Part shown: positions 1 through 46,073 of the stretch, piece after piece | Numbering within the stretch: position 1 is the first letter of the stretch | Layout of the letters: each line of letters begins with the position of its first letter | From: a virus | Virus record (IMG/VR): IMGVR_UViG_3300025122_003558 | Location: 1 to 46,073 of that record | DNA: 46,073 nt | Reading direction: 5' to 3' (one strand) | Made by a program: the position numbers and the translations under genes | The notes under the pieces: generated by a model | The model's database searches: none | Told to the model about the DNA's origin: nothing | What the model saw: the letters and a program-made list of their open reading frames with translations, nothing else

Positions 1-1
1 C

Positions 2-280
2 ACCCAGGAGAGGTTGCAGAAGGCTGGGATTCAAGGGGAGAGCCTTGTCACCTCGAGGCTACAGTCCTCCATCGTATCCATCAATGGAAGATCCGAGGGT
101 TCGTTTGTGACAGGTTTCATCAGGAATATGCCAGCCCGAGATTCCCTTGTCGTGAGGAAGTTTCTCGAGGCCAACGAACCAGGGATCGACATGAGTTCCA
201 GGATGGAATGCAATTCGTGTGACGCTCAGGAGGAGGTGAGGATCCCCATGGGGGCCGCCTTTTTTTGGCCTGACGCCTAG
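2..280 (+). CDS. Baseplate hub / tail assembly protein, T4 gp26-like (5' partial)
   Basis: Only the last 92 residues are inside the window; the start lies upstream. The visible part contains RNMPARDSLVVRKFLEAN, a Cys pair (CNSC) and the ending IPMGAAFFWPDA. This arrangement (arginine-rich helix, CxxC, then a terminal FFWP) is typical of the T4 gp26 baseplate hub family (Pfam T4_baseplate) found before the tape measure region in T4-like and marine myoviruses. T4 gp26 is needed to assemble the baseplate hub. The gene stops at TAG 278-280, just after a run of seven T (260-266). A second coding-looking reading frame overlaps that end and has no normal start codon, so some ribosomes may shift frame here. 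The family call rests on motif recognition; without the N-terminus the exact member cannot be settled. Confidence 0.72.
   Translation, partial: TQERLQKAGIQGESLVTSRLQSSIVSINGRSEGSFVTGFIRNMPARDSLVVRKFLEANEPGIDMSSRMECNSCDAQEEVRIPMGAAFFWPDA
257..272 (+). other. Candidate translational slippery site (seven-T run)
   Basis: The upstream gene reads GCC TTT TTT TGG CCT here in its own frame. A +1 shift on the T-run gives GCC TTT TTT (T) GGC CTG, which leads into the downstream frame that lacks a start codon. The pair sits directly before the tape measure gene, the position where most long-tailed phages encode a frameshifted tail assembly chaperone pair. Most known cases are -1 shifts and this would be +1 or -2. 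A homopolymer-length sequencing error is a real alternative, but the zero-frame ending FFWPD looks conserved, which argues for seven T being correct. Confidence 0.4.
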
Positions 281-479
281 CTACCGGGAGATCCAACTCG
301 ACCAGTTCTACGTTCTCATGAAACACTGTGGTTTTAGTTACACGGAGTGTCGGACACTTCCCGTGGAGTACCGGAAGTGGTTCCTAGGAAAGCTCATCAA
401 GGAGTCCGCGGATCGGAAGAAGGAGATTGAGAATCAGGTGCCTTCCAATGTGACTCCAAAGCTCTTTGGCCAAAGTTAG
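270..479 (+). CDS. Small tail/baseplate assembly ORF, probably read by frameshift from the upstream gene
   Basis: This frame is open from 240 to the TAG at 477-479. It encodes a coding-like stretch with SYREIQLDQFYVLMKHC, then LPVEYRKWFLGKL and a charged tail. Small proteins with an aromatic N-terminal helix and an L-P-V-x-x-R-x-W/F-F motif follow gp26-type genes in other T4-like phages (my recollection of the family). No ATG, GTG or TTG occurs before ATG 318, yet the conserved-looking residues begin near 282. Translation therefore either starts at 318 and wastes that part, uses a rare CTG at 270, or arrives by a +1 (or -2) shift from the gene ending at 280. The shift would occur on the T-run at 260-266. 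The start coordinate given is nominal. Confidence 0.55.
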   Translation: MTPSYREIQLDQFYVLMKHCGFSYTECRTLPVEYRKWFLGKLIKESADRKKEIENQVPSNVTPKLFGQS

Positions 480-527
480 ACTGGTCCATACTTAGATACG
501 TAAACCATTCCTTAGGAAAAGTCATTC

Positions 528-2942
528 ATGACAACAGTCCTCGCAGACTTTGAAACCGCGGTCGATCGGTTTTCTTCCAGTGTCGATAGCATCTCCTCCG
601 CCCTTGAGCCTATCGCCGCCGCCATGGCCGGTGTGGAGCGCATGACCGATGAGCTCGAGAGGACGGCTCGAGCCCAGGCTGAATCACAGATAAAACCAGG
701 TGGGCTAGACCTAGGAGACCTAGCGAAAAAGTCACCTGAAGAAATGTTAAAATCGATAGAAAGCATAGACTCAGCCCAGGAGAGGGCCGCCCTTAGCTCC
801 ATCAGTATGATGGACAACCTCGACAAGTTCAAGTTCGTCCCCCTTCTAGCGTTGCTGCGTGGAGGGAGGTTGTTCGACGACATCGGAAACCGGTTCGAGC
901 ACATGGGCCGGACCGTGAGTCATGTGGCCCGGGATGTGCACGGAGGCTTGGAGTCCATCGGAAGTGCCGCCATCGGAGCCGGTAAGGAGGTTACCAGGGC
1001 CGCTATAACGATGTACGAGGAGAACCAGAGTCTTTTTACGACGGCTGCAAATCTTCACAGGAAATTAGTCGAAGATGTTAGAGGGTTTCGAACCAATTTT
1101 GGTGATCTTACGACAGGAATAGGTAGGCAGGCTAGGTCTGTGGCCGAGGATATGCAACTTACATTCCTTGACTATCGTTTTTCTAAGGCGTTAGATGGAA
1201 TTGGTGAGAGGATGCAGTCGGCCTTCGGGTTCGGTGTTGCCGGGTCCACCGCCGCCCTTGGGACCCTTGAAACTGCCTTAGAGGGATTAAGGTTACCGCT
1301 TCAGCTCACCGGACAGGAAATTGATGATTCCATGGCACAGATGGTTACTGTCTTCGCCAAGGGGACCGGGATCTCGGCCGAAGAGCTCCGAACCTTAGGT
1401 CGGATCGCAGCCGCGGAGGGCGTCTCGATCACGGACATGTTAACGGAGATAGCCGTCGGATCCTCGGGCATGGGTCGAGCCTTTGGTGTGTCCGAGGTGG
1501 CCGTCCGGAAGGGTGCCATCAGCATGATGAACAACCTGAAGCTCTACGGTGGAAAGAGCGCGGAGGAGATCATCGGGATAGAGACCAGGTTGCAGACCAT
1601 GGGCACGACGGCCGCTGAGACCGGTGGGATGATGGAGACCTTCTTCTCCCTGGAGGGTGCGGTCGAGGCGGCCTCCAAGTTGGCGGCCATCGGCATCAAC
1701 ATCGACCCCATCGCGATGCTGGAGGCCGAGGATCCCGCCGAGCAGATCATGCTCCTCGGGAAGGCCGCGGCCCGTTCAGGCGTCGACTTCGGAAACCTCG
1801 GCCGGCACCGGTTGCACATCGCCGCCACGTCGCTCGGACTCTCGGATGTCATCACCAAGGAGCTCACGCTCATGGCGCAGCAAGGAAGATCCATCGACGA
1901 AATTAGGGAGAGACAGGAGGAGTTAGCCGCGCAAGAGCCGCCGTCCCTCGAGGAGGGCATGCAGAGCATGCTGGACGTCATACCTGAGCTCATAAGAGAG
2001 TTTTCAAACGTCGGCGAGCAGATGCTTCAGTTCCAACTCATAGCCCAGGACATGGGTCACCTGATTGACACGCCTGAGAAGATGCGTGAGTTTTTCGCGA
2101 CAGCAGCTGATCTGGGCGTCCAGTCAGCGATAAACCTCCAGCAGTTATCGGACGTCATTAAAGACATTGGTTTAGAATCTGATCTTGGGATTGGACTGTC
2201 CGCCCAACAACTCGCCTCACTTAGTGCTTCCCGCAGTGAATACCTCACGACCGCGGCCACTGACCTCCAGAAAGTCCAACAAGCTGCCCTCGAAGTCATG
2301 GGCGTAGATACAGTATCTGAGGCTCTTGAGAAGGACTCGAGGACTTTCTTGAATACACTTGATGAAATGTCCCAGAAGATGCAGAAACAAACCTACGATG
2401 ACTTCAAGAACGAGATAAGGACACGGCTCGTCCGTGACGCCGCCGCCGGTATGGAGGTGGTGGCCAAACAGTCGGGCGAGCAGGCCGCAAAGTTCTACGG
2501 GATCAACCTGGATGCCTTCCACGGGAAGATAGAGTCTGTTGGAGGCGCTGTGAAAAGCGCCTTCGACGTGGGGTCACTTGACTTCTTTAGCGAGGGAACT
2601 AAAGAGATCAAGAAGATGATACCGAAGCTGGACGATCTAGAGGACAGTTTTAAGGACCTGGGCAGGGTTGGCATGGAGTCCCTAAAGCCCCTCCTTGACG
2701 CCATGTCCGAGCTGACGAAGGACACGACGACCGGTGGCGGCGCCATCGGGGTGATGGGGGACCTAACCACCACCCTTGGAAAGCTCACGGAGACCCTTGG
2801 GAAGGAACCGAAGCCGCTGTCGTTCAAGGCGGAGATTCCGGTCCACATCCACATCGCCGGTAAGGACCTCAAGCACACGGTGCGCACTGTCCTGAAGGAG
2901 TCAGACGTCGCTATCGTTGAAGGCTCAGGTGGAGTTCCGTAA
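528..2942 (+). CDS. Tail tape measure-like protein
   Basis: An 804-residue protein, largely helical. The N-terminal half has heptad-like, Ala/Ser-rich stretches (FETAVDRFSSSVDSISSAL). The middle is rich in small residues and Gly. The C-terminal half is charged and helical, ending in a beta-like segment (FKAEIPVHIHIAGKDL). Length, composition and position between gp26-type assembly genes and baseplate genes fit a tape measure protein, which sets tail length and is ejected with the DNA. No peptidase or lysozyme motif was seen. ATG 528 is preceded by AGGAAAAG at about 11-16 bases. Base composition is patchy: 1681-1740 is about 68% GC while 1021-1080 is about 40%. A different internal tail or baseplate structural protein is possible. 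Confidence 0.6.
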   Translation: MTTVLADFETAVDRFSSSVDSISSALEPIAAAMAGVERMTDELERTARAQAESQIKPGGLDLGDLAKKSPEEMLKSIESIDSAQERAALSSISMMDNLDKFKFVPLLALLRGGRLFDDIGNRFEHMGRTVSHVARDVHGGLESIGSAAIGAGKEVTRAAITMYEENQSLFTTAANLHRKLVEDVRGFRTNFGDLTTGIGRQARSVAEDMQLTFLDYRFSKALDGIGERMQSAFGFGVAGSTAALGTLETALEGLRLPLQLTGQEIDDSMAQMVTVFAKGTGISAEELRTLGRIAAAEGVSITDMLTEIAVGSSGMGRAFGVSEVAVRKGAISMMNNLKLYGGKSAEEIIGIETRLQTMGTTAAETGGMMETFFSLEGAVEAASKLAAIGINIDPIAMLEAEDPAEQIMLLGKAAARSGVDFGNLGRHRLHIAATSLGLSDVITKELTLMAQQGRSIDEIRERQEELAAQEPPSLEEGMQSMLDVIPELIREFSNVGEQMLQFQLIAQDMGHLIDTPEKMREFFATAADLGVQSAINLQQLSDVIKDIGLESDLGIGLSAQQLASLSASRSEYLTTAATDLQKVQQAALEVMGVDTVSEALEKDSRTFLNTLDEMSQKMQKQTYDDFKNEIRTRLVRDAAAGMEVVAKQSGEQAAKFYGINLDAFHGKIESVGGAVKSAFDVGSLDFFSEGTKEIKKMIPKLDDLEDSFKDLGRVGMESLKPLLDAMSELTKDTTTGGGAIGVMGDLTTTLGKLTETLGKEPKPLSFKAEIPVHIHIAGKDLKHTVRTVLKESDVAIVEGSGGVP

Positions 2943-2962
2943 CCGCATAGTTAAGATTTGAT

Positions 2963-3118
2963 ATGAAACAATCCGACCAGAGAAGAAAGTTGCTTGACAG
3001 GGTGATGAGGGACTTCCGGAGGCACATCCGGACGAACCTGACCCGACCCCTGAGGCAGCATGCTAACGACAAGATCGAGGAGATCATCGAGGAGGCAAAG
3101 CATGACCGGCCCAAATGA
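2963..3118 (+). CDS. Small basic hypothetical protein (51 aa)
   Basis: A short gene of 51 residues in the gap between the tape measure and the next structural gene: ATG 2963, TGA 3116-3118. The product begins MKQSDQRRKLLDRVMRDF and is strongly basic in its first half (Arg clusters), then acidic (DKIEEIIEEAK), and predicted fully helical. The 3' end overlaps the next gene by 17 bases and carries that gene's ribosome-binding site (GAGGAGG), which suggests coupled translation. I do not recognise the family. Being in the baseplate block it may be a small tail assembly factor or chaperone, but that is guesswork. No strong Shine-Dalgarno is seen before its own ATG. Confidence 0.5.
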   Translation: MKQSDQRRKLLDRVMRDFRRHIRTNLTRPLRQHANDKIEEIIEEAKHDRPK

Positions 3119-5903
3119 TGAGAACTTTGGGTACTACATAGACGGAACTGGACCTGACGGCGCAATCCAGGTTGACCTTGACGACCTTGAGTCGGAAGTT
3201 CTACAGACCCTGGGACAGTACCTTAGCGAGCAGACCGTTGAAGGCCACCCAAACGGCCCGGGTCCGTCGCGACCTAACAGGTTTGTTGTCAAAGGTAACC
3301 AGGTTGAATACTTTTACACGGACTCTTCCGGAAACCCTGTTCCTTTCGTCACGACCGGCGATGCCGACGAGGTCTTCCACGCTGATGATCTGGATCCATT
3401 CTTGGAGGAGTATTCAGACAGTCAAAAGATTTTCACCCCCACCATAGGAGATTACTTCTCCAAAGGCCAGGACGGTGACGATCTTTTAAAAGGCATTAAT
3501 GAACTACCAAGTCTTGGACTAGATCGTTTTGGATCGAATCAGCAGGTTATAGGCGGGGTTCCTGAGGACTCGCCGTCAGGAAAGATTGTCAATGCTGTTT
3601 CTGCGGTCCTTCTTAACAATCGATTCACACCGGAAGGAACTTTCGATCCGACCGGAGATAGAGCTCCCTCAGATCCCTTAGCGGGTCTCCAGGATATGTT
3701 TGGATCTTACTCATCCGATCTTGCCCCTGTTACATTAGGACAATTGCAGGAGATTGGAGAGGACCTTCTTCTTGCTGCTGTGGCCCGTGGTGACGGGTTC
3801 AACCCGGCACGAGCGGTTTCCAAAGTTCCAGTCTCTGACCTGATCTCGGAGAACATGCCTACAAAACCGTCCTTAGGCTCTAGTGAAGTCTTCTCCCGAG
3901 GTGGAGAATCTTACGGTTCGTTTAACACCTTTAATCAGATGTTTAGTCTAAATTTAGGTGCTATGAGAGAGTTAGCTATTTCTCTCTTGTTTGTGCTTAA
4001 AGACGAGCTTATAGAACTGGCTAGCCAGGTCCAGATGGACTTTCAGACATCTACCGACACAGTGCTTGCTTCCACTCCATCGACGGTCCAGGGGGAAACC
4101 GGAGATCAGGGGGTTTTTGATAATTTTAACTCCTACCTTTCAGCGAAACATGACACCCTTTTCCCAACTGCAGACTCTATTCTAGCTGGGTTTGGTGTCG
4201 GTCCAGGCGCTGAAAAGAAAACTCTTGATGACTACAAGGAGGCGTCCCTCATTGCTGAGAGGATTATTCAACAGTACAACGATCTTTATTCCTTGGGAGA
4301 GTTTAGTCGTCCGACCTTTTTTACACCAGGTGAGACACAGATTACTGGCATAATGCCTCCACATGAAGATGTTCATAACAGGAAGTCTTTTCTTGGGGTT
4401 ACGAGAACTGACTTTCCCTTTGATCAGGCCTTCGATGCAGGTTTTAATGCCATGTTTGGAACTCAAGAAAATCCGTCTTCCACCTTGTCACGGTCTCCCG
4501 GATTTTTTGCTAACCTTGCTAGGACGATCTACAGGAGCATTGTTGAATTGCAATTCGATCAAGGAGAGGATCCTCTTGAGCAACTCAGGGGAAACAAGGC
4601 CTTGGGAATGGTTAATATCATTGCAAAGATAGGTGATATTTCTCTTCGAATGGAAACAATAGAGGATGAGTCCCCAGCCTTTCTAACAACGGTTAGAAAT
4701 TCGGTCATTGATCTACTACCTAGTCTCCCCAGAACAAACGCCATGATGTCAAGAACACAGACACCTCGAGGAAATCAGCTTGCGTGGAGGACCAGCTCGA
4801 CTCCTGGATGTTTCCTCCTGCCAACCGGAATTATATTGGCAGACTTTCTCCTCGCAAGCAAGCATGCGGATGGCACCATGACAATCCAGGAATCTATAGC
4901 AACGTCGACCGTCCTTGACAAGTTTACCGGGGTTAATCCAATCGCGGAGGCTATCAATTCTCCAGCGACCTCGCCAGCTAATGATCTTCTTGTTGGTCGA
5001 CTACCTAGTCTAGCTGTTGAGATGATTGAGAATCAGTTGGAGGCTGAGTACGTTCCCTTCTATTTTCACGACATTCGTACCAATGAGATCGTGTCATTTC
5101 ACGCCTTCTTATCCACCCTATCAGATAGTTACACGCCTGTTTACACGGATGTTCCTGCCTACGGTCGGATAGATGATGTCAAGATCTACAAGAGCACCAA
5201 AAGGAGCATAAATCTGGATTTCATTATAGCTTCGACAAATAAGTTTGACTTCGACGAGATGTGGTGGAAGATCAACAAGCTCGTCACACTCGTCTATCCC
5301 CAGTGGGATCGTGGAACTTTGATTGTCAACTTAGGTGTCCCACCTCTCTTTATTCAACCTTTCTCACAGTCTCCTAAGGCGGCTCCTCTCATTAGACTTC
5401 GTATTGGTGATCTTGTTAAGTCTAATTTTTCTCGGTTCGCCTTGGGAAGATTGTTTGGATTGGGGGAGTACATATTAGATCCCATCAGTGCCCAGATGGT
5501 CGCTGGGTTGGGTGGGTTTGGAAATGCCGTCGCCCGATCCTTTAGGGCAAGCGCTGGTCGTGGCCTTGCAGGGTTTATCACCAATTTAAGTTTCGAGTGG
5601 TTAAGCGACACGATCACGTGGGAGACGGAAGCTTATGGATCCCGGGCACCGAAGATGTGTAAGGTGACTATCGGGTTCGATCCTATCCACGACATCGCTC
5701 CCGGCATCGACCACGCTGGGTTTAATAGGGCACCTCTTTACAACGTTGGTCAGGTTGTTAACTCAATATCTGGTGAGAACCACGCTTCCGGGTTTGAGAG
5801 TCCGCAGGGAAGAGCTAATTTTGAGTCCCAAAAGAGAGCGGTTGATGAACATCTTGATCTTCATAATATTAAGAGATTCCCGTCTGTTAAGGGATCATCG
5901 TGA
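3102..5903 (+). CDS. Large baseplate / tail structural protein
   Basis: A 933-residue protein. ATG 3102 is chosen over an ATG at 3060 because GAGGAGG lies just before it (3090-3096). The first 130 residues are acidic and low in hydrophobic content. The C-terminal third has a recognisable block: YFHDIRTNEIVSFHAF, then KSTKRSINLDFIIAST, then MWWKINKLVTLVYPQW. The 'T-R-x-I-x-L-x-F ... K-x-x-L-V-x-x-x-Y-P' layout is common in tail-tube initiator, baseplate cap and LysM-linked tail proteins. It sits immediately before the gp53/LysM-like and hub-like genes, which fits a role in the inner baseplate or tube cap (T4 gp48/gp54 region). The exact T4 equivalent cannot be told from sequence alone. Confidence 0.62.
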   Translation: MTGPNDENFGYYIDGTGPDGAIQVDLDDLESEVLQTLGQYLSEQTVEGHPNGPGPSRPNRFVVKGNQVEYFYTDSSGNPVPFVTTGDADEVFHADDLDPFLEEYSDSQKIFTPTIGDYFSKGQDGDDLLKGINELPSLGLDRFGSNQQVIGGVPEDSPSGKIVNAVSAVLLNNRFTPEGTFDPTGDRAPSDPLAGLQDMFGSYSSDLAPVTLGQLQEIGEDLLLAAVARGDGFNPARAVSKVPVSDLISENMPTKPSLGSSEVFSRGGESYGSFNTFNQMFSLNLGAMRELAISLLFVLKDELIELASQVQMDFQTSTDTVLASTPSTVQGETGDQGVFDNFNSYLSAKHDTLFPTADSILAGFGVGPGAEKKTLDDYKEASLIAERIIQQYNDLYSLGEFSRPTFFTPGETQITGIMPPHEDVHNRKSFLGVTRTDFPFDQAFDAGFNAMFGTQENPSSTLSRSPGFFANLARTIYRSIVELQFDQGEDPLEQLRGNKALGMVNIIAKIGDISLRMETIEDESPAFLTTVRNSVIDLLPSLPRTNAMMSRTQTPRGNQLAWRTSSTPGCFLLPTGIILADFLLASKHADGTMTIQESIATSTVLDKFTGVNPIAEAINSPATSPANDLLVGRLPSLAVEMIENQLEAEYVPFYFHDIRTNEIVSFHAFLSTLSDSYTPVYTDVPAYGRIDDVKIYKSTKRSINLDFIIASTNKFDFDEMWWKINKLVTLVYPQWDRGTLIVNLGVPPLFIQPFSQSPKAAPLIRLRIGDLVKSNFSRFALGRLFGLGEYILDPISAQMVAGLGGFGNAVARSFRASAGRGLAGFITNLSFEWLSDTITWETEAYGSRAPKMCKVTIGFDPIHDIAPGIDHAGFNRAPLYNVGQVVNSISGENHASGFESPQGRANFESQKRAVDEHLDLHNIKRFPSVKGSS

Positions 5904-5936
5904 GATTTTGGAATCTTAGTTTTGTAGGGGGTGACA

Positions 5937-6230
5937 ATGGCATTTAGACGTTACGGTAGAGACAGTATCATCAATCAAGGGGTGCAATTTGGAACCTCAG
6001 AATCATCTTTTATTATTCGAAGAGCTGTTCAACTCAATTTAATTCCTTTTACCACAACTACGATTCTAGGGCAGACACGACTGGACACACTCTCAGGAAA
6101 GATTTATGGTCATTCTAACCTGTGGTGGATTTTAGCATCTGCTAGTGGGATAGGATGGGGACTTCAGGTACCGCCAGGAACCCGAGTTGTCATCCCTGAT
6201 CTTGAACGGGTCATAGACCTCATAGCGTAA
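5937..6230 (+). CDS. Baseplate wedge protein, gp53-like with LysM-type fold
   Basis: A 97-residue protein starting at ATG 5937, six bases after an in-frame GTG; AGGGGGTG lies just upstream. The C-terminal half reads LDTLSGKIYGHSNLWWILA and then VPPGTRVVIPDL. The 'D-x-L-S-x-x-x-Y-G-x-x-x-L-W-W-I-L-A ... P-P-G-x-x-x-x-I-P' pattern is the signature of LysM-like tail proteins and the T4 gp53 baseplate wedge family. In contractile phages these link hub and wedge. It lies between two large baseplate genes, consistent with co-assembly. The protein is short compared with T4 gp53 (about 196 residues), so it may be just the LysM core, as in many phage X/gp53-like proteins. Confidence 0.75.
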   Translation: MAFRRYGRDSIINQGVQFGTSESSFIIRRAVQLNLIPFTTTTILGQTRLDTLSGKIYGHSNLWWILASASGIGWGLQVPPGTRVVIPDLERVIDLIA

Positions 6231-6241
6231 GGAGAAAAAGA

Positions 6242-9200
6242 ATGTTTCCAATAGGAGGATTGTCGATGACGACGATGCAGCTGGGCTTGACGTACGCCAT
6301 GGCTCCATCTATTGCTCAGGAACCCTTGATGGACCTACCTGCCTTCTTCTCACAGTATCCTCTTATTGCTTACCGAACTAGCGAGAAGTTTAGGCTGGGA
6401 TTGATCCGTCAGGTTCTTCACGATACTAATGAGGGCGCGCTACCTCTTTTTTGGCTCAACGCCCTCCTGCGTCCTCTTATTCTCCCACCACCTGCCCGAC
6501 CGCCCATCATTTTATTTGGAAAATTAGTGACATCTGGACAGGAAAACGTCATTGCGGGAGGAGAGATCAGTGCGGATGAGGGCCTGATGATGAGACCGGC
6601 TACAATCCCAGAGATATTAGGTCCTGATATCGCGAACGTTCAAGATTATTCCAACCTTACTGCCATGTGCATCATGGATCCCGAAATTAGTAATCGGACC
6701 AGGCACTCTGATGCCCTTCAGGTTTTCTTTAATGGGATACCAAGTATAGAACTTTCCCAATGCGTTCCCTTTATGAAAGTTACCCTCATGTCCGGACGGC
6801 CTGGCATAGTTAACGGTGTCAGGGTAGCTGGGACAAGCCTCGTCAGATTTCTTGAGGGAAGTGCTCTTGCTTTACCAGGCACCCCAGATTACGCCATGGC
6901 CGGCGGCGCCCTGAACCCTGTTGCCCTGGGAGCGAATGCTGTCATATCTGCAACGTTTGGAACGTCTCCAAGTTCCCTACCCGGAGCAAAGGCCATTGTG
7001 GGAAATGAACTTTTTACCACCCCACAAACTCTCGTCAGGTCTGGAATAGACCTTCCAGGGCTGGATATGTTTACAAGGTCTGTTCCTCTTAAGGGTGAAA
7101 ACAGACCTTTCCTTTCTGTTGATAGTTTAAACATAGACGTGGTCGGTTTACGTTCCGGGTACCTTAATAGACTTGAAGGAACTTTAAATTTAGTTCTCCA
7201 CGACAGGGCAAGAATGAATGAGATTTCCGATCTTATAAAACCTGGAACCCACCATAACTCTGAGCTGTTCATAGAGTGGGGTTGGCAACACCCCCAGGGA
7301 AACCTCTTGACAGACAATGTGGTCGGTCAGTTCATGAACAACATGAGAAATCGGTACAAGTTCAGGGTGATCAACGCATCTTACAATTTTGACGACGTGG
7401 GACAGGTTAACATTAATCTAAGGATCGTCATGTCAGGCGGAGACGCGATGGAAGAGTTAAGGATCTTTGACGATCAGGGATCAAGCGCTGTTAAAAAGGT
7501 CGCCGAGCTCGGACGGACAATCTCAACGATTTCTCGGGACCTTAAGAGCCTAGTGACATCTGAGGGTGCGTTTGAGGATCTTAAGGATGTCGTCGGACAC
7601 CAGTTTCTTTATGCGCCCACCGACACCACCCGTGTTCCTGACACTTCGGTCGTCGACGGCGTCATTGCAGCGCTAAGTGCTGACAAGACGGACCTGATTA
7701 GTCGAAATATTGACGTGGTACAACTCACGACCGCCTTGAATCAGCTTTACCTAGGTGGCGACTTAGCGGATGTCACGCCTGGTCAGGGATACGATGAATT
7801 CGAGGACGGAACCCCGGGCCTTACAACGGCAAGGTTGTCCGTTGCACAGATGGCCCGAAGAAAACTTTACGGGCTAAGGAACATAAATTTAAAGGATCCT
7901 TTTCTTAGTCTCGTGGGACAAGGAACGGTTGAAAGAGTTACTGTAGGAGGATCTACTGAAGCCATCACTATTCCGACTCCTGCAGGGGTCGGACCATCCT
8001 CAGCTAGCTCTCCTACAGTAACCGCGACCGCGGGGTCGACAACGTTTACTGAAGGCCGGAGGTTCTCCAAGGTCTCTTTAGGAAAACTACTTCTTGATTT
8101 TGTTGGAAAACCGTTAGCCAAATCAAAAAGGTACGACGAGGTGCAGTTATTTTTCTACCCGTTCAATTCTGAAGCGGGACTGATGGGAAAAATCGCGGCA
8201 ACAGCTGGGACCACAACGGCGGGGAATCCTGCCCTCAGAGGCGTGGGAAGGGAAGGTCCGACAGCTGACACCGACGCAAGGAATGTTGCGGAGTTTGAAA
8301 TTGACCTGGATTCTCTTGAGGAGGTCTTAACAAATGTTGCCCTTCGTAAGGGAAGTCTGAACATGACCCTTACTGAGTTCATGTCTGAGGTCATAAGTAG
8401 GTTTACAGACAACACACAGAATCCAAACTATGGAATAACCTCTTTAGCAAACCAGACGCATATTTACGAGGACGGCAAGGTTGCTGTCAAATCTAACGAT
8501 GCTGCTGAGGCCATGGAGAATAAAAGTCTGTCTGATCAAACTATTTTAGATGATATTTCTCCAACAGGGACATTTAGAAAGCCTCAACTGGAGGTGTCAG
8601 TTGAGGCTAGAAGTATGCTCCCTCCCGTTGCCGGATTACCGGTCGACCCGCTAAAGGAGATCACCATCTTAAGAATACACGTCTACGATGCGGTTGATAG
8701 TCCGTTTAAGCTTGAATCTGATCTACTTGAACATTCCAATCCGGAACTTCTTAGACCGATCGCCAATATGGGTCTTAAGACGTCACAAAAGTTCACCATG
8801 GCCGTGACCGCTGGAATCATCAGGCCGTTGGTACCAACTGGTGTCGACACCAGGCATCTTGAAGCAGCTTATAAAGTTACAACTCGCGTGGACAAGCTCA
8901 AGAAGTATGTACAGGGGTCGATGCCTAGCATCGTCTTTGGAATCCAGAATAGCATGATTAAGAGTTTACAGGTTCGAACCATGCACGATCCACTCATAGC
9001 TACCGCTAATCTTATGGATTCTAAAGGCCTTGACAGCCACCTAAGTCCCCTAGGGACGGAGGTTAACGGAATGCCTGCACTTATGTATCCTGCCCAAATT
9101 GAGATGACCATTGTAGGATGTCCGATAGTTGACTTTGGGCAGCACGTGTTTGTTGACATGGGAACCGGAACAACGATAGACAACATATACGCCATTACCG

Positions 9201-9340
9201 GAATATCTCATACGGTTAGTCAAGGAAGTTATGAGACTAGGTTGACAATGTGGCCTCTGTCAGGATACCAGTCCTTCACTAGTCTGACAACAGCATTCTC
9301 TCAGGCTATAAAGAATATTGGAAACGCTCCGATACCTTAG
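6242..9340 (+). CDS. Baseplate hub-like protein (gp27 / late-control-D type features)
   Basis: A 1032-residue protein with AAGGAG just before ATG 6242. Around residues 320-350 it has LVLHDRARMNEISDLI followed by ELFIEWGWQHP, a pattern of tail hub proteins in which a displaced beta barrel precedes a 'W-G-W' strand. The C-terminus has YPAQIEMTIVGCP, FVDMGTGTTIDNIYAITGIS and HTVSQGSYETRLTMWPL. This 'G-x-P-x-x-x-x-G ... D-x-G-T-G-T-x-x-D-x-x-Y-x-I-T-x-x-x-H-x-x-x-x-G' run matches the end of gp27/late-control-D hub proteins. It is larger than T4 gp27 (391 residues), so extra inserted domains or a fusion are likely. It is the last structural gene before a promoter-like site and the replication block. 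Confidence 0.62.
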   Translation: MFPIGGLSMTTMQLGLTYAMAPSIAQEPLMDLPAFFSQYPLIAYRTSEKFRLGLIRQVLHDTNEGALPLFWLNALLRPLILPPPARPPIILFGKLVTSGQENVIAGGEISADEGLMMRPATIPEILGPDIANVQDYSNLTAMCIMDPEISNRTRHSDALQVFFNGIPSIELSQCVPFMKVTLMSGRPGIVNGVRVAGTSLVRFLEGSALALPGTPDYAMAGGALNPVALGANAVISATFGTSPSSLPGAKAIVGNELFTTPQTLVRSGIDLPGLDMFTRSVPLKGENRPFLSVDSLNIDVVGLRSGYLNRLEGTLNLVLHDRARMNEISDLIKPGTHHNSELFIEWGWQHPQGNLLTDNVVGQFMNNMRNRYKFRVINASYNFDDVGQVNINLRIVMSGGDAMEELRIFDDQGSSAVKKVAELGRTISTISRDLKSLVTSEGAFEDLKDVVGHQFLYAPTDTTRVPDTSVVDGVIAALSADKTDLISRNIDVVQLTTALNQLYLGGDLADVTPGQGYDEFEDGTPGLTTARLSVAQMARRKLYGLRNINLKDPFLSLVGQGTVERVTVGGSTEAITIPTPAGVGPSSASSPTVTATAGSTTFTEGRRFSKVSLGKLLLDFVGKPLAKSKRYDEVQLFFYPFNSEAGLMGKIAATAGTTTAGNPALRGVGREGPTADTDARNVAEFEIDLDSLEEVLTNVALRKGSLNMTLTEFMSEVISRFTDNTQNPNYGITSLANQTHIYEDGKVAVKSNDAAEAMENKSLSDQTILDDISPTGTFRKPQLEVSVEARSMLPPVAGLPVDPLKEITILRIHVYDAVDSPFKLESDLLEHSNPELLRPIANMGLKTSQKFTMAVTAGIIRPLVPTGVDTRHLEAAYKVTTRVDKLKKYVQGSMPSIVFGIQNSMIKSLQVRTMHDPLIATANLMDSKGLDSHLSPLGTEVNGMPALMYPAQIEMTIVGCPIVDFGQHVFVDMGTGTTIDNIYAITGISHTVSQGSYETRLTMWPLSGYQSFTSLTTAFSQAIKNIGNAPIP

Positions 9341-9345
9341 TGTGG

Positions 9346-9374
9346 TTGAACTAACTGCATACCTGTGGTAGAAT
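9346..9374 (+). promoter_or_regulatory. Sigma70-type promoter at the structural/replication boundary
   Basis: TTGAAC (9346-9351), a 17-base spacer, then TAGAAT (9369-9374). The -10 box ends only three bases before ATG 9378, and the second codon of that gene is GTG at 9381, about where transcription should begin. No Shine-Dalgarno is present. The stretch GGTTGAACTAACTG here is nearly repeated (one base shorter) at 11185-11197 before another gene. Confidence 0.5.
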
Positions 9375-9377
9375 ATC

Positions 9378-10583
9378 ATGGTGTATTGCTTAGACCCTAA
9401 GGTGACAGGAAATGACAGGTACCTGTGTTTTAACCTAGAAGGACAGTGCCGCTTAGAAGTTTCCCCTCCGGAGGGGTTCTGGGTTGTGGGATGTAGGAAG
9501 TCTGACCTAAGTCTAGACTGCCTATCTGATTTGTGCAATTTTTTTCTTAAAATATCCCCTCCAAAAAAGTATTTACAGTGCTTAGAAGTTGTAAATGCCT
9601 CCTCTCCTTTTCCATGGTCTTACTTGATGACCGAAAAGGACTACAGAGATTACATCCAAGGGGTCTCAGACGCTGCTAGACAGGCTTTGGAGACGTGTGA
9701 TACGTGTTACTACAAGATGGTTCATAGACCATCTAGATCGTTACTTAAGAGTCTTGATAGAGCTTTTATAGATCAAAAATTTCTGTCCAAGGTTCTTAAG
9801 AACCCAGATCTCACAGAGGGTCAAAGGTCTTTGCTAGAAACGTTCTCTCCTGGTTCTGATGGCTTTGCTAAAAAAGTTAAGTATAATCAATTTAGTTCTA
9901 GGACTGGAAGGCTAGTTGTTGAAGACGGACCCAGGATTTTAACACTAAGAAAAGATCTCAGGAAGGTCATTAGGTCTAGATATGATAACGGGATAATTTT
10001 TCAACTAGATTTTAAGTGTCTTGAGGCTCGAGTGGCCTTATCTTCTGTTGGGAAACAGTCGGAAAAGGACGTGTATGCTCAGATTGAAAATGAGGTTTTA
10101 GATGGATCTCATAGTAGAGATGTGTCTAAAGTTGCAACGCTGTCTGCTCTTTACGGAATTGGAAGAAGAGAACTGTCTAAAAGGTTAAAAATTAGCTTTG
10201 AAGTTGCAGGTGAGATTCTTCAAAAAATACACCACCATTTTGAAGTTGCTAAAGTGACGGAAAGACTAGTTAAAGAGTCTAGAGAACTTGGTCACATTAC
10301 CAATTTTTTTGGAAGGAAACTTAAATCTCTCGAATCAGCTCCTCATGTACTCTATAATAACTACGTACAGTCAAGTGGTGTTGACGTGTCTCTCTTAGGG
10401 TTTGAGAAAATTCTTAGATCAGTATCCGGATTTAAAATTCATCCAATTTTTGTAATTCACGATGCTTTGCTTGTAGATTGCCATCCTGACTGTGTAAAAT
10501 CTCTATATGATTTCGCTAGAGAAGGTGAAGAAATTCCCGGTATCCCGGGCCGGTTTCACCTTGAGATCGAAAGGATTACGTAA
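9378..10583 (+). CDS. polA: Family A DNA polymerase, small, no exonuclease domain
   Basis: A 401-residue polymerase with the palm and fingers of family A. Motif A is QLDFKCLEAR (Asp211). Motif B is RDVSKVATLSALYG (residues about 247-260). Motif C is VIHDALLV (His361-Asp362). In motif B the position equivalent to E. coli Phe762 is Leu255, the variant linked in virioplankton studies to slower, higher-fidelity polymerases. The first 150 or so residues show no 3'-5' or 5'-3' exonuclease motifs, so this is much shorter than Pol I (928) or T7 polymerase (704). It is followed without a gap by the HD gene and then SSB, recombinase and helicase. A second polymerase of a different family is encoded at 23.8 kb. 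The start could be ATG 9378 or GTG 9381. Confidence 0.88.
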   Translation: MVYCLDPKVTGNDRYLCFNLEGQCRLEVSPPEGFWVVGCRKSDLSLDCLSDLCNFFLKISPPKKYLQCLEVVNASSPFPWSYLMTEKDYRDYIQGVSDAARQALETCDTCYYKMVHRPSRSLLKSLDRAFIDQKFLSKVLKNPDLTEGQRSLLETFSPGSDGFAKKVKYNQFSSRTGRLVVEDGPRILTLRKDLRKVIRSRYDNGIIFQLDFKCLEARVALSSVGKQSEKDVYAQIENEVLDGSHSRDVSKVATLSALYGIGRRELSKRLKISFEVAGEILQKIHHHFEVAKVTERLVKESRELGHITNFFGRKLKSLESAPHVLYNNYVQSSGVDVSLLGFEKILRSVSGFKIHPIFVIHDALLVDCHPDCVKSLYDFAREGEEIPGIPGRFHLEIERIT

Positions 10584-11194
10584 TGTATGGCATACCTGTT
10601 GATAGAATTGAAGAGAACTGGAATACTTTTACTAAGATTTGTGAAAAATTAGGCGAGAGATCGGAACTTGTATCTAGTATGTTAGAGGACTTAGGTGAGA
10701 GAGCTTGTATTTCTCCTGCTTCTGGTAGAAAAGATTATCACTGTGCGTACCCTGGTGGTTTAGTCGAACATAGTCTTAGGGTTTTTAGCAATGCTAGAAA
10801 ACTGGTGAGTACTTTTGAGTACTTTTCTGACATACCCTTAGAGTCAATTGTCATATCTTGCCTGTTTCACGACTGGGGAAAGGTTGGAGAACCAGGTGCA
10901 CTAGGATTAGATTACTATGTTGATCAGGAAAGTGACTGGCATCGTGAAAAATTAGGGGAGTTTTACAAGCTTAATAAGGACATTACTTATATGAAAAACT
11001 CGCTTCGAAGCATTTTTCTCTTACAACACTATGGAATCACTCTTTCAGAGGATGAGTTTCTTGCAATATATCTTAATGATGGTCCGGTTGATGAGAAGAA
11101 TCGTCCTTATACGATGAAAGAACCTAGACTGGTCGTGTTAGTTCAACAGTCTGATTTTCTTGCTACCAAAATGGAAAAGGAAATGGTTGACTAA
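10583..11194 (+). CDS. HD-domain phosphohydrolase
   Basis: A 203-residue protein overlapping the polymerase stop codon by one base (TAATG), so translation is coupled. It has the HD-superfamily layout: YPGGLVEHSLRV with metal-binding His63, then SCLFHDWGKVG with His96-Asp97. Further helices follow, including HREKLGEFY and LLQHYGI. HD hydrolases cleave phosphate esters using metal ions. Phage members are often nucleotidases or dNTP hydrolases that sit in replication operons. The substrate cannot be read from sequence. Length matches other single-domain phage HD proteins. Function as a hydrolase is well supported; a nucleotide substrate is an inference from context. Confidence 0.8.
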   Translation: MYGIPVDRIEENWNTFTKICEKLGERSELVSSMLEDLGERACISPASGRKDYHCAYPGGLVEHSLRVFSNARKLVSTFEYFSDIPLESIVISCLFHDWGKVGEPGALGLDYYVDQESDWHREKLGEFYKLNKDITYMKNSLRSIFLLQHYGITLSEDEFLAIYLNDGPVDEKNRPYTMKEPRLVVLVQQSDFLATKMEKEMVD

Positions 11195-11212
11195 CTGTTT
11201 TCTAGGTATAAT
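11187..11212 (+). promoter_or_regulatory. Promoter-like site directly before the 11220 gene
   Basis: A perfect -10 box TATAAT (11207-11212) lies seven bases before ATG 11220, so transcription would start at or next to the ATG. The best -35 match, TTGACT (11187-11192), is only 14 bases upstream, shorter than the normal 16-18, so it may need an activator. It shares GGTTGA(A)CTAACTG with the promoter at 9346. The following gene has no Shine-Dalgarno. Confidence 0.4.
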
Positions 11213-11219
11213 TAATAAC

Positions 11220-11738
11220 ATGGCGTCTTTGAAAGAATTTTTTGCAGGAAGATATCGATCTGTAGGAGGCCGCGGGGATGCTGTTCCTGCAGGGTCACAC
11301 AGAGTTGATACCGTTCCAAGACAAAGGGTCGGCCGTCCTAGGCTACCTACACCTCGCCCCGGGCAAAAAGGGGATCCTTCTGCATCCATGGACGTTGACG
11401 CATCTAATAGGATGCAGGGGCCGTTTTGGGACGAGCAAGATTTTGAAGACTTTGAAGAGTATCTTCTCAATCCCCCTGACGATCCGATGATAATTTACCT
11501 AAGGGAATTTATAAGAGGTGAAGTTCGTTCAATTGCTGAGTCAAAATCGGACGACGAAGCCGCGGCTCTCTTAGGCGACGACGATGATGAGGATGAGGAC
11601 GATACGGACGAGGCTAGCGTCTCTGCCAACGTAGCGGGTTACACAATTCCCCTGGGTGATAAACCACCCAACAGGAGGAAGAACCAGCCTCCTTCCTGGA
11701 AGTATTTCGCAAAAGCTTTAAATGCAAAACCTGTTTGA
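11220..11738 (+). CDS. Hypothetical acidic protein with internal LREFIR tag motif
   Basis: A 172-residue protein starting at ATG 11220, directly after a TATAAT box and without a ribosome-binding site. It begins MASLKEFFAG, followed by a Pro/Arg-rich low-complexity stretch to about residue 55. An acidic region with DFEDFEEYL comes next, then YLREFIRGEVRSIAES (residues 93-108) and an Asp/Glu-rich run around 115-130. The LREFIR block is the same motif seen at the N-terminus of several proteins at 31-41 kb, and SIAE followed by Ser resembles a T4 gp21-type cleavage site. The family is not known to me. By composition it could be a prohead core/scaffold or packaged protein; its place between replication genes is odd for that. 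Confidence 0.55.
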   Translation: MASLKEFFAGRYRSVGGRGDAVPAGSHRVDTVPRQRVGRPRLPTPRPGQKGDPSASMDVDASNRMQGPFWDEQDFEDFEEYLLNPPDDPMIIYLREFIRGEVRSIAESKSDDEAAALLGDDDDEDEDDTDEASVSANVAGYTIPLGDKPPNRRKNQPPSWKYFAKALNAKPV

Positions 11739-11744
11739 TATACC

Positions 11745-11763
11745 GTGTACATTCGTCGTACAC
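11745..11763 (+). promoter_or_regulatory. Inverted repeat in the leader of the SSB gene
   Basis: GTGTAC, a seven-base loop, then GTACAC, a perfect 6 bp stem in the 65-base gap before the SSB gene. A short T-run follows about eight bases later (ATTTTT), so it could be a weak terminator for the upstream gene, an operator, or an mRNA structure bound by SSB. T4 gp32 regulates its own mRNA through a leader structure, but no homology of the element is claimed. Confidence 0.3.
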
Positions 11764-11803
11764 TCGATATTTTTACACTAAATAAATAACCAAAGGAGCC
11801 AAA

Positions 11804-12601
11804 ATGGCAATTGATTTTGAAGCAATTCGTAGAAAGGTCGCTGAACTTTCGGGTGAAAAACGTTCGACTGGTTCTAGCCAGTTGTGGAAGCTCGAAGAGG
11901 GGACACACACAGTTAGGTTGATTCCGTTCAAAGAGAACGATGGTCAGCCGTTCAAGGAAAGGTACTTCCACTATGGTTTGGGAACAAGGGGATTCTTGTC
12001 TCTTAAGAGCCTTGGAAAAAATGATCCGGTTCAGGATCTAGCTTCTAAGCTCTGGGAGGAGAACAGCCCAGAATCTAGAGAGATCGCTAAGAAACTTTAT
12101 CCTAAAATGCGGGCATACGTCCCGGTAATCATAAGGGACAAGGAAGATCTTGGCGTCGTTCTATGGGGATTTAGTAAGACTGTATACCAGAGTCTTTTAA
12201 ACATCATGCTTGATCCGGACTTCGGAGATATTACAGATCCTCTTGAGGGTCGAGATATTAAGGTGAAGGTTACCAAAAAGGATGGGTTCCAACATCCTTT
12301 CCCTGAATCTGTAATCCCACGTGGAAAGCAAACTAAGTTACACGAAGATCCTGAGCAAATTAAGACGTGGATTGATTCCACACCAGATCTTGATGAGATT
12401 CTCAAGAATAGCGTGAAGAACTACGAGGAGGTTGAGAAAATTCTTAACGACTGGATTTCCGGAGGAGAATCAGATAATTCAGTTGGCACTGAAAGATTTG
12501 GAAGCTCAGGTTCGTCCAATTCAGATTCTCAAACCGAGACCGGTGAAAAGAACACTGCTTACAAGGACCTTGACGACGCCTTTGCTGATCTACTAAGTTA
12601 G
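11804..12601 (+). CDS. Single-stranded DNA-binding protein, T4 gp32-like, zinc-less
   Basis: A 265-residue protein with AAAGGAGCC before ATG 11804. The core reads LWKLEEGTHTVRLIPFKEN, RYFHYGLGTRGFLSL and YVPVIIRDKEDLGVVLWGFSK, the OB-fold order of gp32-like proteins. A GFQHPF strand follows. After a Ser/Gly/Asn linker (about residues 215-245) it ends with DLDDAFADLLS, an acidic tail like the one gp32 uses to contact replication partners. There are no cysteines at all, so the zinc site of T4 gp32 (one His, three Cys) is missing. It coats ssDNA at the fork and helps load recombinase and helicase. It is directly followed by the UvsX-like gene, as expected for interacting proteins. Confidence 0.87.
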   Translation: MAIDFEAIRRKVAELSGEKRSTGSSQLWKLEEGTHTVRLIPFKENDGQPFKERYFHYGLGTRGFLSLKSLGKNDPVQDLASKLWEENSPESREIAKKLYPKMRAYVPVIIRDKEDLGVVLWGFSKTVYQSLLNIMLDPDFGDITDPLEGRDIKVKVTKKDGFQHPFPESVIPRGKQTKLHEDPEQIKTWIDSTPDLDEILKNSVKNYEEVEKILNDWISGGESDNSVGTERFGSSGSSNSDSQTETGEKNTAYKDLDDAFADLLS

Positions 12602-12613
12602 TGAGAAGCAGTA

Positions 12614-13738
12614 ATGTCTCAAGGAAAGTCAAATCCTCAGGATTTTACTTCGGATCTCATCAAGTCGCTGAACAAGGAGTTTGGTACTCGAGTTGCGTAT
12701 AACTTAGCGACAGATGATTCTCCGACCCATGTGAGACGCTGGATTCCAACCGGATCTCTCCTACTAGACTATATCGTCTCTAACAGGCGAAACGGAGGAC
12801 TTCCTGAGGGCAGGATCGTAGAAATTTTCGGTCCTCCCTCTATAGGGAAGTCTCACATAGCAATTCAAATTGCTAGATCCACTCAGCAATCTGGTGGAAT
12901 CGTTGTCTATATAGACACGGAGAACGCAACCTCAGTTGAAAATCTAGCTCTTCTTGGCATAGAAATTTCCAAAAAGTTCGTCTACGTCGACACGCACTGT
13001 ACTGAGGAGGTGTTGGGCATTGCTGAATCTACGATTCTTAAGGCAAAAGCTATGGATTCTGATGTTCCCATCACTATTATCTGGGATAGTGTGGCTGCCT
13101 CCTCTCCTAAAGCTGAGCTTATGGGAGACTACGACAAGGATAGTATAGGTCTGCAAGCTCGTGCAATATCTAAGGGAATGAGGAAGATCACTGGGATTAT
13201 TGGAGATCAGAGGGTCTTGTTTGTTATTCTTAACCAGATTAGGACTAAGATCGGTGTCATGTACGGAGATCCTACAACTACTCCGGGTGGAATGGCGATT
13301 CCCTTCCATTCGTCCGTTAGAATCAAACTTGGAGCAGGTAGCAAACTTAAAAGTAAAAACGGGGACATCGTTGGAATCAACGTGTCGGCACAGACTGTTA
13401 AGGATAAAGTTGCACCTCCTTTTAGAAAAGTTGATTTTGAGATACATTTTGGGGTTGGTATCAAGGAACATGAACAGATCTTTGATGTTCTGAGAAAAGC
13501 AGGCCCTACGCAAATTGGACATGCTCTTATTTCTGTGGAAGGAACGGGGGCATGGAAGCATTTTACCGCTATTAATACTGACACGGGGGAATCCCTGGTT
13601 GAAAAGAAATTCTACAAACAAGAGTTTAATAAAATCTTAAATGATCCTGAATGCAAGACTTACTTAGATGACTTTATTGAGGAAGTTATGATTCAGAAGT
13701 TAGAATCAGATCTGGTGGAACAGGAAACTACGGAGTAA
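12614..13738 (+). CDS. uvsX: RecA/UvsX-type recombinase
   Basis: A 374-residue ATPase with a Walker A motif GPPSIGKS (residues 73-80), Walker B TIIWDSVAA, and RecA-core segments GIVVYIDTENATS and LFVILNQIRTKIGVMYG, then TPGGMAIPFHSS. It binds ssDNA and catalyses strand exchange for recombination-dependent replication and repair. RecA normally has GPESSGKTT; the PPSI variant is unusual but keeps the Gly-Lys-Ser core. Length is between T4 UvsX (391) and RecA (353). The gene starts 12 bases after the SSB gene and ends two bases before the nuclease gene, so all three are probably one transcript. The symbol follows T4 usage. Confidence 0.9.
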   Translation: MSQGKSNPQDFTSDLIKSLNKEFGTRVAYNLATDDSPTHVRRWIPTGSLLLDYIVSNRRNGGLPEGRIVEIFGPPSIGKSHIAIQIARSTQQSGGIVVYIDTENATSVENLALLGIEISKKFVYVDTHCTEEVLGIAESTILKAKAMDSDVPITIIWDSVAASSPKAELMGDYDKDSIGLQARAISKGMRKITGIIGDQRVLFVILNQIRTKIGVMYGDPTTTPGGMAIPFHSSVRIKLGAGSKLKSKNGDIVGINVSAQTVKDKVAPPFRKVDFEIHFGVGIKEHEQIFDVLRKAGPTQIGHALISVEGTGAWKHFTAINTDTGESLVEKKFYKQEFNKILNDPECKTYLDDFIEEVMIQKLESDLVEQETTE

Positions 13739-14701
13739 ATGACTGACAAGAGGAACATTCTTCTTGTCGACGCTTACGGTGTGTTTGTAAGACAGTATCA
13801 AGCAAACCCTACGATCTCATCTAATGGTACTCATATGGGCGGAGTGGTAGGGTTTTTGAAGTCACTAAGATGGGCAATTGATAAAACTTTTCCTAAAAAG
13901 GTAATAGTGATCTGGGAAGGTGGAGGATCTACGCGCCGAAGGTCGATCTACCCAGGTTACAAGTCAGGTCGGAAACCCCTTCACATGAATCGATTTTTTG
14001 AGGAGGAGATTCCTGACACCTATGAAAATCGAAACAAACAAATAACAACTTTGATTTCAATCTTGACTTGCCTTCCTGTGTGTCAGATATACACGCCAGA
14101 TTGTGAAGCTGACGATGTGATCGCTTATCTCTGTAATTACCGATTCAAAAACGAATCAAAGGTCATATTTTCTTCAGATTCTGATTTTTATCAACTTCTT
14201 GATGACAATACTGAAATTTGCACACTAACCAGAAATAAATGGATAAAATCTGATTCTGTTTTGCAGGAATTTTCAGTTTACCCTAGAAATTTTTGTCTTT
14301 TAAAGGCGATGAAAGGTGATTCCGCGGATAACATACCAGGAGTTAAAGGCGCCGGGTTTAAGACAATTATCAAACGATTTCCTTTTATTAAGGAAGATAG
14401 AGATGTTTTAATCGACGAGATCCTAAAACATAGTCAAGATCAACTAAAGAGCAAGATAAAACTGTACCAATCTGTGATAGATTCTGAACAAGACCTAAGA
14501 AGAAACTGGAGAATCATGTATCTTGACTCGTCTTTTTTGACACTAAAACAAATTAAGAAAATCAATGATTCCATAGATAGTTTTTCTCCTAAGTTAAAAA
14601 GACTTGATGTTACAAGAATACTAATAAAAGAAGGGTTAAACACGATAGATTTAAGCTGGTTATTTTTTCCTATGAACTATTTGATCTCAGGTGAGGTTTA
14701 G
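13739..14701 (+). CDS. 5'-3' exonuclease / flap endonuclease (RNase H-like role)
   Basis: A 320-residue FEN-family nuclease. It has an N-terminal LLVDAYGVFVR metal site, then DCEADDVIAYLC and SSDSDFYQLLDD (clustered Asp of the PIN-like active site). An H3TH DNA-binding segment follows: GDSADNIPGVKGAGFKTI. These proteins remove RNA primers and flaps from lagging-strand fragments, the job of T4 rnh. ATG 13739 abuts the recombinase stop codon. The family A polymerase here lacks its own 5'-3' exonuclease domain, so a separate FEN is expected. A second FEN-like protein is encoded at 41937-42878; this one, within the replication operon, is the more likely primer-removal enzyme. Confidence 0.87.
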   Translation: MTDKRNILLVDAYGVFVRQYQANPTISSNGTHMGGVVGFLKSLRWAIDKTFPKKVIVIWEGGGSTRRRSIYPGYKSGRKPLHMNRFFEEEIPDTYENRNKQITTLISILTCLPVCQIYTPDCEADDVIAYLCNYRFKNESKVIFSSDSDFYQLLDDNTEICTLTRNKWIKSDSVLQEFSVYPRNFCLLKAMKGDSADNIPGVKGAGFKTIIKRFPFIKEDRDVLIDEILKHSQDQLKSKIKLYQSVIDSEQDLRRNWRIMYLDSSFLTLKQIKKINDSIDSFSPKLKRLDVTRILIKEGLNTIDLSWLFFPMNYLISGEV

Positions 14702-14704
14702 TCA

Positions 14705-16102
14705 ATGTCACAACTAGATTCTAATGTAAGTTTTTCCGAGTACGGAACTTCGTTTCAAGAAAAAATTGTCCAAGCTTTTTTAACCGACCATAAGTGGTCT
14801 GCTCAGATGAGTGAGGTTATCAAGATTGATTACTTTGACTTAAAGTATCTTCGATTTTTAGCCGATAGATTTTTTCAGTATCACGTTAAGTACAAGTGTT
14901 TTCCAACTTTTCACTTGCTTATAAGCATTGTAAGAGATGACCTTAGAGAGGGAACTGATATTATCTTACGGGATAAGATCATTGAGTATTTACATCGGAC
15001 TAAGACTAATCCTGACATGGGAGACATGCAGTATGTTAAAGATAAGTCTCTTGATTTTTGTAAAAAACAGGCCTTAAAGGAGGCTCTGGTAAAAGCTGTT
15101 GATGCTATTTCTTCTGGACAAGATGAGAATGTCTTGTCTATCATCCAGGAAGCTATGTCTGCTGGTTCGTCACCTTCTCTGGGTCACGATTTTTCTGATG
15201 ATTTTGAATTTCGATTTACGGAGACGTTTAGACGAACATGCCCAACTGGGTTAGATAAACTTGACAGTAAAGATGTTTTAGGAGGAGGATTAGCTAGGGG
15301 AGAACTTGGAGTTATTGTAGCAAATACGGGAGTTGGAAAATCTCATATGCTAGTTCAGCTTGGAGCAACCGCAGTCGCACTTGGTAAAAACGTTGTTCAC
15401 TATACTTTTGAACTAACAGAAGGGTCAGTTGGATTAAGGTACGACTCTAATATTTGTAAGATTCCTAAAAATGACATCATCGATAGAAAAGACGAGGTTA
15501 AAAAGACATATGAAAAGATGGAACTCGGAAGGCTTATTATTAAGGAGTATCCTACGGGAACTGCATCTATAGTCACCTTAAGAAACCATCTAGATAAACT
15601 TTTGTTAAAAGGAATTAAACCTGATTTACTAGTGGTGGATTATGCTGATATTATGAGATCAACTCGTAAGTATGATTCTTTAAGGCATGAACTCAAGCTT
15701 ATCTACGAAGAGCTTAGAAACCTCGCGATGGAATTAGAAATTCCAGTCTGGACGGCATCTCAAGCCAACAGAGATTCAGCTCACAGCGACGTTGTTGGAT
15801 TAGAGAACATGTCTGAGGCTTACGGAAAGGCGATGGTTGCTGATGTTGTACTATCAATTTCTAGAAAATCAAGTGAAAAATCTCAGGGGACCGGTCGTAT
15901 GTTTATCGCAAAAAACCGAGCTGGAAGAGACGGACTTTTGTATCCAGTTAAGATTGATACGGGAAGATCGATGATACGTATTCTAAGTGATGATGAAATT
16001 ATCGATGCTGATCTCGAAAAGAAGAGATTTGAAACCACAATGAAGAACCTTCTTAAAGAAAAATGGAAAGAAGTTTCTTCCCAAAAAACTACTGAAAATT
16101 GA
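14705..16102 (+). CDS. Replicative DNA helicase, DnaB/gp41 type
   Basis: A 465-residue helicase of the RecA-like DnaB superfamily. The N-terminal 160 residues are helical, like the DnaB N-domain. The motor domain has Walker A ANTGVGKSHM (Lys212), a following NVVHYTFELTEG strand, Walker B DLLVVDYADIM, and IPVWTASQANRDS with AKNRAGRDG near the end (arginine-finger region). It unwinds DNA at the fork as a hexamer. No DnaG-type primase lies next to it, so priming must be encoded elsewhere. It follows the FEN gene by three bases and has GTGAGG in the right place. Length fits T4 gp41 (475) and DnaB (471). Confidence 0.9.
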   Translation: MSQLDSNVSFSEYGTSFQEKIVQAFLTDHKWSAQMSEVIKIDYFDLKYLRFLADRFFQYHVKYKCFPTFHLLISIVRDDLREGTDIILRDKIIEYLHRTKTNPDMGDMQYVKDKSLDFCKKQALKEALVKAVDAISSGQDENVLSIIQEAMSAGSSPSLGHDFSDDFEFRFTETFRRTCPTGLDKLDSKDVLGGGLARGELGVIVANTGVGKSHMLVQLGATAVALGKNVVHYTFELTEGSVGLRYDSNICKIPKNDIIDRKDEVKKTYEKMELGRLIIKEYPTGTASIVTLRNHLDKLLLKGIKPDLLVVDYADIMRSTRKYDSLRHELKLIYEELRNLAMELEIPVWTASQANRDSAHSDVVGLENMSEAYGKAMVADVVLSISRKSSEKSQGTGRMFIAKNRAGRDGLLYPVKIDTGRSMIRILSDDEIIDADLEKKRFETTMKNLLKEKWKEVSSQKTTEN

Positions 16103-16153
16103 AAAATAATTAAGTAGAAATCGTTCACTCGTAAGTTGTCCGGAGGAGTTTTT

Positions 16154-18604
16154 GTGCACAGTAAAGAGGAAATTTTAAAACAGACTCTTGAGTATTTTGA
16201 CGGAGATGAAATTGCTTCTGACGTTTTCGTTAACAAGTACTCTTTAATCAATGATAAAGGAGAGTACTTAGAATCCTCACCAGACGACATGCACAAAAGG
16301 CTAGCCAGGGAGTTTAGTAGAATTGAGTCCAACTATCCTAACTCCATGTCTGAAGAAGAGATTTACGAACTTTTTAGAGATTTTAAATACGTCGTACCTC
16401 AGGGATCTCCGATGTCAGGTATTGGAAATCCCCATCAGATACAATCACTTTCAAATTGCTTTGTCCTTGAATCACCAAAAGATTCTTACGGAGGGATTTT
16501 AAAAACCGATCAGGAACTAGTTCAAATAGCTAAAAGGCGCGGTGGTGTGGGTTTTGACATGTCCACAATAAGACCAAAGGGATTAAAAACTGCAAACGCA
16601 GCTAGAACTACCGACGGCATCGAAGTGTTCATGGACAGATATTCTAACTCGTGTAGAGAGGTGGCACAAAATGGTCGCCGCGGCGCATTGATGTTAACCA
16701 TCTCTGTTCACCACCCACAGATTCGTGATTTCATAAAAATTAAACGAAATTTAAAAAGAATAACAGGGGCGAACTTGTCAATAAGGTTATCTGATGAGTT
16801 CTTACACGCTGTTGAGAACAATGACGACGTTGAACTAAGATTTCCAGTTGACAGTTCAGAACCTAAGATTTCTGAGATGGTTAGTGCAAATAGCATCTGG
16901 AATGAAATTATTGAAAGTGCTCACGCGTGTGCCGAACCAGGTTTGTTATTTTGGGACAACGTTAAAAAGTTGTCTCCTGCTGACATTTACGAAGATGAGG
17001 GATTTGCAACAGTTTCTACCAACCCGTGTGGAGAAATTGTCCTTTCACCTTATGATAGCTGTCGACTTCTTCTTATCAACCTTTTTTCCTTTGTTGAAAG
17101 ACCGTTCGAACCCACAGCGTGTATAGATTTTGATAAGCTATCCTCTATTGCCCAGAAAGCCCAGAGGCTCATGGACGACCTTATCGATCTTGAGATTGAG
17201 CAAATTAACAAGATAATTGAAAAAATTGACAACGATCCTGAGTCCTCTGAGGTTAAACAAATTGAAAAGGATTTGTGGTTGAACATCGAAACTCAAGCAA
17301 GCTTGGGAAGGAGAACCGGATTAGGCCTTACCGCAGTTGGAGATGTTATAGCTGCCTTGGGTTTAACGTATGGATCTGACGAGTCTATAGAGATGGTCGA
17401 ATCCATCTATAAGTGCCTTGCTCTAAACGCGTATAGAAGCTCATGCCAGCTAGCAAAAGAAAGGGGAGCTTTTCCAATTCATTCTCACGAGAAGGAAAAA
17501 GATCACCCGTTCCTTAAGAGAATTTGGGAGTCAGCTCCTGACATCTTAGAAAGCTCTAGGAAATACGGAAGAAGAAACATAGCCCTCACAACGACGGCCC
17601 CAGCAGGATCTGTCTCCACACTTACAAGAACGACCTCTGGCATCGAGCCTGCTTTCCTCTTAAGGTACACGAGAAGGAGAAAGGTGTCCGAAGGTGACAA
17701 CATTGACTACGTCGATTCAGTAGGAGATTGTTGGCAAGAATATGAGGTTTTTCATCCTGGGTTTAAGACCTGGATGGAAACTACTGGAGAGGTCGATCCA
17801 GAAAAGTCTCCATATCACAACTCGTGTTCTAATGATATAGACTGGGTGAAGAAGGTTGAGGTCCAGGCGGCCGCCCAAAAGTGGGTGTGTCACGCCATAT
17901 CGAACACAACAAACGTTCCGGAAGATACCACGGTTGAAACTATCAAGGACATTTATATGTCTGGATGGAAGTCCGGATGTAAAGGGGTTACTGTATATAG
18001 GGACAAGTGTCGATCAGGTGTTCTTGTTAAACACAAGAACAGGAACAAAACAAAGTTCGTTCAACATTCAGCCCCTCAGAGGCCGACAGACTTAATTTGT
18101 GATATTCACCATGCTAACATTAAAGGGGAAGGTTGGACAATGCTTGTAGGGTTGATGACCAACAAACCCTACGAAATTATTGGAGGTCTCTCAAAGTTTA
18201 TTGAAATCCCTAGAAAGTACAAGGATGGGATTTTAACGAAGCATCCTAGGAAGACAATGAACTCAAAGTATGATTTGAAATTTGGAGAAAATGGTAACGA
18301 AGTGGTCTTGAAGGACATCGTTTCTTTGTTTGATAATCCTAACCACTCAGCTTTTACTAGGACCATTTCTCTTGGTCTGAGACATGGAGCCCCCATTCAG
18401 TACGTGGTTGAACAGCTGCAGAAGGATAAAGATGCTGATCTTTTCTCATTTTCTAAGGTTGTTGCAAGGGTTCTCAAGAACTATATTAAGGATGGAACCA
18501 AAGCAAATGGAGTTAAAATCTGTCCTGGATGTTCATCTGAAAATCTCTTTTACCAAGAGGGATGCATTACGTGTCCTTCATGTGGGTGGGGTAAGTGTGG
18601 ATGA
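16154..18604 (+). CDS. nrdJ: Class II (adenosylcobalamin-dependent) ribonucleotide reductase
   Basis: An 816-residue reductase. GTG 16154 is chosen because GGAGGAG (16142-16148) sits five bases upstream; an in-frame TTG at 16136 has no such site. Key parts are QSLSNCFVLES, RRGGVGFDMSTIRP, NPCGEIVLSPYDSCRL (Cys292), TTAPAGSVSTLTRT and SGCKGVTVYRDKCRSG. It ends in a zinc-ribbon-like Cys-rich tail (CPGCSSEN and CPSCGWGKCG). The NPCGEI-SPYDSCRL block and C-terminal layout are those of vitamin B12-dependent NrdJ, a monomeric or dimeric enzyme that works with or without oxygen and needs no NrdB partner. It makes deoxynucleotides for the nucleotide genes further on. Dependence on host cobalamin follows from the class. 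Confidence 0.9.
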   Translation: MHSKEEILKQTLEYFDGDEIASDVFVNKYSLINDKGEYLESSPDDMHKRLAREFSRIESNYPNSMSEEEIYELFRDFKYVVPQGSPMSGIGNPHQIQSLSNCFVLESPKDSYGGILKTDQELVQIAKRRGGVGFDMSTIRPKGLKTANAARTTDGIEVFMDRYSNSCREVAQNGRRGALMLTISVHHPQIRDFIKIKRNLKRITGANLSIRLSDEFLHAVENNDDVELRFPVDSSEPKISEMVSANSIWNEIIESAHACAEPGLLFWDNVKKLSPADIYEDEGFATVSTNPCGEIVLSPYDSCRLLLINLFSFVERPFEPTACIDFDKLSSIAQKAQRLMDDLIDLEIEQINKIIEKIDNDPESSEVKQIEKDLWLNIETQASLGRRTGLGLTAVGDVIAALGLTYGSDESIEMVESIYKCLALNAYRSSCQLAKERGAFPIHSHEKEKDHPFLKRIWESAPDILESSRKYGRRNIALTTTAPAGSVSTLTRTTSGIEPAFLLRYTRRRKVSEGDNIDYVDSVGDCWQEYEVFHPGFKTWMETTGEVDPEKSPYHNSCSNDIDWVKKVEVQAAAQKWVCHAISNTTNVPEDTTVETIKDIYMSGWKSGCKGVTVYRDKCRSGVLVKHKNRNKTKFVQHSAPQRPTDLICDIHHANIKGEGWTMLVGLMTNKPYEIIGGLSKFIEIPRKYKDGILTKHPRKTMNSKYDLKFGENGNEVVLKDIVSLFDNPNHSAFTRTISLGLRHGAPIQYVVEQLQKDKDADLFSFSKVVARVLKNYIKDGTKANGVKICPGCSSENLFYQEGCITCPSCGWGKCG

Positions 18605-19203
18605 TACTTCTTAAAAAAGTAGATCCTAGAATAAAAGAAGTTGAACTTAGAAGGGACCCGGTAATTATCAGGGTTAATAAGTTTGATGAGGACTCCGCTA
18701 AAGATTTCAAGGAACAGATTATTAGCGCTCATAATACCGGCCAGGAGGTGATCCCTATTGTCATAGATTCATACGGAGGTCAGGTTTACAGTTTGATGGC
18801 AATGATTTCAGCTATTAACTCATCTCACTTGCCCATAGCTACAATTGTTGAGGGAAAAGCGATGTCCTGTGGGGCGGTCCTGTTAACCTTTGGTGCAGAC
18901 GGGATGAGATACATGGATCCTAGTTCTACCATTATGATACATGACGTGTCAAGTATGTCAAGAGGAAAAGTTGAGGAAATTAAAGCTGATTCTGCTGAGA
19001 CGGAGAGACTTAATAAAACCGTATACGAAATGATGGCTACTAACTGTGGGAAGAAGAAACGCTACTTTCTTGACCTCATCCATTCTAAGGGACATGCCGA
19101 CTGGTACATTGATTCGAAGGAAGCTAAAAAGCACGACTTGATAAATAGCACGAAGATTCCTTCTTTTGAAGTGCAGGTTGGAGTTAAATTTTCTCTAGTC
19201 TGA
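18601..19203 (+). CDS. ClpP-like serine protease
   Basis: A 200-residue protein starting at ATG 18601, overlapping the reductase stop (ATGA); an alternative GTG lies at 18595. ClpP/crotonase-fold features are IVIDSYGGQVYSLMAM (oxyanion Gly-Gly), EGKAMSCGAVLL (nucleophile Ser89), TIMIHDVSSM (His114) and YIDSKEAKKHDLIN near the end. Ser and His of the triad are clear; the third residue is less certain. ClpP peptidases chop unfolded proteins handed over by an ATPase, but phage relatives also act as capsid maturation proteases. Given the prohead-cleavage-like tags on other proteins here, a maturation role is possible. It lies far from capsid genes, though, and nothing proves it. Confidence 0.82.
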   Translation: MILLKKVDPRIKEVELRRDPVIIRVNKFDEDSAKDFKEQIISAHNTGQEVIPIVIDSYGGQVYSLMAMISAINSSHLPIATIVEGKAMSCGAVLLTFGADGMRYMDPSSTIMIHDVSSMSRGKVEEIKADSAETERLNKTVYEMMATNCGKKKRYFLDLIHSKGHADWYIDSKEAKKHDLINSTKIPSFEVQVGVKFSLV

Positions 19204-19205
19204 AT

Positions 19206-19234
19206 TTGAACATTTTATAAAAAAAAATTACAAT
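19206..19234 (+). promoter_or_regulatory. Sigma70-type promoter before the glycosylase pair
   Basis: TTGAAC (19206-19211), a 17-base A/T-only spacer, then TACAAT (19229-19234). ATG 19241 follows after six bases, so the transcript should begin at or beside the start codon. The next gene has no Shine-Dalgarno, which fits a leaderless message. This gap is one of the few in the block and separates the reductase/protease pair from the repair genes. Confidence 0.6.
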
Positions 19235-19240
19235 CTTTAT

Positions 19241-19681
19241 ATGGATTGGATACCTCCAAAGTCTCCATATGGACTAATACAAGAGCAACTATATCACGAC
19301 CCGTGGAAATTGATGGTTTCTTGTATATTTTGCAACTTGACAAAGAGAACTCAAGCTGAACCTATACTATGGGAATTTTTAGAAAAATATCCAGATCCTA
19401 GCAAGGTTCAAGAAGATTCTGAGGATACGATTTCTCAAATGCTTAAACCTATCGGTCTTAATAAAAGGAGGGCAAAGACCTTAATAAGGTTCTCTAAAGA
19501 GTACCTTGAAAAGGAGTGGTCATCAGATCCAAGGGTCCTATACGGTATTGGCAAATATGCTTCCGATGCTTATAAGATTTTTTGTGTTGGTGATTGGAGA
19601 AATGTTCAGCCAAATGATCATGCTTTAAATTGGTATCACGATTTTTTAAAAGAGAAATTTAAGGAACAAGCTAGTGCCTGA
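19241..19681 (+). CDS. MBD4-like HhH-GPD DNA glycosylase (thymine/uracil mismatch type)
   Basis: A 146-residue protein matching the catalytic domain of vertebrate MBD4 along its whole length. It begins MDWIPPKSPYGLIQEQLYHD (MBD4: PPRSPFNLVQETLFHD). MLKPIGLNKRRAKTLIRFS and LYGIGKYASDAYKIFCVGDW (helix-hairpin-helix) follow, then VQPNDHALNWYHDFL. The last contains the catalytic Asp126 in the place of human Asp560. There is no methyl-CpG-binding domain and no Fe-S cluster cysteines. MBD4 removes T or U from T:G and U:G mismatches and also 5-hydroxymethyl- and halogenated uracil. The gene opens a likely leaderless transcript and overlaps the next glycosylase gene by eight bases. The fold call is firm; the phage substrate is an inference. 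Confidence 0.87.
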   Translation: MDWIPPKSPYGLIQEQLYHDPWKLMVSCIFCNLTKRTQAEPILWEFLEKYPDPSKVQEDSEDTISQMLKPIGLNKRRAKTLIRFSKEYLEKEWSSDPRVLYGIGKYASDAYKIFCVGDWRNVQPNDHALNWYHDFLKEKFKEQASA

Positions 19682-20480
19682 AGGTCCCGAATGTAGAAGA
19701 ATAGCAGTTCAACTAGCCGAAAGGGTTACCAATCGGCAGCTTTTAAACGTAGAGATTTTAAGCGGAAGGTACCAGAAACATGGTCCTCCCGAAGGGATGG
19801 AAGATATTCTAGAATGGTCACCTATTGGAATTTTTGGTGCAGGAGTTCATGGAAAGTTTATATTCGTTCTATTAGAGGGAGAGTGGTCAATTTGGTCTAC
19901 ACTTGGAATGACAGGTAGGTGGTCGTCTGAGATGACGAAACATTCCAGGTTAAAATTTTCTCTGAGTGATGGTGATATCTACTTTACTGATCCTAGAAAT
20001 TTTGGAACTGTTAAGTTTGTCAAGGGAAAAGATAAGATTTTAAATAAGATTAAAAGTCTAGGTCTGGACATGCTAGCAGAAAAAATATCTAACGAGGATT
20101 TTTACTCAATCATTCGAAAAGAAACAGACAAACCTTTAGTCAAGGTTCTCATGGATCAGACAAAATTTTCTGGTATTGGAAACTATGTAAAGGCTGAGGC
20201 ACTATATCTTTCCAGGATTTCTCCTCACGTGCTTTGCTGCGACCTTAGTGATGAAAAGTTGTTAAAATTAAAAAATTCAATTGAACTAGTACTCAAAGAA
20301 AGTTATAATTCTGGTGGTACAACAATACAAACTTATTCTGACATGCATGGAAACCCGGGAAACTATAATCAAAAATTAATGGTATATTCTCAAAAAATCG
20401 ATCCTACAGGTCACCCAGTTATAAAAGAGGTGACCGCTGATGGAAGAACTACACATTGGGTTCCAGATGTTCAGAAATAA
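19674..20480 (+). CDS. Fpg/Nei-family DNA glycosylase, zinc-less finger
   Basis: A 268-residue bifunctional glycosylase/AP-lyase. It starts at GTG 19674, giving MPEGPECRR with the invariant Pro2 nucleophile and Glu3 after Met removal. Other marks are FGAGVHGKFIFV (Lys), FTDPRNFGTVKF, the H2TH segment SGIGNYVKAEALYLSRISPH, and a C-terminal DGRTTHWVPDVQK. In bacterial Fpg/Nei that last part is a four-cysteine zinc finger. Here the Cys positions are replaced (YSQKIDPTGHPV) while the DNA-contacting Arg is kept, as in NEIL1 and mimivirus Nei1 zinc-less fingers. It cuts out oxidised bases and nicks the backbone. Together with the MBD4-like gene it forms a two-gene base-excision unit; an AP endonuclease is not seen in the window. 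Confidence 0.87.
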   Translation: MPEGPECRRIAVQLAERVTNRQLLNVEILSGRYQKHGPPEGMEDILEWSPIGIFGAGVHGKFIFVLLEGEWSIWSTLGMTGRWSSEMTKHSRLKFSLSDGDIYFTDPRNFGTVKFVKGKDKILNKIKSLGLDMLAEKISNEDFYSIIRKETDKPLVKVLMDQTKFSGIGNYVKAEALYLSRISPHVLCCDLSDEKLLKLKNSIELVLKESYNSGGTTIQTYSDMHGNPGNYNQKLMVYSQKIDPTGHPVIKEVTADGRTTHWVPDVQK

Positions 20481-20491
20481 CAGGAGGAAAT

Positions 20492-20716
20492 ATGTCTTAT
20501 AAATTATCTGATAACGTACTTAGAAGGATTGTTCAAATTGTCCAGGAAGGGTTTTTAACGGGAACTGATGTCGCAGATCACATGAGAATGATCAAGTTAG
20601 ATGTCGATGAAAATAACAGTTCTCAGTTAGTTTTAACTGAAGAGTATAAGACCCTAGTAGAAGGACAGCATGAATCTATGTTAAGTGAGATAGAAGAAAT
20701 TAAGGTTAGTGAGTAA
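20492..20716 (+). CDS. Small hypothetical protein (74 aa)
   Basis: ATG 20492 follows AGGAGGAAAT, an excellent ribosome-binding site, which rules out the longer frame from 20456. The product begins MSYKLSDNVLRRIVQIVQE, then FLTGTDVADHMRMIKLD, and ends in an acidic helical tail (SEIEEIKVSE). It is predicted all-alpha. I do not recognise the family. Small proteins with a 'V-x-x-I-V-Q-x-x-Q-E-x-x-L-T-G-x-D-V-x-D-H-x-R' pattern occur in other marine phages by my recollection, without a known role. It sits between repair and nucleotide-pool genes. Confidence 0.6.
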   Translation: MSYKLSDNVLRRIVQIVQEGFLTGTDVADHMRMIKLDVDENNSSQLVLTEEYKTLVEGQHESMLSEIEEIKVSE

Positions 20717-20743
20717 CTGTGACTTGCTTAGGGGAACTATATT

Positions 20744-21118
20744 ATGACTGATAGACTTGATAGGATATTTGACATGAGGGAGGAGTTCATGAGTCATCTT
20801 AAGAACTCCGTTCCTGGATCTCATCCCGACTGGCCTCTTGACCTTTCGACAAAGTCATCCCAACAGTTTTGTAGAGACATGGGAGTTAGAGGAGTCGAAG
20901 AGATCTTCGAAGCAATACAGCTGTTAAAAAACTGGAAGCCCCATAGACAGACTGAGGTTCCGGAATTTGATAGGGAGAAATTTCTTGAGGAGATAGTGGA
21001 TGCTTTCAACTACTTCTTTTCTTTGATTATTCTTTGTGGGTTTACCACCGAAGAGTTTTTTGAGACTTACTGTAGAAAGGATGATATTATACATGCCAGA
21101 ATCAAACAAGGATACTAG
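20744..21118 (+). CDS. All-alpha NTP pyrophosphatase, dUTPase-like
   Basis: A 124-residue protein of the all-alpha NTP-PPase superfamily (dimeric dUTPase / MazG fold). The metal-binding pattern is visible: EEIFEAIQLLKNWKPH in helix 2, then FLEEIVDAFNYFFSLIILCG (E-E-x-x-D-x-x-N) in the next helix. These enzymes split dUTP or another dNTP to the monophosphate plus pyrophosphate. In this setting that would lower dUTP and feed dUMP to the ThyX encoded two genes later. dCTP is an alternative substrate. The next gene carries a second domain of the same superfamily. ATG 20744 follows AGGGGAAC. Confidence 0.75.
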   Translation: MTDRLDRIFDMREEFMSHLKNSVPGSHPDWPLDLSTKSSQQFCRDMGVRGVEEIFEAIQLLKNWKPHRQTEVPEFDREKFLEEIVDAFNYFFSLIILCGFTTEEFFETYCRKDDIIHARIKQGY

Positions 21119-22088
21119 TTTGAACTTCTCAATGGAAAATTTATTCGATATTCAGGATAGGTTCTCTAGGCTTTTTTTTGATAAAGATTCTTTAACGATT
21201 GAGCAAAAGGAGGAGATGACAAAGTCTTTTACACTAGCGTTGCACGCAGAGGTTAGCAGCATTGTTAAAGAGATTAATTTCAAGGATCATGTTAGCACCA
21301 AGAAAGATGTTGCTGAGAAGTCAATCCTATTTGAGGGAGTTGATGCATTCAGGTACATACTTGCAATTCTCAATCTTTGGAATTTTTCTCCTGAGGAGTT
21401 TGTCGAAGCTTTTTACGACAAGGAGAACTTTTTGAGACTTAGGCACTCCCTTGAATTAAACTCCTGGGAGGGTCAACCAGTTTTGATAGTTGACTTTGAT
21501 GATATCATCTGTAACTTCAGGGACGATTTTTCTCAGTGGATTGTCGAGAACAAAGAGGTAAATGTTGATCCTAACTCGTGTGAGTACTATCACGTACAGA
21601 GGGTTGTTGAATCTGGACAGTCCCCCGAGAGTGTATTCGAAGAGTTCATGGATGAAAGAAATCTTAAAAAGATATCTGCCAATCGACCAATGGTTAAACT
21701 AATCAACCGACTTTATGATGAGGGTTTTTGGATTCACATTTTAACTGCTCGACCTGATGCGAATTTAATTTGTAAGCATGACACGTACGCGTGGCTTACA
21801 AAGTCCGGACTTAAGTTTCACAAGATCTCTTTTTCCCCAGAAAAATTTATCTGGTTGTCAAAAACCGAGTACTTTAATAAAGGAAAAATTGTGTGTGCCA
21901 TTGATGACTCTCCTAAGCACTCTTCTGAGTTTGCTAAGCATGGGATTCAGGTGGCATCACCAATCAAGACTTATAACAAAGAATTAAAGTATGTTGACAA
22001 CGTGTTGATGTACAAAAGCACATCTGTCCTTTATGATCATATTCATCAACTCACGGAGAATTTAAATGCCTCAGAATCTAGACCTTGA
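21093..22088 (+). CDS. NTP-PPase domain fused to HAD-family phosphatase
   Basis: About 331 residues from ATG 21093. TTG 21120, seven bases after AAGGA, would give a version nine codons shorter and avoid overlap with the previous stop; both are plausible. Residues 1-120 are helical, with LHAEVSSIVKEI and FEGVDAFRYILAILNLWNF, the E-x-x-x-I / D-x-x-x pattern of all-alpha dUTPase-like PPases. Residues about 130-320 form a HAD phosphatase: VDFDDIICNF (Asp134, Asp136), ILTARPD, and CAIDDSPKHSSEF. Such a fusion could take a dNTP to dNMP and then to the nucleoside, or the HAD part could act on another phosphomonoester. It overlaps the ThyX gene by 23 bases. Confidence 0.72.
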   Translation: MPESNKDTSLNFSMENLFDIQDRFSRLFFDKDSLTIEQKEEMTKSFTLALHAEVSSIVKEINFKDHVSTKKDVAEKSILFEGVDAFRYILAILNLWNFSPEEFVEAFYDKENFLRLRHSLELNSWEGQPVLIVDFDDIICNFRDDFSQWIVENKEVNVDPNSCEYYHVQRVVESGQSPESVFEEFMDERNLKKISANRPMVKLINRLYDEGFWIHILTARPDANLICKHDTYAWLTKSGLKFHKISFSPEKFIWLSKTEYFNKGKIVCAIDDSPKHSSEFAKHGIQVASPIKTYNKELKYVDNVLMYKSTSVLYDHIHQLTENLNASESRP

Positions 22089-23037
22089 CCCTATACAACT
22101 ACCAGTAAAACTTCGTTTCAACGAAGAACCTGTAACTGAGTTTAAGAATAATCTTGAATCTCTGAGGATCGAACTAGTAGACTATCCAAACCCCAACTCT
22201 GTAAAGAGGGCTGCTTACCGAATGGTCGAGGCTACGTGGGCGGATCATCCAGTTAAGGTGACCAACCTGTCTGAACTAGAGATCAGTGAAAAGATGGAGG
22301 AACTTTTTTCTTTCAAAGCTTTGCCTAATGCGATGGAGACTTTTGGGTTCACGTTTTTATTTGGAGGGATCGACCTTCAGACTGTTACTCACTTAATTCG
22401 TCACCGTGCAGCATCTTGGGCAGCCCAGTGTACAGGAGATCGATTTTTAAATCACGAAGCATGTTTGGTACCTTCATCTGTTGAAAATTCTCCTGAGTTT
22501 TACGAGAGATGGAAGAGACATGTCCAGGAGTCTAAAGAGCTCTATGCTGATATGGCCGACAGTCGAAAGATAAGCCTTATGGATGCCAGGTGCATTCTTC
22601 CTAAGTGTCTGGAGACTTTTTATTATGGTAGGTTTAACATGAAGGATCTCTTAGGGTTTATCAGGCAGAGACAAGATAAGCAGATTCAACCTGAGGTCGA
22701 TAATATTATTGCAGCCATGATTGCAAGGGAGATCATTAATATTTTTCCGGAAGCACATGTTGGGATAAATTTGAGATCACCGTCTTTTCACTACGCGAAG
22801 AACTTTAGAAGTGGAACAGGAACAAACCTATATTGGCCCGATGGTGATACTGATAAACATCTTGAATACCACCCGAATGATACAATCTATCAGGGGCTTA
22901 GAGACGATTTAAACGGGACTCACCCGACTGACAGTGAAACTAATTTCAGAAAACTTTGGAATTCAATACTTTCTGAAATTGATGACCGTGTTGACGAGTA
23001 TAAGAAGTGGAAGGAGGAGCAGAAAAGAAATGGATGA
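22066..23037 (+). CDS. thyX: Flavin-dependent thymidylate synthase (divergent ThyX)
   Basis: A 323-residue protein with THLIRHRAASWAAQCTGDRF. The ThyX motif R-H-R-x7-S is present as R112-H113-R114 with Cys122 in place of the Ser, and the following Arg is displaced by two residues (Arg126). Downstream are ARCILPKCLETFYY and FIRQRQDKQIQPEV, which match the L-P and R-x6-Q-x-E parts of ThyX. ThyX turns dUMP into dTMP using FAD, NADPH and methylene-folate. The protein is longer than typical ThyX (about 220-250) with extra N- and C-terminal parts. Its place after dUTPase-like genes and before kinases fits a dTTP supply route. The altered signature marks a phage subgroup; changed chemistry is only a possibility. 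Confidence 0.82.
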   Translation: MPQNLDLDPIQLPVKLRFNEEPVTEFKNNLESLRIELVDYPNPNSVKRAAYRMVEATWADHPVKVTNLSELEISEKMEELFSFKALPNAMETFGFTFLFGGIDLQTVTHLIRHRAASWAAQCTGDRFLNHEACLVPSSVENSPEFYERWKRHVQESKELYADMADSRKISLMDARCILPKCLETFYYGRFNMKDLLGFIRQRQDKQIQPEVDNIIAAMIAREIINIFPEAHVGINLRSPSFHYAKNFRSGTGTNLYWPDGDTDKHLEYHPNDTIYQGLRDDLNGTHPTDSETNFRKLWNSILSEIDDRVDEYKKWKEEQKRNG

Positions 23038-23323
23038 TTATGACTCTCTTAAAGAAAAATTTGACAGACTCCAAGAGGTATATTACGAAATGAGAAAAGA
23101 TGCGTTTGTTTCTCGTGTTGCTTATTCTAACGGACTAGTCTTAGCAGGCCTAGTCTCCCAGTGTGATGAAACTATAAAAGTTGAAACACTTCACAGATGG
23201 GGAAATGATTTTTTAAATGGTATTAAGTCTGCAAAAAAGAGCATTCAACAAGTTTATGATGGAGATGAGGAGTTAGCCCGTTACTTTGACATGGCACCTC
23301 CTCTAACAAAGAATGAAGACTAA
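23030..23323 (+). CDS. Small hypothetical protein (97 aa)
   Basis: ATG 23030 overlaps the ThyX stop by eight bases and is preceded by AAGGAGGAG. The product starts MDDYDSLKEKFDRLQEVYYE, contains SRVAYSNGLVLAGLVSQC, and ends with YFDMAPPLTKNED. It is helical, with a short hydrophobic central helix that is too short and too mixed for a convincing membrane span. I do not recognise it. Its tight coupling to ThyX suggests a role in, or alongside, nucleotide metabolism. Confidence 0.6.
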   Translation: MDDYDSLKEKFDRLQEVYYEMRKDAFVSRVAYSNGLVLAGLVSQCDETIKVETLHRWGNDFLNGIKSAKKSIQQVYDGDEELARYFDMAPPLTKNED

Positions 23324-23336
23324 AAAGGAGAATAAA

Positions 23337-23774
23337 ATGAAGGTCTATATTGCGTCACCGTTTTTTAATGAAAAACAAGTTAATCAAGTAGAGTTTATTA
23401 AGGAAACCCTAGAAACATCAGGATACGATTATTTTTCCCCTAAGGATTTTTTTGTATTAAAGCCCAATGCAACTGCAGAGGATCGAAAGAGGATTTTTGA
23501 TGTGAATGTTGAAAAAATTATGTGGGCTGATTTTATTCTTTGCAACACTGAAGCTAAAGATCTAGGAACCATTTGGGAAGCTGGATTTTCACATGGAGTC
23601 GGAAAACCCGTTGTGTTTTTTGCTGAGGGTCTTCCTGAGGGTAAGTTCAATGTCATGCTTTCTGAAGCTGGCGTGTGCGTTAATACTACGAGGGAAGAAT
23701 TGGATAACTATCTTAAAGAATGTTCCAAGTCCGGACACCTAGTGTCCAGGGAATACACCGGAAACACACAGTAA
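23337..23774 (+). CDS. Nucleoside 2-deoxyribosyltransferase
   Basis: A 145-residue protein with AAAGGAG before ATG 23337. It begins MKVYIASPFFNEKQ, the N-terminal strand and loop of the family, then has IMWADFILCNTEAKDLG (the 'A-D-x-x-x-A/C' strand) and TIWEAGFSHGVGKPVVFF, holding the catalytic Glu of the G-T-x-W-E-x-G motif. These enzymes swap bases on deoxyribose or hydrolyse deoxynucleoside monophosphates (the Rcl/DNPH1 branch). In phages they serve salvage of host DNA bases or removal of unwanted nucleotides. Length agrees with the family (about 140-160). Transferase versus hydrolase activity cannot be decided from sequence. Confidence 0.82.
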   Translation: MKVYIASPFFNEKQVNQVEFIKETLETSGYDYFSPKDFFVLKPNATAEDRKRIFDVNVEKIMWADFILCNTEAKDLGTIWEAGFSHGVGKPVVFFAEGLPEGKFNVMLSEAGVCVNTTREELDNYLKECSKSGHLVSREYTGNTQ

Positions 23775-23793
23775 TTTACTAAGGAGGTCCACG

Positions 23794-26700
23794 TTGAAAA
23801 AGTTTGAGGATTTTTTATCTCCTCAAAGATTTGTTGGGCTTCATGCTCATTCTGGGTTTAGCACATTTGATGGTCTAGGCCATCCGTCAAAACACATTGA
23901 TTTTTTGACGAGTGAACAACAAGGAATGGACGCGTGGGCTTTAACTGATCATGGGAATGGAAATGGATTAGCTCACGCCTATTCACATTTTTCGAAACTT
24001 AATAAAAAGGGGATCAAGTACAGACAACTGTATGGTGTCGAGTTTTACTTTGTTCCGTCCCTAGATGGATGGAGAGTTGACTACGAGGGGCACAAGCAGG
24101 AAATTAAAGACGCGAGATCGAACAGACAAAAACTGAAAAAAATTCTTGAGTCGACCGATATCGATGCTGACGAAGAGTCTGCTGGTGGGTTGATTATTGA
24201 GAACGAGGATGAGACAAAGTCTTTTGATGTTAACAAGGATGAGTGGAAGAGGAGATACCACCTTGTTGTGCTTGCCAAGAATAGAGTCGGACTTAGTAAT
24301 CTTTTCACTCTTGTTAAAAAATCTTACAAGGATGGCTTTTACCGATTCCCCAGGATTGATTTCAATCTTCTCAACCAACACAGTGAAGGACTTATTGTTT
24401 CAACTGCGTGTATTGGCGGGATTTATTCAAACAAGATCCTCAGAGGGAGATCACAAGGAAAATCAGAGGAAGAAATCGTCAAGGAGCTTTTGAACCTAAC
24501 GGACAGGTTCACTGATTGTGTTGGTGTTGAGAACTTTTTTCTAGAACTCCAGTTTAATTCTTTAGAAGCTCAACATCATGTGAACGAGTATCTGTTTAAA
24601 TGCGCCGAAAAATCTTCTGTTAAGCTTATTGCAACTGCTGATTCTCACTATCCAATGCCTGATCAGTGGGAATCTAGGGAGTTATACAGGAGGCTTGGGT
24701 GGATGAAGAAGGAAATTAAACCTCTTCCAAAATTTGAGGATCTCAAGTGTGAGTTGTATCCCAAGAACGCTGAACAGATGTGGGCTGAATTTGGAAGGCA
24801 TCACGGTAGTTACGATTTTTATCGAGGAAAAGAAGAGATTGTAAGGGAAGCTATTGAAAGAACACATGACATCGCTTGGGAAATGTGCACTGACACGTGG
24901 ATCGATATGGATGCTAAGCTTCCAAACTTTAGCACCTCAAAGATTTCAGCATTCAGTCAACTTGCGACAATCGTTAAGGAAAAGCTGGTAGAGAACAATT
25001 TAGATAAGGAACCAGCATATGTCGACAGGGCAAAAGAGGAACTTCAAGTTATTAAGTTAAAAGGGTTTGAAAACTACTTTTTAACGATGTATAAGATTTT
25101 TAACGAGGCCAAGAAGAGGACACTCTTGGGCCCCGGCCGGGGATCCGGAGCCGGATCTTTAGTAAATTACCTGCTTGAGCTAACTCAACTTGATCCGATC
25201 AAATATGACCTGTTATTTGAAAGGTTTATTAACCTTGGAAGAGCAGGGTTCCCCGATATTGATACCGACGCTGGAGACCGTGATGTACTTATAGATGTGT
25301 CAAGGGAGCTCTTTGGCGAGGAGAATGTTCTTCCTGTATCTAATTTCAATACCTTAAAATTGAAATCTCTTATAAAGGACATTGGAAAATTTTACGGTGT
25401 TCCGTTTGAGGATGTCAACACGGTTACTTCTAGATTGAGTCGAGAGGTCACTCCTCACGCAAAGGCTGATGATGTAGAAAAGTCCTACTTTATGCTTAAA
25501 CACGATGATTGCTTAAGATACTCGAAGACCTACTCTAGTTTTATGGAAAGATACACTGACGTATCTAAACATGTTGAGGGATTGTTTCTTGAAAATCGCT
25601 CAATTGGCCGGCATGCTGGTGGTGTTTTAATCTGTCCAAATCTTGAAAAGCACATGCCTGTTATCAGTGTCAGGGGTGAGCTTCAAACTCCTTGGGCTGA
25701 AGGCTTGAGCTATAGGAACCTCGAGGATAACGGATTTTTAAAGTTTGACTTTTTAGGCCTGTCTCTTCTAAAAATGGTTGAGGATTGTATACGCCTCATT
25801 TTGAAGAACAAGAGCGGTACTGTGCCAAGTTTTGACGAGATCAAGAAGTTTTTTGATGACAATGTTAATTGTCGGTTTCACGATCTCGACGATCAAAAAG
25901 TATTCAAATACGTTTATCACGAAGGAAGATTTCCCGCAATCTTTCAGTTTACCAATACTGGTGCTCGGAGGTTCTGCATGCAATCAAAACCAACCTCTAT
26001 CGAAGAGATTGGTACGATAACAGCGATATACAGGCCTGGCCCACTTCGAGCTAATGTGGATAAAAAGTACGTAAACGACAAGAATAACCCGGAAACTGTA
26101 AAGTATGATCATCCTATTATTAAGGAAATTTTAGAATCCACGTATGGACATATAACTTTCCAGGAACAGTTCATGAAGCTTGCTCAGAAACTATCGGGGT
26201 TTACCCCTGAGGAGTCTGACAAGATGAGAAAGACACTTGTTAAAAAGACTCACAGCACTGCTGACGGCGTAGAGCAGGCTCATGCTGATCTTAGAGAAAG
26301 GTTCGTTACGGGTGCAGAGTCTTTAAATGGAATCTCAAGAGAGATATCTGAAAGCCTTTTTGAAAAGATCAAGTACTTTTGTGCTTACGGTTTCAACAAG
26401 TCCCATGCTATCTCTTACGCCGTAGACTCCTACTACGCTGCTTGGCTGATGACCCACCATGAGAAAGAGTGGCTAGCAACTTGTTTGCAAACAGAGATGC
26501 AAAGCCCTGATGGTCTTTCTAAAATTATTTCAGAAATAAAGCAACTAGGGTATAATGTGCTTCCTGCGGATATAAATGAATCTGAGGATGTCTGGGTGTT
26601 CAGTGATCAGAAAAACTCTTTTGTGGCCCCGCTATCTGCTGTGAAAGGCATTGGTGAGAAGGCGGTTGAGGAGATCATGGAGAATCGACCGTATTACAGT

Positions 26701-27372
26701 TTGGATGACCTCTTTTACACCGATGACGGAACGTGGAAGCATTCGAAGATGAACAAGACGTGTCTTACTTCTCTGTGCAAGATTGGAGCCTTAAGTAATC
26801 TTTATGAGCTTAAAGAAAAAATTGTTGATAACCATCGACAGATTTATCTCATGATATCTGAGAACTATGAGATCATTAAAAAAGGAAGACATGGGATAAC
26901 AAAGACTCAATTTAAGAGAATGCAAAAATCCGGAGAATCCACCAAACCTATCATTGATTCTTTAATTTCTAAGTACGTGGGGGAAGGTGACTGGTCTCGA
27001 TCAGAAAAGATTGATTTGAGTTTTGAATATTCTTGCATGGTGGCCAACAATCTTTTATTTTCAGATAACGTTCTTGAAAAATTAAAAGAGACTCAGGTTC
27101 CTCCTATGTCTTCCTTAAAAGGAGGTGATCGAGGAATTGTCTGGTTTTGTATTAGTGAACTTATCCCCAGGGTGTCTAAAAATGGAAAGGTTTTTTACAG
27201 GGCAAAGACCGTAGATGATAACAATAATGTCCAGTGGTTGAGAATATGGGGAGACTCTAATAAGTTGGAGAAGTACACTATGTGGATGGCTGATGTTTCT
27301 AACGATCCTAACTGGGGTTGTTCTTCTAGCGTATCAAAGATAAGAAGGATTCCAACTGGGAGGGTAAATTGA
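23794..27372 (+). CDS. dnaE: DNA polymerase III alpha subunit (family C, DnaE-like)
   Basis: A 1192-residue family C polymerase. TTG 23794 is preceded by AAGGAGG. Domains in order: an N-terminal PHP domain (GLHAHSGFSTFDG and LTDHGNGNG); palm with GPGRGSGAGSLVNY and FPDIDTD (Asp488, 490, 492); fingers (ITAIYRPGPLR, FQEQFM, FNKSHAISYAVDSYYAAW); an HhH segment (LSAVKGIGEKAVEEI); and a C-terminal OB-like part (GIVWFCISELIPRV). Length matches E. coli DnaE (1160). It should need a sliding clamp; a clear beta-binding peptide was not identified and no clamp or loader genes are in the window. Finding a complete cellular-type replicase in a phage that also encodes a family A polymerase is unusual. Confidence 0.93.
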   Translation: MKKFEDFLSPQRFVGLHAHSGFSTFDGLGHPSKHIDFLTSEQQGMDAWALTDHGNGNGLAHAYSHFSKLNKKGIKYRQLYGVEFYFVPSLDGWRVDYEGHKQEIKDARSNRQKLKKILESTDIDADEESAGGLIIENEDETKSFDVNKDEWKRRYHLVVLAKNRVGLSNLFTLVKKSYKDGFYRFPRIDFNLLNQHSEGLIVSTACIGGIYSNKILRGRSQGKSEEEIVKELLNLTDRFTDCVGVENFFLELQFNSLEAQHHVNEYLFKCAEKSSVKLIATADSHYPMPDQWESRELYRRLGWMKKEIKPLPKFEDLKCELYPKNAEQMWAEFGRHHGSYDFYRGKEEIVREAIERTHDIAWEMCTDTWIDMDAKLPNFSTSKISAFSQLATIVKEKLVENNLDKEPAYVDRAKEELQVIKLKGFENYFLTMYKIFNEAKKRTLLGPGRGSGAGSLVNYLLELTQLDPIKYDLLFERFINLGRAGFPDIDTDAGDRDVLIDVSRELFGEENVLPVSNFNTLKLKSLIKDIGKFYGVPFEDVNTVTSRLSREVTPHAKADDVEKSYFMLKHDDCLRYSKTYSSFMERYTDVSKHVEGLFLENRSIGRHAGGVLICPNLEKHMPVISVRGELQTPWAEGLSYRNLEDNGFLKFDFLGLSLLKMVEDCIRLILKNKSGTVPSFDEIKKFFDDNVNCRFHDLDDQKVFKYVYHEGRFPAIFQFTNTGARRFCMQSKPTSIEEIGTITAIYRPGPLRANVDKKYVNDKNNPETVKYDHPIIKEILESTYGHITFQEQFMKLAQKLSGFTPEESDKMRKTLVKKTHSTADGVEQAHADLRERFVTGAESLNGISREISESLFEKIKYFCAYGFNKSHAISYAVDSYYAAWLMTHHEKEWLATCLQTEMQSPDGLSKIISEIKQLGYNVLPADINESEDVWVFSDQKNSFVAPLSAVKGIGEKAVEEIMENRPYYSLDDLFYTDDGTWKHSKMNKTCLTSLCKIGALSNLYELKEKIVDNHRQIYLMISENYEIIKKGRHGITKTQFKRMQKSGESTKPIIDSLISKYVGEGDWSRSEKIDLSFEYSCMVANNLLFSDNVLEKLKETQVPPMSSLKGGDRGIVWFCISELIPRVSKNGKVFYRAKTVDDNNNVQWLRIWGDSNKLEKYTMWMADVSNDPNWGCSSSVSKIRRIPTGRVN

Positions 27373-27914
27373 AATTTGAAATAAACATGGTTGTAATTGA
27401 AGGTTGTGATCTTGCGGGCAAATCTTCTCTTTTTCGGAGCCTACATAAAGAAACTGATATGAGATATAACATTCATGATCGTTCCTCCTTAACATGTCTT
27501 GTCTGCGCCCAGTTTTACGGAAGAGACGTGAAGTATTTTGAAAGAAGAGTTGAATCTCAAATGAGGAACTTAAGTAATGTTATTATTCTTTTGCACCCTA
27601 CCTTTGACGAGATTCTCCGAAGGTATGCGATTAGAGGAGATGAATTACACGATGAGAAAAGCTTAGAATCTATGTATGAACTATACGATAGACAGGTTAA
27701 ACGGTGGTCTGGATCTCCAAATATTGTCTTGTACAGAGAAGGAAGCTTAGATGAAATCACTTTATCTTGCTTCACAAAACTTAAAGAGATGGAAAAAATG
27801 ACAGCTGACAATGTAATGAAGATATCTAAAAACTCCTTGTCTCTAGAGTCAGGATATCATTTTGAACTTTTTGATGAGGATACTGGTCGTACCCGAAGCA
27901 TCCAGATTACATAG
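27369..27914 (+). CDS. P-loop nucleotide kinase, thymidylate-kinase-like
   Basis: A 181-residue protein starting at TTG 27369, overlapping the polymerase stop by four bases; ATG 27387 is an alternative. It has VVIEGCDLAGKSSLF, a Walker A motif with Lys18, followed by a Tyr/Asp/Arg-rich segment (NIHDRSSLTC) and LHPTFDEILRRY with RGDELHDEKS as a lid-like region. The 'E-G-x-D-x-x-G-K-S' P-loop is that of thymidylate and deoxynucleoside kinases. It probably phosphorylates dTMP or another dNMP on the way to dNTP. The C-terminal 45 residues (from about 135) are extra. Lying next to thymidine kinase, it would complete dT to dTDP. Confidence 0.7.
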   Translation: MKFEINMVVIEGCDLAGKSSLFRSLHKETDMRYNIHDRSSLTCLVCAQFYGRDVKYFERRVESQMRNLSNVIILLHPTFDEILRRYAIRGDELHDEKSLESMYELYDRQVKRWSGSPNIVLYREGSLDEITLSCFTKLKEMEKMTADNVMKISKNSLSLESGYHFELFDEDTGRTRSIQIT

Positions 27915-27935
27915 AAGGGTTCGAGGTTTAAAATC

Positions 27936-28499
27936 ATGTTAGAAAACCCACAGTTTGTAATTTTTACCGGCCCTATGTTCGGATCAAAGACGACGAAACT
28001 TTTAGGACTCCTTGATAGACTAAACTATCAAAAAAAGAAAGTTGCTGTTTTTAAGGCGTCTCTTGATGACAGGTATTCTAAGTCTGAGATTATTACTCAT
28101 TCTGGATCAACTCAGCCTGCAGTTTGTATATCTTCCGGAGCTGATATGCTGGAGTATCTTGCCAATCACTCAGAGGTCTATGAAGCTGTCGCAGTCGACG
28201 AGGTTTTTATGATAGATGGGATCGCTGATGTTCTAATATGGCTCTATAGAACAGGAACATCAGTCTTTGTGTCTTCTCTGACTTTTTCCTCCGCATGCGA
28301 TGTTTTTCCGGAGATGGAAAAAATTCTTCCCTGGGCCACTAAGATAGAAATGTGTCCGGCAGTTTGTACCACCTGTGGATCCGATGCGTTTTATACTTAC
28401 AAGAAACGAGACGATGGTAAGATGATATCTATAGGCGGCGACGATTTGTACGAGGCGAGATGCTGGAATCATCACAAGGTGAAGAGAGAGGTTGATTAG
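27936..28499 (+). CDS. tdk: Thymidine kinase, TK1 type
   Basis: A 187-residue protein with TGPMFGSKTTKLLGLLDRL at the start. TK1 enzymes normally read GPMFSGKST; here the residue before Lys18 is Ser rather than Gly. The rest fits: VAVFKASLDDRYS, VAVDEVFMIDG (family: V-D-E-A-Q-F), VSSLTFSSACDVFPEM and a zinc-binding lobe with CTTCGSDAFYTYK and ARCWNHH. TK1 makes dTMP from thymidine, a salvage route beside de novo ThyX. The swapped P-loop and the DEVF motif are deviations that might change activity; all other landmarks are intact. Confidence 0.83.
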   Translation: MLENPQFVIFTGPMFGSKTTKLLGLLDRLNYQKKKVAVFKASLDDRYSKSEIITHSGSTQPAVCISSGADMLEYLANHSEVYEAVAVDEVFMIDGIADVLIWLYRTGTSVFVSSLTFSSACDVFPEMEKILPWATKIEMCPAVCTTCGSDAFYTYKKRDDGKMISIGGDDLYEARCWNHHKVKREVD

Positions 28500-28501
28500 A
28501 T

Positions 28502-29575
28502 ATGACTGAGCCGTCAAGTGTTAATTGCATAATTTATCATGCTGACTGTACTGACGGATTTGGAGCTGCATATTCTGCATGGAAGCTTTTAGGAAATAGG
28601 GCTGAGTATCATGCGTGTAAGCACGGGACACCTCCGCCTGATGTTAAGGGAAAGTCTGTAGCTATTCTCGATTTTTCTTTTGACAATGCAACAATTAAGG
28701 AAATGATCAAAATTGCAGAAAGTCTCATTGTTATAGATCACCACAAGTCTTCCATGGTAGAGCTTCATGATATCACTAACACCATGTTTGACATGACAAA
28801 ATCAGGCGCCATGTTATCTTGGGAATTCTTTCATCCAGGAAAGGAGCCACCAAAGTTTATTCAGTACATTCAGGACAGGGATCTTTGGAAGTGGGAACTT
28901 CCTTACTCTAGAGAATTTTCAGCTGCTTTTGACATGATTCCCTTTGAGTTCGAGGAGTTTGAAAAGTACGAGGATGACTCTGTTTTCGATGACACTGTTA
29001 AGAGAGGATCCTACATTTTAGCTTACTCTAAGACCGTGATCAAAAAGGTGTGTGAAAAGGCATCGACCAGGAAGTTTGAAGGATTGGATGTCCTGGTTGT
29101 TAATGCTTCTCACTGGATATCTGAGATCGGATCACGACTCTCCCCTGATTGTGATTTTGCGATGATCTGGTACTATGATCACAATGATTACAAGATAAAA
29201 GTTAGCTTGAGGTCTTTTCATGAGACTGTTGATGTTTCTGAGATCGCTAAGAAATTTGGAGGCGGAGGTCACAAGAAGTCTGCTGGATTCACCCTTTTAC
29301 CCGATGCCCACGTTGATGACTTATTTGATCTTATCGACGTCGAGGATGAGGAGACGTTTACTGTTAATACTTTTAACGTTAGGAAAGAGCTTGAACAGTT
29401 AAAGGAAAAAATAGAGAAGGAAGTTGTAGATCCGCTTGTTGAAAAAGGGGAATCTGTTGATCTGTCTGGAATTAATTTGATTGAGGAACAGTTGACTGAG
29501 ATTGAAAAGAAATCTACTGTGACCAGCGAAGATAAAGATCCCGACATTATATCTAGAACGTCAGGAAGTCAATAA
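28502..29575 (+). CDS. DHH/DHHA1 family phosphoesterase
   Basis: A 357-residue protein. The DHH domain has IIYHADCTDGFGAAY (metal-binding Asp), VAILDFSF, and VIDHHKSS (the name-giving Asp-His-His), followed by FIQYIQDRDLWKWELP. The DHHA1 domain follows, with KKFGGGGHKKSAGF (Gly-rich substrate loop). After about residue 275 there is a charged helical tail (ELEQLKEKIEKEVVDPL). The family includes RecJ exonuclease, NrnA oligoribonuclease and cyclic-dinucleotide phosphodiesterases. The compact size and the QDRD motif favour an NrnA-like nanoRNase or pAp phosphatase over RecJ. A role in degrading cyclic-dinucleotide defence signals is possible but unproven. Confidence 0.82.
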   Translation: MTEPSSVNCIIYHADCTDGFGAAYSAWKLLGNRAEYHACKHGTPPPDVKGKSVAILDFSFDNATIKEMIKIAESLIVIDHHKSSMVELHDITNTMFDMTKSGAMLSWEFFHPGKEPPKFIQYIQDRDLWKWELPYSREFSAAFDMIPFEFEEFEKYEDDSVFDDTVKRGSYILAYSKTVIKKVCEKASTRKFEGLDVLVVNASHWISEIGSRLSPDCDFAMIWYYDHNDYKIKVSLRSFHETVDVSEIAKKFGGGGHKKSAGFTLLPDAHVDDLFDLIDVEDEETFTVNTFNVRKELEQLKEKIEKEVVDPLVEKGESVDLSGINLIEEQLTEIEKKSTVTSEDKDPDIISRTSGSQ

Positions 29576-29577
29576 TA

Positions 29578-30549
29578 ATGTCTGACATGTTTAAGCTAAC
29601 CAGCAAGGATGGAACCAATATACAGATGGAACATAATTCTAACTTAGTGATTGAAGCATTTTTAGATGCACTTAGAGAGGTCAACGCTCCCGGTCCTGGC
29701 GCGCCGTCTCTAGCAGTTTATGCACCCATGATACCTTTTGTCATAAATTTTACAAATTCTTATTATGCAAAGAATAGGTGTTTAGTATTGTTTGGCCCTA
29801 GGACCGGATCTCATCACCTTGTAGCAAATTTACACTATCAAGACGAATGTTTTTCTTTTGATGAGAGGGTTTTTTGTCCCACCGTTCAGACGAAAGACGT
29901 GTTCTTACAGGAAAATTCTAAGTCTCTAGAGAGGTTCATGAAATCTAAAACTGTGTTCTGGAAGAACCAGTGGGATAGGCCTTCCCAGGTTCAAGGAACT
30001 GGGCCGGTTTTTAACGAAGGGTTGTTAAATTTTTGCTGTGGTGCTTTAAATACATCAGTTATTTTTTGTCTAAGACATCCGTACCTAACGTACCTTTCTA
30101 GAAGAAAACTCTTTGAAAGAATTCCCGATCAAAAGGAGCATGACGTAACTGAACAGGACATGGTTGACTCATATGTGTGTTGTTTTAGACTTATCAAATT
30201 TTGTCATGATAGGGGATTTAAACACATGATTCATTTTCATGAGAAACTACTTAAAGAGAGAAATGAAACCATTTCTGGAATTCTTGATTTTGTTGGAGCT
30301 TCTAAAAAAGAAGTATTAGACTATGAAGATTATTTCAAGGATTCTGAAGTTTTGATTTCGAGAGGTTTTTATAATCCAGCTCGAAAGATAGAGCCTAAAG
30401 ACGAAGGTCCTGTCATGAGAAGTTCTAAGTCGAAAAAAATGATGCAGAGCATTATTTTAAAATGTAATGAATTAGAGCTTTTATCGCCAGGATTAGAGAA
30501 ATTTGAAAAATTCTATGAGGAACTATTGGCGGACAATGAAACACAATAG
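29578..30549 (+). CDS. Sulfotransferase-like protein
   Basis: A 323-residue protein. LVLFGPRTGSHHLVANL resembles the 5'-phosphosulfate-binding loop of PAPS-dependent sulfotransferases (normally R-S-G-S/T). VIFCLRHPYLTYLSRRKLF resembles their 3'-phosphate strand (R-x-P-x-x-x-x-x-S). HFHEKLLKERNETISGILDFVG resembles the usual 'Y-E-D-L ... I-L-x-F-L-G' end. The N-terminal 60 residues are less clear. Phage sulfotransferases may modify host glycans or virion parts; here the gene lies among nucleotide enzymes, so the acceptor cannot be guessed. An alternative is another P-loop kinase. Confidence 0.6.
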   Translation: MSDMFKLTSKDGTNIQMEHNSNLVIEAFLDALREVNAPGPGAPSLAVYAPMIPFVINFTNSYYAKNRCLVLFGPRTGSHHLVANLHYQDECFSFDERVFCPTVQTKDVFLQENSKSLERFMKSKTVFWKNQWDRPSQVQGTGPVFNEGLLNFCCGALNTSVIFCLRHPYLTYLSRRKLFERIPDQKEHDVTEQDMVDSYVCCFRLIKFCHDRGFKHMIHFHEKLLKERNETISGILDFVGASKKEVLDYEDYFKDSEVLISRGFYNPARKIEPKDEGPVMRSSKSKKMMQSIILKCNELELLSPGLEKFEKFYEELLADNETQ

Positions 30550-30958
30550 ACCTCCATGGCCTGAGATATGGATGCAGTTTGCGCACTCCATTTCAAGAAG
30601 ATCTGTGGATCCTAGGAGCAAGGTGGGAGCTGTCATTGTCACCGGAGACAATACACAAGTTCTCTCTGTTGGGTATAACGGAGACCACAAGGGTGGTCCC
30701 AATGTTGTAGAATCAGTTAATCCTGGTGAATCTGGATTGATACACGCTGAAATAAATGCTTTGTTAAAGTGCGATTATAATTGCCTGAAGAAAAAAATAA
30801 TGTACGTGACAACCTCACCCTGTTCTCTTTGTGCAAAAGCCATTGTTAATGCTGGTATATCTGAAGTCGTATACGATAATGACTACCGGTGTTCTAAGGG
30901 TTTACAGATTCTGCAAGAAGCTAGGGTTAAAGTTGCCCGGCATGAAGATAATTACTAA
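30536..30958 (+). CDS. dCMP deaminase
   Basis: A 140-residue zinc deaminase. ATG 30536 overlaps the previous gene by 14 bases. The zinc site is complete: IHAEINALLK (His70, catalytic Glu72) and TSPCSLCAKAI (Cys96, Cys99). The N-terminal SRRSVDPRSKVGAVIV and GYNGDHKG are the usual dCMP deaminase substrate segments. It converts dCMP to dUMP, the ThyX substrate, and T4 cd does the same job. Size is a little shorter than T4 dCMP deaminase (193), with the core intact. It closes the nucleotide block before the unknown-gene region. Confidence 0.88.
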   Translation: MKHNRPPWPEIWMQFAHSISRRSVDPRSKVGAVIVTGDNTQVLSVGYNGDHKGGPNVVESVNPGESGLIHAEINALLKCDYNCLKKKIMYVTTSPCSLCAKAIVNAGISEVVYDNDYRCSKGLQILQEARVKVARHEDNY

Positions 30959-30977
30959 TAGTAATTAAAAGGTTCTT

Positions 30978-31250
30978 GTGAAAATGGATAAGATCACCAA
31001 GTTTGATGTGCTTCGTATGATAAGCTCTCAAAAATCGTTTTTTAAAAGAGAGGGCTTGATGTCTCTTGGAAAATCTAAGTCTCCTGGGATAATAGTTATA
31101 TCTCCAGGATTGAAAGTCTTTCATAAAAAAACGAGGTACTCTTATCAGGTTTACAAAGCAACGGCCGACGGAGTCCTACTCACAATCCCAGATTCTAAGG
31201 AGATTTTTTTCGTGTCTAAAAAGGACTTTGAAAAGGACTACATTCTTTAA
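30978..31250 (+). CDS. Small hypothetical protein (90 aa)
   Basis: Starts at GTG 30978 (six bases after AAAAGG) or ATG 30984. The product begins with a basic stretch (DKITKFDVLRMIS), then has a predicted beta-rich part (GIIVISPGLKVFH, YSYQVYKATADGVLLTIP) ending KDFEKDYIL. It looks like a small single-domain protein of mostly beta strands with a basic N-terminal helix. The family is not recognised. 'FDVLRMISSQ' is faintly like the tag motif of the next genes but lacks its pattern of charges, so I do not count it. Confidence 0.6.
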   Translation: MKMDKITKFDVLRMISSQKSFFKREGLMSLGKSKSPGIIVISPGLKVFHKKTRYSYQVYKATADGVLLTIPDSKEIFFVSKKDFEKDYIL

Positions 31251-31267
31251 TAGTAAAGGACAAAATA

Positions 31268-31957
31268 GTGAAAAAAAAAGATGTTCAAAAAATCATAAAA
31301 GATACGTTTAGCAACTACAAGGAAGAACCTGATCAACTATCAGAATCCTATGTAGCTTCTATTAAGTCTTTTTCTCTTCCAACAGAAAGGATGAGCAAAA
31401 AAACAAAGTCTATGCTATTAAAAGATTATGAATCTCATGTGGATGCTTTCAACAAAATAAGTGCCATGTTGGACACTTCTAACAGAGAGAGTTCTAATTC
31501 TGATTACTCTGGTTACAGATCTTTAAAGATTGATGAAATTTATAATATGAACTCTATTTACATGACTGAGTTGTATTTGTCAAACATTAGCGATCTAACA
31601 AGCGAAATTTTAATGGAATCTTTATCCTTTATGAAGCTTGAAAGAGACTTTGGAACTTTTGAAAACTGGCAGAGAGATTTTATAGCTTGTGGAATGTCGG
31701 CGAGATCTGGTTACGTCGTCACAGCGTTTTCTACATATCTACAGAGATACGTGAATTTTTTCACCGATTCGACTAATTCTAACGTTCCTATTGGGACATA
31801 TCCAACTATAGTTTTAAGAGTAGATGAAATTTCTTATGATAAGGACTACGCAAACAACAAGAAAGCATATATTTACAATATGATGAAAGAACTTAATTGG
31901 GACATTATTGAACAGAGGTTTAATAAGTCTGAAAAAATTGCGAAATCTATTAGGTGA
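31268..31957 (+). CDS. Superoxide-dismutase-fold protein lacking metal ligands, with N-terminal tag
   Basis: A 229-residue protein from GTG 31268. Residues 1-17 (KKKDVQKIIKDTFSNY) form the tag-like helix. From about residue 34 the sequence follows Fe/Mn superoxide dismutase: FSLPTERMSKKT (SOD: L-P-Y...). Then come ERDFGTFENWQRDF (SOD: F-G-S-F-E-x-F-K-x-x-F), SGYVV (S-G-W), YPTIVLRVDE (P-I-L-G-L-D-V-W-E-H) and KDYANNKKAYI with ELNWDIIEQRF at the end. All four metal ligands look lost: the first His region reads MLLKDYE, the second has Glu101, and the D-x-W-E-H block reads RVDEI (Arg184, Ile188). So the fold is kept but enzyme activity is unlikely. A structural or virion role is my inference. 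The fold call comes from reading motifs and would need profile confirmation. Confidence 0.72.
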   Translation: MKKKDVQKIIKDTFSNYKEEPDQLSESYVASIKSFSLPTERMSKKTKSMLLKDYESHVDAFNKISAMLDTSNRESSNSDYSGYRSLKIDEIYNMNSIYMTELYLSNISDLTSEILMESLSFMKLERDFGTFENWQRDFIACGMSARSGYVVTAFSTYLQRYVNFFTDSTNSNVPIGTYPTIVLRVDEISYDKDYANNKKAYIYNMMKELNWDIIEQRFNKSEKIAKSIR

Positions 31958-31966
31958 GGAGAAACC

Positions 31967-32182
31967 ATGAAAATTTTAGATAAGGAACTTCTTAAAAGAA
32001 TTATTCTTGAGGAGAAGGCGAAGCTTGAAAAGGATATCCAGGAAGGAAGGGTCAGTCTTTCTTCTAAGGAAAACTTGGACCATGAGAACAAAAAGTCTTC
32101 TGAGAAAGAGGAACTTCCTAACGCTGTTATGGAAGACTACGACCGGTGGACTAAACTATCTGGGATCTTTTTAAAGGATTAG
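31967..32182 (+). CDS. Small tagged hypothetical protein (71 aa)
   Basis: ATG 31967 is nine bases after the previous stop and follows GAGGAG. The N-terminus is MKILDKELLKRIILEEKAKL, the tag pattern (L-L-K-R-I-I-x-E-E). The rest is a charged, low-complexity stretch (SSKENLDHENKKSSEKEE) and a short C-terminal helix with MEDYDRWTKLSGIF. There is no obvious folded domain, so it is mostly tag plus linker. It could be a packaged peptide or core component. It sits between the SOD-fold gene and another tagged gene, all within a few bases, so they are probably co-expressed. Confidence 0.62.
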   Translation: MKILDKELLKRIILEEKAKLEKDIQEGRVSLSSKENLDHENKKSSEKEELPNAVMEDYDRWTKLSGIFLKD

Positions 32183-32183
32183 A

Positions 32184-32735
32184 ATGCGCCTCACACTTGA
32201 CGTCTTGAGGCAGATTATTTCGGAAGTCGTCGACGGCGCTGATTCTCCGGATAAGGATGAGCTGTCTCTTACATCTGTCGATAACCAGATAGACTCGATA
32301 TTAATTGGATTTGAATCTGAGTCCATGTCTGAAAAAGGCTTAAGTGAATTTTCATCTTTCACATTAAGAGATCTTCTTCTTGAACAAGAAGACGAGGACG
32401 CGTCGGAGGAAGAACCAGAAAAGGAAGTGACCGATAGCTCTGCAAGATCTGAAGAAGAGTCTGTCGATCCTAATGAACCCGCTTTAGACGTTGATGAGTT
32501 TGTTTCAAAAGTTGGAAGACTTATTCTCAACTATGATAACCTACTTGACATCCCAAGTGTCATAATCAACAGGGCCAAAAATTACTTATCAAGTAGCGGG
32601 TACGGTGATGAAATTATTGAAAGTTTTCAGGATGAACTTTTTGATCGTTTTGGACCGGATATAGGTGTCGATTTTGATGGGCCCTCCGCCCCCATCGCGA
32701 GCGGAGCAGGACCTCTTGGAGGAAGCGCAGCATAA
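32184..32735 (+). CDS. Tagged acidic protein with helical C-terminal domain (183 aa)
   Basis: Begins MRLTLDVLRQIISEVVDGAD, a clear tag (L-R-Q-I-I-S-E). A second tag-like copy, FTLRDLLLEQED, lies at about residues 57-68, followed by an acidic linker (EDEDASEEEPEKE). Residues about 100-155 form a small helical domain: LDVDEFVSKVGRLILNYDNLL, then PSVIINRAKNYLSSSGYG. The C-terminus is Gly/Ala-rich. Two successive tags, each ending in a Glu that could be a cleavage point, suggest stepwise processing like T4 core proteins. The domain family has no known function that I recall. It overlaps the next gene by one base. Confidence 0.65.
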   Translation: MRLTLDVLRQIISEVVDGADSPDKDELSLTSVDNQIDSILIGFESESMSEKGLSEFSSFTLRDLLLEQEDEDASEEEPEKEVTDSSARSEEESVDPNEPALDVDEFVSKVGRLILNYDNLLDIPSVIINRAKNYLSSSGYGDEIIESFQDELFDRFGPDIGVDFDGPSAPIASGAGPLGGSAA

Positions 32736-33028
32736 TGTCCACTTTTGATTCTGTTCTTGGGTTTAAAAAAAGTGTTCACATAAAACTCAATTCAGATACA
32801 CATTCAGGATTTAGAATTTCTTTGTTTGAAAAAAAATTATCAATGCAAGAAACATTTGAGGAATTTGCCAGTAGAGTTTCTCAGAAGGATCCTGTTGCTA
32901 TGAAAATCATAGATGAACTAGTTGACAAGAAAAGGAAAGGACGGGTGAGAAAAGCTGTTGAGCATTCCGATGCTTCTTCGCTTTTTGACATCATTGAATC
33001 CCAAAGTCCTTTAAGGGATGATTTATGA
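32735..33028 (+). CDS. Hypothetical protein, possible ribbon-helix-helix-like fold (97 aa)
   Basis: ATG 32735 overlaps the previous stop by one base (TAATG). The core reads VHIKLNSDTHSGFRISLFEKK, then LSMQETFEEFASRV, a strand followed by two helices, somewhat like ribbon-helix-helix DNA-binding proteins, in which a beta strand reads the major groove. A basic patch follows (DKKRKGRVRKAVEH). It may be a small DNA-binding or assembly regulator. Its position inside the late-looking region argues for a role tied to virion genes. The fold suggestion is tentative. Confidence 0.55.
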   Translation: MSTFDSVLGFKKSVHIKLNSDTHSGFRISLFEKKLSMQETFEEFASRVSQKDPVAMKIIDELVDKKRKGRVRKAVEHSDASSLFDIIESQSPLRDDL

Positions 33029-33291
33029 TTTCTGGCTGGGTGAGAAAAATTGCTAAGAACGAGTTCGCAACCCTGGCTGCGGGTATCGCTCTTGTTACCG
33101 AGAAACTATCTGAGCTTTACGCAATGCATGAAAAGGTTGCCAATGCCTGTTTAGAAAATAGACAGATTATTAATATGATGGCGGAAATGCACTCGTCAAT
33201 GATGCAAGAAGTTTCGAAGCAGATTAACGAAGATAATCTTAAAACCTCTTTAATGCCTGTCGACCCGTCAGACAAGGACTTTATAAACTAA
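33025..33291 (+). CDS. Small helical hypothetical protein (88 aa)
   Basis: ATG 33025 overlaps the previous stop (ATGA). The product is MISGWVRKIAKNEFATLAAG, followed by long amphipathic helices rich in Met (INMMAEMHSSMMQEV). The hydrophobic stretch FATLAAGIALV is too short for a firm membrane span. No family recognised. It immediately precedes three small membrane proteins and may belong with that cassette, for example as an antiholin-like partner, but nothing in the sequence proves this. Confidence 0.55.
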   Translation: MISGWVRKIAKNEFATLAAGIALVTEKLSELYAMHEKVANACLENRQIINMMAEMHSSMMQEVSKQINEDNLKTSLMPVDPSDKDFIN

Positions 33292-33473
33292 TGAAACACT
33301 TGCTAGATCAAGGATTACAAAAACTTATTTCACGCAAGCTTCTTGCTTGGGCAACGGCAACCGGACTCTTAGCATTCGCAGATTTAACATCTGGTGACTG
33401 GGTGATCATTACTTGTGTTTACATTGGAGGCCAAACTGTGGTTGACACTGTTGAAAGGCTTAGAAAAGCATAG
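33291..33473 (+). CDS. Small membrane protein, holin-like (60 aa)
   Basis: ATG 33291 overlaps the previous stop by one base. The sequence has a basic N-terminus (QKLISRKLL), a hydrophobic segment (LLAWATATGLLAFADL), a short polar turn (TSGDW) and a second hydrophobic segment (VIITCVYIGGQTVV), ending in charged residues. Two close membrane spans in 60 residues fit class II/pinholin-like phage holins, which form lesions in the inner membrane at lysis time. The genes after it encode a membrane-anchored coiled-coil protein and an exported protein, consistent with a lysis cassette. No endolysin is visible nearby. Confidence 0.6.
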   Translation: MKHLLDQGLQKLISRKLLAWATATGLLAFADLTSGDWVIITCVYIGGQTVVDTVERLRKA

Positions 33474-33475
33474 AG

Positions 33476-33790
33476 ATGAAGAAGAAGTTTTTAAATAGGA
33501 TTAAAAAGTACTGGTGGATTATTCTAACCTTAGTCTCCCTCTTTGCTTTGTTTTTAGCAGTTTTTCTACCACGACGATCTCGGAATGTAGTTAGTTCATT
33601 ATCAGAGACATTTGCCACAAAGGCTCAGGTAGAGGATCAAGCATATGATACTAAGGTTCTAATTGCTAAGCACGAGTCTGGGGAGCAGAAAGCTGTCTTT
33701 AAGGCTCGGATGTCAGAAATTGAGAAAGTTTCAGATACCAAGGAGAGGCTAGCTCGGCTCATACAACTTAAAAAAGAAGTTATGGGATGA
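33476..33790 (+). CDS. Membrane-anchored helical protein, inner-membrane spanin-like (104 aa)
   Basis: Basic N-terminus (MKKKFLNRIKKYW), one strong membrane span (WIILTLVSLFALFLAVFL), then a long charged helical domain that would lie outside the inner membrane (TKAQVEDQAYDTKVLIAK, KERLARLIQLKKEV). This is the layout of i-spanins (Rz), which act in the last step of lysis in Gram-negative hosts. It overlaps the next gene by four bases, as Rz/Rz1 pairs often do, though Rz1 is usually nested. Other single-span virion or superinfection proteins are possible. Confidence 0.5.
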   Translation: MKKKFLNRIKKYWWIILTLVSLFALFLAVFLPRRSRNVVSSLSETFATKAQVEDQAYDTKVLIAKHESGEQKAVFKARMSEIEKVSDTKERLARLIQLKKEVMG

Positions 33791-34206
33791 CTAAATTTTT
33801 AACCTCTCTTGTCCTATGTGTTTCGATCCTGCTTCCAGGAACTCTCTTCGCAGATGAAATTGTTCAGTTTGAGGACATGCCTGTCGAGTACACGATGGGT
33901 GATAACACCTACGTTGGAATCCTCGTGTCCGAGGATGAGTACAAAAGGATGGTAGACGCTACCAGAGAACTTCAGATTGATCTGGCACTTTCTCAGGCGA
34001 CACTACAGGCTTTTCAGGAAAGATACGAAACCCAGATGTTTTTGAAAGATCAGCACATTGGAATTCTTGAAAAGGAAGTACAAAGAACTGACACGTGGTT
34101 CTATAGGCATAAGGGTGGTATTGGATTGGCTGTTGGATTTATCGTAGGAGCAGCTGTAGTCACAGGTGTTACTTACGCTGTTAACCAACCGTCTCCGGGT
34201 CTTTAA
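33787..34206 (+). CDS. Exported protein with C-terminal membrane span, spanin-like (139 aa)
   Basis: ATG 33787 overlaps the previous stop (ATGA). The N-terminus is a signal peptide (FLTSLVLCVSILLPGTLFA) with likely cleavage before Asp-Glu and no lipobox. A periplasmic part follows, with a predicted coiled coil (about 65-100: LQIDLALSQATLQAFQERYE). After HKGG comes a C-terminal membrane span (GIGLAVGFIVGAAVVTGVTY). An exported helical rod tethered at one end resembles unimolecular spanins, except that the N-terminal lipid anchor is missing. Together with the two genes before it this suggests a lysis module. The 55-base gap after it contains the ribosome-binding site of the next gene. Confidence 0.52.
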   Translation: MTKFLTSLVLCVSILLPGTLFADEIVQFEDMPVEYTMGDNTYVGILVSEDEYKRMVDATRELQIDLALSQATLQAFQERYETQMFLKDQHIGILEKEVQRTDTWFYRHKGGIGLAVGFIVGAAVVTGVTYAVNQPSPGL

Positions 34207-34261
34207 TTTATTGTTCAATAATTGACCCTTGCGAGATAATTACTCTTGAGGAGTTTTTATT

Positions 34262-35542
34262 GTGAGAGTTGTCGTGGATCGATCCGCCATTGAAGACTTT
34301 ATTAGGGAAGTCACCGATGTTTCATCGGAAAGTCCCCCTGCTAATATTCCAGAACCCGTGGCACCGACTAGCTTACCAATAGAAGCTCAACCTAAAGCCA
34401 TCATAGACATGTCCGGAATCGCCCCTCCTATTAGAGATGAAGAGTATGTTCCGGCAAATAATTACGACCTAAGCTATGCTACTAGCGCTCTTTCAATGCA
34501 TGTGCCCCCCGAAAAAGTTGAAAAATTTTACAGGATTGTTAGAAAACTTGTACTAGACGTCATTACACAAAACAGGGAAGAACAAAAATCTCCGGAGTTA
34601 GAAAGCATGGATGAACGAATACTAAAAGAAGATGTTAAACTTATTCTTAAGGTGCTATCCGAGGCATCGGAGGAAGAGATCGAGGCCATGGCATCAAAGC
34701 TAGGTCTTAAGAAGGATCTTGACAAAGAGGAAGAGGAAGAGGACGATGCTCCTGTTCCTGCCGCCTCAGACGTAGTTGACTGGGAGGACATTCGACGGGA
34801 TGCGGAGGAACTTGGACTCGTGGGAGATCTTCCAGGACAGTTTAAGACCGCACCGAAGACTGTCAGCGCTCTGACAAACGTGACCGGCTGGATGAGAAAG
34901 AGGCTTGGAACGAGAAAGTTCGATCCGGATACCCAGATGAAACTAGAAGAGATTTCAAACATGTCAAACATCGTGTTCAACTCTCTTGTCAACATGTTCA
35001 ACAAGCCCTACGATCCTGCCGGCGACTTTTCCGACCTCCACAGAAAGAACGTTGCTTACCGGGTTGTCTTTAGTTTCTTCGTTGAAAACACCCTTCAGGA
35101 CTTGTTTGGGATAAAGTCAACTAACCTTGCCGTAGCGATGGAGAAGATCTCGAAAGATTTTGAGGAAGCTGGAATGGATCAAAAGAAGGCAACAAGGGCT
35201 GCTTTAGATGAGGTCTACACAGGCTTAAGACAACTTAATGTCAGCATGAAAGAGGCATACGATACCTTTAATGATAACTTCAAGTTAATGTTTGTTGATG
35301 AGAGTAGCCCTTCCTACATTGGTATCGGAATGGATGAAGTTGAAAATCTCGATGACACAGAGAGGAAAGAACTAGCCACCAAGATCGGCGCGCCAAGCGA
35401 TAGTGTCGAGTCGATTCAGGATGTTCTTTTTGATAAAGTCTTCAGTGGACCTGGAATGAAGGTTGCCCTGGAGTACATGTCTGTCCTTGAAAGTTCTTAC
35501 GACAAAGCTGAGACTGCACTAAAGAAGTCATCCGGTCAATAG
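34262..35542 (+). CDS. Tagged structural-type protein (426 aa)
   Basis: GTG 34262 follows TTGAGGAG. The N-terminus has RSAIEDFIREVTDVSSES, a weaker version of the tag (I-E-D-F-I-R-E). A Pro-rich linker follows (about 25-60), then a helical region with FYRIVRKLVLDVI, an acidic run (DKEEEEEDDAP) near 155-165, and a large helical C-terminal domain (200-420: GWMRKRLGTRKF, MSNIVFNSLVNMFNKPYD). The family is not recognised. Size, acidic linkers and neighbours suggest a head-interior or core protein processed during maturation. It is followed within eight bases by the lipoprotein gene. Confidence 0.58.
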   Translation: MRVVVDRSAIEDFIREVTDVSSESPPANIPEPVAPTSLPIEAQPKAIIDMSGIAPPIRDEEYVPANNYDLSYATSALSMHVPPEKVEKFYRIVRKLVLDVITQNREEQKSPELESMDERILKEDVKLILKVLSEASEEEIEAMASKLGLKKDLDKEEEEEDDAPVPAASDVVDWEDIRRDAEELGLVGDLPGQFKTAPKTVSALTNVTGWMRKRLGTRKFDPDTQMKLEEISNMSNIVFNSLVNMFNKPYDPAGDFSDLHRKNVAYRVVFSFFVENTLQDLFGIKSTNLAVAMEKISKDFEEAGMDQKKATRAALDEVYTGLRQLNVSMKEAYDTFNDNFKLMFVDESSPSYIGIGMDEVENLDDTERKELATKIGAPSDSVESIQDVLFDKVFSGPGMKVALEYMSVLESSYDKAETALKKSSGQ

Positions 35543-35549
35543 TTGAACC

Positions 35550-37157
35550 TTGGTTTTAAAACCAAGTAAAAACATATGTAATTTAGTGGATAGTCGCTTT
35601 TATTACACGTGGATAGTCGCTTTATCTCTCGTATTTGTATCCGGATGCAGCGATTTTTCACTTCATAAAGTTGAAGATCTTTCTCCTGAGATCGAGGTAA
35701 CGCCCACTATAGTAAATTTTGGAAACTTAAACGCCGCCGGCGATCTTGGATTAGAGACTGTTGTAGTTAAAAACATTGGAACAAGAAATTTAATTATTGA
35801 CAACATAAAAATATCCGATCAACCCTCTGTGTTTGCTGTCACTTCGACTGCAACGGATGTCTTGGAACCACAAGAAGAGACGTACTTTGAAGTGTTTTAC
35901 GATCCAACAACGTACTCTATCGACATGTCAGTTGCCACCGTTTCATCTAACGATCCGGACCTTCCTGAAGTTGAGGTTTTTTTGATAGGAGAAGGATCAG
36001 CCCCGGTTATCCAAGTCACACCACAGAACCATGATTTTGGAGATGTTACGATTGGATGTGAAATAGACTTAGAGGTTGTAATTTCCAACATCGGGGATGT
36101 CGATCTTCAGGTTGACAATTTAGATTATTTTGTTTCTTTTCCAACAAATTTTTCTCTTAATGAAAATTTTATCTATAATGGGAATTTTCCTTGGAACATC
36201 CCTCCAGGGGGATCAAACCCGTTTTACATAAAGTATCTTCCAGATGACATGTCTCATGATACCGGCTGGGTTGATGTTCACTCAAGCGATCCCGTGATTC
36301 CTGTAATTACTGCTGACCAGACAGGAAACGGAGAGACTAATCAAGTAGCCTACGATCAATTTGAGCAGCAGGATTTGTCAAATGCTGATGTTCTCTTTGT
36401 TGTTGATAATTCTTGTTCCATGGGCCAGGAGCAAGCTTCTCTTGCTAATAACTTTAATTCTTTTATCAGTGTATTTATGCTGAGTGGAGTTGACTATCAC
36501 ATTGGGGTCATTACAACCGACAACCAAAGCCTTAGGGGCGATGTTATAACTTCCACCCATCCCGATCCTCAAGGTGAATTTTCAAACCAAGTACAAGTGG
36601 GAGTCCTAGGAAACGCCAACGAGACCGGCCTGGCCTTTGCAAAGTCTGCAACTTCTCCTGGTGGTGAAGCTTCTCCTGGAAGTGCGTTTTTCAGACCAAC
36701 CGCGAAGATGTCCATAATCTTCGTGTCAGACGAGAAGGATCATTCTATAGGCTTACCTTCAACTTATAGTTCCCATTTTTCTTCACTTAAATCAAGTCCT
36801 AACTTGATCTCTGCACATGCTGTTAGTGGTGATTATCCTAACGGGTGTCAAGGTGCTGAATTTGGCGACGGTTATTATGACGTTGTTCAAAATTTACACG
36901 GATCATTTGTATCAATTTGTTCAAATGATTGGGGAAGCCAGATGGAACACTTAGCAAGGGAATCAATGTTAACAGATACTTTTTATTTATCTGAGCAGGC
37001 TGTTCCTGGTAGTATTGAGGTCTGGGTCGATGGAAGCTATAGCTTGAATTGGATCTATGATACTATGGCAAACTCCGTTATCTTTGATAGTTTTAGCATT
37101 CCGTCCCAAGGTCAGATGATTGATATTGAGTACGCTGTGTTTGGAGACTGTCTGTAG
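35550..37157 (+). CDS. Lipoprotein with two choice-of-anchor-D-like domains and a vWA domain
   Basis: Up to 535 residues from TTG 35550; GTG 35586 (12 codons in) gives a neater signal peptide. Either way WIVALSLVFVSGC is a lipoprotein signal with the lipobox Cys at residue 33. Two Ig-like repeats follow (VTPTIVNFGNLNAAG and VTPQNHDFGDVTIGC), the pattern of choice-of-anchor D/HYDIN-type domains. Then comes a von Willebrand A domain with a MIDAS loop VLFVVDNSCSMGQEQ (Asp286-x-Ser-x-Ser) and IIFVSDEKDHS. Proteins of this design are common on the surface of myxobacteria and related deltaproteobacteria. In a phage it could alter the infected cell surface, block superinfection, or sit on the virion. 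Transfer from a host is likely. Confidence 0.8.
   Translation: MVLKPSKNICNLVDSRFYYTWIVALSLVFVSGCSDFSLHKVEDLSPEIEVTPTIVNFGNLNAAGDLGLETVVVKNIGTRNLIIDNIKISDQPSVFAVTSTATDVLEPQEETYFEVFYDPTTYSIDMSVATVSSNDPDLPEVEVFLIGEGSAPVIQVTPQNHDFGDVTIGCEIDLEVVISNIGDVDLQVDNLDYFVSFPTNFSLNENFIYNGNFPWNIPPGGSNPFYIKYLPDDMSHDTGWVDVHSSDPVIPVITADQTGNGETNQVAYDQFEQQDLSNADVLFVVDNSCSMGQEQASLANNFNSFISVFMLSGVDYHIGVITTDNQSLRGDVITSTHPDPQGEFSNQVQVGVLGNANETGLAFAKSATSPGGEASPGSAFFRPTAKMSIIFVSDEKDHSIGLPSTYSSHFSSLKSSPNLISAHAVSGDYPNGCQGAEFGDGYYDVVQNLHGSFVSICSNDWGSQMEHLARESMLTDTFYLSEQAVPGSIEVWVDGSYSLNWIYDTMANSVIFDSFSIPSQGQMIDIEYAVFGDCL
35586..35623 (+). repeat. 15 bp direct repeat, 23 bases apart, in the lipoprotein signal region
   Basis: GTGGATAGTCGCTTT occurs at 35586-35600 and again at 35609-35623. 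The first copy contains the in-frame alternative start GTG. The 23-base period is not a multiple of three, so the two copies are translated in different frames. It may be a recent short duplication that built or altered the signal peptide. Confidence 0.6.
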
Positions 37158-37187
37158 TTATTACTTTGTGTGGTTAAGATATTAAAA

Positions 37188-37592
37188 ATGAAATTCACTT
37201 CCCTTAAATCGCTGTTAAAAGAAAACTTGGATGCATCGTCTAGTCTAAACAAGAGGATATTTGAAAAAATTGGAATAAGAGATCGTCCGGAAGTTAATAA
37301 ACAACTTGAAGAGGAAGAAAAAGAGAACCGATGGGAAGTGATTAGTGATCCAACTAGATTAATCAGGAAGTACAAGTTTCCAGATTATAGAGTCTTACAG
37401 GAATTCGTCATCGACGTCTTAGATTTTCAGGGTGATCTCAACCATCACGGAACCTTGCACGTAAATCCTGACGAGGTGATTGTTGAAGTATATACTCATG
37501 ATATTAATGACATCACAGAGGTTGATCACGAATACTCAAAAATTGTTGAGGAAATCTACTTAGACGTGAAGGATCGAAAATCAAAATGGTAA
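37188..37592 (+). CDS. Pterin-4a-carbinolamine dehydratase-like protein with N-terminal tag
   Basis: A 134-residue protein from ATG 37188 (an upstream GTG at 37170 is possible). Residues 1-15 (MKFTSLKSLLKENLD) are the tag motif. A charged linker runs to about residue 45. The rest is a PCD domain: RWEVISDPTRLIRKYKF, then FQGDLNHHGTLHV (His86-His87) and VEVYTHDINDITEVDHEY (His104, Asp105). The H-H-x-x-x ... T-H-D pattern is the pterin-binding active site; the usual Pro after H-H is Gly here. The family recycles oxidised pterin cofactor or acts as a transcription coactivator, and PCD genes are known in marine phages. With a virion-type tag it might be carried in the capsid. Confidence 0.78.
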   Translation: MKFTSLKSLLKENLDASSSLNKRIFEKIGIRDRPEVNKQLEEEEKENRWEVISDPTRLIRKYKFPDYRVLQEFVIDVLDFQGDLNHHGTLHVNPDEVIVEVYTHDINDITEVDHEYSKIVEEIYLDVKDRKSKW

Positions 37593-37969
37593 GTTCTTCC
37601 GAGGGATCGTTTTTTGCTAGCGAGTCAATTAGAGATAAGATCGACATGTCTCAGTTTGAAACTTCGGAAACTGACGATCCCCCTGTTGACCTTAGTGATT
37701 TTTTCATAGTTGACCTGGAGGACGGGAGCCAAGTCAAAACTGAATTTCTTGCAGTAGACTTTTGTCAAGATGAAGTTAGGATAACTATGGCCTGTTGGAA
37801 TCCGGAGGATATAAAAAAGATCATGAGTTCTCGTGAGGCTAGTTATTGCATATCTTTGTCCGGACAAGATGTTCTAAGTGGGTCCGGAGATATTACAAAT
37901 ACCTCAGTTAGGATTGCCAATGGAGCTTACCTTCTTGAAATTGCTTTTTCTAGCCGTGAGAATACTTAA
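37586..37969 (+). CDS. Hypothetical beta-rich protein (127 aa)
   Basis: ATG 37586 overlaps the PCD-like gene by seven bases. The first 45 residues are polar and acidic. The rest alternates hydrophobic and polar residues as in a beta sandwich (DFFIVDLEDGSQVKTEFLAV, EVRITMACWN, VRIANGAYLLEIAFSS). There are no catalytic motifs, signal peptide or tag. It could be a small structural decoration or tail protein. Not recognised. Confidence 0.6.
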   Translation: MVSSSEGSFFASESIRDKIDMSQFETSETDDPPVDLSDFFIVDLEDGSQVKTEFLAVDFCQDEVRITMACWNPEDIKKIMSSREASYCISLSGQDVLSGSGDITNTSVRIANGAYLLEIAFSSRENT

Positions 37970-37983
37970 ATGTGGAGGCGTAC

Positions 37984-38184
37984 GTGAGAAAAGAACAACA
38001 AGAGCTTATGTTTGACAAGTTCATGGATGACATTGTTAAACGAGAGGACCAAAGTAAGCAGAAGGATCCTGGAGACCCTGAGGAAGTTACCCTATCTAGG
38101 GAGTACTACATTAAGTACAGAGAAACTTCTAAGAATCTAATCAAGGTAGGAAAAAATGAAGACTCTAAGACTAACAAGCGCTAA
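37984..38184 (+). CDS. Small charged hypothetical protein (66 aa)
   Basis: GTG 37984 is five bases after GGAGG (37974-37978), better placed than the in-frame GTG at 37972, which overlaps that site. The product is RKEQQELMFDKFMDDIVKRE, a polar linker, then SREYYIKYRETSKNLIKVGK. It is highly charged and helical. The end overlaps the start of the next gene by 29 bases and supplies its ribosome-binding site (AGGTAGG). No family recognised. It may be a small adaptor or structural protein. Confidence 0.55.
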   Translation: MRKEQQELMFDKFMDDIVKREDQSKQKDPGDPEEVTLSREYYIKYRETSKNLIKVGKNEDSKTNKR

Positions 38185-38818
38185 AAATATCCGGACATTT
38201 TTGGAATCTACGGTCGTTAAGGCCGTTGAACAGGCAAGGTCTGAGACCGGTATTGAGTCCCAAAAGCAAAGTAACTATTCGAAAAAGTCTAAAGATTTTA
38301 ATAGCATGATATCAGAAGTAGAGGAGGAGGACGTCGAGGCTTCCCCGGAGGAGGACGTTGAGGCAGAACCGGAGGAGGAATCCCCCGTTGAAGACGAAGC
38401 ACCCGAACCACCGGAAGAAGAAGGTGGCCTAGAACCTGAACCTGAGACTGAAGAATTTGCTTACTCTTTGGGATCCCTGGTGGATCAGATAAACTCTATG
38501 AGGTCTGGCAAGTCAGCAACTCGTGGAGCGATTAACTCTGAGTTACAAGTATATTTTGGTGGGTTGGACGATGCTGAAAAAGTTGCATTGACAAAGTTTA
38601 TGAAAGGCATCGCTCAAGTTTTAACTGGATTGTCAGGGGAAAAGGCAGTTGAACCTGAAGATGAACCTGATCCAGTGGATGTCGTATTTGTTGGGAAAGT
38701 CGAAGAACCCCCGGAAGAACCTGAAGAGGGAGAAGAGGATGCAACGACACCAATTAAAGTTGCAGAGGAGATGGTTCGAAATGCCATACACTCGCTCCTT
38801 AACAAGGAGCGACGATAG
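38156..38818 (+). CDS. Acidic tagged protein, scaffold/core-like (220 aa)
   Basis: Starts MKTLRLTSAKNIRTFLESTVVK, a tag variant (I-R-T-F-L-E). Residues about 58-105 are a Glu/Pro-rich run of imperfect repeats (VEASPEEDVEAEPEEE). A helical domain follows (FAYSLGSLVDQINSMRSGK, ALTKFMKGIAQVLTGL) and a second acidic linker (EEPEEGEEDATTP), ending MVRNAIHSLLNKERR. Acidic, low-complexity, helical proteins with cleavage-like sites are typical of prohead core proteins such as T4 gp68/gp22, though no homology is claimed. The last codons encode one arm-loop-arm of a perfect RNA hairpin. Confidence 0.58.
   Translation: MKTLRLTSAKNIRTFLESTVVKAVEQARSETGIESQKQSNYSKKSKDFNSMISEVEEEDVEASPEEDVEAEPEEESPVEDEAPEPPEEEGGLEPEPETEEFAYSLGSLVDQINSMRSGKSATRGAINSELQVYFGGLDDAEKVALTKFMKGIAQVLTGLSGEKAVEPEDEPDPVDVVFVGKVEEPPEEPEEGEEDATTPIKVAEEMVRNAIHSLLNKERR
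38792..38812 (+). terminator. Strong stem-loop at the end of the acidic protein gene
   Basis: TCGCTCCTT, loop AAC, AAGGAGCGA: a perfect 9 bp stem with a three-base loop spanning the last codons of the gene. No T-run follows, so it is not a classic intrinsic terminator. It may stabilise the mRNA 3' end, mark a processing site or slow ribosomes. The AAGGAG inside the stem also looks like a hidden Shine-Dalgarno. Confidence 0.4.
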
Positions 38819-38852
38819 CAATGATTATAACTTATCTTAACAACCTGATAGA

Positions 38853-39089
38853 ATGACAAGCATGGAAAGTAGAAAAATTACGCTCCCCAAGGGGCAGGAA
38901 CTTTACGTTGACTTTAGTGAGAAGTTTGAGGAGGTTGTGAGAAGTCATTTTAATTTGAAAGATGGCGACTCATTAACTGACAGAGACATTCGGTTGTTTA
39001 TTATAGACTCCATGCAGGCCGCGGTCGTCAATGCAAGCAGTTCAAAAAATCAAATACGCGGGCGAGGCGTTGTACCTGTCGACCGGTAA
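38853..39089 (+). CDS. Small hypothetical protein (78 aa)
   Basis: Starts at ATG 38853 or ATG 38862; neither has a strong ribosome-binding site. The product is ESRKITLPKGQELYVDFSEK, then FEEVVRSHFNL and LTDRDIRLFIIDSMQAAVVN, ending in a basic tail (NQIRGRGVVPVDR). It is a small alpha/beta protein with no recognised family. It lies between tagged genes. The DIRLFIIDS helix is loosely like the tag but is central and lacks its charge pattern. Confidence 0.52.
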   Translation: MTSMESRKITLPKGQELYVDFSEKFEEVVRSHFNLKDGDSLTDRDIRLFIIDSMQAAVVNASSSKNQIRGRGVVPVDR

Positions 39090-39150
39090 AAACCAATCTA
39101 TTCATAGAATGATTAGAAGCTAACTACATAATTAACATGTAGGAGGACTT

Positions 39151-39438
39151 ATGTCACGTGATCCCCTTCGTCAGTTGATTAGAAAAACTTTAAATGAGAC
39201 CATAACTTCCCTTGGGAAGCGACAGATTACCTTGGAGTCTGGAGATGAGGTTGCCTACGGGTGCATGCGCCACCTGGATGAAATGAACTCCACACTTGAT
39301 AGCCTGGTCCATCTAAGAAACAACACCCCTCGTAGAACTTCCAGGAGATACTCTTACTCCCGAGCAATAGGAAGTCTTAGGGAAGAAATTAGAAACATCA
39401 AGAGGAAGCTGGGAAACCAGGAACTTCACCTAGATTGA
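39151..39438 (+). CDS. Small tagged protein (95 aa)
   Basis: GGAGGAC lies just before ATG 39151. The N-terminus is MSRDPLRQLIRKTLNETI, one of the clearest tags (L-R-Q-L-I-R ... L-N-E). The remainder is basic and helical: RHLDEMNSTLDSLVHLRNN, a Ser/Arg-rich stretch and IGSLREEIRNIKRKLGN, a short coiled coil. Its positive charge would suit binding to packaged DNA, as with T4 internal proteins, but this is inference. The 60-base gap before it holds an AT-rich stretch without a convincing promoter. Confidence 0.62.
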   Translation: MSRDPLRQLIRKTLNETITSLGKRQITLESGDEVAYGCMRHLDEMNSTLDSLVHLRNNTPRRTSRRYSYSRAIGSLREEIRNIKRKLGNQELHLD

Positions 39439-39445
39439 AATCAAG

Positions 39446-40384
39446 ATGAAAGATTCTACTCTAAGAGAGTTTATTCGAAGATCGTTGGTTCAGGAGGTTA
39501 TACAGTTACCTCCTATTCTAACTGATCTTGGGTACGGAGTAGAGAGATCCTATACCGAGGAGGCGTTTATCAGGCCTCTCTTCAAGGTTCTAGGACAGGT
39601 CTTCCTACTTGGCGGAGCAGCTCTTGACACTGCTCTAAACCTTTTTACCGACGCCACAGCAGGTGTTGTTGGATTGATTCTACCTGGATTGGGTGAGCAA
39701 TTATTTGACCTCAAGGATGGGGTTAGTAAGATAAACAGGGGACTAATTCAGACCATTGGAAAGGAGATCTCGGCCACCGGGGACTGGAAGGAGATGATGA
39801 TCACGCTGATGACGGTGGGACTTGGGGTAAAGGTTGTTGGAGCTTTGGATCTGTCACCGCTCGATGAAACACGTAGAATTTTTGAACAGATTGCCCCTGA
39901 ACAAGAGTCCCGACAGTTATTTGACTTCATGGATGATCTTTCGAATCAGTTGGTTATCGACGCAGCAGCCGATGCCGAGACCCTTATTTCCATCTTAAGG
40001 GAGCCAAGCCTGTCCTCGTTTCTCTCCCGAGCCGGGATTTCGTACGATCCGGCCGCGGCGGAGGCTGACTTAGAGGATCGAAGGATCTTAGGGGGGTTTT
40101 CTGGCATGCTTGGGCTAGTTAGAGATGAACTGAGAAGGAGATTAGATCTTTCTTCTAGAGACTCGTCCTACTTGGATCCCAGGAAGGCCCGGGCCCTGAT
40201 GTCGAAGGTGGAAGAGGAAACATCTAAAAGCGTTAAAAAACAAGTTGTCGAAGCCTTGCTACAGAAAAGACCATGGGTTGACATCATGACTATGATGTCA
40301 AGAGAGAAAGAACTGTCCGGTTCACCTCTCCACAAGGCTCTCTACACGCAGTACGAAAGAGTCACAAGAGAAATAAGTGGTTGA
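39446..40384 (+). CDS. Tagged protein with hydrophobic region, possible internal/ejected protein (312 aa)
   Basis: Begins MKDSTLREFIRRSLVQEVIQL, the best tag example, with a cleavage-like L-V-Q-E. Residues about 45-90 are strongly hydrophobic and Gly/Ala-rich (VLGQVFLLGGAALDTAL, ATAGVVGLILPGLGEQLF), and another hydrophobic helix lies near 115-130 (MMITLMTVGLGVKVVGAL). The C-terminal half is helical and charged. A tag plus membrane-active segments would fit a protein carried in the head and ejected to form a channel. A structural role is equally possible. No catalytic motif is visible. Confidence 0.6.
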   Translation: MKDSTLREFIRRSLVQEVIQLPPILTDLGYGVERSYTEEAFIRPLFKVLGQVFLLGGAALDTALNLFTDATAGVVGLILPGLGEQLFDLKDGVSKINRGLIQTIGKEISATGDWKEMMITLMTVGLGVKVVGALDLSPLDETRRIFEQIAPEQESRQLFDFMDDLSNQLVIDAAADAETLISILREPSLSSFLSRAGISYDPAAAEADLEDRRILGGFSGMLGLVRDELRRRLDLSSRDSSYLDPRKARALMSKVEEETSKSVKKQVVEALLQKRPWVDIMTMMSREKELSGSPLHKALYTQYERVTREISG

Positions 40385-40392
40385 CGCGTCGT

Positions 40393-40420
40393 TTTACAGC
40401 GCTGTTAAGGTTGCTAAGAT
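40393..40420 (+). promoter_or_regulatory. Weak promoter-like site with palindrome
   Basis: TTTACA (40393-40398), a 16-base spacer and TAAGAT (40415-40420) precede ATG 40448. The spacer side overlaps a perfect 10 bp palindrome ACAGCGCTGT (40396-40405), which could be an operator or a coincidence. The match to consensus is modest. Confidence 0.3.
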
Positions 40421-40447
40421 TACATGAAGATGCAACGCGGAGGTTCA

Positions 40448-40798
40448 ATGTCTGCTGACTGGATACCTGAAATAGTTTATGAGATGCCTGATGAAACTGG
40501 AAAGGCTAGTTCCATTCCTATCGTACACGTTCCAAGTGGAAAAGAGATGCCTGGATTCTTGTTCATCTTTGAGTCCCGTACAACCGGAGAGTTCGAACCG
40601 GACTCCGAGGGAAACGAGGTCCCTGTTGTTGACATGGAACTTCACCAGTATGCTAACATGTCAACATTAAAGAGTAACCTTTCTCCTGAGAACTTTGATA
40701 CCGTCCGCACCTGCCTAGGCCTTAAGCCCCTTGGAGAGGCAGTGCAGGAAGGTAAAGAGATTACATCTAAGATAAGAGAGAATTTAGAGCCTTCCTGA
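40448..40798 (+). CDS. Hypothetical protein (116 aa)
   Basis: ATG 40448 follows GGAGG (40439-40443), so the in-frame ATGs at 40424 and 40430 are probably not used. The product starts MSADWIPEIVYEMPDE, has MPGFLFIFESRTTGEFEPD, a Pro/Asp/Glu-rich middle and a C-terminal helical part (LSPENFDTVRTCLGL). It looks like a small soluble beta/alpha protein, possibly a neck or head-completion component. No family recognised and no tag. Confidence 0.58.
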   Translation: MSADWIPEIVYEMPDETGKASSIPIVHVPSGKEMPGFLFIFESRTTGEFEPDSEGNEVPVVDMELHQYANMSTLKSNLSPENFDTVRTCLGLKPLGEAVQEGKEITSKIRENLEPS

Positions 40799-40837
40799 TA
40801 AAATACACACAAGTAGATAGTTAAACCAGGAGGAATT

Positions 40838-41434
40838 GTGTTCGAGTTTGACCCAAAAAGACTATCTAAGTTATCTGGAATAGAGATTCAAGGCCCTCAG
40901 GCCAAAGAGAGTGGCGGTGATTCTCCTCTTCGTGAGAGCTATTACGTTAACTACGAGCCTGAGAACTACGACGAAAAGACCAAAGAGGAGATTGAGGACG
41001 AGTCGTCCGAGGACTCCCCACACAACCTTAGTGGTTTCTCATTCTACAAACCCAGTGAAGACAAGTACATTCCAAGAATTTTCGCCCCTCAAGAGAAACA
41101 ACCTTTTATTAACAAGGATATCCTTAAGTCTGACATCACGTTGACCGAGATTGTATTCAGAGAGTTTGTCAGAGAGGAAATAAGGACGTATCTTGCCGAA
41201 TACCAAGTTCCCATTGGAAGGCTGACTAGAACCCCACATGCCTCATCTGGGGCCCGTAGGATGAGAGGGGCTCATAAGGTCTTGCAAAGCGTGTACCTCG
41301 AACCCACTGATGCTGTTGATGACGACATCCTTTCCCGGATTGCGCGTGATAAAGGTAGAGCTGGTAGCACATCTGGTCGCCCCGAGGAATTTCCTGGTGG
41401 TACCTCAACTAGGCCACCAGGCACTATGAAATAG
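40838..41434 (+). CDS. Hypothetical protein with internal tag motif (198 aa)
   Basis: GTG 40838 follows AGGAGG. The first 95 residues are acidic and polar, including SPLRESYYVNYEPENYD. Residues 105-121 read IVFREFVREEIRTYLAE, the tag motif at an internal site, ending in L-A-E. A basic region follows (IGRLTRTPHASSGARRMRG) and a Gly/Thr/Pro-rich tail. The layout matches the 11220 gene: disordered N-part, central tag, basic or acidic tail. Cleavage after Glu121 would release a basic C-terminal fragment of 77 residues. The function is unknown. Confidence 0.58.
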   Translation: MFEFDPKRLSKLSGIEIQGPQAKESGGDSPLRESYYVNYEPENYDEKTKEEIEDESSEDSPHNLSGFSFYKPSEDKYIPRIFAPQEKQPFINKDILKSDITLTEIVFREFVREEIRTYLAEYQVPIGRLTRTPHASSGARRMRGAHKVLQSVYLEPTDAVDDDILSRIARDKGRAGSTSGRPEEFPGGTSTRPPGTMK

Positions 41435-41444
41435 CCGTTAATTT

Positions 41445-41475
41445 TTGTACTAAATTAAATCTGACGTGATATAAT
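41445..41475 (+). promoter_or_regulatory. Promoter-like site before the 41495 gene
   Basis: TTGTAC (41445-41450) and a perfect TATAAT (41470-41475), 19 bases apart, slightly longer than ideal. It lies in a 60-base gap and would start transcription near 41482, close to the ribosome-binding site of the next gene. Confidence 0.45.
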
Positions 41476-41489
41476 CTCCTAATGGAGGT
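41474..41489 (+). promoter_or_regulatory. Hairpin that would hide a ribosome-binding site
   Basis: ATCTCC, loop TAAT, GGAGGT forms a 5-6 bp stem in which the GGAGG is the Shine-Dalgarno of GTG 41495. If transcription starts at the predicted site the left arm would be partly lost; if it reads through from upstream the hairpin can form. So the same gene could be translated well only from its own promoter. Confidence 0.35.
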
Positions 41490-41494
41490 ATAAT

Positions 41495-41944
41495 GTGTCT
41501 GTAACAACCGGTGAAAAGTACGAGATCGGACAGGTCTTATATTTGTTTTCTTCTCAGGATCGAAAGGTGGTTCCTGTGCAGGTCGTGGAGGAAATAGTCA
41601 GAAAAACTATGGGAAGTGACGTAACTGTGGATTACATGGTTCAACCCCCCACCAAGTCTTCTCCAATTAATTTAAAAGATGTGGAGGTGTCTGTTTACAC
41701 GGACATTGGTGATTTAAAGTCTGATATGGTGCAAAATGCAACAGACTTTATTGACAAGGTTGTGGAAAATGCAAAGAGAGTAGCCTCTAAATCTTTCGAG
41801 ACACTAGGTTCTTCTGAAGAAGAGGTTTTAGAAACAGAGGTAGAGAATCCTGATGCTGGAGATCTTCCAACACAGGTAGTTTTAGAAAATGGTCAGGTTG
41901 CAAATGTTCGATTCTCACCAGAGATTAAGGAAAACCATGGGTAA
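41495..41944 (+). CDS. Hypothetical protein (149 aa)
   Basis: GTG 41495 with GGAGGT upstream (an out-of-frame ATG overlaps it). The N-terminal 70 residues look like a small beta domain: YEIGQVLYLFSSQDRKVVPV, then EIVRKTMGSDVTVDYMV and VEVSVYTDIGDL. The rest is helical and acidic (ATDFIDKVVENAKRVASKS, EEEVLETEVE), ending VVLENGQVANVRFSPEI. It overlaps the nuclease gene by eight bases. I do not recognise it. It could be a neck, head or assembly protein; a nuclease partner is suggested only by the overlap. Confidence 0.58.
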   Translation: MSVTTGEKYEIGQVLYLFSSQDRKVVPVQVVEEIVRKTMGSDVTVDYMVQPPTKSSPINLKDVEVSVYTDIGDLKSDMVQNATDFIDKVVENAKRVASKSFETLGSSEEEVLETEVENPDAGDLPTQVVLENGQVANVRFSPEIKENHG

Positions 41945-42878
41945 AAAAGTTCTTATTTTAGACGGCTACAACCTCTTGCACAGGGCAAGATCAGGATTTA
42001 ATCGAGGAGACTTTCCTATAGTTTTCAATTTTTTTCGAGGGGTGAGACCTATTGTTGAAAAATTTAATCCAGACTTTTGTTACTTTACCTTGGAAGGTGT
42101 TCCTGTTGATAACTTAGCAATAGATCCACAGTACAAGGCAAATCGTGTTGTCGACCCTGATGATGAAAGCTATAAGTCTTTTAAGACACAGAAAAAAGTC
42201 TGTATTGACCTGTTACAAAGTTACTTTCCGATCAGGGTTGTTAAGCATCCTCATTATGAAGCCGATGATGTCGTGTACAACATTGTTAAAAATTGCGCAT
42301 CTGACGATGAGGTCACCGTTGTATCTTCGGACTCTGACTTCATTCAGCTTTACAATGAGTTTGACAATGTTGACTTGTGGAATCCGATCTCTAAGTCTTT
42401 TGTGAAAAAGCCTGACTACGATTATGTTACTTGGAAATCGCTGAGAGGTGACACCGGCGATAATATTTTCGGAATCCCAGGTGTTGGTGACAAGACCGCC
42501 CTTAAGCTTGTGAGGACACCTAGTCTCTTACAGGAAAAGTTACAGAATCAAAACTTTAAAAATATTTTTGAAAAAAATATCTCTCTTATTAAGTTCTCTT
42601 CTTTTTCTGGTGGGTTGAGTAATGTTCTTCACCTGTCATCCCTTAAGATGAATTGGAATGAAATTAGGGAAATTTTCGAGACATTTGAATTTCACAGCAT
42701 GATAAAAGAAAGCACCTGGGAAAAGTATGTGAAAACCTTTGACAATCTTTGGTCCCACGTTAAAAAAGATGAATCATGCACTGTCGTTAACACTGCTCCT
42801 TTTGAATCTGAAGTTGGTACCGATGAGTATTGGAACAATCTGTTAGATGATGCAGAAAGAGGAGCCTTGTCATCTTAA
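41937..42878 (+). CDS. Second 5'-3' exonuclease / FEN-family protein
   Basis: A 313-residue protein; ATG 41937 is seven bases after AAGG. It has KKVLILDGYNLLHRARSG (first Asp), HYEADDVVYNIV, TVVSSDSDFIQLY and an H3TH segment GDTGDNIFGIPGVGDKTALK. All metal-binding Asp clusters look present, so it should be active on flaps or RNA:DNA primers. It resembles the 13739 protein in layout but differs a lot in sequence, so it is not a recent duplicate. Placed between an unknown gene and GroEL, away from the fork genes, it may serve repair, host-DNA breakdown or recombination. Confidence 0.83.
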   Translation: MGKKVLILDGYNLLHRARSGFNRGDFPIVFNFFRGVRPIVEKFNPDFCYFTLEGVPVDNLAIDPQYKANRVVDPDDESYKSFKTQKKVCIDLLQSYFPIRVVKHPHYEADDVVYNIVKNCASDDEVTVVSSDSDFIQLYNEFDNVDLWNPISKSFVKKPDYDYVTWKSLRGDTGDNIFGIPGVGDKTALKLVRTPSLLQEKLQNQNFKNIFEKNISLIKFSSFSGGLSNVLHLSSLKMNWNEIREIFETFEFHSMIKESTWEKYVKTFDNLWSHVKKDESCTVVNTAPFESEVGTDEYWNNLLDDAERGALSS

Positions 42879-42901
42879 GTTTCTACATAGGCTGAGATCC
42901 T

Positions 42902-42931
42902 TTTACTAGTTCCGTACACGTTTGGTATAAT
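42902..42931 (+). promoter_or_regulatory. Promoter before groEL
   Basis: TTTACT (42902-42907), an 18-base spacer and a perfect TATAAT (42926-42931) in the 101-base gap before the chaperonin gene. This is one of the longest gaps in the window and is followed by a hairpin and a good ribosome-binding site. Confidence 0.5.
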
Positions 42932-42932
42932 G

Positions 42933-42951
42933 ACGAAGTTTGATACTTCGT
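42933..42951 (+). promoter_or_regulatory. Inverted repeat in the groEL leader
   Basis: ACGAAGT, loop TTGAT, ACTTCGT: a perfect 7 bp stem immediately after the -10 box, overlapping the expected transcription start. It is not the CIRCE element of cellular groE genes (TTAGCACTC-N9-GAGTGCTAA). It could be an operator or a 5' mRNA hairpin. Confidence 0.45.
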
Positions 42952-42979
42952 GTATTGTACCTAGCTGAAGGGAGATAAT

Positions 42980-44590
42980 GTGAGCAGTGGAGACTTGAAT
43001 AAACCAAAAGATGTAAAGTTTGATGTAGAGGTTCGTCGACATCTTCTTGATGGAGTAAACATCTTAGCCGATGCTGTTAAATCTACAATGGGCCCAAGAG
43101 GAAGAAACGTCGTTATTGAAAGAGAGTCCGGGCCTCCAATTGTTACTAAGGACGGAGTGACTGTTGCTCGCGCCATTAACTTAAGGCATCCATTTAAAAA
43201 TTTGGGTGTTCAGATGGTCAAGGAGGTTGCATCTAGAACAAATGATACGGCCGGCGACGGTACCACAACTGCTACTGTCCTCTCTCAGGCTCTTTTTTCT
43301 GAGGGAGCGAAAATGGTTGAGGCGGGATATAATCCTGTTGAAATTAAACGAGGTATGGAAAAAGCGTCCAATGAGATTATCTTATCACTAAAAGACATGT
43401 CATCTCAAGTTGACAGTATTGAAAAAATCAAACAAGTTGCTACTGTGTCTTCCAACGGAGATGAGGAGATTGCGAGTCTTATAGTGACCGCTACAGAACA
43501 AGTTGGCCCGGATGGGGTCGTCACAGTTGAAGAAGCTAAAGGATTTAAAAGTTCCCTTGAGTGTGTAGAAGGAATACGAATAGATAGAGGGTTTATCTCT
43601 CCTTACTTTGTTACCAATTCATCCCGTATGACTTGTGAACTTGAGGATCCTTACGTTCTTTTAACGACCAGGGTTCTTAGCGGACTTCCAGAGATCTTAC
43701 CTGTTTTAGAAAAAGTTCAAAGAAGCCAAAGGTCTCTTTTGATCATAGCGTCTGAAATTGAAAATGAAGCCCTTCAGGCACTTACTTTGAACAAGCTAAG
43801 AGGGATTTTAAAAGTCTGTGCAATCCGAGCTCCCGCTTTTGGAGACTATAGAAGCGAGATATTACAGGATATTGCTGCCATCGTAGGCGGAAATGTAACA
43901 TGCTCCGAAGATGGAAGCTCCCTTGAAAGTATTGAACTTAACAGTCTTGGAAGCTGTAAAAAAATAATTGTTTCTAGGTCCCATGCGACTCTCATAGGAG
44001 GGCAAGGAAACAAGGATAACATACAGGAGAGATCTGAGGGAATTAAGTCACAGTTACAAGATCCAACCCTTTTAAACTCCGACATTCACGTTCTCAAAAG
44101 TAGACTGTCCAACATCTCGGGGGGAGTGGCAATATTGAGGGTTGGAGGTTCTACAGAGATCGAGCTGAGGGAAAGAAAAGATAGAGTTGAAGATGCTCTT
44201 AATGCTACCCGAGCCGCGACTGAGGAAGGAATAGTTCCTGGAGGTGGTGTTGCACTGGCTAGATGTGCGAACATGATCAAGATTCCCAGGAACCTAAGCC
44301 AGGGAGAAATTGCTGGATTTGAGATTGTTAAGAGGTCATGCCAGTACCCACTTTCACAAATATCGAGAAACGCGGGATACGATGCAAACACCGTAATTCA
44401 GAAGATCTCCTCTAAGAAGAGACACAGCTCCTATGGTTTCAACGCTGAAACCGGGAAGTTTGGTGACATGTTCGAGTTTGGAATCGTCGATCCCGTTAAG
44501 GTTGCGAGGCATGCCCTTGAAAGCGCCGTTTCCGTTACCGGTCTTATGCTTACTGTAGACTCTGCTATTGTTTCTGACTTATCTAAATAA
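42980..44590 (+). CDS. groEL: GroEL-type chaperonin
   Basis: A 536-residue group I chaperonin. GTG 42980 follows GGGAGA. ATPase residues are in place: STMGPRGRNVVIE, AGDGTTTATVLSQAL (Asp93) and RVEDALNATRAATEEG (Asp405, matching E. coli Asp398), followed by IVPGGGVALARC. The apical domain is full length (RGFISPYFVTNS, LLIIASEIENEAL). The C-terminus ends at AIVSDLSK without the Gly-Gly-Met repeats of E. coli GroEL (548). Phage chaperonins of this kind fold their own capsid or other proteins. No groES lies within the window; host GroES or a gene elsewhere must serve. Confidence 0.93.
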   Translation: MSSGDLNKPKDVKFDVEVRRHLLDGVNILADAVKSTMGPRGRNVVIERESGPPIVTKDGVTVARAINLRHPFKNLGVQMVKEVASRTNDTAGDGTTTATVLSQALFSEGAKMVEAGYNPVEIKRGMEKASNEIILSLKDMSSQVDSIEKIKQVATVSSNGDEEIASLIVTATEQVGPDGVVTVEEAKGFKSSLECVEGIRIDRGFISPYFVTNSSRMTCELEDPYVLLTTRVLSGLPEILPVLEKVQRSQRSLLIIASEIENEALQALTLNKLRGILKVCAIRAPAFGDYRSEILQDIAAIVGGNVTCSEDGSSLESIELNSLGSCKKIIVSRSHATLIGGQGNKDNIQERSEGIKSQLQDPTLLNSDIHVLKSRLSNISGGVAILRVGGSTEIELRERKDRVEDALNATRAATEEGIVPGGGVALARCANMIKIPRNLSQGEIAGFEIVKRSCQYPLSQISRNAGYDANTVIQKISSKKRHSSYGFNAETGKFGDMFEFGIVDPVKVARHALESAVSVTGLMLTVDSAIVSDLSK

Positions 44591-44598
44591 GTAGATCT

Positions 44599-45414
44599 AT
44601 GGCAAAGACTCATTCGCTTCGGAAACTTCGAGCTCATCGGACCGCCGCTGAATTCATAGAATCACGGCGAGGCCCTATTATTCGTGGGCAACAAGATCCT
44701 CAAGGATTTGATGGTGATCTTTATCACCAGTGGCGTCGAGCTCGTCTAGACGTGATGTACTCTGAGTTAGGAAAAGATTTTTTTAAAAATAAAAAAGTAC
44801 TTGAAGCGGGTGCTGCCATGGGACATGTATCTACTGAGATAAAGTCACTAGGTGCCAAAGTGACAGCTGCGGAGGCAAGGCAGGAAAATATTGATGCTGG
44901 AAAGGTAAAGTTTCCTAACTTAAACTTGATAAGTCATGATTTTGATCAAAGATGGACACTGGGTAAATTTGATGTAATAGTACATTTTGGTCTCTTGTAT
45001 CACTTGCTAAGTGCTATAACGGCTCTAGAGGATGCCCTTGACAATTGTGATGTTTTAGTTTTAGAAACTGTTGTCAGTGAGGATGATTGCCCTGAGGGAA
45101 AAACGTATCATCGAGATTGTTACGCCGTCACAGAAGCTTATAATTATAATTTAGGGCCCTCAGAAATCTTAAACACAGGAACCATTGAAGAAATTTTTCG
45201 AAGAAAAAACTTTCGTTATAAAAGAATTGTTGATGCTAAGGAGTGGACTAAGCCAATGTTCCATAAAGACGGCCGGACCGGACTTGTTAACTCTCTAGGG
45301 GACATGGGTTACAAGTACTACTGGGATAGTTACAAAGGTGGCTCGACCAACGACGGTCAGCCAGGCCGACAGCGTAGGTCCATGAGAAGATTTTGGATTG
45401 CTCAAAAAAATTAG
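44599..45414 (+). CDS. Class I SAM-dependent methyltransferase
   Basis: A 271-residue protein. The SAM-binding motif I is VLEAGAAMGHVSTEI, followed by AKVTAAEARQENI (acidic end of strand 2), LISHDFDQRW (motif II) and FDVIVHFGLLYHLL (motif III-IV). There are no DNA-methyltransferase motifs (no DPPY, NPPY or PCQ). The N-terminal 50 residues are basic. The C-terminal region has RTGLVNSLGDMGYKYYWDS and a basic tail. It is most like small-molecule, sugar or wobble-uridine (CmoB-type) methyltransferases. A capping role on host surface sugars or tRNA is possible; the target cannot be told. It begins eight bases after GroEL and is probably co-transcribed. Confidence 0.75.
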   Translation: MAKTHSLRKLRAHRTAAEFIESRRGPIIRGQQDPQGFDGDLYHQWRRARLDVMYSELGKDFFKNKKVLEAGAAMGHVSTEIKSLGAKVTAAEARQENIDAGKVKFPNLNLISHDFDQRWTLGKFDVIVHFGLLYHLLSAITALEDALDNCDVLVLETVVSEDDCPEGKTYHRDCYAVTEAYNYNLGPSEILNTGTIEEIFRRKNFRYKRIVDAKEWTKPMFHKDGRTGLVNSLGDMGYKYYWDSYKGGSTNDGQPGRQRRSMRRFWIAQKN

Positions 45415-45423
45415 GTGGATTCA

Positions 45424-45747
45424 ATGGATCATAAAAAACTACAGATTCAAATGGAAGATGTCTGGAAATCTTTAGAGATTAGAGGTTTAGGCCTAGTTGA
45501 AATGGTATCAATCGAAGATCCCTTGAAAGAATCTTTAGAACAAAAAAGTGCCACTCTGTCAAGCCCTTACAGGAATGATCTGAAATTAGCTCTGTTTAAC
45601 TTAAAAAACAGGGGAGTTATTCGGTCTCATGGAAGTATTAGAAAATCAAAATTAGGGTATGCTGTGAAGGTTAATTATAAAACGTCTAAAAAAAATCTTC
45701 AATACAATGTTAGAAACTTCTATGGGTACTTTATCAAGGTAACCTGA
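45424..45747 (+). CDS. Hypothetical protein (107 aa)
   Basis: ATG 45424 is five bases after AGGTGG (45413-45418), better than the in-frame GTG at 45415 that overlaps that site. The product is MDHKKLQIQMEDVWKSLEIR, a helical middle (SSPYRNDLKLALFNLKNRG) and a beta-rich, basic C-terminus (KLGYAVKVNYKTSKKNLQYN). It may be a small winged-helix-like or adaptor protein, but no family is recognised. It is the next-to-last gene of a run with the methyltransferase and GroEL. Confidence 0.58.
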   Translation: MDHKKLQIQMEDVWKSLEIRGLGLVEMVSIEDPLKESLEQKSATLSSPYRNDLKLALFNLKNRGVIRSHGSIRKSKLGYAVKVNYKTSKKNLQYNVRNFYGYFIKVT

Positions 45748-45748
45748 A

Positions 45749-46073
45749 GTGGAAATTTTGAAGGAGTATATCAATTACCTCCTAGAGACTAGGCGCACAA
45801 AGACCAGAGTTAGAGGTACCCTTGCAAGAAAGCTAGCTGGCGATGTGCTAAGATTGATAATTTCATCACAGGATAACTCACCAGTGTCTGGAGATTTGAT
45901 TTACAAGGATGATCCTGACATAAAAGAGGGCTCACCTAGAAAAGTAAGTGACGGAGCAAGAGCAGGGACATATGACTGGCCCTTTGAGCTAGATCTTTCT
46001 GATGACGAGGTTAGAGATATTCATCCTGAAGGTGCTGGTATTTTTTCCGTGGATGTTAAAATTTTGAGAGATG
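45749..46073 (+). CDS. Hypothetical protein with tag-like N-terminus (3' partial)
   Basis: GTG 45749 lies one base after the previous stop, with AAGG nine bases upstream; the frame is open to the window edge (108 codons seen). The start EILKEYINYLLETRRTKTR resembles the tag pattern (L-K-E-Y-I-x-x-L-L-E). A helical segment follows (GTLARKLAGDVLRLII), and then a polar region with YKDDPDIKEGSPRK and AGTYDWPFELDLSDDE. No family recognised. The end is missing, so length and function cannot be judged. Confidence 0.55.
   Translation, partial: MEILKEYINYLLETRRTKTRVRGTLARKLAGDVLRLIISSQDNSPVSGDLIYKDDPDIKEGSPRKVSDGARAGTYDWPFELDLSDDEVRDIHPEGAGIFSVDVKILRD

Follow-up and report, generated by a model that had tools for sequence, protein, structure and literature searches.

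A shared N-terminal tag in the window

The virus record IMGVR_UViG_3300025122_003558, analyzed here over its whole length of 46,073 bases (the window), encodes a group of otherwise unrelated proteins that begin with variants of one short amphipathic helix. This tag is real, and the company it keeps in related phages makes it likely to be a T4-type capsid-targeting propeptide, whose bearers would enter the head, lose the tag by cleavage and be ejected as cargo. It would form part of a greatly expanded T4-type capsid-targeting system that is apparently undescribed. Judged from sequence, the particles of phages with the tag probably contain many such proteins, as an exchangeable set.

The window opens with tail and baseplate genes (528-9340), continues with a replication and nucleotide-metabolism block and then, at ~31-41 kb, holds a block of the genes reported as tagged together with a GroEL-like gene. 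Portal, capsid and S77 protease genes were not recognized within the 46,073 bases, so that all statements on head genes and the protease rest on relatives. These were retrieved through the replicative helicase; the largest two, G001 (267 kb) and G002 (133 kb), each encode a T4-type gp23 capsid protein and an S77 prohead protease. A head-protease role was considered for the ClpP-like gene at 18601 and rejected, as relatives have a ClpP-like gene alongside S77.

We described the tag with a profile of 10 positions, trained on seven other phage contigs with the window excluded, using genes from a simple purpose-made caller. Its consensus is L-[RK]-[RQK]-[IYL]-[IV]-[RK]-E-[ECA]-L, and proteins scoring >9 bits were called tagged. 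Four window genes passed this threshold out of sample, compared with 0.08 expected from shuffled N-termini, and none of 40 internal segments of window proteins did so. The peptides quoted in the first-pass annotation were all present where it had placed them. Its claim of a common helix on eight N-termini was confirmed, although the individual examples are of unequal strength. The proteins at 31967, 32184, 39151 and 39446 are strong by their own score (shuffle p <= 0.003), and those at 31268, 34262 and 38156, individually weak, draw support from tagged homologues or positional counterparts in relatives; the start at 37188 is weak and has no such support (Table 1). Together the eight outscore the other window genes (Mann-Whitney p = 4e-6), which is a mere check because they had been selected for looking alike.

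Table 1. Tagged and tag-like segments of the window (a slash in a sequence motif marks a predicted cut)
Feature	Position	Strand	Profile score (bits)	Shuffles	Related observations
SOD-fold protein 31268-31957, tag region; helix KDVQKIIKDTF, predicted cut after Glu26 (QLSE/SYV)	31268..31345	+	-0.9 (weak)	p 0.066	homologues 9.8 and 13.6 bits
N-terminal tag MKILDKELLKRIILEE of 71-aa protein 31967-32182	31967..32014	+	20.2	0/1000	
N-terminal tag MRLTLDVLRQIISE of acidic 183-aa protein 32184-32735	32184..32225	+	17.5		homologues in G015, G006 and G001, 15.0-23.2 bits
Tag-like N-terminal helix MRVVVDRSAIEDFIRE of 426-aa protein 34262-35542	34262..34309	+	-1.1	p 0.018	positional counterpart G006_30334, 11.5 bits
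Tag-like start MKFTSLKSLLKE of pterin-dehydratase-fold (PCD) protein 37188-37592	37188..37223	+	2.2 (weak)	p 0.083	domain assigned by Pfam; family not clearly tagged
Tag-like start (NIRTFLE) of acidic 220-aa protein 38156-38818	38156..38206	+		p 0.65, alone not significant	homologues in G001, G015 and G021, 13.0-15.8 bits
N-terminal tag MSRDPLRQLIRKTLNE of 95-aa protein 39151-39438	39151..39198	+	17.3	0/1000	G006 homologue 7.5 bits
N-terminal tag MKDSTLREFIRRSLVQE of hydrophobic 312-aa protein 39446-40384	39446..39496	+	13.4	p 0.003	no relatives found in IMG/VR
Tag copy MIIYLREFIRGEVRSIAE, internal to called gene, at in-frame ATG	11487..11540	+	15.7		residue 38 of the 11388-11738 reading
Internal tag copy FREFVREEIRTYLAE in 198-aa protein 40838-41434	41156..41200	+	9.2		residue 107

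Internal copies had also been claimed for the proteins at 11220 and 40838, and the profile recovered both. These two may in fact be N-terminal if the gene starts are misassigned. At the first, the ATG at 11487 stands four residues ahead of the tag core, with no clear ribosome-binding site seen before it, and a homologue of the 11220 protein is tagged at its N-terminus in G001 and G010 (G001_8888, 19.1 bits). Near the second, the alternative start is a TTG only.

Head operon and predicted cleavage junction

Eight relatives have a complete head operon, in the order terminase, portal, conserved gene, S77 protease, tagged gene A, tagged gene B, small genes, gp22-like scaffold and gp23. The T4-type prohead protease invoked in the first-pass annotation is thus found in relatives, and in 8/8 complete operons two tagged genes lie between it and gp23. 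Protein A is of the LKxLxKECLVEILxE type and protein B of the LLKKLVLEEK type, and they form the two most conserved tagged families. For A and B of G015 and B of G010, starts were extended to an upstream in-frame ATG; the tag then falls at the beginning of all three, strong in two and weak in G010 B (2.9 bits). A check of the gp22-like scaffold did not support the presence of the same helix there. S77 and gp23 are both encoded by every one of the 12 tag-bearing contigs that reach 100 kb, whereas S77 occurred in one of seven contigs of this length picked with an arbitrary 14-mer (Fisher p 2.6e-4, an optimistic value because the contigs are related, some looking nearly identical, and 12/12 are not 12 independent events).

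The T4 protease gp21 cleaves after L/I-x-E (PMC9026906). A hydrophobic-x-Glu end had been claimed for the tags, and over the whole set 162 of 238 tags have [LIVMF]-x-E after the core, compared with 84 +/- 6.4 in shuffles; this statistic is weak by itself because the periodicity of an amphipathic helix alone can yield such a pattern. Members of the SOD-fold family match [LIVMF]-x-E/[ASN][YFL] at the junction of tag and domain in 62 of 65 cases; of the three exceptions, one (L361, with NIIKE/SYV) is a pattern miss. The region ahead of the domain is nearly free to vary, the helix excepted, yet the junction is kept, and its Glu26 is invariant in the first ten members. In gp23 of the same phages, L-[RK]-E/[AQS] stands at the expected propeptide end, a predicted site. 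Tag ends, SOD-fold junction and putative capsid site are all hydrophobic-x-Glu, and the SOD-fold junction matches both the specificity of gp21 and the capsid site, consistent with cleavage at that point.

Operon position, the company of S77 and gp23, the T4 register of a short tag class (below) and the kept SOD-fold junction are the grounds for predicting head loading, and these checks in relatives support the T4-like interpretation with which the analysis began. The tag helix (core L-[RK]-x-[IYLF]-[IV]-[RK]-E, usually continuing to L-x-E) would draw proteins into the prohead core during assembly. The gp21-type S77 protease would then cut after the Glu of [LI]-x-E and remove the tag. The cargo would thereby lie free inside the head and probably be ejected with the DNA.

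A docking helix for some target other than the prohead, such as a phage or host factor, a membrane or a phage compartment, would give the shared N-terminus a different meaning, with the tagged proteins being host-takeover proteins gathered at one site and not virion cargo. Generic docking is a natural role for an amphipathic basic/acidic helix, and the tagged proteins include many small, variable ones of unassigned function, as is typical of accessory genes. We nevertheless regard docking as unlikely, given that two tagged genes are part of the head operon, next to the protease, and that the SOD-fold family keeps an [LIV]-x-E/[AS] junction. Docking by way of the phage nucleus also fits poorly with the literature, in which import into the chimallin compartment is reportedly independent of conventional terminal signals (PMC13282480).

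Diversity of the tagged proteins and selection on the peptide

Sorted by what follows residue 30, the 227 tagged proteins of more than 70 aa form 148 single-linkage families, of which 116 are singletons. About 148 unrelated mature families thus stand under one tag, which supports the claim that it moves independently of the rest of the protein. The recognizable domains, with one or two members each, are SOD, GNAT acetyltransferase, DUF192, PAP2/PhoC acid phosphatase, RelA/SpoT-type HD and zeta toxin/AAA_33 kinase. Defence-system models gave no match among 150 tagged proteins. One putative cargo protein (L136:4382-4789) was considered as an ADP-ribosyltransferase like T4 Alt and dropped (model pLDDT 34), and a solved-structure search with two similar-looking candidates returned no useful match.

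This diversity bears on whether the tagged proteins could be parts of the prohead core or scaffold, degraded in maturation like T4 gp67 and gp68, and not cargo delivered to the host. The two most conserved families do map to the head operon, the site of core genes in T4, and several tagged families are acidic and of low complexity. A structural role may be correct for the two operon families only; as an account of the whole set it is quite improbable, since enzyme-like folded domains are tagged and the families change widely between related phages.

Replication and metabolism proteins served as a control. The tag was absent from all 212 homologues of 20 such proteins, compared with 236 of 2232 other proteins (p 2e-10), and by family the result was 0/20 with about two expected by chance, a control of modest weight because the 212 homologues represent only 20 families. 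The refuting outcome named in the first-pass annotation, a motif equally common in replication enzymes, did not arise. Against head loading, some tagged genes are located in the replication region, next to the HD and gp32 genes, and two of the window copies are internal.

We also compared the tags with one another. Within genomes, 371 of 371 pairs of longer-class tags with at least 60% identity over 15 tag residues show no BLASTP match between their mature parts. Between tags, codons differ by 0.22, 0.20 and 0.44 at first, second and third positions, while the control values from codons 31-44 of these genes are 0.72, 0.72 and 0.74. The tag peptide is kept by selection and not merely copied as DNA, because the differences concentrate at third positions. 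A duplication of DNA that hitch-hiked with start regions and left a functionless peptide could explain why tag DNA identity within genomes averages 58-73% and reaches 93%, and why many tagged genes adjoin each other; it is hardly credible against the third-position excess, which the downstream codons lack, and upstream sequences that by eye do not align.

Distribution among relatives and in databases

A scan of the phage and its relatives found 242 proteins at >9 bits in 17 genomes, of which 234 in 12 related contigs remain once the window, Microcystis phage Mel-JY01 and two contigs that overlap another are set aside. The six largest genomes carry 23-45 tagged proteins each, compared with about one or fewer in shuffles and 0-4 internal segments; these are training genomes, and the in-sample counts are biased upwards. 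That short amphipathic N-termini were simply picked out by eye has in its favor that four of the eight in the window are unconvincing alone, but such chance resemblance is a negligible prospect when a window-free profile finds four matches for 0.08 expected and the in-sample excess in each large relative is so great.

A search for the exact 15-residue start MKITKRQLRRIIKEE as back-translated DNA gave 53 IMG/VR stretches and, among 84,980 cellular genomes, two contigs only. One of the two, of 305,838 bases and assigned to the MAG Methylococcaceae bacterium TMED69, combines ~22 tag copies with an S77 gene and is therefore most likely a phage genome binned with the bacterium. The tag-bearing contigs form a single broad lineage, in which G012, G014 and G016 look like near duplicates. 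The tag is nearly absent from Mel-JY01, the nearest annotated isolate by helicase (2 matches >9 bits, 0.28 in shuffles), and ~65 kb of T4 gave a single chance-like profile match. Among GenBank phages, tblastn with the bare tag returned one weak match only, to an uncultured record, and the SOD-fold and head-operon proteins had no annotated isolate relatives.

We lean toward a broader reading, held with less assurance than the propeptide assignment. These marine T4-related phages would possess a general virion-loading route in which one exchangeable N-terminal peptide, itself under selection, brings many enzymes and effectors into each head. The set would change fast, and through it a large part of the accessory genome would reach the next host as protein at infection. 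If this is correct, sequence alone suffices to predict, for dozens of unknown genes per genome, both a place among the virion cargo and the mature end of the protein, in a tagged group that recurs in public viral metagenome contigs. The older idea of the T4 capsid-targeting sequence (CTS) as a general loading mechanism would become directly testable, and a list of candidate injected host-takeover and anti-defence proteins would follow.

Comparison with known virion-loading systems

The closest precedent is the T4 CTS, carried by IPI-IPIII and Alt and processed by gp21, likewise a short N-terminal propeptide common to otherwise unrelated proteins. As mapped in T4 IPIII, residues 4 and 7 of the CTS control targeting and residues 8 and 10 processing, and a review raises the possibility that the CTS lets T4-like phages load various proteins (PMC9026906). 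T4 IPII and IPIII start with MKTYQEFIAE. The short tag class, MKxLREYIRxLLxE (34 sequences), falls in the same register of a hydrophobic residue at 4, an aromatic at 7 and Ile at 8, with L4 in 97%, Y/F/L7 in 91% and I/V8 in 100%; this is a match by eye of spacing and chemistry over ten residues. A Glu at an [LI]-x-E site, an S77 protease and a gp23 capsid are also common to T4 and the tagged lineage. The Glu lies at 10 in the T4 CTS and mostly at 14 in the short class, and the core of the commonest tag class (MKITKRQLRRIIKEE...) begins four residues later. The resemblance is one of spacing, and homology or common descent is not demonstrable because T4 internal proteins score negative with the tag profile. 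T4 has a handful of tagged proteins, whereas here there are dozens per large genome.

Other phages also load proteins into the head. The N-terminal 30 residues of P1 DarB are enough to send a reporter to the head (PMC9024508), but P1 Dar proteins have no N-terminal consensus by BLAST, and the head and protease differ from those of the tagged lineage. In the giant phages phiKZ and SPN3US, many head-packaged proteins are cut after Glu by a gp21-related protease (PMC5694885); the propeptides of their inner-body and ejection proteins are mostly >100 residues and, unlike the tag, lack a single short motif across many proteins. Text searches of the open-access literature returned only these T4, P1 and phiKZ-type precedents and none of the tag motif strings. 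As far as that literature shows, what sets the present system apart from them is its scale, with dozens of tagged families per phage, together with its two tag classes and its conserved junction.

Tagged proteins and their relatives

By our own reading of the alignment, all four metal-ligand positions appear to be lost in the SOD-fold protein of the window. Several of its relatives (e.g. L137:8743-9450) retain the His/His/Asp/His ligand set in the alignment, and the junction between the N-terminal tag and the domain is conserved whether or not the ligands persist. The His-His and Thr-His motifs of the pterin-4a-carbinolamine dehydratase-fold protein are apparently retained. In relatives the gene order is that of the window, with the SOD family followed by the family of the acidic 183-aa tagged protein and then by homologues of the dehydratase-fold protein.

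Coordinates of the window genes discussed
Position	Product	Identity to relatives	Adjoining gene
18601-19203	ClpP-like protease	about 60-64%	ribonucleotide reductase
20492-20716	small conserved protein		MazG-like
28502-29575	similar to DHH phosphoesterases (by eye)	69-80% in some, only 45-50% in others	
31268-31957	SOD-fold protein		
32184-32735	acidic tagged protein, 183 aa		
35550-37157	lipoprotein-like (putative)	40% (G010), 34% (G020)	
37188-37592	pterin-4a-carbinolamine dehydratase-fold protein		

The small conserved protein has a tag-like start, LRRIVQIVQE, that is borderline at 5.7 bits in the profile trained on other phages. The tagged protein at 78330 of the related phage G015 is very long (1104 aa), and a second tag-like stretch ~55 residues in, LYLRGILSE, is perhaps a repeat of the tag.

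The uneven identity of the DHH-like protein suggests that its gene may have been exchanged between phages. From its LVFVSGC motif, the 35550-37157 product looks like a lipoprotein; it also carries a VWA-like DNSCSMG motif, the domain being assigned by eye.

S77 and ClpP-like proteases

About 22 tag copies and a gp21-type (S77) prohead protease are found on NHDW01000006.1. This 305,838-base contig is assigned to a Methylococcaceae MAG, but it probably derives from a jumbo phage and ended up in a bacterial bin. The ClpP-like protease of the window matches PHROG head maturation proteases, but in relatives its homologues occur alongside S77.

What the first reader, a model, noticed from the sequence alone, without database searches (positions are those of the whole stretch)
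35550..37157. Phage lipoprotein with vWA and choice-of-anchor-D-like domains
Seen: a lipobox (VSGC), two VTPxxxxFG-type repeats and an intact MIDAS (DNSCS). Known: this design is typical of surface proteins of myxobacteria and relatives. A phage copy may change the infected cell's surface or block other phages, and hints at the host lineage.
Basis: partly seen in the sequence, partly recalled or inferred. Interest (0 to 1): 0.7.

Follow-up and report, generated by a model that had tools for sequence, protein, structure and literature searches.

The report
Phage-encoded surface adhesin lipoprotein, protease-linked
Giant marine phages carry a bacterial-type sticky lipoprotein that the infected cell should export to its surface, and in related phages it sits beside genes for exported proteases, which suggests an undescribed phage toolkit for reworking the host's outer surface.

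Summary
The 535-aa ORF at window 35550-37157 has a lipobox (VSG|C), two choice-of-anchor-D/ASH Ig-like domains and a VWA domain with DNSCS, plus an unnoticed C-terminal beta domain. The predicted VWA fold matches integrin I domains (Z 17). Nearest cellular relatives are Myxococcota MAGs with the same architecture and 13-30 paralogues per genome.

The gene is an accessory insertion. In 42 related loci the two flanking genes abut (-36 to +35 nt). Only the window and one relative carry an insert there, and both inserts are MIDAS lipoproteins, of different subfamilies.

In related marine phages, MIDAS lipoproteins are linked to exported proteases: an S1 trypsin-like one (intact triad) or a matrixin-like one (HExxHxxG), sometimes with a TlpA-like lipoprotein. 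Among type-A lipoproteins found without using the protease, 20 of 28 have a protease within 3 kb. In 9 of 11 lineage records holding both genes they lie within 2.1 kb (0 of 200,000 random placements). The window's own 46-kb fragment holds no such partner.

Most likely: an exported surface-remodelling module (MIDAS docking plus proteolysis). Export and linkage are well supported; the effect on the host is inferred. No literature description was found.

The parts
35550..37157 (+). VWA-A lipoprotein gene (535 aa from TTG 35550; GTG 35586 is the likelier start)
35586..35648 (+). Lipoprotein signal peptide ending in lipobox VSG|C (Cys33 = TGC 35646-35648; +2 residue Ser)
   Evidence: sequence; conserved in relatives
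35685..35954 (+). Ig-like domain 1 (choice-of-anchor D / HYDIN-ASH), residues 46-135
36006..36335 (+). Ig-like domain 2, residues about 153-262
   Evidence: (two stretches)
36369..36977 (+). VWA / integrin-I-like domain, residues 274-476
   Evidence: Z 17.0, rmsd 2.9, 183 aligned
36405..36419 (+). MIDAS motif DNSCS, residues 286-290 (further invariant acidic residues E358 at 36621-36623 and D394 at 36729-36731)
36978..37154 (+). C-terminal beta domain, residues 477-535, ending in a near-invariant Cys
   Evidence: same layout as Bd0875 (PMC11003981)
34262..35542 (+). Upstream flank of the insertion site: lineage core gene of unknown function
37170..37592 (+). Downstream flank of the insertion site: pterin-4a-carbinolamine-dehydratase-like core gene (ATG 37188 possible start)

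Best explanation
The gene encodes an accessory phage protein made in the infected cell, exported by the host, lipidated at Cys33 and anchored in the envelope, most likely the outer membrane. Two Ig-like domains act as a stalk carrying an integrin-I-like VWA domain whose MIDAS metal site binds a surface or periplasmic ligand. In related phages the same lipoproteins are encoded next to exported proteases (trypsin-like S1 or matrixin-like Zn), so the working model is a surface-remodelling module: the lipoprotein docks on or gathers targets and the protease trims them. The likely benefits are removal of phage receptors (superinfection exclusion, or progeny not re-adsorbing to debris) or loosening of surface structures for release. 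Shown computationally: protein architecture, conserved lipobox and MIDAS, accessory insertion, and genomic linkage to exported proteases in related phages. Inferred: outer-membrane location, physical partnership, target and benefit. For the window's own phage the partner is not seen in the 46-kb fragment.
For: Lipobox in 34 of 44 and MIDAS in 44 of 44 non-redundant viral members, against 4 of 423 background ORFs with a lipobox. VWA fold Z 17 to integrin I domains. Accessory insertion: flanks abut in 42 of 43 related loci, and the one other insert at that site is also a MIDAS lipoprotein, of another subfamily. Linkage: of 28 type-A groups found by routes not using the protease, 20 have an exported protease within 3 kb; 25 of 56 non-redundant phage S1 proteases have a VWA gene within 300 bp, in three arrangements; 9 of 11 lineage records with both genes have them within 2.1 kb, 0 of 200,000 random placements. 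Three-gene S1-B-A runs. Intact protease motifs. All 6 lineage records over 200 kb carry a MIDAS lipoprotein. Terminase and tail sheath lie tens of kilobases away where found.
Against: The window fragment has no S1, Zn or TlpA-like partner. Relative L129/L190 has the protease without any lipoprotein in its 52.8-kb record. Several type-A loci (L021, L023, L024, L026-L029) have no protease within 3 kb. Some neighbours look like tail-fibre or baseplate proteins (L267 neighbour, baseplate E 9.6e-6). No direct evidence of surface display, binding or exclusion exists.
Confidence: 0.5

Rival explanations
1. Lysis accessory: the lipoprotein and protease act late in the periplasm or outer membrane to help break the envelope, alongside endolysin and holin.
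For: In L018/L019 an endolysin-like gene (PG-binding plus VanY) lies just upstream and a small coiled-coil/TM gene and the S1 protease lie downstream. In L029 the next gene downstream is an N-acetylmuramoyl-L-alanine amidase.
Against: No endolysin found near most other copies; Amidase_3 is found in only 1 of 19 records; neighbours are mostly metabolic or unknown. The window copy has no recognisable endolysin nearby.
Confidence: 0.17
2. Adhesion or social manipulation: the phage displays a host-type MIDAS adhesin to make infected cells clump, stick to new hosts or particles, or lose gliding or predation, helping spread.
For: Close architectural match to host adhesins; Bd0875 needs its MIDAS residues for efficient prey invasion (PMC11003981). 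Homologous family expanded in the presumed hosts.
Against: Does not explain the repeated linkage with proteases; the host is unproven.
Confidence: 0.15
3. Virion-associated adhesin or fibre that happens to carry a lipobox-like signal.
For: Some relatives lie near tail-fibre-like or baseplate-like genes; distant Ig-like matches include annotated tail fibres.
Against: Lipobox conserved far above background; terminase and sheath genes far away; no virion-structural family among the 25 top PHROG families of 111 neighbour proteins; an exported, lipidated protein cannot easily join a virion assembled in the cytoplasm.
Confidence: 0.08
4. Transient host-derived cargo with no selected function in this phage.
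For: Orphan in the window fragment; single insertion of a gene type common in the presumed hosts.
Against: Type-A viral copies form a supported clade distinct from most cellular copies; motifs fully conserved; present in all 6 records over 200 kb; same site filled twice by MIDAS lipoproteins.
Confidence: 0.06

Closest known systems
Bdellovibrio MIDAS-family adhesin Bd0875 / Bd1483 (NF052240; PMC11003981)
   Same: Lipobox; VWA/MIDAS domain inserted in a small beta domain made from N- and C-terminal segments; surface lipoprotein
   Different: Far below the NCBIfam equivalog cut-off (43.5 vs 700 bits); phage protein adds two Ig-like domains; linked to proteases in related phages
Myxococcus gliding lipoprotein CglD (NF033765) and related VWA lipoproteins
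   Same: Lipoprotein class with VWA; local similarity around the MIDAS (35.1 bits)
   Different: Below the cut-off of 400 bits; much shorter; different host context
Myxococcota VWA plus choice-of-anchor-D lipoproteins (L030-L034 type, unnamed)
   Same: Full-length architecture, 38-41% identity
   Different: No S1-protease neighbour in 80 loci with flanks of up to 4 kb; 13-30 paralogues per genome versus usually one or two per phage
Phage T5 Llp superinfection-exclusion lipoprotein (PMC9586334)
   Same: Phage-encoded envelope lipoprotein made in the infected cell
   Different: Llp is small and jams FhuA from the periplasm; no VWA, no protease partner; function of the present protein untested

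Membership tests
Choice-of-anchor-D domain proteins (NF012200) | Domain score above curated cut-off (45 bits) | tested here: met
   82.1 bits, E 3.8e-23, two stretches
VWA domain (PF00092) | Pfam gathering score 23.8 bits | tested here: not met
   14.3 bits for the window protein
VWA fold with MIDAS | VWA fold and DxSxS plus a further acidic residue | tested here: met
   Z 17 to integrin I domains; DNSCS and D394 invariant in 18 aligned viral members; definition as in PMC11003981
Canonical MIDAS | Thr in the second metal loop | tested here: inconclusive
   Alignment suggests invariant Glu358 there; geometry not checked in coordinates
Bdellovibrio MIDAS adhesin equivalog (NF052240) | Score at least 700 bits | tested here: not met
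   43.5 bits
Bdellovibrio MIDAS adhesin equivalog (NF052240) | Lipobox, and VWA inserted in a small N+C beta domain | tested here: met
   layout from PMC11003981
CglD gliding lipoprotein (NF033765) | Score at least 400 bits | tested here: not met
   35.1 bits
Bacterial lipoprotein | Type II signal peptide with lipobox Cys | tested here: met
   VSG|C; conserved in 34 of 44 by a strict rule vs 4 of 423
Superinfection-exclusion lipoprotein | Blocks adsorption or injection of a second phage | not testable with these tools
   needs experiment

The most novel reading that the evidence does not exclude
Large marine phages encode a dedicated exported surface-proteolysis module: MIDAS lipoproteins of two subfamilies (A with Ig-like stalk, B short) act as integrin-like docking subunits for a phage-encoded exported S1 or Zn protease, sometimes with a thioredoxin-like lipoprotein, to process selected host surface proteins during infection.
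Probability: 0.35. Interest if true: 0.85.

Novelty: new variant of a known kind. Interest (0 to 1): 0.7.

Why it matters
It would be a new way for a phage to rework the outer surface of its host, using integrin-like docking plus proteolysis, in giant marine phages with no cultured member found. Neither the protease nor VWA-B matched any of 50,697 GenBank phage records, and the lipoprotein matched only through Ig-like parts and one weak partial VWA match. It also gives a host lead (Myxococcota or relatives) and directly testable protein pairs.

Tried and rejected
Megablast of window 1-25000 against GenBank phages: nothing. Close-relative scans with window 34262-35542 and 3060-5903 as single queries found nothing; relatives appeared only through the protease and DHH markers. 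The first genome-contig scan with a 3-sequence alignment found none; the 18-sequence alignment found 145. Host inference by tRNA: no tRNA in the window. Virion location: not supported. A general lysis-cassette reading: only L018/L019 and L029. Literature: no paper on phage VWA lipoproteins or this linkage found. The palindrome at the annotated start does not fold unusually well (z -1.29). The VIA list covers mainly residues 274-476, so absence of other folds from it says nothing.

Full report
What is there. The ORF at window 35550-37157 encodes 535 aa. A hydrophobic segment ends in VSG|C (Cys33), followed by two Ig-like domains (choice_anch_D E 3.8e-23; HYDIN/ASH E 5.7e-12), a VWA domain with DNSCS, and a C-terminal beta domain. 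Pfam VWA is below its cut-off (14.3 vs 23.8 bits), but the AlphaFold model (pLDDT 85.5, pTM 0.49) aligns to the integrin alpha2 I domain at Z 17.0, rmsd 2.9, 183 residues; its Ig parts match HYDIN/CEP192-type domains. The domain orientations are not certain at this pTM. The layout of a VWA domain inserted in a small beta domain built from N- and C-terminal segments is that described for the Bdellovibrio adhesins Bd0875 and Bd1483, which also have a lipobox (PMC11003981).

Start codon. TTG 35550 lies in an 18-bp palindrome CTTGGTTTTAAAACCAAG (35548-35565). GTG 35586 gives a 20-residue signal peptide like those of relatives. Neither has a clear ribosome-binding site; both keep the lipobox. A 15-nt exact repeat (GTGGATAGTCGCTTT at 35586 and 35609) spans the second start.

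Relatives. In viral contigs 25 loci encode relatives at 28-47% identity. Members have 0 to about 5 Ig-like domains before the same VWA plus C-terminal unit. In 44 non-redundant viral members DxSxS is universal, and 34 pass a strict lipobox rule (one of the rest is truncated, most others show a lipobox by eye), against 4 of 423 other ORFs. In cellular genomes 145 stretches match; nearly all of the 80 listed are in Myxococcota, deltaproteobacterial or unresolved proteobacterial MAGs, and L030-L041 have chromosomal neighbours where these were readable. Seven such genomes hold 13-30 matches each, and 39 of 39 genomes of one order have a strong match. In the tree the window protein lies in a 13-member viral clade (100/98), beside a small aquatic cellular clade; L028 and the short type-B proteins branch elsewhere, so phages and bacteria exchanged the family more than once.

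Accessory insertion. L129/L190 (a 52.8-kb contig) is collinear with window 23794-38818. A DHH-marker scan found 64 contigs, most of which share this block. In 43 loci with both flanking genes, 42 have the homologues of window 34262-35542 and 37170-37592 within -36 to +35 nt. The exception, L199, holds a 317-aa type-B MIDAS lipoprotein there. The window holds a type-A one. Thus one site was filled twice, each time by a MIDAS lipoprotein of a different subfamily. Over whole records 22 of 46 lineage records carry such a lipoprotein at varied places, one of them by a marginal match only, including 6 of 6 above 200 kb; some records are near-duplicates and most are fragments.

Protease linkage. A trypsin-like protease family (C1; His, Asp and Ser conserved; Trypsin_2 E 6.3e-12) recurs near the lipoproteins and is found in 17 of 19 records of the first set. 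Searching outward from the protease gave 56 non-redundant groups: 32 have a VWA gene in the flanks and 25 within 300 bp on the same strand, in three arrangements that occupy separate parts of the protease tree. That set was gathered through the protease, so the fairer test is the type-A groups found without it: 10 of 17, 10 of 10 from the lineage search, and 0 of 1 for the window, together 20 of 28 with an S1 or matrixin-like protease within 3 kb. The Zn protease family has HExxHxxG in all 22 members. Whole-record test: of 11 lineage records with both S1 protease and lipoprotein, 9 have them within 2.1 kb; random placement gave a mean of 0.83 and never 9 in 200,000 trials. Records are related, so this is not a count of independent events. 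The lineage loci around the DHH marker (1.26 Mb) hold one S1 and no Zn protease, but that block is core, so this control is lenient. Runs in the order S1-B-A occur in L254-L256; A-B-S1 occurs in L269 with other ORFs between. A TlpA-like thioredoxin lipoprotein abuts several copies. None of 80 cellular loci has the S1 protease in its flanks of up to 4 kb; distant trypsin-like proteins exist in the genomes.

Mechanism. Lipobox and signal peptide imply host export and lipidation (established pathway: Sec, Lgt, LspA; the Ser at +2 is compatible with outer-membrane sorting by the E. coli rule, which may not hold in this host). A MIDAS site suggests metal-dependent, catch-and-release binding. Linkage to exported proteases in related phages suggests docking plus proteolysis at the surface. 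The benefit (superinfection exclusion, release, or both) is inference. For the window phage itself no partner is seen in the fragment.

Novelty. MIDAS lipoproteins and phage envelope lipoproteins are known kinds; a phage-borne MIDAS lipoprotein linked to exported proteases was not found in the literature searched nor in GenBank phages. I therefore call it a new variant of a known kind.

Noticed in passing
window 35586-35623: 15-nt exact direct repeat GTGGATAGTCGCTTT 23 nt apart at the likely start and signal peptide; a change of one unit would shift the frame, so a slippage switch is conceivable.
   Followed up: no
window 31268-31957: Protein with an iron/manganese superoxide dismutase C-terminal domain (PF02777, E 1.1e-12), conserved across the phage lineage.
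   Followed up: partly
window 31268, 32184, 34262, 37188, 38156, 39151, 39446: Many proteins share short N-terminal helices such as LRQIISEV, LRQLIRKTLNE, LREFIRRSL; similar N-termini recur in related phages. May be a capsid-targeting tag (recalled from T4, untested).
   Followed up: partly
window 42980-44590 and 18595-19203: Phage GroEL (PHROG E 5e-157) and a ClpP-like protease; both families recur in about 15 of the related protease/lipoprotein loci.
   Followed up: partly
L029:9388-10134; L018:6007-7368: Endolysin-like genes (Amidase_3; PG-binding plus VanY) close to the lipoprotein in two distantly related phages.
   Followed up: yes
L009:11824-12786 and L017:12137-13099: Short type-B MIDAS lipoproteins form a very deep branch and overlap the S1 protease gene by a few bases.
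   Followed up: partly
L056, L058, L071, L102: MAGs labelled Klebsiella pneumoniae carry Myxococcota-type VWA lipoproteins; the labels look wrong.
   Followed up: no
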